From Strix aluco (taxonomy: Eukaryota; Chordata; Aves; Strigiformes; Strigidae), in the NCBI RefSeq assembly GCF_031877795.1, contig NC_133970.1, forward strand, positions 42,949,533 to 43,013,532: DNA of 64,000 nucleotides. The letters are read 5' to 3'. Below, in pieces: positions 1-64,000 of this stretch. The position numbers and the translations under genes are program-made. Under the pieces are notes generated by a model that saw nothing but the letters and a program-made list of their open reading frames with translations, was not told the origin of the DNA and made no database searches. The stretch's first letter is position 1. Every line of letters starts with the position of its first letter.

Positions 1-1182
1 GTTATTAAAGACTGAGGCAAAGAAGGCATTACGTACCTCAGCCTTCCCCTCATCACTTGCTACCAAGTTTCCTTCAGCATCTAGCAGGGGATGGAGACTC
101 TCCCTGGTCTTTCTTTTCCTATTGACATACTTATAGAAACATTTCTTGTTATCTTTGATTGCTGAAGCCAGATTAATTTCCAGCTGGGCTTTGGACCTCC
201 TGATTTCTGCCCTGCACAGCCTCGCAGCCTCTTTGTAATCACTGTGAGTGGCTAGCCCCTTCCTCCAAAGGCTGTAAACTCTCCTTTTCTCCTTGAGTTG
301 CAGCCAAAGCTCCCTGTTCAGCCAGGGTGGTCTTCTCTGCCGCCTGCTCCTCTTACAGCACCTGGGGACTGCCTGTTCCTGAGCCATAAACACTTCCTTC
401 TGAAAGAGTTTCCAGCCTTCCTGGACCCCTATACCCTTCAGGACCATCTCCCAAGGGATCCTGTCAAGCTGGTGCCTAAACAAGACAAAGTCAGCCCTTT
501 TGAAGTCCAGGATGTCAGTCCTACTTAGCCCTTTCCTGGCCTCTCTAAGAATAGAGAACTCTATTATTTCATGATCGCTGTGCCCTAGTCGTCCTCCAAC
601 CACCACATCATCCACCAGTCCATCTCTGTTCACAAGGAGGAGATCCAGCAGGGCACCTTCTCTGGTTGGTTCTCTCACCAGCTGTGTTAGGAAGTTGTCT
701 CCCACACATTCCAGGAATCTTCGGGACTGGTCCCGCTCTGCTGTGTTGTATTTCCAGCAGATGTCTGGGAAGTTGAAGTCCCCCACAAGAACAAGGGCAA
801 GTGATGGTGAGATTTCTCCCAAGTGCCTATAGAATATTTCCTCCACCTCTCTGTCCTGGGTGGGTGGCCTATAGTAGACTCCTACTACAACATCTGCCCT
901 GTTGGCCTTCCCCCTGATTCTAACACAAAGACACTCCACCCTGTCTTCACTGCACTTGTGTTCAAGGCAATCATAACAGTCCCTAACATACAGTGCTACC
1001 CCACCGCCTCTCCTACCTTGTCTATCCCTTCTAAAGAGCTTGTAGCCATCAACTGGTGCACTCCAGTCATGGGAGGCATCCCACCATGTTTCTGTGATAG
1101 CCACAACATCATCATTTTCCTGTTTCATCACGGCTTCAAGCTCCTCCTGTTTGTTACCCATGCTGTGTGCATTGGTATACAT
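1..1182 (-). CDS. CR1 ORF2, partial: AP endonuclease and start of reverse transcriptase
   Basis: ORF2 of CR1 encodes an apurinic-like endonuclease that nicks target DNA and a reverse transcriptase that copies the element from the nick. Reading the minus strand from the ATG at 1182-1180 gives 394 codons without a stop, exactly to the window edge. Endonuclease motifs are in order: an ITETWWD block near 1095, RRGGGVALYVR near 1010, a YRPP block near 865, LVGDFNFPDICW near 770, and SDHE near 570. The linker toward the reverse transcriptase follows. The frame is already open upstream of the ATG and overlaps the last codons of ORF1, which suggests reinitiation or coupled translation. The C-terminal part is outside the window, so integrity of the catalytic reverse transcriptase cannot be judged. 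Confidence 0.85.
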   Translation of the reverse strand, partial: MYTNAHSMGNKQEELEAVMKQENDDVVAITETWWDASHDWSAPVDGYKLFRRDRQGRRGGGVALYVRDCYDCLEHKCSEDRVECLCVRIRGKANRADVVVGVYYRPPTQDREVEEIFYRHLGEISPSLALVLVGDFNFPDICWKYNTAERDQSRRFLECVGDNFLTQLVREPTREGALLDLLLVNRDGLVDDVVVGGRLGHSDHEIIEFSILREARKGLSRTDILDFKRADFVLFRHQLDRIPWEMVLKGIGVQEGWKLFQKEVFMAQEQAVPRCCKRSRRQRRPPWLNRELWLQLKEKRRVYSLWRKGLATHSDYKEAARLCRAEIRRSKAQLEINLASAIKDNKKCFYKYVNRKRKTRESLHPLLDAEGNLVASDEGKAEVRNAFFASVFNN

Positions 1183-1226
1183 GCACTTCAGCTGGGCTGG
1201 TGTTTTGCCCCCTTCCCCCTTCAAAT

Positions 1227-2321
1227 TTAGTTTAATGCTCTGTCAATGAGCCCAGCTAACTCCAGCCCCAAGATCCTCTTCCCCTTCTTGGACAAGTGCA
1301 TCCCATCTAACGCCCAGAGGTCTGGTGCCCTGTATACCAACCCATGATCGAAAAAACCAAAGCCCTGACGGTGACACCAGTCTTGAAGCCACGAATTCAT
1401 CTGTTGTGTTCTTCGGTGTTCATCCTCATCCATCCCCCCAACTGGAGGGATGGAGGAGAACACAACCTGTGCCCCCGACCCCTTGATCAGTTTCCCCAAG
1501 GCCCTGAAATCTCTCTTCATTAATTTAATACTTCTCCTGCTTATGTTGTCGCTACCTACCTGAAAAACCAGAAGAGGGTAATAGTCCTTGGGTTTGACTA
1601 GAGAGGGGAGTCTTCTTGTGAGGTCCTTGATGCGGGCCCCAGGGAGGCAGCAGACTTCCCTATGATGCGGGTCTGGTCTGCATATGGGGCCTTCGACACC
1701 CTTCAGAATGGAGTCCCCCACTACACTGACTCTTCTGGGGTTCCTTTCAGAGCTGGTTTTAATACCTTTTCTAGAGTGACCTGGCCTTGGTGGTCCTTGG
1801 TCTTCCCCATTGTTTGTCTCATTCTCTTCCTCCATGTCTTCATTCAAAAGTTCCAGGGCCCCGAATCTATTGTGAAGGGGCACCATGGAGGGTGAGGGAG
1901 GTTGGGAGAGAGTTTTCTTGCCTCCCTGAGCAGGGACCTGTTTCCACTCTCCCTCATCTCTTAGGTCCCCTCCTTCTGCCTGGTAGCATGAGGGTGAGGG
2001 ATCACCTGCCTTGCCTGGAGCCTCTATTTGCTCCTGTTGATTCATGGGTGCCAAGGTGGAACTCCACCAATCAATCTCCCTTTCACATTCCCTAATACTT
2101 CTTAATCTCTCGACCTCTTCTTTGAGTTCTGCCACCAGGCTGAGTAGGTCATCCAGCTGGTCGCAGCGCACACAGGCCCTGTCACTGCAGCCCTCCAACT
2201 GCACTGACAGGCTCAGGCACTCCCTGCATCCTGGGACCTGGACTGCTGCATGTTTGCATGGTTGCTCTGTCTGGGTTGCCACGTTCTTGCTGGTGGTGCT
2301 TTTGAGGCGAGAGGAGACCAT
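1227..2321 (-). CDS. CR1 ORF1 protein with SGNH/GDSL esterase domain
   Basis: An intact 364-residue ORF1 protein, a nucleic-acid chaperone-type partner of ORF2 in the CR1 ribonucleoprotein. Residues about 20-55 hold several Cys (C-x2-C style pairs) that could bind zinc, followed by a short leucine-rich coiled-coil segment (about 55-80). The C-terminal half is the esterase seen in CR1 ORF1: block I is SVVGDSILKG with the GDS nucleophile serine, a QVGSDN block stands for the oxyanion block, and DGMHLSKKG near the C-terminus supplies the Asp-x-x-His pair. Stop and ORF2 overlap by a few codons. Length and block order fit the family; there is no frame break. Esterase activity itself is not proven for this copy. 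Confidence 0.88.
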   Translation of the reverse strand: MVSSRLKSTTSKNVATQTEQPCKHAAVQVPGCRECLSLSVQLEGCSDRACVRCDQLDDLLSLVAELKEEVERLRSIRECEREIDWWSSTLAPMNQQEQIEAPGKAGDPSPSCYQAEGGDLRDEGEWKQVPAQGGKKTLSQPPSPSMVPLHNRFGALELLNEDMEEENETNNGEDQGPPRPGHSRKGIKTSSERNPRRVSVVGDSILKGVEGPICRPDPHHREVCCLPGARIKDLTRRLPSLVKPKDYYPLLVFQVGSDNISRRSIKLMKRDFRALGKLIKGSGAQVVFSSIPPVGGMDEDEHRRTQQMNSWLQDWCHRQGFGFFDHGLVYRAPDLWALDGMHLSKKGKRILGLELAGLIDRALN

Positions 2322-2710
2322 GGCTCAGGCTACCGGTGGTTGACAAGTACTATCAACCGGTGGTTTACAGGTACTATCTGATCACCCTGAGCTCGATGAG
2401 CAGCGACCAGGTCGCTGCCCTCCCACAGGGTTCTTATCACTGAATTAACGGTGGGTGGTGCTGGTTCCGCCCACGCTAACTAGGAAGCCCTCCCAGCTCG
2501 TTACCGAGGGGTGGGTGTGAGCTGCTCTCCTCGGCGAGTGACCGTTGGTGTGTTTACACCTCGCTCAAAACAGGCACCACCAGCCCTGGGCTCCGCCCAC
2601 AGCCCACGCCTCCGCAGCTGCCCGCCCACCGGCTTGCCAGTCTCCTTAGAGCCGGCTAGCTGCCTTTCTGTCTCCAAAAAGATTCAAAAGCCCCCCCCAA
2701 AAAAGCTCCT
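2322..2710 (-). promoter_or_regulatory. CR1 5' UTR with internal promoter region
   Basis: The GC-rich stretch upstream of ORF1 is the CR1 leader, which carries the internal promoter in this family. It contains a near-perfect tandem pair of short units around 2331-2376 (CAACCGGTGG followed by a TACTATC segment). The outer end is a G-run and pyrimidine-rich segment next to ERV protease sequence. No core promoter element can be named with confidence. Confidence 0.6.
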
Positions 2711-2953
2711 TGTCACAATGGGGTGCTTATGCCAGTCCTTCCCAGTTAAGCTTACTTCAGCTTCTAATAGGGTCAGCTGTTGGGACCCCCCTGTCACTCC
2801 GGAGATGCAGATGGGTTCGACCCCACTGTGGCTTGATGGCATCGGGGTGCACTGTGCGCCAGTGTCTACCAAGGCCTTATATTCTTGTGGGTCTGATGTG
2901 CCAGGCCATCGGATCCACACCTTCCAGTAAATCCCATTATCCCTTTCCTCCAC
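2711..2953 (-). pseudogene. Retroviral aspartic protease fragment (ERV-Lys12)
   Basis: This minus-strand frame contains the active-site block ALVDTGAQCT, where DTGA is the aspartic protease catalytic motif, preceded by a W-rich lead-in and followed by the flap-side block GVTGGSQQLTLL. A retroviral protease cuts Gag and Gag-Pol polyproteins during maturation. The sequence stops matching at about 2710, before the conserved C-terminal glycine-rich block, because a CR1 is inserted there. It lies in a different frame from the end of gag at 3072, as expected for a frameshift-expressed pro gene. The rest of the gene probably lies beyond position 1 of the window. Confidence 0.75.
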
Positions 2954-3071
2954 CTGGCTGGAGGCAGGGCCCCTCTAATCCTGTTCACCATCACTCACTT
3001 GATCTAAGAGTGACTCCTGCAAGAATGACTTCCTGGTCCCCTCAAGAGGGTCAAGCATACTGTTGGCCATT

Positions 3072-4829
3072 CTATTCTGTCTGGGGGATTTCCGACTGGA
3101 CACTGGAGCTGCATTTCTCTTGGAAGACTCCCCTTTCATGGTGGTCTTCCCTTTCAGTTGCTGTACTCGTGCAGCTAGGGCGGACGTAGGCTGTCCGCCA
3201 CCTTCTCATGTTCTCCCCATGGTCGCGGAGGAAGAACCACAGGGTGCCCCGTGGTGTGTACCTTCCACTGCCCTTCTCTTGGGTGGGGATACGCCTGCTT
3301 CTAATGGCTGAGACATCGGCCCGTGCAGGCGGAACATAGGACATGTCCTGTTCCATTTTCTGGAGCCTCTGAGACATTTCCTCTACGGCTGAAACCAAAA
3401 CATGTTGGGAGGAAGGGAGACTTCCCTCATATTGCCGGAGCTGCATAGTCACTTCGTCCACTGTCTGAGTCTGGGTGTCTCGCCACCAGGACGCTACTGC
3501 TAATGCTTTGGAATGTCCCTCTGGTCCACTTTGCAGGAACTTCCGCCACATCAGCTGTGTGCAAGGGGCCTGATCTGGAGCCATTGGTGACTGCTCATCA
3601 TTCAGATCACCATAGATCATGTCAAACACAGCCATTTCCCTGAGGTTTTGAATGCCTCTCTCCATGTCGGTCCACTTGCCCAACCGACATAGAACATCAT
3701 CCTTGTAGGGGTACCTCTCCCTCACAGCGAGCAGGAGTCGCCTCCAAAGGCTGAGGGTTTGAGCCTGTTTCCCTATTGCCTTGTCAATACCAGCCTGCTT
3801 GGCTAAAGGTCCCACCTGCTTGGCCTCTCTCCCCTCCAATTCCAAACCAGCAGCTCCACTATCCCAGCATCGGAGCAGCCAGGTGCAAATTTGCTCACCT
3901 GGACTGCGGCTAAAATCCTTCTGCATATCTCGCAACTCACTCAGGGATAGAGATCGGATGGTTACCTCTGGCTCTTCCTCCTGCTCTCGTGATGGGCCTG
4001 GTTCATTATCACCCTGTACATTGTGAGGGGATGTTTTGGTATATTTGGTTTTCCATATCGGGGCCACTGATATTGGTACTGCTTGTCCCTCTGGCCCAGC
4101 TGCTGTGCTGGTGGAGGCGACCGGTACTGGCACTGCCTGTCCCCCTGGCCCAGCTGCTGCACCAGTAAGTTCACTTTCAGACCCTGCAGCCCTTTCTCCC
4201 CCTTGAGGGCAGTGATCAGTGTTAAGGGCGATGCGGTAAGCATGGGCAAGCCCCCAGCACATCACAAGGATTTGTGTCTCCCGGGGTTTGTCAGATTGGC
4301 AGCACACCTTTTCCAAACACTCCACCAGTTTATCAGGACTCTGCACTTGTTTGGGAGTGAAATCCCAGAACGTTGGGGGTGACCACTGACTCAGGCACTT
4401 GCCCGTCTTTTCCCACACACCTTGCCATTTATAACTATCTGCCCTCGGGGCAGGTTTCCGGGTGGTGCCATTATTGGAGAAGTACCGCATGGCCCAAAAC
4501 AAGATCTGGCAGACATTTAGAAAGCATTGTACTGCGAACACACTGGCCAGGATGCTCCAGGGATAGCTGAAACTCTCAAAAACCAAGAGAATCTCTTCCC
4601 CTGGCTCACCCATGGAGGGGGTGAGACCCTTAACAAAAGCCCAGGCAGCAAACAGGTACCGGTTCACCCCCACAAGCAGCGATACAAGCATATTATAAGC
4701 AGTTTGCAGCCAATACAGCAAAACAAGACCCTTGATACATTTTCCACCGAGAACAAACATCAGCACTGGGAATGCACAATGGATATAAGGATTAATCCAG
4801 CCCCACCACGCAAGCAACTTGGTCAGCAT
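3072..4829 (-). CDS. Gag-like protein with N-terminal membrane segments (ERV-Lys12)
   Basis: An open frame of 585 residues placed 105 nt downstream of the PBS, where gag must be. Residues about 10-120 are strongly hydrophobic, with three or four likely transmembrane helices (around 15-50, 60-75 and 85-118). No MG myristoylation start is present, so membrane attachment would be by spanning helices. A polar, proline- and alanine-rich linker (about 205-270) follows, with imperfect repeats of the type AAGPxGQAVPxxVA. Residues 290-500 are helical and probably hold a capsid-like domain. The C-terminus loses similarity to any zinc knuckle and may be frame-shifted. Gag normally builds the particle; the membrane-spanning start is unusual. 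The assignment as gag rests on position; resemblance to the avian ENS-1/ERNI group is tentative. Confidence 0.65.
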   Translation of the reverse strand: MLTKLLAWWGWINPYIHCAFPVLMFVLGGKCIKGLVLLYWLQTAYNMLVSLLVGVNRYLFAAWAFVKGLTPSMGEPGEEILLVFESFSYPWSILASVFAVQCFLNVCQILFWAMRYFSNNGTTRKPAPRADSYKWQGVWEKTGKCLSQWSPPTFWDFTPKQVQSPDKLVECLEKVCCQSDKPRETQILVMCWGLAHAYRIALNTDHCPQGGERAAGSESELTGAAAGPGGQAVPVPVASTSTAAGPEGQAVPISVAPIWKTKYTKTSPHNVQGDNEPGPSREQEEEPEVTIRSLSLSELRDMQKDFSRSPGEQICTWLLRCWDSGAAGLELEGREAKQVGPLAKQAGIDKAIGKQAQTLSLWRRLLLAVRERYPYKDDVLCRLGKWTDMERGIQNLREMAVFDMIYGDLNDEQSPMAPDQAPCTQLMWRKFLQSGPEGHSKALAVASWWRDTQTQTVDEVTMQLRQYEGSLPSSQHVLVSAVEEMSQRLQKMEQDMSYVPPARADVSAIRSRRIPTQEKGSGRYTPRGTLWFFLRDHGENMRRWRTAYVRPSCTSTATEREDHHERGVFQEKCSSSVQSEIPQTE

Positions 4830-4934
4830 TGCAAACGTTTCTTATCAAACAAATACAAATAAAACCAGGAAAATTACACCTAACAGATTGCTCTAACACA
4901 CCTGCTCCTTTTGTCCTTATCTCAGCCTTCTCCA

Positions 4935-4952
4935 GCCCCACGTTGGGCGCCA
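4935..4952 (-). other. Primer-binding site, tRNA-Lys1,2 type
   Basis: On the minus strand this reads TGGCGCCCAACGTGGGGC, the complement of the 3' end of tRNA-Lys1,2, placed four bases after the LTR end. Minus-strand DNA synthesis would start here. Confidence 0.9.
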
Positions 4953-4956
4953 AAAT

Positions 4957-5313
4957 TGTGATGGTTTAGCCCCTGCCGGGGTCTGAGAACACGCGGCCGC
5001 TGCCCCTCCCCCACAAAGGGAGTGAAATACAAAGCCCCGAGACTGAGATAAGGAAAGGTTTAATACAGCAGTGCAACAGCAACACAACAAACAGCAACAA
5101 TAACAATAAGAATAACAGTAATAACAATGAACAGAGCAAAATCTCTACCAATACAGCAGTGAGAACAGAGCCAATCCCACAGTACACGCGGTAACTGACT
5201 CTCTGCCTCGGCGTGCGGATTTGTCAGCATGGTATCTGAATAACCCGGCTAGAGCTCCCCCCCCCCCCCCCACTGCTGGGGAAACTTAACCCTATCCTGG
5301 CTAAACCAGGACA
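4957..5313 (-). repeat. LTR of ERV-Lys12 (5' LTR)
   Basis: A 357-bp LTR on the minus strand, beginning TGTCCTGGTTTAGCC at 5313 and ending in CA at 4957 directly before the PBS. It holds a C/G homopolymer (plus-strand C run near 5262-5272). The same start sequence marks the solo LTR at 42330-42762, so both belong to one family. Confidence 0.85.
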
Positions 5314-6749
5314 AACATGCAGAGATAAATAGAGCAAGTGAAGATCCCATGGCAAGCACATAGAGAAACTTATTGCCAATACATCTTGATTTCTCTTCAG
5401 GAGCTTTCAAGGACCCTAGAAAAGAGAACAAGCTACTTCACTGAGGAAGAAAAAATTCCACCAGTCCCTCATTGATCCAGGAAGACTGCCCGTGGCAAAA
5501 TGCCTCTGAATCATACCAGTCTGTACAAAACCTGTCCAAAGCAGGGTACCTCAGCCCCACTACTGTCACTGCCAGGCAAGGAGCCTTTTCTATGTAGTCA
5601 AAGCATGGGGACCCTAATGGGTTTCATGTCTGCCATGGAGATAGTACCTTCCAGGGCATGGTATTAGGGAAGTCCATGCACAGATCTGCTGCTGGATCTG
5701 TAAAGCAGGGAATGGAGGACATTTCTGGAAGGACAGCAAGGACTGACTTACACTGATCTTCATGGCCACAAAGTCAGAGATTTTCACTAAGCTCTTTCTT
5801 CTTCTCTTTTGCCATGTGAGTTGTTTATGAACATGTCCCAAAATAAGCCCTGACTGACCCCCACTGCTTCTTTCCCCTGCATTACACAGTATGATCCCAG
5901 TCCAGGAGAAACTCCCTGCCTGAGTGTGGGGCTGCTGCTCTGCAGATGAATGAAATGGGTCACGTGCCTTGAATACTGCCAATGTCTTCAGGTCCTGTCC
6001 TTGTCAGATGTACAGAAGACAGGGATTTGACTGTTCCTGTTTCAATAGCTGCCTGGAGACAGGCTCCAAACAGATCTATCTGAGCTGGTGATACACAAAG
6101 TGACCAGGACACCACCTTGCAGACTGGTATTAGCTAAGCCATTGCTAGCCGCCTTCTTCATGACACTTCCCAGCAATGAGGTACTCAAGCCAGGCTTTTT
6201 CCCATACATAGGGTCAGGGTCTGTGAGATCTGTGACAGGCAGTGCTGTGAACAGCAAGCCTGAAAGAGGCCAAAGTGCCCTGTGTAAGCAGCTGATGTGC
6301 CTTTCGTGAGCTGCATTCTGGTCACTTTGCCTGCAAGCCAGAAGAGTACAATGCAGTTAGGAATCACCTTTATAGCCTTTTTTGAGGGACAACAAATACA
6401 GTGATCTTTTTAATTACATTAAAAGATATGTGTCAGACAGCTAATCTTGGGTAGCTGCTTTTGCAACTTGGAATCCAGATTCGAACTGATTCAACTTGGA
6501 TCAACTTTGAGTTGGATTTGAATCTGAGATTATTCCTTAATTCTCCATCTCTTCTTTATTTCATGTCATTTCATTCCATGCAACCTCCTCAGCAAGAGCT
6601 TCTGTCATGACATAGAGCAGCCTGGATGTCACTGCACTGTCCACTTAATCTGGGCTATCCCTCAAGATCTAGGATGCATAGCTTTTATTTATTAATTTAG
6701 CCAGGCTGTGAAATCCAGTTTTTTTGGGGGGTGAAATGCTAAGGCTTGG
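5314..6749. other. No recognisable gene or repeat
   Basis: About 1.4 kb between ERV-Lys12 and the next CR1. Only short random frames are present on both strands, with no retroviral or LINE motif that I can recognise. It may be host intergenic DNA or a highly decayed repeat. The last 30 bases may be the 5' truncation edge of the CR1. Confidence 0.5.
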
Positions 6750-6785
6750 ACAACAGGCCCAAGCCAGAGTTGACCTCACAAGAGG

Positions 6786-9435
6786 GTGTTGGATTCATTA
6801 GCTCATCTCAAGTGCATCTATACCAATGCACGCAGTATGAGCAACAAACAGGGTGAGCTTGAAGCCATAATGCAGCATGAGAACTATGACATAGTAGCTA
6901 TAACAGAAACGTGGTGGGATGCCTCACACGACTGGAGTGCAGCAATTGATGGCTACAAGCTCTTCAGGAGGGATAGACAGGGAAGGAGAGGTGGTGGAGT
7001 GGCCCTATATGTAAGAGAATGATATGATAGCTCGGAAATCAAGTATAGTGATAACAGGGTTGAGAGTGTGTGGATCAGGCCAGTAAAGCGGATCTTGCTG
7101 TGGGAGTCTGCTATAGACCTCCCAACCAAAGCAGTGAGGTGGATGAAGCTTTCTATAAACAGTTGGGAGAAATCTCGCGGTCACTTGCCGTTGTTCTTGT
7201 GGGGAACTTTAACCTCCTGGATATCTGCTGGGATCACAACACAGCGGAGAAGGAACAATCCAGGAGGTTCCTGGAATGTGTGGAGGATAACTTCCTCACA
7301 CAGCTGGTGAGTGAGCCGACCAGGGAAGGTGCCCTCCTGGACCTGCTTCTTGTGAACAGGGAAGAGCTTGTGGGGGAGGTAAAGGTTGGAGGCTCTCTAG
7401 GGTGCAGTGATCATGAGATGATCGAATTTTTGATCCTTCGAGAAACAAAGAGAGGGATTAGTAAAACTGCCACCTTAGACTTCCGGAGGGCTAACTTCGA
7501 CCTGTTCAAGAGACTGGTTAACAAAATCCCTTGGGAGGCTGCCTTGAAGGATATGGGAGTCCAGGAAGGCTGGACATACTTCAGGAGCAAAGTCTTAAAG
7601 GCACAGGAGCAGGCTGTTCCCGTCTGCCGAAAAACAAGCAGGAGGGGAAGGAGACCAGCCTGGCTAAACAGGGACCTTTGGCTGGATCTCAAGAACAAAA
7701 GGAGAATCTATCGCCTTTGGAAGAGGGGCCAGGCCTCTCATGAAGACTATAAAGTCATAGTGAAGTTATGCAGGGAGAGCATTAGGAGAGCCAAAGCACA
7801 GCTAGAGCTCAACTTGGCTGCAGCTGTTCAGGATAATAAAAAATCTTTCTATAAATTCGTTAACAGCAAGAGGAGGATTGGGGAAAATCTCCCTCCTTTA
7901 CTGGATGCAGAGGGAAACATGGTAACTAAGGATGAGGAAAAGGCTGAGGTGCTCAACGCCTACTTTGCCTCAGTCTTTAGCAGTGGAACTGGCTGTTCCC
8001 TGGACACCCAGCCTCATGAGCTGGGAGATGGGGAGGGGAAGCAGAATGAGGTCAGCACAGTTGAAGAGGAAGTGGTCAGAGACCTGCTACACCACTTGGA
8101 TGCACACAAGTCTGTGGGACCGGATGGGTTACACCCAAGGGTGCCGAAAGAGTTGGCAGATGTGCTCGCCAAGCCACTTTCCATGATTTACCTGAAGTCA
8201 TGGCTAACTGGGGAGGTCCCATTGGACTGGAGGGTGGCAAATGTGACACCCATCTACAAGAAAGGCAGGAAGGAGGATCCAGGAAACTATAGACCTGTCA
8301 GTCTGACCTCGGTGCCAGGGAAGGTCATGGAGCAGGTCATCTTGGGTGCCATTAAAAGTCATATAATGGACAACCAGGGGATCAGGTCTAGTCAGCATGG
8401 GTTTACGAAAGGCAGGTCCTGCCTGACAAACCTGATCTCCTTCTACGACAGGACGACCCGCTTATTGGACGAGGGAAAGGCTGTGGACGTTGTCTACTTT
8501 GACTTTAGTAAGGCTTTGTCACTGTTTCCCACAGCATTCTCCTGGCGAAACTGACTATTCGCGGCTTGGATGGGCACACGCTTCGCTGGGTAAAAAACTG
8601 GCTGGATGGCCGGGCCCAGAGAGTTGTGGTGAATGGAGTTAAATCCGGTTGGCGGCCGGTCACGAGTGGTGTCCCCCAGGGCTCGGTTTTGGGGCCACTT
8701 CTCTTTAATATCTTTAATGATGATCTAGATGAGGGGATCGAATGCACCGTCAGTAAGTTTGCAGATGACACCAAGCTGGGTGGGAGTGTTGATCTGCTCA
8801 AGGGTAGGGAGGCTCTGCAGAGAGATCTGGACAGGCTGGAGCGATGGGCTAAGGCCAACTGGAGGAGTTTCAATAAGGCCAAATGCCGGGTGCTGCACTT
8901 GGGCCACAACAACCCCCAGCAGCGCTACAGGCTTGGGGAGGAGTGGCTGGAGAGCTGCCAGTCAGAAAGGGACCTGGGGGTGTTGATTGACAGCCTGCTG
9001 AACAGGAGCCAGCAGTGTGCCCAGGTGGCCAAGAAGGCCAATGGCATCCTGGCTTGCATCAGAAATAGTGTGGCCAGCAGGGACAGGGAAGTGATCTTAC
9101 CCCTGTACTCGGCACTGGTGAGGCCGCACCTCGATTACTGTGTTCAGTTTTGGGCCCCTCACTACAAAAAGGACATTGAATCACTTGAGCATGTCCAAAG
9201 AAGGGCAACGAAGCTGGTGCAGGGTCTGGAGCACATGTCGTACGAGGAGCGGCTGAGGGAACTGGGGTTGTTTAGTCCGGAGAGGAGGAGGCTGAGGGGA
9301 GACCTCATCGCCCTCTACAACTACCTGAAAGGAGGCTGCAGAGAGCTGGGGATGAGTCTCTTTAACCAAGTAACAAGCGATAGGACAAGAGGGAATGGCC
9401 TCAAGTTGCACCAGGGAAGGTTTAGACTGGATATT
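6786..9435 (+). pseudogene. CR1 ORF2 (endonuclease-reverse transcriptase), frame-broken
   Basis: The endonuclease start is seen at 6786-7022 with the ITETWWD block and RRGGGVALYVR, followed by a stop at 7020-7022 and a frame change near 7066. From 7070 the frame is open to 8554 through the YRPP and endonuclease end and the first reverse transcriptase blocks ([36 protein letters not shown]). A one-base shift near 8515-8525 breaks the catalytic palm; the next frame (8566-9435) carries [11 protein letters not shown] and FADDTKLGG, the active-site Asp pair, and the C-terminal RNA-binding region. Two frameshifts and a stop make it inactive. Confidence 0.9.
9430..9435. repeat. Target-site duplication GATATT (left) of ERV-9k
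   Basis: GATATT ends directly at the LTR edge and recurs at 16287-16292 after the other LTR. Six base pairs is the usual size for alpha- and betaretrovirus-like integration. Confidence 0.92.
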
Positions 9436-9817
9436 TGCCGACGCGGAAGTCTCGGACACAACTTAGACGACCAATGTGATCAAGTTGATGCCACTTTATT
9501 AAAGGCTACACAGCAATTTATACTCTATCTCAAGCTTCACGCGCTGCTATCTTATTGCTAATAGGCTAAAGCTACTTGTTCACGTGCCCTTCTGCCCTCT
9601 ATGATTGGTCCCAGTGTGGTGTCCACGCGCTGCTCTCCCCCCAGGTAGACCCCCTGTTTTCGACATTCCAACATCTTTATCTCTTGGGCAGGAATGTAGT
9701 TTCTCAGGCCGTCTCGGCCTTGTTTTTGTCCTTGAACACAGCTGCAGTTGCTGTTACAGTGAGGCCCCTTGGTCTGGATCGCTCACAACATGTCCGTTGT
9801 TCTCCAGCGATGCCACA
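9436..9817 (-). repeat. 3' LTR of ERV-9k
   Basis: Begins TGTGGCATCGCTGGAG on the minus strand at 9817 and ends CGTCGGCA at 9436. The plus-strand view shows TTTATTAAAGG near 9496, which on the minus strand gives a TTTAATAAAG polyadenylation-type signal. Length is 382 bp, against 383 bp for the partner. Confidence 0.92.
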
Positions 9818-10474
9818 AATCCCCCTTTTTGTTTTTGAGCATCCAGACCCCCCTGTGGTCCTGTGCTAAAAACATTGCACCGACAGTCCTCTGCAGGGCC
9901 CTTTGCAGAAGGCCTATAAGGCAAGGCAACGTTGAGAGCACAGTCACTACAATCAAAAGGACTACCCCTACAGTTTTGATTAACGTTATCAACCAACCAG
10001 ATAATCCCCAACCTTTAAACATCCTTGTCAGCCAGTCCAAGCCATCATCTTCTGTTAAGCGTTTGACTCCATCCTTCAATTGCTGAATGCTTTTAAAAAT
10101 AGATTCTGAATGATCGGATAGATTCATACAACACATTCCTCCAAATTCAGCACAACCATGTCCTTGCGCTAGAAGCAAAAGTCAATCGCAGCTCTATTTT
10201 ATAATGTAGCATCTCTAACACTATCAGCATCAGTTAAAAGGCCACTTAAAGCTAAAGAAGTAGCATTAGTTTGTTTGCTAAGCCAAAACTGCAGTGAGTT
10301 CAGCCATGTATCCACAGGTATTTCTACCAAGCATGTAGAGAACGGATTTTCAGGGCTTGCGGTGGTACTTGGTTGTGAGACCACCCATCCTTCACTTTGA
10401 GGCAGGTTCCAATACAGGCCGAACACACCGAGCAGGAACCCAGCGAGAGCTGGCATCTGTGAAAACACAAACAT
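9783..10474 (-). pseudogene. Env remnant (signal peptide, short SU piece, TM) of ERV-9k
   Basis: The minus-strand frame 10474-10199 begins with a hydrophobic leader (MFVFSQMPALAGFLLG) and a short surface piece containing NPFSTCLV, then jumps straight to transmembrane-subunit sequence (SKQTNATSLALSGLL). A second frame, 10178-9783, carries the disulfide block GHGCAEFGGMCC (C-x6-CC), a helical region and a long hydrophobic anchor (about residues 65-95), and runs into the 3' LTR. Most of the surface subunit and the fusion peptide are deleted, and there is a frame break near 10185. Env normally binds the receptor and fuses membranes; this copy cannot. Confidence 0.85.
9818..9836 (-). other. Polypurine tract of ERV-9k
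   Basis: On the minus strand an A-rich stretch followed by AAAAAGGGGGATT abuts the 3' LTR start. This is where plus-strand DNA synthesis is primed. Confidence 0.85.
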
Positions 10475-10497
10475 AACCCCTGCTCCAAGTTAATATC

Positions 10498-11103
10498 TCA
10501 TTCGGTTTCCGTTTCATCTTTCCTAACTTCCTTTTTCCAGGGTCGCACCCACTGACTCAGAACCCATCTAGTGCCGGTATCGGTAATAACGCAGGCATAG
10601 CCTCGACCCGTCATTGTTAGTTCCACAGGTCCTTTCCACTCTCCTATAGCAACATCTTTGTACTGAGCAAAAGCACCATCTCCACACCAGCTTATATCGG
10701 ATTTCAGATCCAGAGCAAAAGCACCATCTCCACACCGGCTTATATCAGATTTCAGATCCATAGTATGTATTACTACTGGTGGTTCCTCCCTATCACCTGT
10801 GAGCCGTAAGTAAGTAATTTGACACATACACCGCTTTTGCAAGTGGTTCTGCAGCAGCCAAGACCTCTCCCCCTTTTTGTTTTTGCAAAAGCGCTTTTAA
10901 AGTTTTGATGCGCTCTCTCCACTATAGCTTGCCCCGTGGGGGAATGTGGTATACCTGTGATGTGACGTATACCCCAGAGTTGACAAAAGAGAGCAAATTT
11001 TTTGAGAGGTATAGGCTGATCCATTATCAGTTTCACGGGTCAATTGAACTAATTTCCCATATTCCCTGGCACATTCCGCCCTACCGCGACGGTAACTTCT
11101 CAC
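10498..11103 (-). pseudogene. Integrase core and C-terminus remnant of ERV-9k
   Basis: The frames 11103-10897 and 11036-10773 carry the catalytic-core blocks around TDNGSAYTS (second Asp of DDE) and GIPHSPTGQAIVERAHQ (the Glu of DDE) in two frames. The frame 10842-10498 holds the C-terminal DNA-binding block WKGPVELTMTGRGYACV. Within the last frame there is an in-frame duplication: a unit with DLKSDISRCGDGAFA is followed by a near copy (DLKSDISWCGDGAFA), visible as a repeat near 10671-10755. At least two frame breaks disable it. Confidence 0.8.
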
Positions 11104-11460
11104 AGCTTAGTGCTTTTTCACAGTTCAGTGTTGCAGCGGACAGCTGTTTTTGCCTGTTACCTTGGCACAACTCAGTAGTTTCTTATCTATCTTCCAAGGC
11201 CTGTTCTTCATCAACCCCTGCAATTGCTTAGAGGCTGTGTAAGGCTGACAGGCCAATGCCTCCCACATCTCCCCTTTCTTTGTTTTGCAGCAGTACCTGC
11301 AACACTTATTTCAAGACTTTATGAATTAAAGGTTAGGCAAACTTCAAAAAATGCAGCATACTTAAAACAATTTTACAGAATGCTAGAAACAATACAGCAG
11401 TTACAGTTATTAGGTAAAAAAGAGGAGGCTAATTTCAGTACCCATAACTAAGGGATATGA

Positions 11461-11535
11461 CTAAATACTACAAAAATAAACAGTAAGGAAAATACATGCC
11501 TAAATACTACAAAAATAAACAATAAGGAAAATATG
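11461..11535. repeat. Tandem duplication, about 35-40 bp unit, two copies
   Basis: The segment CTAAATACTACAAAAATAAA and the following AGTAAGGAAAATA repeats once, at about 11464-11495 and 11502-11533, with one base difference. It lies at the edge of the LTR inserted in ERV-9k. It is a local duplication with no evident function. Confidence 0.85.
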
Positions 11536-11539
11536 GAAT

Positions 11540-11900
11540 AGCACACTTACTTAATGGGGTACTAACATTCAGATCTGCAATTGCTGGGGAACCCTGGATG
11601 CAGCGAGAATTTAGAGTGCCCTTCCTCGCAAACCGGAAATCCTACGCGATGCGTCCATCCGTAGGTGAGGCATCCAACATCGCTGCAAGCAGGTCCAGCC
11701 TCATTTATCTAATTCAGCAGGCCAAAATAACTGGCAATTTTCTTTGAGCGGAAACATCTGATCTCATCCTCCTGTTGGGTTCCACCCAGAGCCTGGCCAC
11801 CACTCAAGGGGGAAAACCAAGGGAGTTTCTAATAAGGTTAAACACTTGAGTTCCTAATTCTTAATATGGCTAAAGAAAAAAAATTGAATATACACATTCT
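11540..11900 (-). repeat. LTR-E fragment inserted in ERV-9k (minus orientation)
   Basis: The segment shares, in reverse complement, the ACCTACGGRTGGACGCATCGCG block and the CCTGGCCAGGCTCTGG-like block with the plus-strand LTR at 16596-17413 and with the copy at 48504-49176. Edges are approximate, because the sequence on both sides is AT-rich and diverged. It separates the two sets of integrase pieces in ERV-9k. Confidence 0.55.
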
Positions 11901-12086
11901 TATAGCATTTCATCCTTATTAATAACTACATTTTGTCTAAGCTACATCTTTCACTAGTGACTAGTAAGCCTATATGTTTCATCAAGGAGTTGCAAGTACT
12001 GTTAGCATTTTCTCTTAAAAGAGTTGGGAACTGTAGTGTGATTAAGGACAGAGATAGTGTATTTTGTCCTATTGCAGCAGCAAGCA

Positions 12087-12563
12087 TTACCCATCCATTC
12101 TGCTTATATGATCAGTTGAAGAGATGGCGAACTGTTGGCACAGGGGTATGCATAGCACCCACAGCTGGCTCCTGAGTGTCCACCAAAAGCTGCCTCTCAC
12201 GCCTTGGGTGTGATTGCACACAGCTTGCTGGTAACCACCGGGACTGTGACCTGTGAAAACACAAGCATAACCTCTTCCCCAGGTTATTAAAGGATATGGT
12301 CCTTCCCAGTTACACTTTCCAGGACTTGAGTCTTGCCCTGGACTTCTTGTTGATCTGGTATCTGTGATGAGAATCCAAATGCAGCAAAGGGAGTGACGTC
12401 GGAGTGACGTCAGATTGCCATAATTCTGAGGAGTGAGTCCCCGAGGGTTGACACCACTAGCTGTTGAAGAGAGAGAGTCCTTCTGGCATTCAGGGCAAGT
12501 CGCAATGATGTCTTTAGGCTGAGGCCTTGATAAAAAAAACATGGTTTTGTATTGCCCTGGCAT
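12087..12563 (-). pseudogene. Integrase zinc-domain end joined to integrase C-terminus (ERV-9k)
   Basis: The minus-strand frame begins near the second half of the integrase zinc domain (IIATCPECQKDS, a C-x2-C pair), continues with GVNPRGL, and after a short scrambled stretch jumps to the C-terminal block WEGPYPLITWGRGYACV. The whole DDE catalytic core is missing, so it is an internally deleted integrase. A second C-terminal block lies at about 10570-10630, so this provirus has two copies of that part, which a simple provirus should not have. The extra piece may come from a nested or recombined relative. Confidence 0.75.
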
Positions 12564-12899
12564 TTTGGTGGAAAAATTGCATGTGAAAGCTGTGCTTGCT
12601 GTATTTCTGAGATGACATTAGCTGCACGGTGGAGATCTTGTTTTTGCTTTCTCTGAAAGTACTCTGGGTGATGTCAGTGAAGGATCTCTTCGCAAAACAT
12701 AAAGCAAGCTATGCAGATCATCATTAGTTAGGCCCAACAACAGCTATATCCAATTTATGGTTTGTAACAGTTTCTGTAAATCATTTAAAGTCTTAACATC
12801 AGTTTTAAGTTTAAGGTGTTGGGGGACGATGGTCTGTTCACAAATTCACCACCCCGGGTACTGCCATGGTGATGATCGCTGTACCTTTTCAGGTGCTAT

Positions 12900-13980
12900 T
12901 TGTCACCCCATTTGAGATACTGAGTCTTTGGGTAAAGCAAGAGCCTTTTCCATGATCCCCTGTGTTTCTGCTGCTATAAGGATGTCATCCATATAATGAT
13001 ATATAACAGTCTAGGAGACCTGCATTGTGGGAGTATTTTTTATGCCTTATGGTAAAACAACCCAGTGGTACTGTGTTGTACAAGGGAATGGAGAAAAAAT
13101 AAATCTTTCAGATCAATTATTAGAAAATGCCAGTTTAGGGGAATCAATGTGTTGGAGATCATGTAAAAGTCACCATTTACCACTTTTATCTGATATAACA
13201 AACACCAGGGGGTTCCAAGGACTGGTAGGTATATGTCCTGCATTTAACTGTTTATGAATTAAATCCTTAAGGTGGCACAACTTTTCCATTGGCAAGGGCC
13301 ACTGACCCACCCATACAGGTGATTCTGTTTTCCAGGTTAGTTTCAGGGTGGGTTGTGCTGCAGTGGCAATTAAGACAAATTTGATCTGATTTGAGTTCCC
13401 CATTGAGCCATACAGTCATGACCCCATGATGTAATAGGGGTTTCCAATATAAATGGATGAATATTTGCTACCCAGTTTTCTGGGCCCCTTACCTGAATGA
13501 GTTATTTGGTTTGAAACATTACAGCATGACCACCAACCCTGAAAAGCACTCGTGTTACCCGAGCTAACAGCCAATCTGCTCGCAGATATTACAGTCACAT
13601 CCGCACCAGTATGTAAAATGCCTGTCAGTTCAACAGATTCTTCTGCTTTGGTGAGGGCACATTTTATCAGAGGTCGACTTTGTCTCCCTGTCTGAGCTCA
13701 AAATGTTTGAGGAGTACCTGCTGATCCAAATCCTGAGTCACCCCAGCTGTAGTAAAATAAACAAGCTGAGTAAGTTTGACCTCTGGTAAAACGAACAACC
13801 CCTGTAAGGTTATAGATGATTTTTATGACAATACCCTTCTCAGATAGATGGTACAAAGGTGCACTCTCCGCACAGAGTACGCACCTAAATTCAAGACAAC
13901 AATTAATACAGAATTACTGCCTCCTGCTAGAGGAGATATTTCACCTGTGACACTTCAAACACTGAGCCCAAACAAACAGG
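12900..13980 (-). pseudogene. dUTPase, protease and reverse transcriptase remnants (ERV-9k)
   Basis: From right to left on the plus strand: dUTPase-like sequence around 13680-13800, a protease remnant around 13560-13620 (GADVTVISA, lacking a clean DTGA), the reverse transcriptase start at 13403-13170 (WKTESPVWVGQWPLPMEKL and the PSTSPWNP-type block reduced), the block LIIDLKDLFF near 13160, and the catalytic YMDD at 12995-12984. The gene order dUTPase-protease-RT is that of betaretrovirus-like elements. Several frame breaks and deletions separate these pieces; no continuous frame exceeds about 80 residues. Confidence 0.75.
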
Positions 13981-14190
13981 CAGCACCGATGACCCAGTGG
14001 GTACTATGGCACTCTGTCAAAGAAGTCCGCAGTCTGCAGCTGCCACGTCTCGCACACGCAAAACAGTCACACAAAGAGGCCTCTTACACTTATTTCTCAC
14101 ACAACATAAAATGATAAACGCTGCAAACATCAAAACACTGTTAAGAATATATAAAACTATTAAACTATTACTTGTTGATTATGTGGTGTG

Positions 14191-15686
14191 TCAGCAGCTT
14201 CTGTAAAAACTGCCGCTTTTGGCGGGGGGGGGGGGGGCGGTGAGAGCGTGGTGCCGGTCTCGGCCGCAGGCAGTTAAGAGACTGAAGTCTTTCTCAGCCC
14301 ACCCATCAGCACTATCATAAGTAATGTTAATGAGAAAACTAAGAAAGTCCCAAGCCCCCCAAGCCTCAGGATTAACATCAATAGCGGCATGTAGTCTAGC
14401 AATGAATTTTGGATAGGGCTCCGTGGGCCCCTGTCTTACTCCTGTAAATGCTGGTGCTGCTTTTTCATCATGTACGGCTAAAATCGTTTTTAAGGCCAAT
14501 TCTTGGGTTAACCGTAACACTTCTGGTTGAAATCTAACTTGGCAGTCGGGGCTAGCAAAAGGGCCTGCGCCCATCAGCATTTGAGCTTGCACCCCATATA
14601 GAGGATCTCCTTGCTGACGGGGTGTGGCTGCTGGGAAGTTGAATTACTGAACCAGTACATGGTGATTTTAACTCATTTTCACCATATACTAATTCTGTAA
14701 CCCAGCACATCCCCATCATTTTCCAATCTCAGGCTCCCCACTCATTGCCTTGTGAGGTTACTGTTACCGGGAACGCCATTGGTCCCAGCTCGTTAAACTG
14801 CCCCTCAATTATCGCATCCCGAGTAACTCCCCGCCATCGATGTGCCGGATTACCATTACCACCCGCGCCTCCCAGTGCCCCCCCTCCCATTTGAGCCGAC
14901 GATGGCAGCGGCCCGAGAGCCACCGTTTCCCTCTGACCACCCCCCCCCCGTATCGCGGAGGAAGGGGTTAAAAGGAAGAGGGGGAGGCGGCAGTGCTGTG
15001 GGGGTGGGTTGAGCCGCTTGCTGCATTCGGATTTCAAGTTGCTCTAATTTTCTCGTTAGTTCTTGCAGGTGTTGATCTTGTAAAACCATAACGAGATTGT
15101 TCCTGCACCAACCGGGGTGTCGGGGGCGAGGACGGGGGCAGGGCTGGGTCGGCGCCTTCCTCTGGCGAGGCGGGGGGCGGCGGGAGCGGGGCGGGGCGCT
15201 CCGGGGATTGGTCCTTTGAGCTTGAGGGGGGGACTCAAGCGGTGGTAAATCTGTTGATTTTTGCTCTTGCCTTCCCTGCCGCACGGGTGCTGCGCGTGCA
15301 GCGTCCCCGTCCCTCCTTTTAGGAGCCGCCTTGGGGAACAGGGATCCCGCGAACGTCCCAGCAGTGGCGGAATCCTGAGCGCCAGCGCGTTCGGCCTCTG
15401 CTGACCAGGCAGCGAAAGCGGAGGCGGGGGTCTGCCGTTCTGCTTTCAGTTCTGTCAGAGTGTCTAGGACCAATCTCCACACAGTGGAGAGTTTCCCACT
15501 GTCTTTAGAGCCTGAGCTAATGTCGTCCCACAGTGCCGCTGCGGTCACTGAGGGGATTAATCCATGCTGCCGAGCCCACAACAGCACCCTCCTCAGGTTC
15601 CCCTGATAAGATAATCCTCTCTCAGAGAGTATATGTTGGAGGAGTTTAACCACTGCCGCTTCTTCTTTACCCAGCGCGGACCCCAT
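14191..15686 (-). pseudogene. gag of ERV-9k, frame-broken and truncated
   Basis: The start at 15686 encodes MGSALGKEEAAVV, a myristoylation-type Gag N-terminus with a betaretroviral matrix fold signature and a long proline-arginine-rich linker (about residues 125-200). The frame is lost near the C-run at 14940-14949 and continues in another frame from 15037 to 14729 (end of linker and start of capsid), then from 14592 to 14191 (capsid C-terminus with RQGPTEPYPKFIARLHAAI, the major homology region). A long G/C homopolymer at 14222-14236 precedes the break. No nucleocapsid zinc knuckle is visible, so the 3' end of gag is deleted. Confidence 0.85.
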
Positions 15687-15883
15687 CTCCTCCCCAGCCG
15701 CTCACCTGATCAGGGCGAGATTCCCGACGATTGCGCGCGCGTCTTCCCAGGTGCCGGGGCAGCGCCTGCTACGGCTGCTTCTGCCCCCTCTGGGCCGTCT
15801 TCTCTTGCTCGGGCAAGCACTGACGGGAGGGTCCCGATTCCCCAGGGTTTGAATCCCGCGTATCTTCGATGAGGCTCCCTCGG

Positions 15884-15901
15884 GTCCCTGGTCGGGCGCC
15901 A
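15884..15901 (-). other. Primer-binding site of ERV-9k, tRNA-Lys3-like
   Basis: The minus strand reads TGGCGCCCGACCAGGGAC two bases from the 5' LTR end. It differs from the tRNA-Lys3 complement by one base (C for A at position 11). Confidence 0.85.
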
Positions 15902-15903
15902 GT

Positions 15904-16286
15904 TGCCGACGCGGAAGTCTCGGACACAACTTAGACGACCAATTTGATCAAGTTGATGCCACTTTATTAAAGGCTACACAGCAATTTATACTCTATCACA
16001 AGCTTCACGCGCCGCTATCTTATTGTTAATAGGCTAAAGCTACTTGTTCACACGCCCTTCTGCCCTCTATGATTGGTCCCGGTGTGGTGTCCACGCGCTG
16101 CTCTCCCCCCAGGTAGACCCCCGGTTTTCGACATTCCAACATCTTTATCTCTTGGGCAGGAATGTAGTTTCTCAGGCCGTCTCGGCCTTGTTTTTGTCCT
16201 TGAACACAGCTGCAGCCTGTTGTTACAGAGAGGCCCCTTGGTCTGGATCGCTCACAACATGTCCGTTGTTCTCCAGCGATGCCACA
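15904..16286 (-). repeat. 5' LTR of ERV-9k
   Basis: The partner of 9436-9817. About a dozen substitutions or small indels separate the two, for example near 15944 and in the stretch 16210-16228, giving roughly 3 percent divergence by eye. Confidence 0.92.
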
Positions 16287-16511
16287 GATATTAGGAAGCA
16301 TTTTTTTACAGAACGGGTAGTTAGGTGTTGGAATGGGCTGCCCAGGGAGGTGGTGGAGTCCCCATCCCTGGAGGTGTTTAAGAGTAAAGTTGACTTAGCA
16401 CTGAGTGATATGGTGTAGTTGGGAACTGTCAGTGTTAGGTCAATGGTTGGACTGGATGATCTTCAAGGTCTTTTCCAACCTAGACAATTCTGTGATTCTG
16501 TGATTCTGTGA
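16287..16511 (+). mobile_element. CR1 3' end, continuation of the element at 6750-9435
   Basis: Starts with the second GATATT (16287-16292, the target duplication) and resumes the CR1 exactly where it stopped at 9435. It encodes the final ORF2 residues ([20 protein letters not shown]) and ends with the CR1 tail in which GATTCTGT is repeated (16492-16508). The tail repeat is the signature of CR1 3' ends. Confidence 0.92.
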
Positions 16512-16595
16512 CCTATAGATGAATCCTGTATATTTTATAACTGATAACCATTGTGCTAGTAGGTATTGTACTAAGTTATAACAACCCACTTATGC

Positions 16596-17413
16596 TGATG
16601 TAAAAAGTGCTAAAGTGTTGAAGTATTGAAGCCTAAACAACAGGGCCCAAGCCGAAGTTGCTAACTTAGTATGTAGTCATTAGTGAAATATGTATGCTCA
16701 TTAATGAAAGATGGATCTTAGATATCATATACTCATGATGAATGTAATGAAAACATGTCTATCCTGAATGTATCTTTCTTCTTCCTTGTGTAGGGGCAAG
16801 TTAACAAGGCCGTGAAGCCAGCTGTCCGGCCTTGAGACCAGACATGTGGCCTTGTTCTAAAAAGAGCATAAATAAATTAGATAAGCAGGGAAAGTCCCTT
16901 AGCTTCTCCCCCCCCACACCGAGCCCTGGCCAGGCTCTGGGGGAATCTAATGTGAGAGTGAAACCAGATGTTCCACTTAAAACAAAGGTGCCAGCTATTC
17001 TGACTTGCTGATTTTTAGGTATATAAGGCTGGACCCGCTCACAGTGACTTTGGAAGCCTCACCTACGGGTGGACGCACCGCGTAGGATTTCCCACTTGCC
17101 AGGACAGGCTCTCCAAATCCTCGCTGTAACCGGGGCTGCCCAGCGACTGCGGATCTGGATGATGGTAACGTATGCAAGTGGTGATGGATCTTTCTTACTC
17201 ACTATTCTCTCTCTCAGGTAGTAATGATTTGATGCATTACCCTGTATTTTTCTGTTTGTTTACTTTAAGTGCACTATTCTGTCTTTTCTTACTGCATGTT
17301 TTCTGTATTATTCTGCTACATTATTTAGTTATCCCCAGTAAAATACACCTACTCTTTTCACTCTGGTGTCCGAGTTTAATTGGTATCATTAATCAGCAAA
17401 ACAGGGGGACACA
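16596..17413 (+). repeat. Solo LTR, family LTR-E (plus orientation)
   Basis: Starts TGATGTAAAAAGTGC and ends GGGGGACACA by comparison with the reverse copy at 48504-49176. It holds a TATATAAGG box at about 17021, a conserved GC-rich block with ACCTACGGGTGGACGCACCG, and a T-rich 3' third. No clear target duplication is seen, so the edges may be off by some bases. Confidence 0.65.
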
Positions 17414-20400
17414 AACAACCTGTGATCTTTAGCAACAATCAGCAATGAGCTTTTGATTCCTGCAACTGCTTACATTAATTTGTCATGGCTCACAAACTCA
17501 AGTCTGTCTTCCCAAGGAGAAGAACAAGAAGCATCTTCTTTGTCCTTGTTCTCTTTGTTTGTTTGTTTGTTTTTAAGACAAAAGTTTAGGCTTTCTCTAT
17601 TATTTCCTGGTCCCCAGAGCTGGTGAGGAGGATCTGTGGAAGTAGGGAGGCTGAGGGAGGGAAGTGGGAGAACAGAAGAGGTTGCAGCCTGGAGAAGATG
17701 CAAAGATTCACTCCGATTGCTGATGATGGGACTGTATGGAAAAACTGACATCAAAAGATGATTCATTGCTGCAGCTTTGTTGATATACTTTTGGATATCC
17801 CCTGACTTACTCAGCTCAGGATGGCAAAATGGACTTCTCACTATCTGATTTTTACTTTAAAATGTAGACTGTATTAGGTGTTAAGAAGTGTTTCATCTAA
17901 AACTTGAATAATCATTTGGCTAATACCTTATCTTAGAAGAAGCTGAGAAACAGTCTATTCCAAAGCCCTAAGTCATGTGTTTTCTTAGAAGATAATTTAG
18001 AAATTTCTAGACTGACTAAGACTGTGCTCAACTCAAGAGACATTAAGTAGCAGCAAACTGTAGACCATGACTCATTTGGTATCAGTTATATTATCTGGTT
18101 TAAAAGAAAACAAGAAGCAGTCACATGGTACATTTTAGTATCACTTCTTCACCGTGGGATTGCATGAAAGCACTAGTTCTTTGGATCTTTATAGTGCATG
18201 AAGCAAATGCCAGGCAGCTAAGTGATTTCCACAGTATAGAGACTGCACTGTGATTGACCAAAGTCCTGAGCAAACTGTGATGTTCTTAACATGTGATTAT
18301 TCTAAGAAAATGTGGAAAAAGGGCTCTACTTCCAAGAATAGTCACAGGCAGCAATGAACCAAGCAGGGGAATCTGGATACATGCTGTCACCCATTTGGCC
18401 TTAGCAATCATGCTGAGGTAAACCCTCACACCACAGTTTTGCATATTGAAGCTGGAATGCTGTTTCCAGTATAAGAGGACAAGGGGAGAGAAGAAATATT
18501 ACAAATATTTTTTTCTGGTAGCAACGTTCCATAGAAACTGAAACAATTCATAAGGCAACTTCTTAATAAAACAGCAGACAACTAACATAATCCCCCCCAG
18601 AGTTAAATCAAGCCTCTGTGAATTGAGCCTCTAGGCTAAACTGCATCTTCCATGGCTAGTAGAGATTTCTGTCTGAAATATGGTTCACCAGCTGGCCTAA
18701 ATTTTCTGTGCTGGAGTATGTTTCTGAGTAGACTAAGGAAGGTCTTTACAGGCTCATCAGACTGCTATCCAAGACAAACTTCCAGTTTAAACTCCTTCAA
18801 AGCTGGGGCAAACAATTTAGCTCTTACACACCATCTTTAATAAAATATCAGTCATCAGTTAACTGCAGAGGCAAACCACACTAATACACTAGTTTTGGGA
18901 AAAATAAGAAAGCATGGGAAGGCTTAAAGCAGAGACACTGCTGTAGACGTGCTGGGCCCATCTACGCTGCTTTTTGAGCTTACTCTCCAGGTCCACTCTA
19001 GAGCAAGGGCAGATGGGCAAGATGCTGGAGTGCTCTGTGGCAGCAGCCCTGGCAGTGACAGCAGCTGGAGAGAGAAAATGGTGTGCCATGAGCATGCACG
19101 TAGCCAGCAGCAGCTGCTTACAACTGCTGTGAATGACCTGTGCTGTACAGCTGGTGGCTGAGCAAAGCCAAGTATCCTGATCACAACAGCATGATCATAC
19201 CAGAAAATGTGAACTCTGTTTCCCTGTGCCATGGAGACTTCAAGGAGGGCATGGAGATGCTCTGGTATTGGGATAAAGGCTGTGCTGACCTGTTCTATGG
19301 GATGCTTTGGTAAATCACAGCCTCTCTGGCATGGCCATTCCCAGGGGTGATGCTCAGGGGGACTCCATAAGCCTGGAGGTTTCTGTCCAGAGTTGCACTT
19401 GGGTGTTTCCCTGATGCTCTGGGTATGATACAAGACAGGACAGTTCAACTTCATAGAGCCGCCACATGAAGTCATGAAGCTGTGGCTTGGAGCCTCATAG
19501 CCTCTTTAGTGACCTTGAGCCACTTCATTACTTTTGCCTCAGGTTCTCAGCTATAAAAGAGAAATAAATATGCCTTATGTCTCAAGGGTACTCTTAAGTT
19601 AAGCCTGTTAATTACTATAACATGTACAGTTATTATGGTAATGGACCCTGTGCTGTGCTTAAGCAGAGGAAAACATCATTAAATAGTTATCAGTAGAAAC
19701 TGTAAATATCTTTTTTCCACAAAGCAAGCCATCCAGTGCTGTGAGTAAGTGTATTCCATATGAGCTTAGTCCATGTTGCATGGAAATAAGCCTTTTTTGC
19801 AAGACTGTATTTTTATACACTATAGTGTGGGCAAACACAAGCTCTGTCTGCTCCTACTCTAAGCTAAAAAAGCAATGAGATTGTATTAGTGCAGGTAATG
19901 CAGTTAATGCAGGTGCCTTCACACCAGACTGATTTTACACATTCTGTTTCTGTATATCTGAAGCCAGGCACTGATAATGGGACCCCTGTCACAGAGCACC
20001 TCCTTCAAATGAGCAACACTGGCAGCTGCTGCTGCAGACTCCACAAACAAAGGAGCAAATTCTGCAGCCTCTGTGCAGCCACAGCTCCATTGCTACAGAC
20101 CGTGGGATTTGTCCTAACCTAGTTTTTCATTTCCTTCACTGCTTTAAAGATCAAAATGCTCCTCAAAAGATTTCTACTTTTGAAAATAGGGTATCTAATT
20201 GACAGAAGTCTGTAGCTGATAAAGTATAGTTTTGAATAATCTGCAGGCATTTGTTCAAGAAGAAACATGATCTGATGTAAGTGCATGCCTAAAGAGGTGG
20301 ATTTTTTTCCCCAATAAATGTTAGTCTTTTTATTATCAGATACCAAGGAGGTTCTTCAAAAGTATTTTTTCTCTTCCAAAATCCTACTGCCAGTGCATTT

Positions 20401-20736
20401 TACGAGAAGAAAAATCCTTACTCTTTTTAAAGAAAGACCTATGTTTAGACATCCCCTTTTAATCCAGAAGATTTCTGACATAAGGACATTTTCTTGTTTA
20501 ATACATAGCTAAAGTATGTTGTTGACAGATATTCTGCCAGAAGCGATTTCCCCTGGGAAAGTGAGGTAGTATAGACTTCCTTCCTCATCTGAGGAACACT
20601 GAGATGTGCTTTTCCAGGCAGCTGTTCAAGGAAGCGTGTGTCAGGCTCATAAGAAAGTCTGCAAGTTCTGCATCAGAGCCACCTTCTTCCCCTGCTCAAC
20701 TGATGGCAACACCTGAGACCATTCTTGTATGAGTAT
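17414..20736. other. 3.3 kb without recognisable gene or repeat
   Basis: Ordinary AT-rich sequence with a short GTTT repeat near 17556-17570 and no long frame carrying a protein motif. The longest frame (19475-18924, minus, 183 codons) has no recognisable domain and no homologue that I can name. This is probably ancestral host intergenic or intronic DNA and would be the best stretch for placing the locus by synteny. Confidence 0.5.
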
Positions 20737-20772
20737 ATTGGGTTTGCATGGCAAGGTTTTGATAGCAGGGGG

Positions 20773-21382
20773 TGTGGTGGTTTGACCTTGGCTAAATGCC
20801 AGGTACCCACCAAGTCGCTCTATCACTTCCCCCCCTTTCCCCTTTTTTTCTCAATAGGGCAAAGAAGGGAAAGAAAATAAGATAGGAAAACAAAGCAATC
20901 CTTGTGGGTAAAACAACAGCAGTTTTAATATAAGCAAAGCGAAGCAAAGGTCCGCGCGCGTAAGCAAAAAAAAAAAAAAACAGATTTATTCTCTACTTCC
21001 CATGAACAGGCGATGTCGGGCCTTCTCAGGAAGCAGGGCTCCGATACGCGTAGTGGTTGCCTCGGAGGACCAAGGGTGACCCCCCCCATCACCTTCCTCC
21101 TTTTTCCCAGCTTTATACTGAGCAGACGTCATATGGTATGGAATATCCCTTTGGTCAGTTAGGGTCAGCTGTCCTGGCTGTGTCCCCTCCCAAGATCTTG
21201 CCCACCCCGTCCCACTGTGGGGGGGAAATGTCAGAAAGAGCCTTGGTGCTGTGTAAGCACTACTCAGCAGTAGCCACAACACCAGTGTGCTATCAACACC
21301 CTGCCAGCTCCCAGCATAAAACACAGCACCATGAGGGCTGCTACAGGGGAAAACCAATTCTGGCTCAGCCAGACCCGATACA
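20773..21382 (-). repeat. Solo LTR (LTR-B copy 1) inserted in LTR-A
   Basis: A 610-bp LTR which on the minus strand begins TGTATCGGGTCTGGCTG and ends ACCACCACA. GGGGG flanks both sides (20768-20772 and 21383-21387), consistent with a 5-bp duplication, though the G-run makes this ambiguous. A second copy, about equally long, is at 41373-41976. Confidence 0.85.
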
Positions 21383-21858
21383 GGGGGGCTACAGGGGTGG
21401 CTTCTGTGAGAAGATGCCAGAAGCTTCCTCTATGTCCAATACAGCCAGTGCCAGACGGCTCCAAGATGGACCCAACGCTGGCAAGGCCAAGCCCATCAGC
21501 CACAGTGGTAGCACCTCTGGGATAACATATTTAAGAAGGGGGAAAAAAAACCCTACACAACACCAGCAGCAGTCAGAAGAGAGGAGTAAGAATGTGTGAG
21601 AGAAACAACTCTGCAGACACCAAGGTCAGTGAAGAAGGAGGGGGAGGAGGAGCTCCAGGAATCAGAGCAGAGATTCCCCTGCAGCCCATGGTGAAGCCCA
21701 TGGTGAGGCAGCTGTGCCCCTGCAGCCCATGGAGGTTAATGGTGGAGCAGATGTCCACCTGCAGCCTGGGAAGGGCCCCATGCCGGAGCAGGTGGATGTG
21801 CCCGAAGGAGGCTGTGACCCCATGGGAAGCCCACGCTGGAGCAGTCTGTTGCTGGGAG

Positions 21859-22278
21859 TGTCGGGAACGACTTGAAGGACTCAGAACGGCCTGTACTGCT
21901 CCGTTGTTAGAGGGGGACGTACTGGAACTTGTAGGCTACAAACCTTGGGAGGCCTGAAAAAGGGAAGAGAAAAGCGCTGAGAAAAGTGCTGATATGGTGA
22001 AGAATTGCTAACCTGTGAGTCATGCTTGATAAAGGGCCGAAGACGGTGCAGACAGCAAGGAATTTAGAGTTTTTTATAGGAGCGGCTTAGTTGCTATTAG
22101 TCCAATTGCTAAAGTTTAAGTAGCTACCAATTAGCGCGCGCTGATAAGAATTCTGAAGCATAGCAACCAATCAATTTAACACACGCATCTTCTGATTTTC
22201 TATAAAAATGAGTATTACATGTAATAAAGTGAGAACTTTGCTTGCATCAAGCCTGTCTCCCGTCTCTCAATCGCGGCA
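21859..22278 (+). repeat. 5' LTR of ERV-Trp
   Basis: Begins TGTCGGGAACGAC and ends CGCGGCA. TATAAAAA at 22201-22208 is the likely core promoter and AATAAA at 22223-22228 the polyadenylation signal, giving a very short R region typical of alpha- and betaretrovirus-like LTRs. Confidence 0.95.
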
Positions 22279-22281
22279 AAT

Positions 22282-22299
22282 TGGTGACCCCGACGTGAT
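22282..22299 (+). other. Primer-binding site, tRNA-Trp
   Basis: TGGTGACCCCGACGTGAT starts three bases after the 5' LTR. It matches the tRNA-Trp primer used by avian alpharetroviruses. Confidence 0.93.
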
Positions 22300-22410
22300 T
22301 CGAGTCCAGGAACCGCCTATCTGCGCGGCAGGCTGCGAGTCCCACGGAACGTTGAATGAGCTGCTGAAAGGAAGCAGGAGCCGGCCGGCCTGAAATCCCT
22401 CCGGAGTAGA

Positions 22411-22418
22411 GAGGTGAG
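22411..22418 (+). promoter_or_regulatory. Candidate major splice donor of ERV-Trp
   Basis: GAGGTGAGC fits the vertebrate donor consensus with GT at 22414-22415 and lies 16 bases before the gag start. It would serve spliced messages for the cysteine-rich ORF and env. Confidence 0.5.
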
Positions 22419-22429
22419 CTGTGGGAAAC

Positions 22430-24037
22430 ATGGGGAATCAGGCGTCTTCCCCGGAGAGAGACGTATATGAGCTTATGAAAGCTCTTCTTCAAAAGCATGG
22501 GAAAGTTATCTCTGGGCACGACCTTAAAGCCATGCTTAAATGGGTACAAATGAAGATACCTGCTGTAACTGCTTCTAGTATTTTTACACGGGAACTTTGG
22601 GATGATGTGGGGGTGAAGTTGTGGGATTCTGCCACATCGGGGAATGTAGAAGCACAGCATATGCTCCCGTGGTGGAGGGTCATTTTTGAAGCTTTAAAAG
22701 CTCAAGAGGAGAGTAATAATGGCGACGTAAAGACTAAAGGGAATACCCCCGCCGCCCCGACCATTACCCCCACGGTCCCTTCTCCACCTTCGGAAAGTCA
22801 AAGTTGCTGAGGACCCCCAGAGGTCGGCGCCACAAATTATCCGGCGGGGGAGGACTCCTTTGATTCGGGGCCGGTAGATCCCGAGAAGGAGCCGGACTTA
22901 TGTCCCCCTGACCCACGCGACGCATGGGCTAATATAAAACGCCAAGCCTTAAAAGAAGGGGATCTCGAGATTGCAAAAATGATAGTTGCTCCTGTGATTT
23001 ATCAGGGCCGGGGGGCACAATGGGAAGCCTTATCTTTCTCTGTAATTAAGGAGTTGCGCCGTACTGTCACTGAGCACGGGCTTTCCTCTCCTTATTTCGC
23101 GAGCCTGTTAGCTTCAGTTTTTGATACCTATGTCATGACTCCTCATGATTTAAAATCCTTAGCGCAATTACTGTTAACTCCGACTCAGTTTTCATTGTGG
23201 GAGTCGCAGTGGAGGGGAGGGCTCCAAGTACTTCTCCGTGCGTTTGCGGGTCATGCTAATCAAGCTGTGGCTGCTTTAACTATAGAGCATCTTACCGGCA
23301 CGGGTCAGCACACTGATCCGGTAGCCCAGGCTCGGGATATCCCTCGGGAGGCTCTTGAAGCGATCCGTGATGAAGCAAAAAAGGTCTTTTTTAAGGTCCC
23401 GGACACACAGAAGCCACAGAAAGCTTTTACAACTATTACTCAAGAACCTCGAGACCCCTATATGCAATTTATTGATAGATTAAAGCAGGCTCTGGAGCGT
23501 CAGATAGATAATGTGGAAGCGTGGGACATTCTGTTGCTGAAACTGGCTGTTGAAAATGCTAATGTGGATTGTAAAAAGCTCCTGAAATCCCTTCCTAATC
23601 TGAATCCTACACTGGTTGAAATGGTGGAGGCTTGTAATAGAATTGGCACTGTGGATCATAAATTTGAGGTCATGGCTGCTGCCCTTGCAGCCATGCGCGG
23701 TCCGTCAAGCTTGGGAAATTGCTATGGCTGTGGTAAATCAGGGCATTTTAAAAAGAATTGCCTGACTATGAATGCAGGGGCTAGGCACCAAGCCCCTGGG
23801 GTTTGCCCTAGATACCGAAAAGGGTGTCATTATGCTAATCAATGTTGGTCTAAGTATGATTTTCAGGGTCAACTGATACAGGGAAACCGGTTGCGGAGCG
23901 CGGGGCAGCGACACGTGCAGACACAAGTGCCGCAGCCGACATTCCAGCCCTCACGGAGGGAAGCAGCAGCGCCTCAAGTCTTCGTCCAGCAACAGCTGGG
24001 AGCACAGGATTGGACCTGGCAACCGCCCACACAGTAA
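22430..24037 (+). pseudogene. gag of ERV-Trp with one in-frame stop
   Basis: The ATG at 22430 gives MGNQAS, a myristoylation-type start, followed by a betaretrovirus-like matrix domain. A single in-frame TGA at 22808-22810 interrupts a frame that is otherwise open to 24037 (535 codons). The capsid lies at about 22970-23690, with the major homology region near EPRDPYMQFIDRLKQAL (23447-23497). The nucleocapsid has a full zinc knuckle, CYGCGKSGHFKKNC, at about 23721-23762, and a second knuckle in which the second Cys is Tyr (CPRYRKGCHYANQC). The stop would yield only a matrix fragment unless read through. Confidence 0.92.
23881..23887 (+). promoter_or_regulatory. gag-pro ribosomal frameshift site G GGA AAC
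   Basis: GGGAAAC is placed with its first G as the third base of a gag codon, exactly as the X XXY YYZ rule requires for a -1 shift. The shifted frame is open and at once enters the dUTPase motif AGSTGLDLAT. A GC-rich stretch follows that could fold. Confidence 0.88.
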
Positions 24038-24690
24038 CATTACTTGATTGCTCAGTTCACTTGCTGTCGACAGATATCTCGGGACCCTTACCCCCTAAAA
24101 CACAAGCGCTGTTGTTAGGAAGATCATCTACTACATTGTCAGGGCTTTTTGTATTACCAGGGGTCGTTGACTCTGACAGTACTGACGAAATTAAAATTAT
24201 GGCATGGACCCCGTTTCCTCCCTGCACGATACCTAAAGGTAGTCGTGTAGTGCAATTAATATTGATTCCTGCGGGGACGAACTCCCTCGCTCCTAGTCAA
24301 TCTTATCAAAGGCGGGGAGGATTTGGGTCTACAGGGAACCCACAAATTCTATGGGTGCAATCTATTTCTCAGAAGCGACCCGTATGTCAATGTACCCTTA
24401 TTCGTGGAGGGCAGCAAGTAGTACTAAATGGAATTATTGATACTGGAGCTGATGTCACGATAATATCTCTGGCTAAGTGGCCTCCGCAATGGCCTCTGGC
24501 TAATGTTTCCCACACGTTAGCTGGAATTGGAGGAACTGGTAACAGCCATCAAAGTGTGGAATTAATTCAGATTCAAGGTCCAGAGGGGCATATAGCCTCT
24601 GTTAAATCTTTTGAGTTACCTGTCCCTCTGATCCTGTGGGGGCGTGATGTGCTGTCCCAGTGGGGAATGTCCATTAGGACCCATTTTTAG
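23881..24690 (+). CDS. pro: Pro: dUTPase-like domain plus aspartic protease (ERV-Trp)
   Basis: Reached by a -1 shift from gag, this frame encodes a dUTPase-like domain and then a protease. dUTPase motif 1 is AGSTGLDLAT (about 23992-24021), motif 3 reads GVVDSDSTDEIKI (about 24163-24201), motif 4 is KGSRVVQLIL and motif 5 RGGFGSTG (about 24313-24336). The tyrosine and glycine expected in motif 3 are Ser and Asp here, so the enzyme may be inactive. The protease follows, with the catalytic IDTGADVTII at about 24436-24465 and the C-terminal GRDVLSQWG block near 24640-24666. The frame is intact to the TAG at 24688-24690. dUTPase would keep dUTP low during reverse transcription; the protease matures Gag and Pol. 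Confidence 0.9.
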   Translation, partial: GKPVAERGAATRADTSAAADIPALTEGSSSASSLRPATAGSTGLDLATAHTVTLLDCSVHLLSTDISGPLPPKTQALLLGRSSTTLSGLFVLPGVVDSDSTDEIKIMAWTPFPPCTIPKGSRVVQLILIPAGTNSLAPSQSYQRRGGFGSTGNPQILWVQSISQKRPVCQCTLIRGGQQVVLNGIIDTGADVTIISLAKWPPQWPLANVSHTLAGIGGTGNSHQSVELIQIQGPEGHIASVKSFELPVPLILWGRDVLSQWGMSIRTHF

Positions 24691-27379
24691 AAGGGGCCAT
24701 TGAAGCGCACAACACCCTTAAATTGACATGGAAGACCGATACCCCTATTTGGGTAGATCAATGGCCCCTACCACTAGAAAAGCTTCGCGCCCTCCAAGAA
24801 TTGGTTACAGAGCAATTAACAAAAGGGCATATTGTGCCTTCTACCAGTCCTTGGAACTTGCCTATTTTTGTCATTAAAAAACAAACCGGCAGGTGGCGCT
24901 TGCTCCACGACCTCAGAAAAATTAATGACGCTATGGAAGACATGGGGGCCCTCCAACCAGGACTCCCGTCCCCTACTATGATTCCTCGAAATTGGTGTTT
25001 GACTGTCATTGATCTTAAAGATTGCTTTTTCAATATCCCACTGAACCTTGATGATGCTCCTAAATTTGCCTTTTCAGTTCCAAGCGTCAACATGCAAGCC
25101 CCGTTGCAAAGGTACCAGTGGGTTGTGCTGCCACAAGGAATGAAGAATAGTCCTACAATTTGTCAGTGGTATGTAGCTAAAGTACTTAGTCCTGTTAGGA
25201 CCACGATGCCTAATGTTTTGTTATATCATTATATGGATGACATCTTGGTGGCCACACAACATCACGAGGTCATGGAGGAAGCTATAGCCCTTGTCATGGT
25301 TGCTGTCAACTTGGCAGGCCTCTGTATTGCGCCGGAAAAAATTCAAAAAATATCACCATGGAAGTACTTAGGTTGGCGCATCAGGGCTCAGACTATAGTT
25401 CCTCAACCCTTACAGATACAGACAGACATTAGAAACTTGCATGATGTACAGAAATTGTTGGGAACAATCAATTGGGTCCGACCACTGTTGGGAATTTCTA
25501 ATGCAGACTTAAGTCCTTTATTTGAACTGCTTAAAGGGGATACTGACTTGTGTTCCCCCCGCAGTCTCGGCTCTGAGGCTGTTGCCTCTTTGCAAAAGGT
25601 TGCCACAGCGATCGCCAACAGGCAAGTTCACCGGTGGGCTCCTGAATTACCCTTTCATCTCATTATTTTAAATCCTACTCGACAGCCTCATGCACTGATT
25701 TTTCAATGGGACTCTCAGAAGCCAGACCCACTGTTAATTATTGAATGGATTTTTTTGCCAAATCAATCTACAAAAACTATTTTGACACAGCATGAGATGT
25801 TTGCTTCTTTAATAATTAAAGCCAGACAACGCTTACTAACATTATCAGGGGTAGACTTTACTTGTATCTGCCTGCATGTGACAAGCATGTATTTACAATG
25901 GCTTTATCAGCAATCAGACGTTTTTAGCATGGCACTGGCAGACTATATGGGTCAACTCACATCCCACCCACCTTCGCACAAACTGCTTAATGCCAATATT
26001 CACTTGATATCCAGGCCGAAAAGAAGTGACCAGCCGTTACAAGCCCTTACTGTATTTACGGACGGGTCTGGGAAATCGCACAAATCAGTCATCTTATGGT
26101 GGGACGACCAGCACGGACGATGGGACTCAGACATAGAGACCGTTCCTGGTTCTCCCCAGATAGTGGAACTGGTTGCAGTTGTTCGAGTTTTTCGGAGGTG
26201 GTCCACACCACTTAACCTTATTACTGATTCAGCTTATGTTGCAGGGATTGTCGAGCGAGCTGAAGCATCTGTATTACGTGATATCTCACATTCTGAGCTG
26301 TTTGTTTTATTACAAGAGCTTATCTTTCTTTTGGATTCTCGCCCTCATCCCTATTTTGTTATGCATGTCAGATCGCATACTTCTTTACCTGGTTTTATTG
26401 CAGAAGGGAACCGACGAGCAGATATGCTGACATTACCAGTACAGGTATTGCCGGATCGCATAGCACAAGCTAAACTCAGCCATTCCTTTTTTCACCAGAA
26501 TGCTGGAGGTCTCAAACGACAGTTTGGGCTTACCTCCAACAAGCATCTAATATTATCGCCGTGTGTCCTGACTGCCAAAGGCATTCTTTCCCATCGATAG
26601 CAGGAGGGGTTAATCCTAGAGGTCTACAAAGCTTACAACTATGGCAAACAGACGTTACGCATTATCCAGAATTTGGTAAATTGAAATATGTCCATTCTTC
26701 CATTGACACCTTTTCAGGCACTTTGTTTTCTTCTTGCCACACAGGAGAGAAGGCGTGTGACGTTCGTAAACATTTAATGCATGCTTTTGCCACCTTGGGC
26801 ATACCTTCTCAGATAAAAACGGACAATGGTCCTGCATATGTCTCAACTGCAACAAAAACCTTTCTTGACTCCTGGGGTGTAATTCACACTACTGGCATCC
26901 CTCATTCCCCTACAGGTCAATCTCTAATTGAACGCTCTCACCAGTCTTTAAAGCGCTTACTACAACAACAAAAAGGGGGAGTAGGGGCTGCCACCCCTGA
27001 GGAACGACTACAGAAAGCTTTGTATGTTTTTAATTTCTTGAATTGTTCTTTGCTAGATAACAATCCTCCGATAGTTCGACATTTCAACGCGAATACTTCA
27101 TTCGAGACACGAGTTAAAGTCCCAGTGTTGGTTCACGACCCAGAAACAGGTAAAATAATGGGATCATATCCTCTTGTCACGTGGGGAAGAGGTTATGCTT
27201 GTGTCTCTACAGAAAAAGGCCCCAGGTGGATTCCAGCAAAGAACGTGCGTCCTTTCCGTGAATCCCTGCCTCGAGCGCCCGACGAGCCCAGCGGGGACTC
27301 TGCTCAACCTCCAGATCATCCTCCGGAACAACTTCCTGACCTTCTTGAGGCTATGGAGGACACCTACGGAGCTTCATAA
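24678..27379 (+). pseudogene. pol: pol of ERV-Trp: reverse transcriptase, RNase H, integrase; one frameshift
   Basis: The pol frame is -1 relative to pro and opens after a TAG at 24675-24677, leaving only a 13-base overlap for shifting. The first ATG codon in frame is at 24729. Reverse transcriptase shows SPWNLPIFVIKK, VIDLKDCFFNIPL, LPQGMKNSP and YMDD (25230-25241). RNase H begins at TVFTDGSGKS near 26048 with the later ITDSAYV block. Integrase starts with the zinc-binding HSFFHQNAGGL; a single-base change in frame between about 26520 and 26560 moves the reading frame so that CPDCQ and the DDE core (QTDVTHY, TDNGPAY, SLIERSHQ) and the GRGYACV block continue to 27379. The frameshift splits the zinc domain, so pol is inactive as read. 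Confidence 0.93.
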
Positions 27380-27394
27380 ACTGGGGATCCTTAG

Positions 27395-27814
27395 ATGGGC
27401 CAAAGCAAAGAAGTATTTGTGACGGACATTGTCTGCACTGTATGTGGGTATTGTAAACCCTGGGTCCTGTGTGTATGTTATAGCTGTGAAAAGGAGTGGT
27501 GGCGTAAAGCAACCCTAGCCCGCCGTTGGTGTGACGAATGCCTGGAAAAGGAGGTGGACGTTGGTAAAATTGTACTTATCACCGGGCATGTGGAACTAGG
27601 CAGTGATGAGTATTGGGAGTGTTGTCAGAATTGGGCACAGCTAGTGTCCCAGCGAGCGAAGGAAGCTTTGATCAGTAATATTGAGTGCAATAAGCAAAAC
27701 TTTGTACCCTCTATCTGGGCTGTTCCTAAACAGGCCTGGGAGGGGACCAAAGAAAAATGCAGGAAGCGATTTGCGTGGAAGAGAAAAGAGGGCAAAAAGA
27801 ATTCTTTAAAATAA
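27395..27814 (+). CDS. Cysteine-rich accessory ORF between pol and env (ERV-Trp)
   Basis: A 139-codon frame starting with an ATG 15 bases after the pol stop; its last 58 bases overlap the start of env in another frame. Residues 14-49 are a Cys cluster: C-x2-C-x2-C-x5-C-x-C-x2-C, then x3-Trp-Trp, x9 and C-x2-C. This is a strong candidate zinc-binding domain. A block ELGSDEYWECC follows near residue 77, and the C-terminus is basic (about residues 115-139, rich in Lys and Arg). No hydrophobic segment is present, so the product is probably cytoplasmic or nuclear. Standard alpha-, beta- and gammaretroviruses have no gene here. ERV-His has a related frame at the same place. The frame is undamaged although gag, pol and env of the same provirus are broken. 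Function unknown; a regulatory role is inference. Confidence 0.8.
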   Translation: MGQSKEVFVTDIVCTVCGYCKPWVLCVCYSCEKEWWRKATLARRWCDECLEKEVDVGKIVLITGHVELGSDEYWECCQNWAQLVSQRAKEALISNIECNKQNFVPSIWAVPKQAWEGTKEKCRKRFAWKRKEGKKNSLK

Positions 27815-29117
27815 TATCTGTTTTCCTGGCGCTCATGACAATAGCGCAGGGCTATTTATTTCCCCCCTACACTCCCTAAGGTCAATGTATGGGTCACGCT
27901 AGCAAATATAACTGGACAAGACCCTTTGTGTCTTGCCACCACCTCACCTAACAACCCCTTTTCCACATGCCTCGTGGGTCTGACGCTAGATAAGTGGCCA
28001 ATACCTGAAAGTGTAAAACATGCTTTTCCAGCTCTGTCACCAAATTTAACAAATGAATGGGATGCATGGATCTCCTTTCTCCCACAGGCTACTCTGAAAC
28101 CACAAGAAACTGAGCTCCTTGGATCAGTAAAAATGGATTTTTGTGTTAAGTTTAACTATACCGGAAAGAATCAGTCTAAAGCATGGGATGTTTCTCCTGC
28201 CCATCCTATTTTTAAAAATGCTAGTGCCTGGTGTAATTACACAGCAACAAACCTGTCTAAATCTAGCAATTCTCCTTTTTTGTTACCGTTGGGGATATTC
28301 TTTATTTGTGGGGACAGAGCATGGCCTGTTATTCCTTCTCATATAAAGGGAGGTCCATGTAGCCTCGGATGCCTCTCTGTCTTAGCTCCTAATACATCTA
28401 TGATTTTACAACATCGCTTACCCTACAGGGCAAAGCGTGGCATTCATGCATATACCCCCAACTGTGACGATAATACAGAATTTTGGTCTTTTAGTCACCG
28501 CTTTTTTTGCTTCTTTTTTGCTACCAGGAGCCGCTGCTGGGAAAGCATTATCAACATTAGATAAGCTTGGCTGCTGGCTTGCTAAACAGATGAATGCCAC
28601 TAGCAAGGCATTGTCTGGTCTTCTGTTAGATGTAGATAGCGTTCGCCATGCCACATTGCAAAATAGAGCTGCTATAGATTTTTTGCTTTTAGCACAAGGC
28701 CATGGTTGTGAAGATTTTGAAGGTATGTGCTGTATGAATCTCTCTGACCACTCGGAATCGATTCATGCCAGTATTCAACAACTTAAAAAGGGAGTCTCTA
28801 AACTCCGACAAGATGATCGCTGGGATTGGTTAGACAAACTCTTTGGAGAGTGGAGGCTATCAGGGTGGATAAGAAGCTTAGTGAAGACTATTGTTTATGC
28901 TTTAACTGGTTTTATTCTCTTATTGATTTTTTTACCCTGTTTGTTACAATGTTTGCAACGATTGATGGAACGCTCCGTGAAAAAGATTCTTTTTGTGCAA
29001 AAGGAAGGGGGAGATGTCGGGTACGACTTGAAGGACTCAGACAGAATGGCCTGTACTGCTCCGTTGTTAGAGGGGGACGTACTGGAACTTGTAGGCTACA
29101 AACCTTGGGAGGCCTGA
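27757..29117 (+). pseudogene. env: env of ERV-Trp with two frame breaks
   Basis: The ATG at 27757 starts a leader with the hydrophobic core FFKIISVFLALMTIAQG, overlapping the cysteine-rich ORF. The frame is lost at the C-run near 27860-27866 and continues in the frame 27926-28564 (surface subunit with NPFSTCLVGLTL and several Asn-x-Ser/Thr sites) to a basic cleavage site RAKR near 28429-28440. A second frame change just after it leads into the transmembrane subunit (28437-29117), with fusion peptide LLPGAAAGKAL, the heptad segment LQNRAAIDFLLLAQ, the C-x6-CC block CEDFEGMCC and a hydrophobic anchor near residues 155-180 of that frame. The stop lies inside the 3' LTR. Env would mediate receptor binding and fusion. 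Confidence 0.9.
28999..29014 (+). other. Polypurine tract of ERV-Trp
   Basis: AAAAGGAAGGGGGAGA directly precedes the TGTCGGG start of the 3' LTR. Confidence 0.92.
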
Positions 29118-29438
29118 AAAAGGGAAGAGAAAAGCGCTGAGAAAAGTGCTGATATGGTGAAGAATTGCTAACCTGTGAGTCATGCTTGATAAAGGGCCGA
29201 AGACGGTGCAGACAGCAAGGAATTTAGAGTTTTTTATAGGAGCGGCTTAGTTGCTATTAGTCCAATTGCTAAAGTTTAAGTAGCTACCAATTAGCGCGCG
29301 CTGATAAGAATTCTGAAGCATAGCAACCAATCAATTTAACACACGCATCTTCTGATTTTCTATAAAAATGAGTATTACATGTAATAAAGTGAGAACTTTG
29401 CTTGCATCAAGCCTGTCTCCCGTCTCTCAGTCGCGGCA
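29015..29438 (+). repeat. 3' LTR of ERV-Trp
   Basis: Same structure as the 5' LTR, with TATAAAAA at 29361 and AATAAA at 29383-29388. The difference near 29040-29052 is a 4-bp insertion plus one substitution. The TGGGAG duplication follows at 29439-29444. Confidence 0.95.
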
Positions 29439-30075
29439 TGGGAGGACTGCAGTTTGGAAAGAGCTGCATCCCATGAGAAGGACTTACGTTGGAGAAGTTC
29501 ATGGAGAACTGTCTTCTGTGAGAGGGACCCCACGCTGGAGCAGGGGAAGAGTGTGAGGGGTCCTCCCCCTGAGGAGGAAGGAGTGACAGAGACAACGTGT
29601 GATGAACTGACCACAACCCCCATTCCCTGTCCCCCTGTGTCGCTCGGAGGGAGGAGGTAGAGAATTCAGGAGTGAAGTTGAGCCTGGGAAGGAGGGAGGG
29701 GTGGGGGGAAGATGTTTTAAGATTTGTTTTTACTTTCTCATTACCCTACTCTGATTTGATTGGCAATAAATTAATTAATTTCCCCAAGTCAAGTCTGTTT
29801 TGCCTATGACGGTAATTGCTGAGTGATCTCCCTAAGGCATGTTTAGCCTATGCTATATATAATTTGACAGTCATTTCTGCTGCAAGTTATAAGGACAACT
29901 TCCAGTTCATGTCTTTATTTCCTGCCAAAGTGATACAGAGAAATGTCCAATTTCCTTGCAAATTATTTACTTATAACAACATATGATGATTTCTGAACAT
30001 TGCCTAAGAATCCTGCTTGCTCAGACTGTTTTGTGGATTCAGTGTAGCTTACCCAGATAGTTTGGGGACTGGCTA

Positions 30076-30565
30076 TGATAAAAAGTAGCAGGTAGCCCTG
30101 GGGTATGAATTAAAAGGATAACTCACTAATAGCAGACTCAAAGCCCTCAATGGGCACTTAGGCAAACTTAAACTTGAACAAAAGGACTCAGAGATGCTAT
30201 CTAGGGAGGATGATCTCGCCGATTTAGGAAGAAGACACCTGGACTTTGCTTCACAGCGCATGCCCTGGAAAGAGCGGACACCGTGAGGAAGACCACGTAC
30301 TTCTCCCCTTGACCACCAAAGATGCATGCTCAGACTATGCAAATGAGTTCCAAGAAATAATTATAATAATCACACCTATCCCCCAAACTAATTGTAATAA
30401 CCCAGCCTTTCCTAATGAATATGTATGCTTTGGTGTTATAAATATTTGGCTACTTGCCAGAGATGGTGTGCAAGCTTTGTGGAGAAATCCCCTTGCACCC
30501 CGGCCAGAACAAACATACCTGCTTTATAACTCTCTCCGAGTTGTAGAGTTTGTTTCCGCACGTCA
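30076..30565 (+). repeat. Probable solo LTR
   Basis: Runs from TGATAAAAAGTAGCAGG to a TTTCCGCACGTCA end. It has a GTTATAAATA box near 30433 and, downstream, a CCGGCCAGAACAAACATAC segment where related LTRs carry the polyadenylation signal. No clear target duplication, so edges are provisional. Confidence 0.45.
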
Positions 30566-31480
30566 AAAGCTATCTGTCATTTGTGGAATCTAATGTGTCT
30601 TTGCAAGTTGTCTGGCTACTTAGTTTAGACATTTGTCAGGCTTGGCTATATTTTCTAATTTTGTAAATCTCCTTTCCAGCCTTCCTCCTCTCCTTTCTCC
30701 CCTGCAGCATTTACATCTATCCCTCCAACTAGTCCACCAGTCTCCCCCTTTCATTTCCAGATCAGTATCAAAAGCCCCTTTCATCCATGTATTTAAACCC
30801 TCTGAGTACTTGCTTTCCTTACACGCTGGGCTCCATTATGCTTGCCCTCACCCTGATCCTCCTGCTTATGCAGTACCAGCCCCGTCTCTGCACCACAGCA
30901 CAATCTCCCCTTGTTGGAGCAGCCACCACCTGCTTGGCTCCCAAGTCATCTGGACCTGCAGTCCTCCACATTGCCAAGTCCTACAGCGTTCATCTCTAGA
31001 AGCCTATCTGCACACCCTTCCCTTGACAATTAATTTCTTTCCTCCCTCCACTGTCTTTCAGGCTCCAAATCAGGGATCATTATTACTGTGCTCTGGGAAG
31101 CATTTTCAAAAGCGAGCTGAATTGGGTGCTCTACAGATTGAGATCATATTGTATTTTATTGTCTTAAGTGTTTGTCAGGCAGGTACTACATTGTATACCA
31201 TGGTAATAGCTGATGGAAGGGAAGATGTTATAAATACACGCGCCACACTTAAAAAGTTGGTATTTGCAAGGGTTACTTCACAGTGTGTGATAATGTTCAT
31301 TCTTCAGACCAATTAAGTTTAAATTAGGCAAACATTGGGTAAGTGTAAGGAACTGAAGGAAGAAATGCCTCAAACATTCATCGACACAGAAAACCTCAAG
31401 GACAAGCTGTAGACTTTGAATTAGTCTAAGGAATATCACCCAAGGAAGCAGGAGTGTATTGAAGGATGCACCCCCCACTC
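30566..31480. other. Unassigned sequence, perhaps decayed gag linker
   Basis: A proline-serine-rich stretch around 30680-31000 resembles the variable linker of a gag gene in more than one frame, including an open frame 30633-31316, but shows no capsid, matrix or zinc-knuckle motif. It may be the decayed 5' part of an ERV. I cannot support a gene. Confidence 0.3.
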
Positions 31481-31839
31481 CCTTGCAGTTGCATTGACAA
31501 ACTCCTTAGACAAGCCTCAGAGGGGCAGACATGGACTGAGTGAAACCAGGTTGTTTCCCCTCAAGCACAAGTACCACTAAGCCCGATACTTTGTGGCTCT
31601 ATTGTGCAAGCCAGACACCATCCTTGCCTTGCTAATGACTTCTTAATGACTTTGCACCTTGGCCATTGAAGTGATAACAAGAACTGATAGAGGTGATCAT
31701 TTCTGGGATGACTGATAAGATCTCTGGGAACAGAGGAAAAACCAAAGCTGGGCAACGACCACCAACTCAACTGGAAGCCATGCTCCACCTTTTTCCTCGT
31801 CTCTCATGGAAATGAATTTGTGGAATACCTGCCCCTCCT

Positions 31840-32190
31840 CGTCTAGTATGCTCATCAGCTGATAAAATGAACTTAAAAGGCAACAGAAACTTTGCTGGGT
31901 GTGCACCCACTACCCAGGATTACCGGACCTGAGACAAAGCTGGATCCAGGGGTGGTGACCGGATTTCTTTGACTCTCTTTCTCTCCTTTCTTTTTCTTTT
32001 CTTTCCTTTCCTTTCTTTTCTTTCTTATAGATTTATTAGAGACCACATTGCTTATTATCCTTTTCCAAATTTAAATTTTTCTCTACCGCAAGTAAAACAT
32101 TTTAACCGGTCGTTTGGTGTCGTTTCACCTTAATTTAACCCGAGGGGATCACAGAACCGTTGTGATTCTCTGGGCTTCCAGTCTGGGTCA
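31840..32190 (+). repeat. Possible LTR 3' part next to ERV-32k
   Basis: The stretch has a pyrimidine tract (about 31975-32028), an AT-rich block and a TGGGTCATGACA end, with the arrangement of an LTR U5 region. The pol of ERV-32k begins abruptly right after it. No matching partner in the window, so the call is weak. Confidence 0.35.
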
Positions 32191-34759
32191 TGACAGTAAA
32201 ACACCAATTTTTGTATCTGCTAAATTCACATAGGGCATGGCTAGGAAGGGGTTTATTGGAAAATCTAGAAGCAGAAATCAAGTTTGAAAAAGGGGAAATG
32301 TCTATTAATGTGATCCCATCAAAACTAGAGGAAGGTGCGATTTACTTTATTGATAATATAGTATCTAGTATTCCAGGTGAAGTAGAGGATGCTGTGATTC
32401 CTATCGTGTGGATGAGTGGAATACCTGGACAGTCAAAGACAGCAGAACCGGTAAAGATTCAACTGAAACAGGGAGCCAGGCCGGTAAGATTGAAACAATA
32501 TCCAATTAAAATAGAAGCGAAAAGAGGGCTTGAACCTCTAGTAAATCAATTTTGCACATTTGGATTACTAATAGAATGCGAAACAAAATATAACACCCTG
32601 ATATTGCCTATAAAGAAAGCTAATGGGAAAGATTACCAGTTGGTACAGGATTTAAGAGCAATTAATAAAGTAGTAGAAGATAGACATCCTGTAGTAGCAA
32701 ACCCATATACTTTGTTAACAACACTACATGGAAAATTGAGATGGTTTACAGTGATTGATTTAAAAGATGTTTTCTTTTATATTCCCTTGAGTCAGGAGAG
32801 CCAGGAATTGTTTGCCTTTGAGTGAGAAAGCCCTGAGACCATCTGCAAAACACAACTGACTTGGACAGTGCTCCCACAATTAGCAAAAGAATTGGCACAG
32901 TGGAAAAAGACTAATTTGAAAGGGAAATTGTTGCAGGATGTTGATGATATATTAATAGCAACAGAAACTCGAGAAGAATGTGTCCAGGTGATGACTGACC
33001 TGATGAATTTTCTTGGACTGAGCAGCTATCAAGTCTCAAAGGAAAAGTCACAGATAGCTAAAGAGACCGTTTTATACTTGGGATTTGAAATTTACCAAGG
33101 ACACAGAAGTTTGAGCCGAGAAAGAAAGGAAGATATCTGTAAGCTCCCTGAACCTGGAACTCCACACAAGATGCGTGCCTTTCTGGGAATGGTCGGATGG
33201 TTCCGCCTTTGGGTTACTAATTATGGACTATTAATAAAACCGCTGTATCAACTGCTGAAAACTGCAGAGAAGAATATTCTACAATGGGACGATATGAGTA
33301 AGGCCGCATTCAAGAGACTCAAGGCATCTTTAATGAGAGCTCCAGCTTTGGGTTTACCTGACCCAACTAAAGCTTTTGAACTGTTCACACACGAGAGGCA
33401 AGGAGTAGCCCTTGGAGTTCTGACCCAATTTTTAGTCCCTGAATGGAGAGCTGTTGCTTATTTTCCCAAACAACTATACATCACTAGCCAAAGATGGCCA
33501 GGGTGTCTGAGAGCAGTAGCTGCAACTGTGATATTGATTACCGAGGCCCAGAAATTGACTTTGGGTCAGAAAATGCTCCCCATTCGTTACTGGCAGTACT
33601 GGAACAAAAGGGAGGACATTGGCTATCTCCGAGCCGAATGTTGAAGTATCAGGTTGCCTTATTAGAACAGGACGATGTGAACCTGAAAACAACTGCCATT
33701 GTTAATCCAGCTATATTTTTATCCTCTTCAAATCCAGAAGGTGTTCCTGAACATGACTGTCTGCAAACCATCGATGAAGTCTATTCCAGCAGGACGGATT
33801 TAAAAGAGCAACCACTTTTGGATGCAGACTGGGACTTATATACTGATGGAAGTTTCATACAGAACAGAATGAGGAAAACACGATATGCTGTGGTTACAGC
33901 AGACGCCATTATAGAGGCAGAGGCGCTGCCCTCAGATGTCTCTGCACAGAAGGCTGAGCTTATAGCCTTGACCAGAGCACTGGAATTAAGTCAAGAAAAG
34001 AAAGTAAATGTGTGGACAGACTCAAAGTATGCTTTTAGTGTGGTACATGCTCATGGGGCTATTTGGAAAGAAAGAGGACTTTTGGCCTCCCAAGGAAGTG
34101 AAATAAAACATGCAAGCCAAATTCTGAAACTATTGGAAGCCATCCATCTGCCCGCGCAAGTGGCAGTTATGCATTGTAAAGCTCATCAGAAAGGAGATAA
34201 TGATGCTGCCGTGCGAGGAAATCAATTGGCTGACAAAGCAGCAAAAGAAGTGGCCACAGCAAAAATTCTAGCCTTGATTCCTGAAAAAGTACCAAGGATA
34301 TTGGACCAAACCCCGCATTATGAAGAACATGATAGAAAATTTATTAGCGATTTGGGGGCAAAGGAACAGAAAGACAGCTGGGCAATAACCCCTCAAAGTC
34401 AAATAATACTCATCCCTAGTCTAATGAGAGAGGTGGCTGCAAAAGAGCACGAAGCCACTCACTGGGGTACAGAAAGTCTGATTAAACATTTAAGGAAAAC
34501 CTTACTTAGTAGATATATGGGAGAGACTGTAAAATCAGTAGTTGAAAAATGTGAGATCTGTAAAGCAAATAATCCTAACACAGGAAAGAGAGCAATTTTA
34601 GGGATAATAAAACCAGGAATAACCCCAGGGGAATATTGGCAAAGAGACTTCACTGAATTACCAAGGACGGGAGGTTATAAGTATCTCCTAGTCTTGGTGG
34701 ACACATTTAGTGGATGGCTAGAGGCCTACCCCTGTCGCACCAATATGGCACGTGAGGTA
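32191..34759 (+). pseudogene. pol of ERV-32k: protease end, RT, RNase H, integrase start
   Basis: The frame 32190-32825 gives the end of protease and the fingers of reverse transcriptase to FAFE, where a TGA at 32823-32825 replaces the expected Trp codon. After a small deletion the frame 32868-33644 continues; the catalytic box reads DVDD instead of YVDD or YMDD, so polymerase activity is lost. A further shift near 33500-33640 leads to 33494-34816 with RNase H (DLYTDGSFIQ, VWTDSKYAFSVVHAHG) and the integrase zinc domain (HEATHWG, CEICKAN) and first core Asp (RDFTELP). Reading stops at the CR1 insertion. The gene is clearly dead. Confidence 0.88.
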
Positions 34760-35588
34760 GTGCTCTACAGAGAGACTTGGATAGATTGGATCGATGGGCC
34801 AATGTTAACGGGATGAGCTTCAACAAGGCCAAGTGCCAGGTCCTGCACTTGGGCCACAACAACCCCATGCATGGCTACAGGCTTGGGGAGGTGTGGCTGG
34901 AGAGCTGTGTGGAAGAGAAGGATCTGGGGGTTCTAATTGACAAGCAGCTGAACATGAGCCAGCAGTGTGCCCAGGTGGCCAAGAAAGCCAACGGCATCCT
35001 GGCTTGTATTAGAAATAGTGTGACCAGCAGAAGTAGGGAGGTGATAGTCCCCCTGTACTCTGCACTGGTGAGGCCACACCTGGAGTATTGTGTCCAGTTT
35101 TGGGCACCTCAATACGAGAGAGATATCGAGGTGCTGGAGTGAGTGCAGAGGAGGGCAACGAGGCTGGGGAAGGGCCTGGAGAATAAATCCTGTGAGGAGC
35201 GATTGAAGGAGCTGGGACTGTTTATTTTGAGGAAGAGAAGGCTGAGGGGAGACCTCATCACTCTCTACAACTACCTGAAAGGACATTGTAGAGAGGTTGG
35301 TGCTGGTCTCTTCTCACAGGTAATTAGCAATAGAACAAGAGGGAATGGCTTTAAACTCCAACAGGGGAGGTTTAGACTGGACATTAGGAAAAAATTTTTC
35401 AGAGAAAGAGTGGTCAGACAGTGGAATAGGCTGCCCAGGGAGGTGGTGGAGTCACCATCCCTGGATGTGTTTAAGGATCATTTAGATGAGATGTTGGGGG
35501 ATATGGTGTAGGGGAGAACTTTGTAGAGTAGGGCTGATGGTTGGACGCAATGATCCCAAGGGTCTTTTCCAACCTGAATGATTCTGTA
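34760..35588 (+). mobile_element. CR1 3' fragment inserted in ERV-32k integrase
   Basis: A 5'-truncated CR1 starting in the reverse transcriptase C-terminal part ([15 protein letters not shown]), with frames 34777-35142 and 35143-35511 separated by a TGA at 35140-35142. It ends with the CR1 tail CCAACCTGAATGATTCTGTA. GTAGT is found on both sides (about 34754-34758 and 35586-35590), possibly a short target duplication. The integrase reading frame resumes after it. Confidence 0.9.
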
Positions 35589-36281
35589 GTAAAACAAATG
35601 CTAAATCAAATATTACCCCGGTTTGGTGTACCAGCAGGTATGTCTTCAGATAGCGGTCCCCATTTTGTTGCAGAAATGGTTAAAAAGATGGGAGAATATC
35701 TGGGAGTTAAGTGGTATTTGCATACCCCTTACGGACCTCAAGCTAGTGGAAAGGTAGAACGCACGAATCAGATCCTCAAATTGCAATTGAGGAAGATATG
35801 TCAAGAAAATTCTTTAACATGGTTACAAGCTTTACCAATAACTTCGTTAAGAATACGAATACAACCAGGAAGAAACTGTGTGAGTCCTTAGGAATTAATA
35901 TATGGGTGACCTTACCAATTGCCTTTTGTTCCTGGAGATTTATTTTTACAGGGAAGGCAGGATCTCAGACAACACCTGCTGGCTTTGGGCAAGACTCTCC
36001 AGAAACTCCATAACCAAGTGGTCCTACACCAACCAAGTGGACTAGACATTCCAGCGCATCCATTTCAGCCAGGAGTCTGGGTTTGTGTCAAGACATGGAA
36101 GGGCGAACCACTAAGAGCTAAGTGGCAAGGACCCTTCCAGGTCTTGTTGACTACCTACACTGCCCTGAAGGTGACTGAAAAAGGACCTTGGGTACACTAT
36201 TCTAGAGTTAAGAGAGCTACAGCCCCATGGACAGTAGAACAGAAGTCACCCTTTACTTTAAAATTTACTAAACATTCCTGA
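35589..36281 (+). pseudogene. Integrase core and C-terminus of ERV-32k
   Basis: The sequence continues integrase with SSDSGPHFV (second core Asp) and GPQASGKVERTNQ (core Glu), then a stop at 35889-35891. A different frame (35919-36281) holds the C-terminal SH3-like block QPGVWVCVKTWKGEPL and WQGPFQVLLTTYTALKV and ends VHYSRVKRA. This matches the gammaretroviral integrase plan. At least one frame break separates core and tail. Confidence 0.85.
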
Positions 36282-36314
36282 GTGGGCAATCATGATTAAG
36301 TTTCATGTTTTGAC

Positions 36315-37790
36315 ATGACAATTATGGTAGCCATGAGTCAACTTGGACAGATCAGTTGGGACCAAAACTTAAATGAAAACTTGATTCTGACTTTGGTACA
36401 AGGGTTTAGTAGAATGCATAATTGTACCAGTGTTACAGCATGTATCCCAATTCCTCATTCAGCTAGTCAGCCTATCCCGTGGGGTATTATACCAATGAAT
36501 TCATCCTTATTGGAGGAATATGAAAACATCACAAAAGCCTTTAAACAGGCTAACATCTCTTATTATTTAGACAAAGGAAACAACTGTAGACAAAGAGGCA
36601 GTGATGTCTTACAAGATGCTACTCCCTGGAGATCAGGAGATAATAGGACAGTCTTCGGAAGGGGTTCAGCAGAACAATGTCCCAGAGGATCACAACCCTT
36701 AAATGCCCAGTTTTTGCAAATATCATCAGCAGCTTCCGGTGGACAGGCTGAAGGATTATTGAAACTCCGCGTTACTACTAATGAAGTGTCTGATGTGACC
36801 ACTGCTCCGGAATGCATGGTCCTTAAGAAAAAATTCAGAACCTGGACCAGACCTTGGGAAGGGTATTGGAAATATATAGGAAATGTAGAGTAGTGCTTTA
36901 ATTGGGGCACAAAGCCTACTTATAACGTTAATAGAGCCAATTGGAGGTGCCCCAATGTCATAAATCATAGTAAAATGTCGATCCTAAATTCTACCCTGAT
37001 GATGATGGAAAACTGTAAGAAACAAAATGAAGATTGCGAACAAGAAATTCCATCTCCAGGTTACACGACATGGGTCACATCGGATGGACATTGGGCTACC
37101 CAGCTACAGCTTAGTATGGCTGTAACTAGACAAGTAACTTTAGGATTACTGACTCTGTGTCCTACATGGAAAAGGAGTCCAATTAAAGCCCAATATTGGG
37201 GATGTATTGAAAGGGATACTGAAACAGAAAAAGACCTTGATACTTGGACAGGGCCTTCCACAGCTGTACAACCTTAATGGGGATTCCAAAGTTTCCTGTT
37301 ACCAGGACTAATGGCTTTAGAAAATCGAGTACTGATAGAAAATTTGACTTGGCAAGTGGAAACTCTGTCAAGAGCCACTCAAAAGGGATTCCAAATTATT
37401 AATAAACAGGTCCAAACTAATACTAAAATGACTTCACAAAATAGATTAGCCTTAGACTTGCTATTAGTTAAAGAGCAAGGAGTGTGTGGATATCTTAAGT
37501 TAGACAAAGAACACTGCTGTATCCACATCCCAAACATCACCGATGACCTGCAAGAACAAATAGTTAAGATGAAAAAGTAGCAGAAGATAGCAGGGCGATC
37601 AGGGATGCAGCAGAAAATAGTTGGCTCAACAAAATCCTCCAGGAATTAGGTGGATGATCTCTAAAAGGATGGCTAGCCACATTGTTGGAAGGGATGATTT
37701 GTGTAGTTATAATTATAGCTATTATAGGAATCTGTATAGGTTGTACTAAAAGAATCATTGAGAAAAATATTTGGAAGTAGTAAGAAAATC
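36315..37790 (+). pseudogene. env of ERV-32k, decayed
   Basis: The first frame (36315-36893) begins in surface-subunit sequence with several Asn-linked glycosylation sites, without a clear signal peptide. The second (36975-37277) continues the surface subunit. The third (37311-37580) is the transmembrane subunit, with ALENRVLIENLTWQVE, SQNRLALDLLLVKEQ and a Cys block C-x9-CC (GVCGYLKLDKEHCC), longer than the C-x6-CC of the other two env genes here. A hydrophobic anchor is coded near 37690-37750 after a stop. No accessory frame is visible between pol and env. Confidence 0.75.
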
Positions 37791-37968
37791 TAACTCTTGG
37801 CTACCAAATGGACATGGTTGAAAAACCTGTTTATAATGATCACAGTGATAATCTGTTTCTGTGTTTTAGTGCATATCATGATTTAATGTTGTAACACTTG
37901 TTAGGATCAAACATGGAGATTGATATCGAATGAGACTTACAAGTTATTACATTATCCTATAAGTCTCA

Positions 37969-37980
37969 AAGGGGGGGAAA
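37969..37980 (+). other. Polypurine tract of ERV-32k
   Basis: AAAGGGGGGGAAA directly precedes the LTR start TGTAAGCC. Confidence 0.88.
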
Positions 37981-38620
37981 TGTAAGCCAAAACGTCTTGC
38001 TAACATTTTTTTTTCTTCTCCATCTTGCTTTTCATCTTGATAAATATTTTTTACTGAGAATGAAGTAGGTCAGTGTCAATGTAGCTTCTGGTATGTGCAG
38101 ACACAGCTGAAGGTTGGTGCTTTCGTGAAGAAGAAAGGGGTTTGAAGATAAGACAGTAATAAATAAGACAGTCAGGGCCTATTCTTGAAGATAACAGGAA
38201 CAAGGATGGGACAAATTAAAACAAACCATCTCAAGACACAACACAGCTACACAACAACTCCTAAACAGACCTTTGTGAGCATGTGTGAGCACTGAGGTCA
38301 ACCAGCAGACACGGTGAGGAAGACTGCCAATGACCACCAGGGACCCCTCGAGACCACCACCCAGCAAGAAAGCACATGCGTAATTAGGATGCAGATATTG
38401 GAATTAGTTCCAGGAAATCTAATGCATATGTAACTCATTTCTCGGAAAAGTTATGAATATGCATAATCTCACTGTATATTAGCTGCCACTTATAGATCTG
38501 GGGTGCGCTCACCTTTGTGAAGCTATTCGTGTGTGCGCCCAGTGCTGCAATAAAGAATGCCTGCTTTCTAAATTCCAAAACGAGTCTTAGAGAGTTCCTC
38601 TGCCAGCTTTTACGGTAACA
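37981..38620 (+). repeat. 3' LTR of ERV-32k
   Basis: Begins TGTAAGCCAAAACG and ends CTTTTACGGTAACA. AATAAAG near 38551 is the polyadenylation signal. The same family lies in reverse at 47452-48075; the two are close in sequence over their whole length. Confidence 0.9.
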
Positions 38621-38840
38621 ATTTAGTCAACAACTTAAATATATTGGGTCAAAGGAGTGGGAAAAGGGTGGTGTCCTTTAACCTAATTTGAATCTTCTGT
38701 TGTCATGCTTGTTGCAACAAATATTGCCAGTCTCCCTTGCTCCAGGCATCCTTTCTGTTCTGTATCTAATCGTTAGCCTTCTATAATCCTACCTAATGTA
38801 ATGCAGCTTGAGCTACTGCGTATGAATCTGTATATATGCT

Positions 38841-40201
38841 CTATGCACCTGCTTTTACTGCTATCACAGTGCAGAGTTCCCCCACCTGAGCATTCCTTTC
38901 TCCTTCTACTTCCCAGACATTCATGCTTACTTCTAAGGCTGTGACTTTATACTGCCATTTGCCTTCCTCAAATTTTGCAGAGGCATCAGTAAACCACACC
39001 CCATCTGTATTTGCAAGGGAAAGTTCTGGGGCTTTGGAAAAAGGGGAAGGATATGTGGGATCCTCTATATTTGGTATCTTTACTTCTAGTTGATTTCTTA
39101 TAATTTGCTTGGGACCTTCCATGACTTTTGAGTCTTCACAAAACCATGTTACAAATGTCTGCCATTTTAAGTGTGTCATAGACCATGCTGTTTCTTCTAG
39201 GGGAGGTGCATGCAAAATGTAATTCAGTACCATAAATGGTCCACTTAAAGTCGTGTGTTTTCCTCGCAATAGCTAGTCCTGCTCTTTGAGTACAGAATAC
39301 AACACGCCTTTTTCCAGTGGGGTATATCTTTGTTCTCCCCCCTTATACTCTTGCAAGCCGAACCCCACCTTCCTCTTTCCACCTTCATTCTGCTGATAGA
39401 TTTCCCAACTTAGAGCAGAGTGACTGAACTCCCAGAGTATTTCAAATGGGGAATTAGGGTCAATAGTCCCCAAAGACTGATAGAGTGACAGCTCAGAGAT
39501 GAGTTTGCACAGTGCAGCTTCATGACGGGGGTCCGTTCCCATGACACCCCTTTTCTCAACAGGTTATACAGGGGTTTGGCTAAATTGTTAAATCCAGGTA
39601 CGTGTTTACACCAGTAACATAGCAAGCCCATAATTTTTCAAAGCCTTATCTTTAGGTGAGGGTAGTGTAAGTAACAATTTTAAACCATCCTCAGGTATAC
39701 CTTGTTGCTCCCCTTCCCATTGCATTCCTAAAAAGGTAACAGTATGAGAGGGACCCTGTTGTTTGCTATCGGGGACCTCTAAACCAAGTTTCCTCAGCGC
39801 TTGTAGAACTGAATCCATAGCAGTGTGGACTTCTGCGTGAATGATGATGATTGATACATTACTCCAGAGGGAAGTTCAGTGGCAAGGGTAGCATGAGTAA
39901 TCATGGGGCTATGCTTAAATCCTTGAGGCAAATGGGTAAAAGTATACTTCATGCCCTGCCAAGTAAAGGCAAGCTGCTGTTTGTCCTCTGGGTGGAGTGG
40001 TACCATAAAAAACATGTCTTCAACATCTAGGGCAGCCAGCCAAGTATGGTTTTGTTGCAAGATATGTCCCATGGCAAGGCAGCATGGCTGTGCAGAGACC
40101 TGCCTAAACGCTTGTTTAACATTAAAGAAACAACCTTCCTTCTTAGTAATACAGCTGAGAGAGAATGGGTTTCTCTGCCTTCTCCCTAAACCTGGTCTCA
40201 T
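38841..40201 (-). pseudogene. pol fragment of ERV-Lys3: reverse transcriptase and RNase H start
   Basis: The minus-strand frame 40201-39794 has reverse transcriptase blocks LDVEDMFFMVPL and YTFTHLPQGFKHSP. Frames 39818-39606, 39631-39410 and 39542-39273 continue through thumb and connection (VTFLGMQW, YTPLEKGVLYSVLK). The frame 39269-38841 reaches RNase H at GVWFTDASAKFEEGKWQYK. The catalytic YxDD box is lost in a gap near 39840. The RNase H start closely resembles that of ERV-51k at 63580-63620, so the two pol genes are of one clade, distinct from ERV-His. Confidence 0.8.
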
Positions 40202-40701
40202 CTTACACTGTAATAAAAAGCTGTGTGATAGGGTATTGTAATTTTGATGCAGTACAGTCTGTCACATAAATGTAAGTGGGGCAGGAAGAACCCACAAGAC
40301 ATGATATGATTCAGAACCAAACCTTTGGAGACATTCAAGGAGCAGGTCAGTGGTGATCAGGTGATCAAGGTTGCCCTCCATCATTTTCTCTTAGCCTTGG
40401 ACTTCAACCTTCCATCTCTCAGATATCAGTTTGACTTGCCTTATGTACTTCACAACAGAGATCAAGTTGCATATTCCATGACCCAAGCCATGAGTCTAAG
40501 TATATTAAACCCATTACCCTTAATTAGTTAATTAATTACCTCACCCATCAGAAGAGGAAAGAGATGCAGAGTGGAATGAAGTTAACTGGTGCTGATTTGG
40601 CAATAGTTATAATTTTGCATCTCTAAAACATTTAGCTAACATGATGATGAAGTGTTTTATGAATATTCCATATTTTACAGCTTCAAAAAATACATATAGT
40701 G

Positions 40702-42267
40702 TGTGGTGGTGCAATTCCATCCCCCCCCTCCCCCTCCCCCCCCCCCCCCCGGGGCCACATACCAACCTGGGGAGGTAAGGACTGCTAATGGCAGTAAACA
40801 AGAGTGTAAGGTGCCCCTTTGACGAGCCTGGCTCCTGCTCTCCCTATCGCTTGGGAACGGTTATAACAGCCCGTCACCTCCTGACAGCCTGGTACACCTG
40901 TACCTGGGATGTGGTCAAGGGAGAACAATAAGAGAACTGCATGTCCATCAACTTCTTGCACAACTGGCGGAAGACACCAGAATACTTCATTGTTTGAGCT
41001 GGGCCAGCGTGAAAAGTACCTGACTAAAGTCAATTATCTTGGACCCTGTAAACAGCGACCCCAAGTGAGACCCTTTGAGCTCTCCTGGACCGCAGCAGGC
41101 CTGTGACCAACATCTCCCCTGGGTTGGGACACCTCTCAGGTATCAACTCCTTGAGGTACCATCCACTGATAGAGCCAACAGGAGGCCAGGGTGAAGTCGA
41201 ACCGCTCAAGTCTTAGTTATCGCCCATTGAGGAACGCTGATGAACTGTGAGTATTTACTCTGAACTCAGGAGGAGGGAAATTTTAACTTTGAGCTAGCTT
41301 CTGTTTCACCCGCTCTCTCTCTGCTTACTGATGTGTTTGGGTATACACAGTTATTTTCACAAGTGTGGGGACTGTGGTGGTTTGACCTTGGCTAAATGCC
41401 AGGTACCCACCAAGTCGCTCTATCACTTTCCCCCCCTTCCTTTTTTTTTCTCAACAGGGCAAAGATGGGAAAGAAAATAAGATAGGAAAACAAAACAACC
41501 CTTGTGGGTAAAACAAAAGCAGTTTTAATATAAGCAAAGCGAAGCAAAGGTCCGCGCACGGAAGCAAAAAAAGAAAACAGATTTATTCTCTACTTCCCAT
41601 TAACAGACAACGTCGGGCCTTCTCAGGAAGCAGGGCTCCCATACGCGGAGGGGTTGCCTCGGAGGACCAAGGGTGACCCCACCCCCTTCCTCCTTTTTCC
41701 CAGCTTTATACTGAGCAGACGTCATATGGTATGGAATATCCCTTTGGTCAGTTCGGGTCAGCTGTCCTGGCTGTGTCCCCTCCCAAGATCTTGCCCACCC
41801 CGTCCCACTGTGGGGGGGAAAATGTCGGAAAGAGCCTTGGTGCTGTGTAAGCACTACTCAGGAGTAGCCACAACACCAGTGTGCTATCAACACCCTGCCA
41901 GCTCCCAACATCAAACACAGCACCATGAAGGCTGCTACAGGAGAAAACCAATTCTGGCTCAGCCAGACCCAGTACAGGGGACATACTTATTCCACTGGAT
42001 CCAAATACTTTTGTCTGTCTGTGTGTTTGTACGTCTTGTGTTTGTGAATGTGCATGTATATATGTATTGATTTAAGGCACCATATAGTAAGTTAGTGTGA
42101 ATCTTGTCATCTTTGAATCTGTAGTTAAGTCACTATTTTAATTATAACATATTTTACTGAATTATTTTGTAAATATTTAAATTGGATAATGATTAAGTGC
42201 TGCTAGCCATTAATAAATGTTGATTTGCTGCTAAATCATTACCGTGTTAATACTTTCATCCCCAACA
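40702..42267 (+). repeat. Solo LTR-D with nested LTR-B
   Basis: Begins TGTGGTGGTGCAATTCC and ends ATCCCCAACA, flanked by TAGTG at 40697-40701 and 42268-42272. Without the nested LTR-B it is about 956 bp. A long C-run lies near 40723-40750. The same family occurs in reverse at 51184-52065 as the 3' LTR of ERV-51k. Confidence 0.88.
41373..41976 (-). repeat. Solo LTR-B copy 2, nested in LTR-D
   Basis: A 604-bp copy of the LTR at 20773-21382, flanked by GGGGAC at 41367-41372 and 41977-41982. The clean 6-bp duplication confirms both edges. Confidence 0.93.
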
Positions 42268-42329
42268 TAGTGTAATACTGCTTCTAGTATAGAAACAGCC
42301 ATTACCAAAATGTATGAAAAATTCCCAAG

Positions 42330-42762
42330 TGTTGTGGTTTGAACTCAGCCGGTAGCAAAACGCCACGTGGCCAGTTGTTTATTCCCAACCCCCCCAGTGA
42401 AATAGGAGAGGGACAAAAAAGAAGAAATTTGTAGGTTAAATAAAAAAAAAATAATAGCAAAACCAACAGTAATGAAAGTAGTCCAAAACAGGTAAAATGC
42501 AGTAGTGGCTCACCGAGTGGTGACTGGTACAGAGCCCGTCCCCAGCAGCAATCTCAACTGCAGCAGAGAAACTCCACCCAGCCGATCCGGAAACAGAAAA
42601 CAAAACACACAATGCCTGTGAGAGAGCACGCGCCCAACTATATGCTGAGCTTTGATGTCACATGACATAGAATGCTCCAAGGATCGATCAGGACCCAGCC
42701 CTTCAGCTGTGCTCCCTCTCAGCCCATGGAAAGATAACTCTATCCTGGCCAAAACCAGGACA
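42330..42762 (-). repeat. Solo LTR, same family as the ERV-Lys12 LTR
   Basis: On the minus strand it starts TGTCCTGGTTTTGGCCAGG and ends GTTCAAACCACAACA, flanked by CCAAG at 42325-42329 and 42763-42767. Length is 433 bp. Confidence 0.92.
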
Positions 42763-43012
42763 CCAAGCCTACAGAGTCAACACGCCATAGGAAAGCAAAG
42801 CTGAGAGTAAATACAAGTAAAGTTTGTATCAGGGAAGTTTCAGTCTCATTTTATTTGATTTACTAGAATTAATAGAAAATCTAATCAAACAGACTTTAAG
42901 AATGAAAAAGATCACAAATACGCAGAGTTTCTGTTCCTTGTTAATCTGAATATGTTTTCATACTTACATTCATATGACAAGTAGCTTTGATTTTCCCCTG
43001 ATAAGCAAATGG

Positions 43013-45745
43013 CCATGACTGGAGTACGCCAACTGATGGCTACAAGCTCTTTAGGAGGGACAGGCAAGGAAGGAGAGGTGGTGGGGTGGAGCTGTATGTT
43101 AGGGACTGTTATGATTGCTTCGAGTACAAGCGCAGTGAAGACAGGGTAGAGTGTCTTTGCGTTAGAATCAGGGGGAAGGCCAACAGGGCAGATGTTGTAG
43201 TAGGAGTCTACTATAGGCCACCCACCCAGGACAGAGAGGTGGATGAAATATTCTATAGGCATTTAGGAGAAATCTCACCATCACTTGCCCTTGTTCTTGT
43301 GGGAGACTTTAACTTCCCAGACATCTGCTGGAAATACAACACAGCAGAGCAGGACCAGTCCCAGAGATGCCTGGAATGTGTGGGAGACAACTTCCTGACA
43401 CAGCTGGTGAGTGAACCGACCAGAGAAGGTGCCCTGCTGGATCTCCTCTTTGTGAACAAAGAAGGACTGGTGGATGATGTGGCGGTCGGAGGCCGACTAG
43501 GGCACAGCAATCATGAAATAATAGAGTTCTCTATTCTTAGAGAGGCCAGGAGAGGGCTAAGCAGAACTGACATCCTGGACTTCCAAAGGGCTGACTTTGT
43601 CTTGTTTAGGCACCTGCTTGAAAGGATCCCTTGGGAGACAATCCTGAAGGGTATAGGGGTCCAGGAAGGCTGGGCGCTCTTTAAGAAGGAAGTGTTAATG
43701 GCTCAGGAGCAGGCAGTCCCCAGGTGCTGTAAGAGAAGCCGGTGACAGAGAAGACCACCCTGGCTGAACAGGGAACTTTTGCTGCAACTCGGGGAGAAAA
43801 GGAGAGTTTATGGCCTTTGAAAGAAGGGGCTAGTCACTCACAGTGATTACAAAGATCCTGTGAGGCTATGCAGGGCGGAAATCAGGAGGTCTAAAGCCCA
43901 GCTGGAAATTAATCTGGCTTCAGCAATCAAGGATAACAAGAAATGTTTCTATAAGTATGTCAGTAGCAAAAGAAAGACCAGGGAGAGTCTCCATCCCCTG
44001 CTAGACGCAGGAGGAAACATGGTAACAAGTGATGAGGAGAAGTCTGAGGTGCTTAATGCCTTCTTTGCCTCAGTCTTTAATAACAAGACTACTTGTATTG
44101 AGGGAATCCAGCCTCCTCAGCCAGAGGACAGAGACTGGGAGAACGACCCCCCCGCAATCCAGGAGGAGACAGTCAGTGACCTACTGCATCACATAGACAC
44201 ACACAAGTCTATGGGACCGGACGGGATACACCCGAGGGTGCTGAAGGAGCTGGCTGGGGTGCTCGCCAAGCCACTTTCCATCATTTACCAGCAGTCCTGG
44301 ATGAGTGGGGATGTCCCACAGATTGGAAACTGGCCAATGTGACGCCCATCTATAAGAAGGGTCGGAAGGATGATCCAGGAAATTACAGGCCTGGCAGCTT
44401 GATGTTGGTGCCCAGGAAGCTGATGAAGCAGCTCATCCAGTGTACCATCACACAACACATGCGGGACAACCAGGGGATCAGGCCCAGTCAGCATGGGTTT
44501 ATGAAAGGCAGGTCCTGCTTGACAAACCTGATCTCCTTCTACGACAGAGTGACCTGCTTATTGGATGAGGGAAAGGCTGTGGATGTAGTTTACCTTGACT
44601 TTAGCAAGGCCTTTGACACCGTTTCCCACAGCATTCTCCTGGCGAAACTGGCTGCTCAAGGCTTGGATGATCGCACGCTTTGCTGGGTAAATAACTGGCT
44701 GGATGGCCGGGCCCAAAGAGTGGTGGTGAACGGAGTTAAATCCAGTTGGTGGCTGGTCACGAGTGGTGTCCCCCAGGGCTCGGTTATGGGGCCACTTCTC
44801 TTTAACATCTTTATTGATGACCTAGACAAGGGGATCGAGTGCACCCTCAGTAAGTTTGCAGATGACACCAAGTTGGGTGGGAGTGTTGATCTGCTCGAGG
44901 GTAGGGAGGCTCTGCAGAGAGACCTGGACAGGCTGGAGCGATGGGCTGAGGCCAACTGGAGGAGTTTCAATAAGGCCAAATGCCGGGTGCTGCACTTGGG
45001 CCACAACAACCCCCAGCAGCATTACAGGCTTGGGGAGGAGTGGCTGGAGAGCTGCCAGTCAGAGAGGGACCTGGGGGTGTTGATTGACAGCCGGCTGAAC
45101 ATGAGCCAGCAGTGTGCCCAGGTGGCCAAGAAGGCCAATGGCATCCTGGCTTGTATCACAAATAGCATGGCCAGCAGGGACAGGGAAGGGATCTTGCCCC
45201 TGTACTCGGCACTGGTGAGGCCGTACCTTGATTACTGTGTTCAGTTTTGGGCCCCTCACTACAAAAAGGACATTGAATGACTCGAGCATGTCCAAAGAAG
45301 GGCAACGAATCTGGTGAAGGCTCTGGAGCACGTGTCGTACGAGGAGCGGCTGAGGGAACTGGGGGGGTTCAGTCTGGAGAAGAGGAGGCTGAGGGGAGAC
45401 CTCATCGCCCTCTACAACTGCCTGAAAGGAGGGTGCAGAGAGCTAGGGGTGAGTCTCTTTAACCAAGTAACAAGTGATAGGACAAGAGGGAATGGCCTCA
45501 AGTTGCGCCAGGGAAGGTTTAGACTAGATATTAGGAAGTATTTCTTTACAGAACGGGTTGTTAGGTGTTGGAATGGACTTCCCAGGGAGATGGTGCAGTC
45601 CCCATCCCTGGAGGTGTTCAAGAGGCAGGTTGACATGGCGCTTGGGGATATGGTGTAGTTGGGATCTGTCAGTGCTCGGTAAACGGTTGGACTGGATGAT
45701 CTTCAAGGTCCTTTCCAACCTAGATGATTCTGTGATTCTGTGATC
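43013..45745 (+). mobile_element. CR1 LINE, 5'-truncated in the endonuclease
   Basis: Starts in the endonuclease shortly after the ITETWWD block and runs to a complete CR1 3' tail with GATTCTGTGATTCTGTG (45725-45742). It is the same subfamily as the element at 1-2710, with which it shares almost every endonuclease residue, and its 3' half is close to that of 6750-16511. Confidence 0.93.
43016..45658 (+). pseudogene. CR1 ORF2, broken by stops
   Basis: Frame 43086-43745 carries the endonuclease (YYRPPTQDREVDEIFYRHLG, LVGDFNFPDICW, GHSNHEIIEFS) and ends at a TGA (43743-43745). Reverse transcriptase continues at 43860-44342 (GPDGIHPRV) and 44339-45280 ([43 protein letters not shown]), so the catalytic Asp pair is present. 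A TGA at 45278-45280 and a frame change near 45310 precede the tail (45314-45658). The endonuclease N-terminus is missing. It is inactive. Confidence 0.92.
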
Positions 45746-45839
45746 TCTTGGAGAGAACACATTTTGTGAGATGAATAGCTCATGTGCATATCTTATCTAC
45801 TTTGAATTGATTCAGTATGGTTTCTCCAAAGCAGATTTA

Positions 45840-47268
45840 AAGCTGAGATAATGTTAAGCTGACTAAGTGGTTCTTGACTAAGTGGTCCGTCTAGAGTGTT
45901 TAACACAGAATAGGATGCCCCAGTATCAACTAAAAATTCCACCTCCTTTTTCCTCAGCTGGGCTGTAACCAGAGGCTCTGCTGGGGTAGAGGTCTCCAGT
46001 CCCCTTCATGCTGTTTCTATATTCATTAGAGGAGTTTGAGAAGAGTCGCATCGCCTCCTTTAATCTTTCAACAAAACTAGATAGTGACTCATTAACATCT
46101 TTAATTTCATAAAGCTTAGACCAATTCACTGCTTTAGGAACCGCATGTTTAATGCCAAACAAAATCCACTTTTGGTATTGTCTTAAAGCCTGTTGATCCT
46201 CCTCTTTGTTAGGATCCCAGCTAGAATCAGCCACAGGCACATGTAAGTTTACGTTCCCTTGTAGGCTTCCTGCTGTTATATGTTGTTCCACTGCACTCCT
46301 AGCAGTGCAAATAATCATATTCCTGTCAACACTTTCAAAGATGTGGTGCATCATGGCTTGTATATCTTGCCAGTCACGATCCTGAGTGCAAATCATAGTT
46401 TTGAATGCACTCACAACCTGATCAGATTTTCCCTGTAATTTCCTGCAGTATGCTTCCAAATATTCAAATCACTGATAGTAAAAGGGACTTTTACTGTTAC
46501 CGGACCAGCATTTCCCACAGCCTGTCTGAGGGACGCAATTATCGTTTTTTTCCAGCCTCCCCCTTGTTCATCTGACCACTGGGCTAGACCTGTCTGCTTC
46601 CCTGGACTCAGCTTCTTTTTTCATTATTTGCTCCAAATTTTGATTCTCAACACCACCCACGGCTCCTGCCTCACCATCCACAACTCCATTCACAACTCCC
46701 CGCCTTCTGAGGGCTGTCATTAAATCCAAGTCCTCCTCTGGACTTTCCAAATGCTTAGCACATAGTTGTCCTATACTACACAGAGAACAACAGCACTTGA
46801 GTGGCTTTTTAAGATCTTTCTCTAAAGATAACATGAGCGGATCCTGCAGCGCGATGTTAAACCCACAATCTTTTTGCCACTCTGGATGTTTCCTTAAAGT
46901 GAAGAACATATCCGCATAAGCTACTTCATCCCATTTGCCTCTCATCTTAAAAATAACTTTAGCTGTAGCAAGGTGTTATAATTCAATGTTCCATTCAGCG
47001 GCCACTTCTCCACAGATTCCAGCTTATACAAAGGCCACCATTGACTACAATATTTTATCAAAGTCTCCCGAGTAACCGAGCCACCCAGGGGTCCACCAAT
47101 TTGTTTCCAATGTCGCAAAATGCAACCCAATGGGGACTTTTTCAAGATCCCCCTTTGGAGGCAGTGGTACCCATGATCCTGACCTCCATTCAAATACAAT
47201 GTCTGGACAACTAAACAAACATCTATCCACTGCACAGGATGTCTCCTGTGACTAATGTGGGTAGGCAA
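45840..47268 (-). pseudogene. gag and protease start of ERV-Lys3
   Basis: Minus-strand frame 47268-46942 holds a matrix-like domain (SPLGCILRHWKQIGG, QWWPLYKLESVEKWP). Frame 46945-46568 continues it (KWDEVAYADMFFTLRKHPEWQ), contiguous with the first, so there is one frame change near 46945. Frame 46459-45926 holds the capsid C-terminal region, with the major homology-type block VNESLSSFVERLKEAMR. Just downstream, near 45890-45950, another frame shows a protease active site (VEFLVDTGASYSVLN). The nucleocapsid is not clear. The capsid is of class I type. Confidence 0.78.
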
Positions 47269-47430
47269 ACAAGTTTAAAGAATGCCTTTCAAAAGAGACA
47301 AAAAAAAATCAGGGGTCTTACCAGTGTCCCGAGTCAGCCCAGGGATCTGTGGTTCCTTCTCAGGAAAAGTTCCCAATGCCGACATGAAGGTCCCAAAGAC
47401 TCCCCGGATCCACGGGAAACAGGGTAGATG

Positions 47431-47448
47431 GTCCCTGTTCGGGCGCCA
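47431..47448 (-). other. Primer-binding site, tRNA-Lys3
   Basis: The minus strand reads TGGCGCCCGAACAGGGAC, a full match to the tRNA-Lys3 3' end, three bases from the LTR end. Confidence 0.93.
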
Positions 47449-47451
47449 AAA

Positions 47452-48075
47452 TGTTACCGTAAAAGCCGACAGAGGAACTCTCTAAGACTCATTTTGGAGT
47501 TTAGAAAGCAGGCATTCTTTATTGCAGCACTGGGCGCACACACGAATAGCTTCACAAAGGTGAGCGCACCCCAGATCTATAAGTGGCAGCTAATATACAG
47601 TGAGATTATGCATATTCATAACTTTTCCGAGAAATGAGTTACATATGCATTAGATTTCCTGGAACTAATTCCAATATCTGCATCCTAATTACGCATGTGC
47701 TTTCTTGCTGGGTGGTGGTCTCGAGGGGTCCCTGGTGGTCATTGGCAGTCTTCCTCACCGTGTCTGCTGGTTGACCTCAGTGCTCACGCATGCTCACAAA
47801 GGTCTGTTTAGGAGGTCTTGTGCAGCTGTGTTGTGTCTTGAGCTGGCTTGTTTTAATTTGTCCCATCCTTGTTCCTGTTATCTTCAAGAATAGGCCCTGA
47901 CTGTCTTATTTATTATTGTCTTATCTTCAGACTCCTTTCTTCTTCACAAAAGCACCAACCTTCAGCTGTGTCTGCACATACCAGAAGCTACATTGACACT
48001 GACCTAATTTATTCTCAGTAAAAAAATGTTTAGGAAGACAAAAAAAAAAATGTTAGCAAGATGTTTTGGCTTACA
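47452..48075 (-). repeat. 5' LTR of ERV-Lys3
   Basis: Begins TGTAAGCC at 48075 and ends CGGTAACA at 47452 on the minus strand. It is the reverse-oriented relative of the 37981-38620 LTR. Confidence 0.9.
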
Positions 48076-48207
48076 TTTCATAGACTAAGGGAATGATATC
48101 TGTGTATTATATCAAAGGATGGGAAACAGGGTGGTGGTTAATGAGGATGTATTGGATAGCGTGGGACCTGAGCATGACATAAATGGTATAGAATAAGGGG
48201 TGGAGAA

Positions 48208-49461
48208 TGTGCTGGCTTTGACTAGGATAGAGTTAATTTTCTTCACAGTAGCTGGTATGGGGCTATGTTTTGGATTTGTGCTGGAAACAGTATTGATAAC
48301 ACAGGGATGTTTTAGTTATTGCTGAGCAGTGCTTATACACAGTCAAGGTCTTTTCTGGTTCTCTCACCACCCCACTAGCGAGCAGGCTGGGGGTGCTCAA
48401 GGAGCTGGGAGGGGACACAGCTGGGACAACTGACCCCAACTGACCAAAGGGTTATTCCAGTCTATATGGCATCATGCTCAGCAATAAAACTAGGGGGGAG
48501 GTTTGTGGAGAGGTATTTTGCCAGTTGATGGGGTCGACAGAAAGGACAGAGACACCAAGTTAAAAAGATAAGCTTATTTTACTTTAGTTTAAAGCAGCAG
48601 AAAGAATAAGCAAGGTAATGCACCTGATCATTACTACATAAAGTTAGCTATAGTGATTAAGAAAGATACATCACCAATTGCCCTAATACTTTACGAACAT
48701 CCAGATCCGTGCTTCAGCTGGGGAGCCCTGTCACAGCAAAGGATTGGAGAACTGCTCCCGATAATTAGGAAGTCCTATGCAGTGCATCCACTCGTAGGTG
48801 AGGTCTCCATCTTCGCTGTGACAGGGTCCTGCTTTTATACAGTTTAACTAACAGTCATATAAAAAAAAAGGGGCACGAAAACATCTGGTAGATTGTCTTC
48901 ACTTCACTTGAGCGCATCCCGGATCTGGCCAGGATCCCGGGCGCATCCGAGGAGTTCCTGTCTTCTAGGAAACAGCTGGTTTAGGGTCCAAAAATATATA
49001 TTCTTTATCTACAGTTTTCAGAGGATATTACCATGGTCATATTTCATGCTGATATGATGCTGGTCAGGAAATTCACTCAGAAGTCAACTCCAAGGTTCAC
49101 TCAGAAGTCAACTCTGCTTCGAGGCCTATGGTTCAGTCTTTGGTTCGAGGCCTATGGTTCAGGCCTTTTTATGTCAAGGGGTCGCTGCTCGGGGACTGAC
49201 TGGGCATCGGTCAGTTGGTGGTGAGCAATTATTTTCATTTGAATCACTTGTCTTGGGTTTTATTTATCTCTTTTTTATTTTCTTTTTCCTTACAAATTAT
49301 TATTACTATAATAATATCTTATTTCAATTATTAAACTCTCTTTATCTCAACCCATGAGTTTTCTCACTTTTACCCTTCTGATTCTCTTCCCCCATCCCAC
49401 CAAGGGGGAGTGAGCGAGCAGCTGTGTGGTGCTAGTTGACGGTTGGGGCTAAACCACGACA
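48208..49461 (+). repeat. LTR with nested LTR-E
   Basis: Starts TGTGCTGGCTTTGACTAGG and ends CTAAACCACGACA. The two halves (48208-48503 and 49177-49461) read as one LTR around an AATAAAAC segment and a GTCGCTGCTCGGGGACTG segment. No target duplication is seen, so it may be a truncated provirus end. Confidence 0.75.
48504..49176 (-). repeat. LTR-E copy inserted in the 48208-49461 LTR
   Basis: Reverse-oriented relative of 16596-17413, sharing the ACCTACGAGTGGATGCACTG block (reverse strand, near 48785-48803). Two short tandem duplications lie near its right end: TTCACTCAGAAGTCAACTC twice (49069-49113) and TTCGAGGCCTATGGTTCAG twice (about 49118-49161). Confidence 0.65.
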
Positions 49462-51183
49462 GTTGGTGATCCATCACAATGCCCCACCAGAATCTTGTCC
49501 AGCTCTTCTGCAGATGAGAAGGCTCCAGCACACAGGCTGTGGCCAGGTGAGTTGGACAGAACAGACTGCAAGCACAGTCCTTTATACTTTCTGCTCATAC
49601 TACAGTATAAACAAAGGCTACTGAGAAGCCATGAATGTTGAATTAACAAAGATGTAGACCCACCACACCAGGCCTATGTTCCATGGGCACATATAGGAAG
49701 AAAGAAGTTTTATACTTATTCTGCTGCTATGGACCAGGTGCAGGATAAAGTGAGTATGCAAAGTTTGAGCTCGCTTGACACAGACCAGGCTATGCAGACT
49801 CCTAGGAGGTTCCTCAGCTTTGCACTTCTCTCCTCCAGTGGATCTGTGTGTTGCTGGATGCATTATGGAACAGAAGTTGCTGTCACTAGCTAGAGTCTAA
49901 CTGCAGGGAAAGCACTGAGACTTAGGCTGTTTGTTCTGGAAGTCCTCAGCTTGGTCCTAAACCTGTCTGTCCACTCCTAGCAACAACCCTGAGGGCTGCC
50001 ACGCTTCCCTGCTCTACCAAACTGCACCACTGAATCAAGGTCACATTCGCAAGTCAACCCCAACAGTGCTTACCAGGGAGAACAAAGCCTCCAACAGGAA
50101 TAGGACTACAATAGTTTCCAGGATTGGGCATGGGCATGGGCAGTTTCTGTATTGGGCACAGAGGGAGGAACTGGTTGACCTTTACCTACTTCTCATCACA
50201 GAGCTCTCCAGCGTTTTTGCAATACCTGCTCCAAAGATAAGAACAGTTGGGGCTTGGATCCCACTGATGCATCTATTCACAGGGCATAAGCCAACAAAAA
50301 ATGAGAGCTGTGGATCACATCCATTGCTGTGAAGACATCCCTGCAGCAAAACTACTGAAGGGATCTGTCTTTTTACTTAGAAAGGGTAACAGAAGAGTTT
50401 TCTCCTTTTTCTATAATCGCACTGGCCTCATCACCCACCATAAACTATCTCAAGGAGGTCTTTGACTGAGACAGCCAGGGAAACAAACTGAACATCCTGC
50501 TGTCTTCATGGAGGGAGGGAGTACTCTTCAAGAAATACTGAGGCTTCAGAATGAATATTGGCGTGGGAAGTGAAATCTATTTCAGAGTACCTCAAAAAAT
50601 TATCTCACTTCAGCTTTTTCTTGCCAAGGCTCATTAAGGTGCCATGCAGTGCTGTTATTATATGAAATATAGCACTACGCAGGAAACAAACTCACCAGGC
50701 TTACTGGAATTATTTAATTCCATTTTTAGCTGTTACATTACTATATGGGGTCCAGATACATAGACCACGCATCAATCCAGCCTGTTCCTGTTGCCACTAC
50801 AAGTGGTGGAAGAAAATCAAGTTTGTATTATGACCACAGTCCTTACAGAGAAGTGTGATGCTTTATTAAAAATCCAGAATATATTATACTCTCCAACTTG
50901 AAATAAAATAGGACTCCCAGCTCACAGTAGGCTCCTTGACTTTTCTTTTGAATAAGTTTTTTTTCCAGTTCACTACTCCATAGCACAAGAACTGAAATGC
51001 TATTTTAAGCATTCTCTGTATTAGTTTGTAGACCATTAGCAAGCACACACACAAAAAAAAAAAAAAAAAAAAGGCAAAGGGGAAACTTTCAGTGACTCAA
51101 AAATGAGATACTGGGTTGTGAATTCAAAAGGCTCTGTCTTCCCCCAGCTTGGCTGAGAGCAGCACCATGGGACAGCATGTGCA
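49462..51183. other. 1.7 kb without recognisable gene
   Basis: Ordinary sequence with short random frames and an A-run at 51051-51072. I recognise no ERV or LINE motif. Probably host intergenic DNA. Confidence 0.5.
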
Positions 51184-52065
51184 TGTCACGGATGGAAGTA
51201 CTGACACGGTAATATTTAGTAAGAAATCTAGGTTTATTAATAACTAACAGCAATTTATTATTATAAAATAATTCAGACATACTGAAAGAAAGAAAAGCGA
51301 CTTATTCAGGTTCTAAAATGACAAGATTCACACTAACTTACTTAACGGTACCTTTATATATACATGCATGCACATAACAAAATGGACAAACATACAGAAA
51401 CAAAGGTGTTTGGATTCAGTGGAATGAACACAGAACGGACATACACACACAGAAACAAGGGTACGTACCCACACACACACACACACACACAGAGTAAAGA
51501 GAAGCTAGCTCAAAGAAAATTTCCCTCTCGAGTTTAGAGCAAATACTCACAATGCCTTGGCATTCCTCAACGGGCGATAATTGAGACTCGAGCAGGGGAC
51601 TTCGCCCTGGCCTTCCGTCTGGAGCAGACGACACCTTAAGGGTTTGGTACCTGAGAGGCGTCCCAGCTCAGGGGAGGTGCTGGTCACAGGCCCGCTGCGA
51701 TCCAGGAGAGCTCAAAGGGTCTCCCTGGTGGTCGCCATTTATAGGGTCCAAGACAATTGACTTTTGTCAAATACCTTCTGGTGCCTTCCAGCAGTTACAA
51801 AAGAATTTGATGAATGTGCGACTCTGTTATTGTTCCCATTTGACCACATCCCAGGCACAGGTGTGCCAGGCCCTTAGGAGTTGATGGGCCGTTATAGCTG
51901 TTTCCGAGCAATCGGGAGGGGCAGGAGCCAGGCTCGTTAACATTATCGGTCCTTATCTCCACAGATTGGTGTATAGCTTGGGGGATGTGGGTGGAATCGC
52001 ACCTAGCACCAAGCAGCTCAACAAAGGGGGGGGGGGGGGGCGGGGGTAAGAATTGCACCACCACA
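51184..52065 (-). repeat. 3' LTR of ERV-51k (LTR-D family)
   Basis: Minus strand begins TGTGGTGGTGCAATTC at 52065 and ends ATCCGTGACA at 51184. It contains a CA microsatellite (about 51471-51490) and a G-run (52026-52040). The purine-rich segment just outside 52065 on the minus strand (ACGGGGTGGAT) could be its polypurine tract. Confidence 0.8.
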
Positions 52066-52211
52066 ATCCACCCCGTGACTAAAGTCAATTTATCTTGTCC
52101 ATAGAGTGGCAGTGTGGTTGCCTCTTGCCTCTATGCCTATAAACAGAGGATGCCATAATCCAATTACAGTTGAAGGAAATTTTGTGTTTGATTAGCTTCA
52201 AAAAAAAAAAA

Positions 52212-53235
52212 TTATTTTGGGTTGGTGTACACACGGGGACACTTCTGTAACTGAGTAATCTGTTTAACCATCCTCCAAACCTTAATATACAATACAATTA
52301 TGAGCAGTAAACATATTAAAATTAGAATTAAGAAAATCATGACCGGGTGGAACATGGAATTAAACAGTCCTGGAACTAAACAGTCCTGTTGCGGTTGGTG
52401 ACCATCCAGATAAGCTTTCCCACCACTGATGTTCTCCATCCCTTTTGACTCTTGTTAACACTTGATGTATTTCTTCTATATCATGTTGGACCAAGATAAG
52501 AGTCTTTTGTCCAATTTTCTGTGCTTGTTGCAGGAAGTCGATTAAGTCAGGATGTTGGAGGAGTCGTATGGACAGTACCATCTATTAATAAGGAATCCCA
52601 TCGTGTTCACATGCAAACACATCCTTTTCCAACATATATGACTACGGTTTCAGGGGTTTCGTTTGGATGGATCTCAAAGTGACAAATGTTTTGTTCAGTA
52701 TCAAGACAAATGTCTTGAGCTTCAAGAGTATTTCCTTCACAAATGAAGCCTCGTTGTTCTCGCACAGTACATGCATTTACATCAATTGTTTGCCATTTCC
52801 CCTCTTTCTGGTGGGCCCATACTTTATGTTCTGAGGGACAGAGTATGTTTCCATTGTGATTTAGTCCTAATGGCAAGGATTGGGTATATGTTGTACACTG
52901 AAGCATTGCGTATAGTGAGGACAAATGCAATAATCCTATCACCTTCTGTGTAGTGAGGAAAGTTGACCAATTAGACCTGCCTTTTCTTGTAGTGTTTTGA
53001 TGCTTCCAGTGTATCTCAGTAATGCAAGATCCCAAGGATTTGATGTGTGAGCCATTGTAAGTGTATTTACTCTCATGAGCAGAAAAAGGAAGAGAAAAGA
53101 AGAGGCGTATACACACCGTTGTTGTAGCAATCGATGTATGATGGTGAGGGAGAGAAAGGGTAGGCACAATGCTGTGAAGAGTCTCATATTGAAGATGAGG
53201 GTTGTTCCCACAGTGCTACTGGTGGACTTGCTGGG
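52212..53235 (-). pseudogene. env of ERV-51k, internally deleted
   Basis: The minus-strand frame 53373-52939 contains an N-terminal hydrophobic leader region and 53167-52607 the surface part, with Cys-rich blocks such as RGFICEGNTLEAQDICLDTE and IYVGKGCVCM. A stop follows, then frames 52581-52360 and 52439-52212 hold a transmembrane-subunit C-terminus: a helical HDIEEIHQVLTRVKRD segment and a long anchor (PVMIFLILILICLLLIIVLY). The fusion peptide and the disulfide block are missing. A G-run of about 24 bases near 53309-53332 lies upstream and may be a sequencing or length-variable site. Confidence 0.7.
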
Positions 53236-53564
53236 TATGGTGTCTGCTTCCACGGTGTCGTTGGTGGAGTCGGTTATTTCTGAAAAGGAAAGAAAAGAGA
53301 ACGGTCTCGGGGGGGGGGGGGGGGGGGGGGGGAGGCTGAACAGGTTACCCCTTAGGATGCTGGATAAATCCATCTAGTACTGATTTTATGTTTTATTCCA
53401 TTATTATCAATAGCATCCCATGCTAAAAATCCTCGTGGCTTGACCAGGGTTACTGGTATTGTTCCTACAGATGGTATTTTTGCCATCACAGGCTGTCCTG
53501 CTTTCATTGAGGACCGGGTGTGCTCAATGTTTAGGGTTTTTTCTGAAGAAGGTGTTAAGAAGGC

Positions 53565-54034
53565 TCAAGTAATTGGACTTCCATAGGGACCATACCGATT
53601 ATTTAACTGCTGTAAAATTTCAGAAAGACGTCTGTCCCATTGTCCTTCATGTGGTTTAAGATATTTTTTCAGCAGTCCATTGGCCCGTTCAACTATACCA
53701 TTAGATTGTGGGTAATAAGGTGTGTGAAATACCCACTTTATTTCCTTTTGCTTTGCCCATTCTTGTACTTCTTTACTAGTAAAGTGTGAGCCATTGTCAC
53801 TCTGGATGGAATCAGGGACAGGTAAAATTGAGAACCATGAGGAGAGGCCTCGGATGGTATTCTGTCCATTAGCCTTCTGGCACTTGGTAGCTGTAAGGAG
53901 TCCAGGTATTATTTCTACACCTGTTAAAATATATTTGTACCCAGCAGAGGATTTTAAAGGACCAATGTAATCAATTTGCCAAGTAGACCACAAAGTTTTC
54001 CCCTCTTTAATGTGTAAAGGTGGTGCTTTGGCAG
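53565..54034 (-). pseudogene. Integrase of ERV-51k, core and C-terminus
   Basis: The frame 53993-53565 has WQIDYIGPL (first core Asp), IQSDNGSHFTS (second Asp) and YPQSNGIVERANGL (Glu), so the DDE triad is complete. Integrase inserts viral DNA into the host chromosome. The frame ends by loss of the stop context near 53565 where a C-terminal tail in another frame continues. Upstream it is cut by the ERV-His insertion at 54034. Confidence 0.85.
54031..54034. repeat. Target-site duplication GCAG (left) of ERV-His
   Basis: GCAG abuts the 5' LTR and recurs at 63002-63005 after the 3' LTR. Four base pairs is the gammaretroviral size. Confidence 0.88.
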
Positions 54035-54565
54035 TGTGATAGATTGGGTGGGTTTGTTCACTAAAATGTCAGCAGGATAAGGTGCTTGTTTGCTTGGCAG
54101 GATATGCTGGGGGCCTCTTGGTGGGTGAGACCCAGATGTCGTTTGGCCTGCTTAATCAGCCCCCACAGGTCTGGTCTCCACCCAGATGTCGTTTGGCCTG
54201 CTTAATCAGCCCCCACAGGTCTGGTCTCCACCCAGATGCCGTTAGGCTTGCTTAATCAGACCCCACAGGTCAAGTCTCCACCCAGATATTGAGAGGATCG
54301 AATAAGGAAGATTGAGAACCTCCATCCCTGCGACCCCCTAGTAGCAAAACGAACATGCGCAGAGTATACCGAAAGAAACTACGTCAACCGGGAAGAAGAC
54401 TGTATATAAAAAGGGACTGTAAAAAGGGAAGAGGGCCGCCGTTGATGGAGCGGAGACTCCCCGGCTGCCCAGCGCTGATTTTTGCTCGCTAACTTTGCTT
54501 GCTGAAATTATAATAAATTCTGATTGGGTTGGAAACTTTTGGTCTCGTTTTCTCAACATATAACA
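54035..54565 (+). repeat. 5' LTR of ERV-His
   Basis: Begins TGTGATAGATTGGG and ends CATATAACA. TATATAAA at 54403-54410 is the core promoter and AATAAA at 54512-54517 the polyadenylation signal. Upstream lie three units of a 50-bp direct repeat. Confidence 0.95.
54131..54280 (+). repeat. Three 50-bp direct repeats in the 5' LTR (candidate enhancer)
   Basis: Units at 54131-54180 and 54181-54230 are identical; the third, 54231-54280, differs at several positions. The 3' LTR has only two units (62617-62666, 62667-62716). Position upstream of the TATA box fits the enhancer repeats of gammaretroviral LTRs. Confidence 0.92.
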
Positions 54566-54568
54566 ATT

Positions 54569-54586
54569 TGGTGCCGTGACTCGGAT
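54569..54586 (+). other. Primer-binding site, tRNA-His
   Basis: TGGTGCCGTGACTCGGAT starts three bases after the LTR and matches the tRNA-His primer used by HERV-H-type elements. Confidence 0.9.
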
Positions 54587-54767
54587 GGAAATATAGTGGC
54601 TGGACTTGGGCAGCAGGGAAGGCGCCCCACCATCCTTTGGTGGTCCTAGCTGTTCCCAAAGTCTCCACACTTTCCACTGACGAACCCAAAATCTAAAGTA
54701 GTGAGCAAAAGGAACCGGTCGACCCTGTAATCTTTGTGCACAAAAAGTCCGGACGAAGACACAGGAC

Positions 54768-54775
54768 GTGTAAGT
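54768..54775 (+). promoter_or_regulatory. Candidate major splice donor of ERV-His
   Basis: GTAAGT at 54770-54775 is a full intron-side donor consensus in the leader between PBS and gag. It could make spliced messages for the cysteine-rich ORF and env. Confidence 0.55.
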
Positions 54776-54947
54776 ATATTTGGAAATCCGTTCGGTTGGG
54801 GTTGGTGATCCTGAAGCGTTGCATGTGAGTGGTTCCAGTGGAACCAAGCGAGTGCGGACCCTCAGTAGTGCGGTTCCCATAGCCCGCGAGGGCGTGGGCC
54901 ACGAACCAGGGGAACGTGTGTGAGTGAGAAAGAGTGCGCTTCGGAAG

Positions 54948-56441
54948 ATGGGACAGGGGAAAAGCAAGCCCCCTGGTCCCATGGGTGGAGGGCCCCCTGT
55001 GCGGTTGCCCCCTATCCCGCCTGATAGTCCCTTAGGATTAATGTTGACAAATTGGAGGGATTTTTCAAAAAGCAAAGGAAAGAATAAAGCAAAAATGATC
55101 CATTTTTGTATGGAAATTTGGGGAGGTCAGAATATTAAGGAAGAACATGTCTTCTGGCCAATCTTTGGGTCTTTTGAAAATTGGGTATGTGAGGCCCTAA
55201 ACACATATGTCAATTCTAAGGAACCGGTTAATCCGGAGGAGAGTGATTATGCTAACATGTGGATGGGATCAGGAGCCAAAAGCTATCTGTTTGCCCTAAA
55301 AGAAAAGGGGGGTGGGAAAAACGATAAGAAAAAACGAGACAAAGAAGAGGTTCCCTTATTACCCCCACCTTATATACCACCCCCACCACCTATTGCCAAT
55401 CCACCACCCTCAGCCCCTGAGGAAACTGAGAGCGACTCTGGAACTTCCTCAGACACCCCCAGAAGTTCCAGAAGGGCAACTAGAAGTCAGGCAAAACAAC
55501 AAAAATTATATCCACTCCGGGAGACACCAATGGGGGGACCACAACCAGGGATAGGATTTGTATCTATACCCCTTAACTCAGGGGATGTTAGGGAATTCAA
55601 AAAAGAAATGGGAAACTTGATAGAAGATCCTTTGGGGGTTGCTGAAAGGATTGATCAATTCCTAGGTCCTAACACCTATACCTGGGATGAAATGCAGTCT
55701 ATTTTGAGTATACTATTTACTGCAGAAGAAAGAAATATGATCAGAAGGGCCGGAATGAGAATATGGGATGCCCAGCATGTACAAGGTCCTTTTGCAGATG
55801 AAAAATGGCCCATACAGCGACCAAATTGGGACCACCAAAACCCAAACCACAGAACTCATATGCAGGACCTAAGGACTATTATTATTCAAGGCATCCAAGA
55901 ATCTGTGCCCAGGGGGCAAAATATAAACAAAGCCTTTAATGAGAGGCAGAAAAAAGAGGAAAGCCCCACCGATTGGTTAGAGAGGCTGAGAAAAAGCCTC
56001 CAGATGTATTCAGGATTGGATCCGGACACCCAAGTGGGACAGGCATTGCTGAAAACTCAATTTGTAGCCAAATCTTGGGATGACATAAGAAAAAAATTAG
56101 AAAAGATGGACAACTGGCAGGACCGGGGGTTAGATGAGTTATTGCGAGAGGCTCAGAAAGTGTACGTCCGGAGGGATGATGAAAATCATAAGAAGCAAGT
56201 CAGGATGATGGTGGCAGCTGTCCGGGAGGGACAAAAAGGCCCAAGGAATCAGACACCTCCTCGTACACTAGGAAAATATGGGGATTTCCTAAAAGAAAAC
56301 CCCAGATTCAGGACAGAAAAAACTGAAGGAATGATAAGACGAAGAGAACAGGGCACCTGTTTCTATTGTTGTGCCCGAGGACACATAAAAAGGGAATGCA
56401 GGAAGCGGCTGCGGGACGAAAGAATGTTCAAGGAAGATTAG
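54948..56441 (+). CDS. gag: Gag polyprotein of ERV-His
   Basis: Gag forms the virus particle. The ATG at 54948 gives MGQGKS, a myristoylation-type matrix start; the frame is open a little upstream but without an ATG. About 497 residues follow, close to gammaretroviral Gag size. The matrix spans about residues 1-120, followed by a Pro-rich linker with the late-domain motif PPPY (near 55363) and a Ser-rich stretch with RSSRRATRSQ. The capsid covers about residues 200-430, with the major homology-type block ESPTDWLERLRKSLQMYSG. The nucleocapsid has one zinc knuckle, CFYCCARGHIKREC (about 56361-56402), and a basic tail. The stop is a UAG in frame with pol. No break is seen. Confidence 0.95.
   Translation: MGQGKSKPPGPMGGGPPVRLPPIPPDSPLGLMLTNWRDFSKSKGKNKAKMIHFCMEIWGGQNIKEEHVFWPIFGSFENWVCEALNTYVNSKEPVNPEESDYANMWMGSGAKSYLFALKEKGGGKNDKKKRDKEEVPLLPPPYIPPPPPIANPPPSAPEETESDSGTSSDTPRSSRRATRSQAKQQKLYPLRETPMGGPQPGIGFVSIPLNSGDVREFKKEMGNLIEDPLGVAERIDQFLGPNTYTWDEMQSILSILFTAEERNMIRRAGMRIWDAQHVQGPFADEKWPIQRPNWDHQNPNHRTHMQDLRTIIIQGIQESVPRGQNINKAFNERQKKEESPTDWLERLRKSLQMYSGLDPDTQVGQALLKTQFVAKSWDDIRKKLEKMDNWQDRGLDELLREAQKVYVRRDDENHKKQVRMMVAAVREGQKGPRNQTPPRTLGKYGDFLKENPRFRTEKTEGMIRRREQGTCFYCCARGHIKRECRKRLRDERMFKED
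56439..56441 (+). promoter_or_regulatory. gag-pol readthrough stop (UAG)
   Basis: gag ends at TAG followed by GGGTGTCAGGGG, and the pol frame is the same frame (both positions divisible by 3) and open at once. This is the gammaretroviral arrangement in which a few percent of ribosomes read through UAG to make Gag-Pol. Confidence 0.88.
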
Positions 56442-59400
56442 GGGTGTCAGGGGCTCTATTTGCTGGGGACCCAAAAACATAAGGAGCCCTTGATAAAAGT
56501 TAAGGTAGGTCCCCAGCAACAGGAATTCGAGTTCCTGGTAGATTCAGGGGCTGAAAGATCCACTATCCAGATAATGCCCCAGGGCTGTAAAGTATCATCT
56601 GAAACGGCCCAAGTTATAGGAGCCAAGGGAGAACCCTTTGAAGTACCCATTATCAAAAATATAGTATTTGAAACACATTCCAAATTTGGGATGGGATCAT
56701 TATTATTAGTCCCTGAGGCTGATTACAATTTATTGGGTAGAGATCTAATAATAGAATTAGGAATTAATTTGGAAGTAAAAAATAAAGAACTAAAGATTAG
56801 ATTATGCCCCCTTCGAGTGGAAGATGAAAAGGAAGTTAACCCAGAGGTATGGTATACCCCAGAAACGATTGGTAAGCTACAGATACCTCCATTTTCAGTA
56901 ACCATTATTAATCCGGAGGTACCTATACGAATCAAACAATATCCAATTCCACCAGAAGGAAAGTGGGGGCTAAAGCCTGAGATTGAAAGGTTACTTGAAA
57001 AAGGCCTTTTAGAACCATGTATATCCCCCTTTAACACTCCCATCCTACCCGTAAAGAAATCAGATGGGTCTTATAGATTAGTGCATGATTTAAGGGAAAT
57101 TAACAAAAGAACCGTAACTCGATTCCCCATAGTGGCTAATCCTTATACCTTGCTTAGTAGGATAGGGCCAGAAAATCACTGGTATAGTGTAACTGATTTA
57201 AAAGATGCCTTCTGGGCTTGCCCCCTGAGTGAGGAAAGCCGAAATTATTTTGCCTTTGAATGGGAAGATCCTGAAACCCACCGTCGACAGCAATTAAGGT
57301 GGACGGTCTTACCTCAAGGATTTACCGAGTCACCGAATTTATTCGGGCAAGCATTGGAGAAAATTCTCCAAGAATATGTGGTAAATGAAAATACCATCTT
57401 GATCCAGTATGTGGATGATCTTTTAATTGCAGGAAAGGAGGAAGCAATAGTAAGGCAAGAAAGCATTAAATTATTAAACTTCCTGGCTCTAAAGGGACTG
57501 AAGGTATCACGATCCAAGCTACAATTTGTGGAAGAAGAAGTTAAATATCTGGGGCATTATTTATCAAAAGGAGAAAAGAGAATAGATCCCGAACGAATAA
57601 AAGGGATATTGTCAATACCCCCTCCTACAAATAAAAAGCAGATAAGACAATTATTGGGTCTGGTCGGGTATTGCAGACAATGGATTGAAAATTATAGCAG
57701 CAAAGTAAAATTTTTGTATAATAAATTGAGCCAGGATAACCTGCTAAAATGGACCATGGAAGATGAACAACATTTGGAACAACTGCGAAAAGATCTTATA
57801 ACTGCCCCAGTACTAAGCTTACCTGACCTAAAAAGACCCTTTTCCCTCTTTGTTAATACTGATGAGGGAACTGCCTATGGAGTCCTTACCCAGGACTGGG
57901 CAGGGAAAAAGAAACCAGTAGGATATCTGTCTAAGTTACTAGACCCGGTTAGCAAGGGTTGGCCCACCTGCCTACAAGCAGTAGTAGCAGCTGCACTCCT
58001 GGTAGAAGAAGCAAATAAAATAACTTTTAATGGAGAATTAAGGGTTTTATCGCCTCATAACATTCAGGGCATCTTGCAACAAAAGGCAGAAAAATGGGTC
58101 ACAGATTCCAGGCTTTTAAAATATGAAGGAATATTGATTGATTCCCCAAAACTATCCCTGGAAGTCACAACCCTCCAGAATCCAGCCCAGTTCCTGTACG
58201 GAGAACCCTGGGACTCACAGTTGATACATGATTGTTTCATAACCATAGAAAGTCAAACTAAAATTAGACCAGATTTGGAAGAGGAAGAACTAGGAGAAGG
58301 AGAAAAATTATTTGTGGATGGCTCGTCACGAGTAGTGAATGGGAAAAGAAAATCAGGATATGCAATTATTAAAGGACCAAATCTCAAAGTATTGGAATCA
58401 GGACCATTAAATCATTCCTGGTCAGCCCAGGCGTGTGAATTATATGCAGTGCTAAGAGCTTTGGAATATCTAAGAAATAAAGTAGGAACTATATTTACCG
58501 ACTCTAAGTATGCATATGGAGTAGTGCATACCTTTGGGAAAATATGGGAAGAAAGAGGATTAATAAATTCACAGGGAAAGGACATAATCCATCAGGAATT
58601 AATAGTGCAGATATTAAAAGCTCTACGGGGTCCAAAAGGAATTGCAGCGGTACATCTAAAGGGACATCAAAAAGGAGTGGATATCCGAAATAGGGGAAAC
58701 AATGTAGCTGACCAAGAAGCAAAAAGAGCGGCCCTAAAAGACTGGACCCCAGTTGATACTCTTAGCCACGATACCTCAGAGGTAAAGAAATACAGATTGT
58801 ATAGCTTCACCCTACAGGAGAAAGCTAAATTAAAGGAGATGAACGTAAAAGAAAACCAGGAGGGACATTGGAATCTCCCCGATGGGAGAACTATTCTACC
58901 AAAAACACTTGCACTAGAAACTTTGCAAAGGTTTCACGATCAGACTCATTGGGGAGTACAAGCATTAGTAGACCAATTTGCTACTAAATATATGAGCATT
59001 GGAATATATAATTTGGCAAAACGAGTAGTAGAAGACTGCCTAATTTGCAAAAGGGTCAATAAAACCCAAGTTAGAGAAAGACCACTGGGTGGCAGACAGC
59101 TTGCCCACAGACCATTTGCTAACATTCAGATAGATTTTACTGAGCTACCAAAAGTGGGAAGATATAAATATTTGCTAGTGATAGTAGACCACCTAACTCA
59201 TTTTGTAGAGGCTTTCCCCACTGTTAGAGCAACTGCTCACACAGTAGTAAAAATACTGTTGGAAAACATAATACCAAGATATGGAATGAGTGAAGTTATT
59301 GACTCAGATCGAGGTCCCCACTTTGTGTCTAAAATAATACAGGAGGTTTTGGTGGCAATGGGAACAAAATGGGAACATCATACACCATGGCATCCCCAAA

Positions 59401-59840
59401 GTTCGGGGAAAGTAGAGAGGATGAATGCAGAAATTAAGAAACAGCTCACCAAACTAATGATGGAAACCCGGTTATCCTGGGTGAAGTGTTTACCACTCGC
59501 ACTACTTAATTTGAGAACTAGACCTAGGGCTGATCTTGGGATTTCACCTTTTGAGATGCTATACGGAATGCCTTATGATTTAGAGGAACCCCAAGACCAT
59601 CCTAGAGTGAGAGACCAGAAATTAAACTCCTATATTATAAACTTAATGAAATATCGAAATGAATTATGGAAAAAGGGAATGGTGGTGCAAAGACCTCCTC
59701 TGGACTTGGCTATTCATAAAATCCAGCCAGGAGACTGGGTATTAATTAAATCATGGAAGGAATCATCATTAACCCCTCAATGGGACGGACCTTACCTTGT
59801 ATTGCTTACCACAGAGACTGCTGTCCGAACTGCTGAATGA
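56442..59840 (+). CDS. pol: Pol of ERV-His: protease, reverse transcriptase, RNase H, integrase
   Basis: Made as a readthrough fusion to Gag, 1132 codons after the UAG. Protease: catalytic LVDSGAERST near 56535-56565 and the C-terminal LLGRDLI block near 56733. Reverse transcriptase: TDLKDAFWACPLSE, LPQGFTESPN and the catalytic YVDD at 57408-57419. RNase H: LFVDGSSRV (near 58308), CELYAVLRALE, FTDSKYAYGV. Integrase: zinc domain with HDQTHWG and CLICK, core IDFTELP, DSDRGPHFV, GKVERMNAE (complete DDE), then the SH3-like QPGDWVLIKSW block. A TGA at 59838-59840 ends the frame inside the last strand of the SH3-like domain, while the same frame stays open and family-like for about 33 more codons, so the tail is probably lost by a nonsense change. 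Everything else is intact. Confidence 0.95.
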   Translation, partial: GCQGLYLLGTQKHKEPLIKVKVGPQQQEFEFLVDSGAERSTIQIMPQGCKVSSETAQVIGAKGEPFEVPIIKNIVFETHSKFGMGSLLLVPEADYNLLGRDLIIELGINLEVKNKELKIRLCPLRVEDEKEVNPEVWYTPETIGKLQIPPFSVTIINPEVPIRIKQYPIPPEGKWGLKPEIERLLEKGLLEPCISPFNTPILPVKKSDGSYRLVHDLREINKRTVTRFPIVANPYTLLSRIGPENHWYSVTDLKDAFWACPLSEESRNYFAFEWEDPETHRRQQLRWTVLPQGFTESPNLFGQALEKILQEYVVNENTILIQYVDDLLIAGKEEAIVRQESIKLLNFLALKGLKVSRSKLQFVEEEVKYLGHYLSKGEKRIDPERIKGILSIPPPTNKKQIRQLLGLVGYCRQWIENYSSKVKFLYNKLSQDNLLKWTMEDEQHLEQLRKDLITAPVLSLPDLKRPFSLFVNTDEGTAYGVLTQDWAGKKKPVGYLSKLLDPVSKGWPTCLQAVVAAALLVEEANKITFNGELRVLSPHNIQGILQQKAEKWVTDSRLLKYEGILIDSPKLSLEVTTLQNPAQFLYGEPWDSQLIHDCFITIESQTKIRPDLEEEELGEGEKLFVDGSSRVVNGKRKSGYAIIKGPNLKVLESGPLNHSWSAQACELYAVLRALEYLRNKVGTIFTDSKYAYGVVHTFGKIWEERGLINSQGKDIIHQELIVQILKALRGPKGIAAVHLKGHQKGVDIRNRGNNVADQEAKRAALKDWTPVDTLSHDTSEVKKYRLYSFTLQEKAKLKEMNVKENQEGHWNLPDGRTILPKTLALETLQRFHDQTHWGVQALVDQFATKYMSIGIYNLAKRVVEDCLICKRVNKTQVRERPLGGRQLAHRPFANIQIDFTELPKVGRYKYLLVIVDHLTHFVEAFPTVRATAHTVVKILLENIIPRYGMSEVIDSDRGPHFVSKIIQEVLVAMGTKWEHHTPWHPQSSGKVERMNAEIKKQLTKLMMETRLSWVKCLPLALLNLRTRPRADLGISPFEMLYGMPYDLEEPQDHPRVRDQKLNSYIINLMKYRNELWKKGMVVQRPPLDLAIHKIQPGDWVLIKSWKESSLTPQWDGPYLVLLTTETAVRTAE

Positions 59841-59887
59841 GGTTGGACCCATGCCCGCTTAATAAAAGGACCTATCACTAACTCTTC

Positions 59888-60589
59888 GTGGAAAATCACC
59901 AGCCCGGTTGGAGACTTGAAATTAAAATTCCAGAGGACTTAATGGACTTGGACCCTTACAGGATTGAGTATTTACCTAACCCTTATTACTTAGATGATGG
60001 ACTTATAAGTAATGATGATGTTAGAATAAGGTGTGGAAATAAGTACTGTAATTGTCATCCCTTTGTATGTTATACCTGTAAGGTATGCAAGGAAAGGTGG
60101 TGGACTCATTGTGTTAAAGGATACCCTCCCCGAGGGGTTTGCATTTCCTGTTATAAATTGCAAAGGGAAATCACTAATTGGACATTAACCTGCAAAATAT
60201 TTAAAGGAGAATTAACCTCGGGATCAAAAGAATGGTGGGATATATTTACAAAAGGAATTGAACCAAATTTTTATTGTTATCACCCGAATGAACCAAAGCC
60301 TTTTGTAGCGGAAATCACTGAGAGCCTCTGTCGTAAGCTCATCAGTAAAGTCCGCTGTGACGTTCCTGAAATTAAACATACAAATTGGAGATCCTATTTT
60401 ACAAGACAGGATCTTAGACGGCGAGCGTTTCCTCCTGAAGAGCATCCTTGCTGCCGAGAAGATGGTACACCTCGTGGCTCGAAGCACCCGAGTCGACGAA
60501 CGAGGCAGAGGGAAAGACGACTGTGGAGGAAGGAGCCGTCCAACTGGAGCGTTGCTGAGATGCTGGCAGAATTACCACGGGATTGGTAA
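59888..60589 (+). CDS. Cysteine-rich accessory ORF between pol and env (ERV-His)
   Basis: An open frame of 233 codons; upstream stop at 59879-59881, and the first ATG is at 59942, so an unspliced product would start at residue 19, while a spliced message could supply another start. Residues 49-88 form a Cys cluster: C-x4-C-x-C-x4-C-x2-C-x2-C, then x3-Trp-Trp, x12 and C-x2-C, likely zinc-binding. A block GELTSGSKEWWD is at 107-118. The C-terminus has an arginine-rich stretch (residues 202-215) and a leucine-rich tail (222-229, VAEMLAEL) resembling a nuclear export signal. No signal peptide or membrane segment. Residues from about 159 overlap the env frame, and from about 192 the ATG-started env leader. 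The related ORF of ERV-Trp lies at the same position. An RNA-binding or transactivating regulator (Tat-, Rev- or Rem-like in layout) is my inference. Confidence 0.8.
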   Translation: MENHQPGWRLEIKIPEDLMDLDPYRIEYLPNPYYLDDGLISNDDVRIRCGNKYCNCHPFVCYTCKVCKERWWTHCVKGYPPRGVCISCYKLQREITNWTLTCKIFKGELTSGSKEWWDIFTKGIEPNFYCYHPNEPKPFVAEITESLCRKLISKVRCDVPEIKHTNWRSYFTRQDLRRRAFPPEEHPCCREDGTPRGSKHPSRRTRQRERRLWRKEPSNWSVAEMLAELPRDW

Positions 60590-62501
60590 AGAAAAATGGG
60601 TGAATAACATACTTTTAACCCTGTCTGCATTTCACAGGAATCAACGCAGAGGGAATCTGGTATACAGGGGAACATCATCTCAAACCTTGCATATCATAAT
60701 TGTAATATTGTTATGGCTAAAATTAAGTTATTGTACTGCAGAACTGGAAACACACCAACCTTTTAAATGGTCCCTAACCAGATTAGATGGTAAAATCTTA
60801 CGTACATCAACTGTACCAGGGGCTCCAAGCTTCATTGTGGGATTGTGTGATCTAACGGGAATAGACCACTGTGGTAAAATTTTGAATTTAACAGGATTTT
60901 ACATGTGTCCTAGTTCCAACCGAGGGAAACCATATTGTAATTACCCTGGCCATTATTTTTGTGCCTATTGGGGCTGTGAAACTATCGCTTCTGATTGGGC
61001 TCCAGGAGGGGGACCAGATCAGTATCTTAAAGTAGGATTTGGTCCAGCTGGGTGTACACCACCTTGGAAAGGTCCCTCAGGAGAGATGCTCTCTAAAGGA
61101 ACATGTTCATATATATATATTAATATAAAAAAAACAGAAGACCCAGGGTGGATCCTGGGAAGAACCTGGGGAATTAGACATTGGGAACCTGGAGCAGATC
61201 GGGGAAATCTTATAACAATTAAGAAAGAAATTGCACCTAATGAAACCCCAGAACCCATTGGACCAAATCTGGCAATTTCTACTATTAATGTTAAAAACAA
61301 TACCACTAATTACCAGGGAAAGTATACCCAACCCACTAATTTGACCTCTGAAATCAATATATATGGATATAGTACTCTATGGAAAATTATGCAAGCTAGT
61401 TATGGGATACTAAACAAAACCAAACCTGAGTTAACGAAAGACTGTTGGTTATGTTATAATATTAGGCCACCTTTTTATGAGGCTGTAGGAATGACTGCTA
61501 AAGCTAAAAGAGTAAATGGAACTAACCCTGCACGGTGCATATGGAAAAAAGGAAAGGACCAGACACAGGGACTCACTTTGTCCCAAGTAACAGGTAAAGG
61601 GAGATGCATTGGAAAGGTCCCCACCCATAAAATGCATCTCTGTGGAGCAAAAATATCAAAAAACGAGAGACCTGCACAGTGGCTGATTCCCGCCGCTAAC
61701 ACGAAATGGATATGTTCAAACATTGGGATCACCCCGTGTATATCTCTTGTTGCATTTAACGAAAGCAGTGAATACTGCATTCAGGTATCAATAATACCAC
61801 GTATTACTTACCATCCTAGCGAATATATTTATGATCAGCATATAACCCCTGAACATCATTTAGTAAAACGAGAACCAATCACTGTCCTTACCATTGCTAC
61901 TCTTCTCACCATCAGTGGCATAGGCGCAGGAACAGGAATCGCCTCCTTAGTAAACAATCAAAAAGAAATGAAGGCACTCCGAGTAACAGTAGACGAAGAT
62001 CTCGGTAAAATTGAGCTAGCGATTGATGGATTGGTAAAGTCATTAAGATCCTTATCTGAGGTAGTAATGCAAAATAGAAGGGGATTAGATCTCTTGTTAC
62101 TACAAGGAGGATTATGTGTAGCACTCAAGGAAGAATGTTGTACTTATGCAGACCATACAGGGGTAACAATTGATACAATGACTGAGTTACGAAAGAGGTT
62201 AGAACAACGGAAACGGGAAAGAGAGGCTCAACAGAGCTGGTATGAATCCTGGTTCAATTATTCCCCTTGGCTAACAACTTTGCTTTCGACTATAGCTGGC
62301 CCTCTGCTGTTGCTTATTTTGGGATTAACTTTTGGACCATGCATTTTTAACAAACTAATTACAATTGTAAAAAGTCGCTTGGAAGCTGCACACTTAATGC
62401 TTGTTAGAGCTAAATACGAACCACTCCGAGGAGATATGGAAATGGAAGAAAGCTTGAATTTGAGTCAACAAGAATTAGAAAGGTTTAGTGAACAAAATTA
62501 A
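60462..62501 (+). CDS. env: Env of ERV-His with unusually long leader
   Basis: The frame is open from 60357 or earlier but its first ATG is at 60462, giving 679 residues. The first 75 or so residues are polar and Arg-rich; the hydrophobic signal core (LHIIIVILLWLKL) lies near 60687-60725, so the leader is about 90 residues. The surface subunit has many Asn-glycosylation sites and the CWLC disulfide-exchange motif at 61443-61454. Cleavage after LVKR at 61871 releases the transmembrane subunit: fusion peptide region TISGIGAGTGIASLV, heptad segment MQNRRGLDLLLLQGG, C-x6-CC at 62115-62141, anchor LLSTIAGPLLLLILGLTF (about 62278-62335), and a long tail. CWLC with C-x6-CC is the gammaretroviral pattern. 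The frame is intact. Confidence 0.93.
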   Translation: MVHLVARSTRVDERGRGKDDCGGRSRPTGALLRCWQNYHGIGKEKWVNNILLTLSAFHRNQRRGNLVYRGTSSQTLHIIIVILLWLKLSYCTAELETHQPFKWSLTRLDGKILRTSTVPGAPSFIVGLCDLTGIDHCGKILNLTGFYMCPSSNRGKPYCNYPGHYFCAYWGCETIASDWAPGGGPDQYLKVGFGPAGCTPPWKGPSGEMLSKGTCSYIYINIKKTEDPGWILGRTWGIRHWEPGADRGNLITIKKEIAPNETPEPIGPNLAISTINVKNNTTNYQGKYTQPTNLTSEINIYGYSTLWKIMQASYGILNKTKPELTKDCWLCYNIRPPFYEAVGMTAKAKRVNGTNPARCIWKKGKDQTQGLTLSQVTGKGRCIGKVPTHKMHLCGAKISKNERPAQWLIPAANTKWICSNIGITPCISLVAFNESSEYCIQVSIIPRITYHPSEYIYDQHITPEHHLVKREPITVLTIATLLTISGIGAGTGIASLVNNQKEMKALRVTVDEDLGKIELAIDGLVKSLRSLSEVVMQNRRGLDLLLLQGGLCVALKEECCTYADHTGVTIDTMTELRKRLEQRKREREAQQSWYESWFNYSPWLTTLLSTIAGPLLLLILGLTFGPCIFNKLITIVKSRLEAAHLMLVRAKYEPLRGDMEMEESLNLSQQELERFSEQN

Positions 62502-62506
62502 GAAAT

Positions 62507-62520
62507 AGAAAAGGGGGGAT
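62507..62520 (+). other. Polypurine tract of ERV-His
   Basis: AGAAAAGGGGGGAT directly precedes the 3' LTR. Confidence 0.93.
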
Positions 62521-63001
62521 TGTGATAGATTGGGTGGGTTTGTTCACTAAAATGTCAGCAGGATAAGGTGCTTGTTTGCTTGGCAGGATATGCTGGGGGC
62601 CTCTTGGTGGGTGAGACCCAGATGTCGTTTGGCCTGCTTAATCAGCCCCCACAGGTCTGGTCTCCACCCAGATGCCGTTAGGCTTGCTTAATCAGACCCC
62701 ACAGGTCAAGTCTCCACCCAGATATTGAGAGGATCGAATAAGGAAGATTGAGAACCTCCATCCCTGCGACCCCCTAGTAGCAAAACGAACATGCGCAGAG
62801 TATACCGAAAGAAACTACGTCAACCGGGAAGAAGACTGTATATAAAAAGGGACTGTAAAAAGGGAAGAGGGCCGCCGTTGATGGAGCGGAGACTCCCCGG
62901 CTGCCCAGCGCTGATTTTTGCTCGCTAACTTTGCTTGCTGAAATTATAATAAATTCTGATTGGGTTGGAAACTTTTGGTCTCGTTTTCTCAACATATAAC
63001 A
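62521..63001 (+). repeat. 3' LTR of ERV-His
   Basis: Identical to the 5' LTR by eye except for one fewer 50-bp unit. TATATAAA at 62839-62846 and AATAAA at 62948-62953. GCAG follows at 63002-63005. Confidence 0.95.
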
Positions 63002-64000
63002 GCAGGATGGTCCATCTGCAATTTTAATTTACACTGGGGGCACTCAGTGAGGATGGTTTCACATGTTTTCCTACTGAGGGGCCATCCCCGGCTTCGAGCT
63101 GAAAAGTAAAGTGCTTCTCAACCCGTGTGCCCTAATTTTTGATGTAACCATTCTCCCAGTTGATACCATGTGGGGTTTGAGGAATCTTCAATGTCTATTT
63201 TCCTTATTTTTGTCAATTCATCCACCCTTTGGTTCCAATTTGTAGCTGGTTTATTGTCATTAGCATGAGCTTTTACCCATCCTATTTGGAATGGTGTTTT
63301 TCTGGCCATGGTTAATAGTAATTGCCAGTCTTCAGTTCTCCAGATTGGTGATTTATTTATCTCCCAGTTTAGGGCTTCCCATTGACAAAGCCACTGTGTG
63401 GCACCTGCCCAGACAGCATAAGAGTCCACATAAATGTTTTTTGCTTCATTTTGTGCTGCCAAAACAACTGCTCTTAACTCTCCTACTTGAGCACTGCCTT
63501 CACCCTCTTCAATAACTTGTTTGCCTGTTTTGATTTCTAATGCAACAGCTTTATATTGCCATTTACCATCCACTCTTTTTGCCGAGGCATCAGAAAACCA
63601 GACACCCTCGGTTGGTGAATCTTCAGTGAAGGGAGGTGCATCTAAAATTGGTGAAGGTTTGAATGGTTGTTGTAATGCTAGGGGGTCAGTATTAATAGGC
63701 ATTTGCAATTTAGAAACTTTTGTGTGTCCTTAAGCCAATTGCATTTCATCTGCCACACCCACTAGATAGGCATACCATTTCCTAATTGTAGGGTTTTGTG
63801 CAATTCCCTCTAGGGGAGCAGTCCCTTTTAGGATTGCGTCTAATAAATTAAAGGGACCTCTGGTCTGAACAGTTTGTTCTTGATGTATTTTCTCAACTTG
63901 TTTAATTGCACGGACTAGAGACAAAAGACCCTTTTCCCACTCTGAATATCTTTGTTCTGTCTCTTTAAATGCAGTTGAGCTAAACAGCAAAGGTCTCTTT
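63002..64000 (-). pseudogene. pol of ERV-51k: RT connection, RNase H and integrase start
   Basis: The minus-strand frame 63990-63730 is the reverse transcriptase connection (RYSEWEKGLLSLVRAIKQ) and 63708-63118 the RNase H, with VWFSDASAK, AQVGELRAVVLAA and IYVDSYAVWAG, so Asp, Glu and Asp catalytic positions are present. A stop divides the two frames near 63729. Integrase zinc-domain sequence follows toward 63002, where ERV-His is inserted. The clade is the same as the pol at 38841-40201. The polymerase part is beyond the window. Confidence 0.83.

What the first reader, a model, noticed from the sequence alone, without database searches (positions are those of the whole stretch)
27395..27814. 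Shared cysteine-rich accessory gene in two unrelated proviruses (ERV-Trp copy)
The ORF at 27395-27814 and the ORF at 59888-60589 sit in the same slot, just after pol and overlapping the start of env. Both have a dense Cys cluster, Trp-Trp three residues after the last clustered Cys, a further C-x2-C, then a block that fits G-x-EL-x-GS-x-E-(Y/W)-W. The host proviruses differ: betaretrovirus-like with tRNA-Trp primer, dUTPase and a three-frame gag-pro-pol, against gammaretrovirus-like with tRNA-His primer and UAG readthrough. Simple alpha-, beta- and gammaretroviruses are not known to carry such a gene there. Either an env-proximal module moved between lineages by recombination or an old accessory gene has been overlooked.
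Basis: partly seen in the sequence, partly recalled or inferred. Interest (0 to 1): 0.92.

Follow-up and report, generated by a model that had tools for sequence, protein, structure and literature searches.

The report
Cysteine-rich gene shared by unrelated proviruses
Two unrelated integrated retroviruses in this window, and further retrovirus groups in the same genome, carry a small conserved zinc-finger-like gene of a kind that such supposedly simple retroviruses are not known to have.

Summary
ORF 27395-27814 (139 aa; class II provirus, tRNA-Trp primer) and ORF 59888-60589 (233 aa; class I provirus, tRNA-His primer) both sit between pol and env and overlap the env start. Neither matches Pfam or, significantly, PDB.

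Both belong to real gene families. In the host genome the class II ORF has 8 close copies (6 without stops) and a 33% relative in the same slot of a second class II lineage. The class I ORF has at least 151 matches in four or more subfamilies. Relatives of the class II gene also lie upstream of gag in one class I family, and in the pol-env slot of another class I provirus whose env resembles the window's class I env. So the family crosses the class I/II divide.

The two window ORFs themselves share only a ~50-residue Cys/Trp core (profile P=0.0008; 0 of 200 column shuffles). Three between-copy pairs pool to dN/dS 0.36-0.42 (P 0.0003-0.002). In two class I groups with env gone from its usual place, constraint is weak or absent (0.66-1.09).

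Best reading: an overlooked, fast-evolving, probably zinc-binding accessory protein with a basic or arginine-rich tail. Function is inferred. I found no description in the open papers searched.

The parts
27395..27814 (+). Class II (B-type) Cys-rich accessory ORF, 139 aa, between pol and env
27434..27541 (+). Cys/Trp core of the class II protein, residues 14-49 (C14, C17, C20, C26, C28, C31, W35, W36, C46, C49)
59888..60589 (+). Class I (G-type) Cys-rich accessory ORF, 233 aa from GTG; first ATG at 59942
60032..60151 (+). Cys/Trp core of the class I protein, residues 49-88
60494..60532 (+). Arginine-rich motif of the class I protein, residues 203-215, in a stretch that also encodes the env leader in another frame
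21854..22278 (+). 5' LTR of the class II provirus (98.1% to the 3' LTR)
22282..22299 (+). Primer-binding site, tRNA-Trp, 18 of 18
   Evidence: PBS recalled
22979..24037 (+). class II gag (p24)
24010..24690 (+). class II dUTPase-protease
24723..27379 (+). class II pol: RT and RNase H (24723-26600) and integrase (26561-27379), in different frames in this copy
27757..29117 (+). class II env, split over frames in this copy (leader from 27757; Avian_gp85-like part 27926-28564; TM 28437-29117)
29009..29438 (+). 3' LTR of the class II provirus
54035..54565 (+). 5' LTR of the class I provirus (no mismatch to the 3' LTR, 50 gap positions)
54569..54586 (+). Primer-binding site, tRNA-His, 18 of 18
   Evidence: PBS recalled
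54924..56441 (+). class I gag (p30), ends in TAG
56460..59840 (+). class I pol; this copy has a premature stop near the end of integrase
60462..62501 (+). class I env from its first ATG, open
62521..63001 (+). 3' LTR of the class I provirus

Best explanation
The two ORFs belong to an overlooked family of small retroviral accessory genes present in class I (gamma-like) and class II (alpha/beta-like) endogenous retroviruses of this genome. Each protein has a Cys/Trp core, predicted to bind zinc, and a basic C-terminal part: an arginine-rich motif in the G-type (class I), and a block 'C...(V/I)Pxx-W-x-V...W...C..R(F/Y)-x-WK' with basic residues in the B-type. The gene lies in the pol-env slot or, in one class I family, upstream of gag. 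Shown: the families exist, frame and Cys pattern are conserved, purifying selection acts between some lineages, B-type genes occur on both sides of the class I/II divide, and constraint is weak in two class I groups whose env is gone from its usual place. Inferred: that B and G are one family (good but not decisive evidence), zinc binding, expression from a spliced mRNA, and function. Most likely function: a regulator made in the infected cell that binds RNA through the basic tail and recruits a host factor through the zinc core, in the manner of the small regulators of complex retroviruses, needed for spread between cells more than for copying within the germ line.
For: Open frames: 6 of 8 close class II and 20 of 24 close class I copies. 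Invariant Cys/Trp columns across 16 class I proteins, 45-98% identical to the window's. B-type: BLASTP betaW-L029 2e-19, betaW-L032 5e-11, L032-L092 1e-15. Class I contexts: gag p30 follows the ORF in 10 of 10 loci L081-L090, L081 being L032's own place; L094/L092 read class I integrase (66% over 67 aa), B-type ORF, env 41% to the window's class I SU. B versus G profile P=0.0008, score 30.1 against 14.3 +/- 2.8 in shuffles, maximum 25.5. Pooled dN/dS of three between-copy pairs 0.36-0.42, P 0.0003-0.002 with transition bias allowed for. Arginine-rich motif in 16 of 22 G-type rows, the other six ending before it.
Against: The core is short (47 aligned columns) and HHalign's probability is 24.5% (13% with four B-type sequences). 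With composition correction HMMER does not separate the pair, and shuffles keeping Cys and Trp beat it in 19 of 5000. dN/dS within close copies is not significant under strongly transition-biased models (P 0.067 and 0.14). No usable structure model. No expression evidence. The functional reading rests on composition and context; a strictly essential export or transcription factor fits badly with the decay seen in groups C and D, unless intact copies help in trans.
Confidence: 0.6

Rival explanations
1. Same gene family, other job: the protein is an antagonist of a host antiviral factor, a zinc-structured adaptor like lentiviral Vif, Vpr or Nef in role, with the Cys/Trp core as interaction surface and the basic tail as localisation signal.
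For: Faster protein change than integrase in the same elements (pN 0.33-0.39 versus 0.15-0.20); relaxed constraint in groups C and D, which lack env in its usual place, as expected if the gene matters for spread between cells.
Against: The strongly conserved arginine-rich motif suggests nucleic-acid binding; no partner is known; no sequence match to known antagonists in Pfam.
Confidence: 0.28
2. Two separate inventions: B-type and G-type genes are unrelated Cys-rich proteins that arose independently in the same permissive slot, and look alike because Cys/Trp zinc cores converge.
For: Similarity limited to 47 columns; most of the pairwise signal is the Cys/Trp spacing; C-terminal halves differ.
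Against: 0 of 200 column shuffles reach the profile score; class II ORF versus P0008 BLASTP E 2e-6; L092 has a B-type gene in the slot of class I proviruses whose relatives carry the G-type. Even if true, B-type alone spans class I and class II.
Confidence: 0.2
3. Neither ORF is a gene: chance open frames in the pol-env overlap.
For: Short ORFs without Pfam match; weak dN/dS signal within close copies; decay in groups C and D.
Against: Conserved Cys pattern in proteins 45-58% identical to the window's, open frames at saturated synonymous divergence in four comparisons, pooled dN/dS 0.36-0.42, and homologues upstream of gag, outside any pol-env overlap.
Confidence: 0.02

Closest known systems
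Lentiviral Tat and Rev (small regulators of complex retroviruses; description recalled)
   Same: Small size; a Cys-rich core and an arginine-rich motif as in Tat; an arginine-rich motif as in Rev; gene near the pol-env junction overlapping env.
   Different: No Pfam match, different Cys/Trp pattern, single ORF without the split exons recalled for Tat and Rev, class I and class II avian-type hosts; no known response element.
MMTV Rem, HERV-K Rec, JSRV Rej (betaretroviral RNA-export factors)
   Same: Env-proximal, basic, in class II viruses; a Rev-like role is one candidate function.
   Different: Those are encoded within env (PMC3621094, passages seen; Rec and Rej details recalled). Here a separate ORF precedes env and only its end overlaps it.
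JSRV orf-x and the similar ORF of XtERV-S
   Same: Additional ORF near the 3' end of pol.
   Different: orf-x lies within pol (PMC3621094 and PMC8278194, passages seen); this ORF starts after the class II integrase ends and overlaps env. The orf-x sequence was not compared here.
TgERV-F and other bird ERVs with swapped env genes
   Same: Bird-type class II and class I ERVs sharing 3' genome parts across lineages (PMC10536682, passages seen).
   Different: There env moved; here the SU parts of the two window proviruses match different Pfam families (Avian_gp85, TLV_coat) while the accessory core is shared. The TgERV-F paper itself is not held.

Membership tests
Retroviral accessory/regulatory gene (general kind) | Separate ORF besides gag, pro, pol and env, with frame conserved across lineages | tested here: met
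Retroviral accessory/regulatory gene (general kind) | Purifying selection | tested here: met
   pooled between-copy pairs 0.36-0.42, P 0.0003-0.002; weaker within close copies, weak or absent in groups C and D
Retroviral accessory/regulatory gene (general kind) | Expression from its own spliced mRNA | not testable with these tools
   only consensus-like splice sites seen
Lentiviral Tat / Rev | Match to the family's sequence profile | tested here: not met
   no Pfam family at E<=10 for the two window proteins; one chance match among ten proteins of A1. That Pfam holds Tat and Rev models is recalled
Lentiviral Tat / Rev | RNA response element (TAR or RRE) | tested here: inconclusive
   env structures with z -2.9 and -4.1, but gag and the gag-pol junction have windows as structured
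Betaretroviral Rem/Rec/Rej | Encoded in the env leader frame | tested here: not met
   ORFs lie in another frame than env and begin before it
JSRV orf-x | ORF lying within pol | tested here: not met
   class II ORF starts 15 nt after the integrase stop
Shared B/G Cys-rich accessory family proposed here | Cys/Trp core common to class I G-type and class II B-type proteins | tested here: met
   profile P=0.0008, 0 of 200 shuffles; not separated by HMMER with composition correction
Shared B/G Cys-rich accessory family proposed here | Same fold | tested here: inconclusive
   models too poor
Shared B/G Cys-rich accessory family proposed here | Zinc coordination | not testable with these tools
   inferred from the conserved C-x2-C pairs only

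The most novel reading that the evidence does not exclude
A mobile, old accessory gene, not tied to env, has passed between class I and class II retroviruses and between two genome positions (pre-gag and pol-env). It would make many of the gamma-like and beta-like retroviruses of this host group 'complex' retroviruses, with a regulatory protein family that has not been described.
Probability: 0.5. Interest if true: 0.88.

Novelty: new variant of a known kind. Interest (0 to 1): 0.82.

Why it matters
[quoted passage not shown] A conserved, Cys-rich, basic protein family at more than a hundred places of one genome, in both major ERV classes and in two genome positions, would change the simple/complex division for the retroviruses of this host group. 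It would give a marker for tracing recombination between lineages, and it makes directly testable how these viruses move their RNA or counter host defence.

Tried and rejected
Structure: AlphaFold models of the class I protein (A2) and the class II protein (A3) had mean pLDDT 51.5 and 42.9, so no fold search was run. PDB sequence searches gave only weak hits (best E 0.44, 0.68 and 0.95). IMG/VR scans with both proteins, the family alignment A1 and a class I integrase piece found no relative. A tblastn hit of the class II ORF at 30918-31121 (E 0.011) was looked at and rejected as chance. An idea dropped: that groups C and D keep the gene under selection after losing env; recounted dN/dS is 0.83-1.09 and 0.66-0.88 and stops are shared. 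RNA-structure scans gave no specific element. Papers: ten searches of the open-licence PMC library; listings seen, passages read in eight papers and the abstract/outline of one; none describes this gene. The TgERV-F paper (Henzy 2014) is not held and Chen and Cui 2019 was seen only as a citation, so a prior mention there is possible. The OVEX1 paper reports no obvious accessory ORFs in Ovex1 (passage). No tree of gene against pol was built.

Full report
OBSERVATION. Both ORFs exist at the stated places. The first provirus has a tRNA-Trp PBS (18 of 18), p24-type gag, dUTPase-protease and class II pol in separate frames, and an Avian_gp85-like env with a gamma-type TM. The second has a tRNA-His PBS (18 of 18), Gag p30, a TAG gag stop with pol in the same frame, and a TLV_coat env. 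Both insertions look recent: the class II LTRs are 98.1% identical, the class I LTRs show no mismatch but 50 gap positions. In the window copies the class II pol (between RT and integrase) and env are split across frames. The class I pol has a premature stop near its C-terminus which the other 19 of 20 fetched close copies lack, and the class I env is open. Each Cys-rich ORF overlaps the env leader.

THE PAIR. BLASTP finds 18 of 63 identical residues, E=5e-4. An HMM of 16 class I family members scores the class II ORF 25.0 bits without composition correction (next of 804 window stretches 7.7), but 5.0 bits with it, behind four unrelated stretches. 0 of 5000 full shuffles reach 25.0, while 19 of 5000 that keep Cys and Trp positions do. 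So the pair shares a Cys/Trp core and little more.

CLASS I FAMILY (G-type). The protein database holds 15 homologues (P0002-P0016, 45-98% identity), none with a precomputed Pfam domain. In the 16-row alignment 18 columns are invariant, among them C61, C64, C67, W71, W72, H74, C75 and C88. A C-terminal box CCREDG is followed by an arginine-rich motif in 16 of 22 rows; the other six end before it. In the window's own genome (1.41 Gb, 202 contigs; the window lies on a 49-Mb contig) the ORF has at least 151 matches, with 150 of 654 candidates scored. Of 24 close copies (94-100%) 20 have no stop. Further groups, called B, C and D here, are 37-53% identical to the window ORF. In 12 of the 15 representative loci the integrase upstream is 68-79% identical to the window's; one gave 45% and two gave no integrase match.

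CLASS II FAMILY AND THE BRIDGE (B-type). In the protein database the class II ORF has one relative (P0001, 98%). In the own genome it has 13 matches: 8 close (94-100%; 6 without stops), 3 at 34-35% with open frames, 2 weak; 8 of the 13 are on the window's contig. The three are a second class II lineage (integrase 47%, TM 51%) with the gene in the same slot. The two weak ones proved the key: in L032 and L033 the gene lies upstream of a Gag-p30 gag, that is in a class I element. A search with L032 gave 48 matches. In 10 of 10 loci L081-L090 (L081 is L032's own place) gag follows the ORF, and in L080, apparently the 3' part of the same provirus as L032, integrase is followed by env with no such ORF between. 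L094 with L092 reads class I integrase (66% over 67 aa), B-type ORF of 182 aa, then an env 41% identical to the window's class I SU. BLASTP: betaW-L029 2e-19, betaW-L032 5e-11, L032-L092 1e-15, betaW-L092 3e-5. So B-type genes occur in class II and class I, before gag and between pol and env. B-type versus G-type profiles: P=0.0008, score 30.1 against 14.3 +/- 2.8 for column shuffles (maximum 25.5, 0 of 200), HHalign probability 24.5% over 47 columns; with four B-type sequences P=0.0022, probability 13%.

SELECTION. Within close copies, counted against the window copy: class II (first 384 nt) 14 synonymous, 17 nonsynonymous, 2 stops, dN/dS 0.39-0.55, P 0.01-0.067; class I 14, 22, 1, dN/dS 0.52-0.68, P 0.03-0.14. 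The range is over mutation models; the observed transitions (31 to 2 and 35 to 2) favour the weaker end. Three pairs of more diverged copies (L033-L093, L029-L031, L092-L091) pool to 24 synonymous, 22 nonsynonymous, 1 stop: dN/dS 0.36-0.42, P 0.0003-0.002 with transition bias allowed for. Uncorrected Nei-Gojobori values are 0.48-0.77 for L032 against nine copies, each with at least one stop, and 0.27, 0.28 and 0.51 for the window's class I gene against groups D and B (twice). In four further comparisons synonymous sites are saturated, nonsynonymous divergence is 0.27-0.48 and no stop occurs. The gene changes faster than integrase (pN 0.33-0.39 versus 0.15-0.20). In group C (22 copies) env is reduced to small remnants and the copies stop matching each other about 850 nt after the gene. 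In group D (14 copies) no env match was found in the roughly 1.4-1.5 kb fetched after the gene; the element runs on beyond it, so env could lie further away. Constraint there is weak or absent: 17/44/6 (0.83-1.09) and 21/42/3 (0.66-0.88), with one stop shared by 7 of 22 C copies and one shared by 8 of 14 D copies, both ahead of the arginine-rich motif. Among 20 close class I copies the gene is open in 19 and the first 541 codons of env in 13.

MECHANISM. Shown: a conserved gene under selection, with a Cys/Trp core and a basic tail. Inferred: zinc binding; expression from a spliced mRNA (pyrimidine-rich acceptor-like sites at 27212, 27314 and 59814 and a donor-like site at 22411, pattern only); a role in the infected cell. 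A Cys core plus an arginine-rich tail resembles the plan of small regulators of complex retroviruses (recalled), so RNA binding with recruitment of a host factor is my first choice. Fast change and decay where env is gone fit nearly as well with an antagonist of host defence. A strictly essential transcription or export factor fits less well, unless complemented in trans. AlphaFold gave no usable fold, and RNA-structure scans no specific target.

KNOWN OR NEW. [quoted passage not shown] Ten full-text searches of the open library did not show this gene. Most subscription papers, the TgERV-F paper among them, could not be read. Accessory genes are a known kind; this family, its two positions and its spread over two ERV classes appear new. 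That the host is a bird is inferred from the Avian_gp85-type env and the element-rich contig, not from a named record.

Noticed in passing
L032:1540-2091 (-), L033:1167-1709 (+), L081-L090: A class I ERV family of the same genome carries a relative of the class II gene upstream of gag; of the 10 listed best matches of L032 only L032's own place has no stop.
   Followed up: yes
L035-L037, L040-L044, L047, L049-L064, L069-L079: Two class I groups (C, D) have multiplied with env reduced to remnants (C) or not found in the sequence fetched after the gene (D); many copies share a stop in the accessory gene.
   Followed up: partly
window 32190-36893: A third, broken class I provirus; its pol is interrupted by ORFs at 34777-35511 that look like a CR1-type LINE (recognised from recall, not tested).
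   Followed up: no
window 56460-56659: Most strongly folded 200-nt stretch of the class I gag-pol part scanned (z -5.4), just after the TAG gag stop, as expected for a readthrough signal.
   Followed up: no
window 61000-61199 and 61600-61799: Predicted RNA structures in class I env (dinucleotide z -2.9 and -4.1), possible but unspecific candidates for a response element.
   Followed up: partly
window 54035-54565 versus 62521-63001: The two class I LTRs have no mismatch but differ by 50 gap positions, with a repeat at a 50-nt spacing near the start of the 5' LTR.
   Followed up: no
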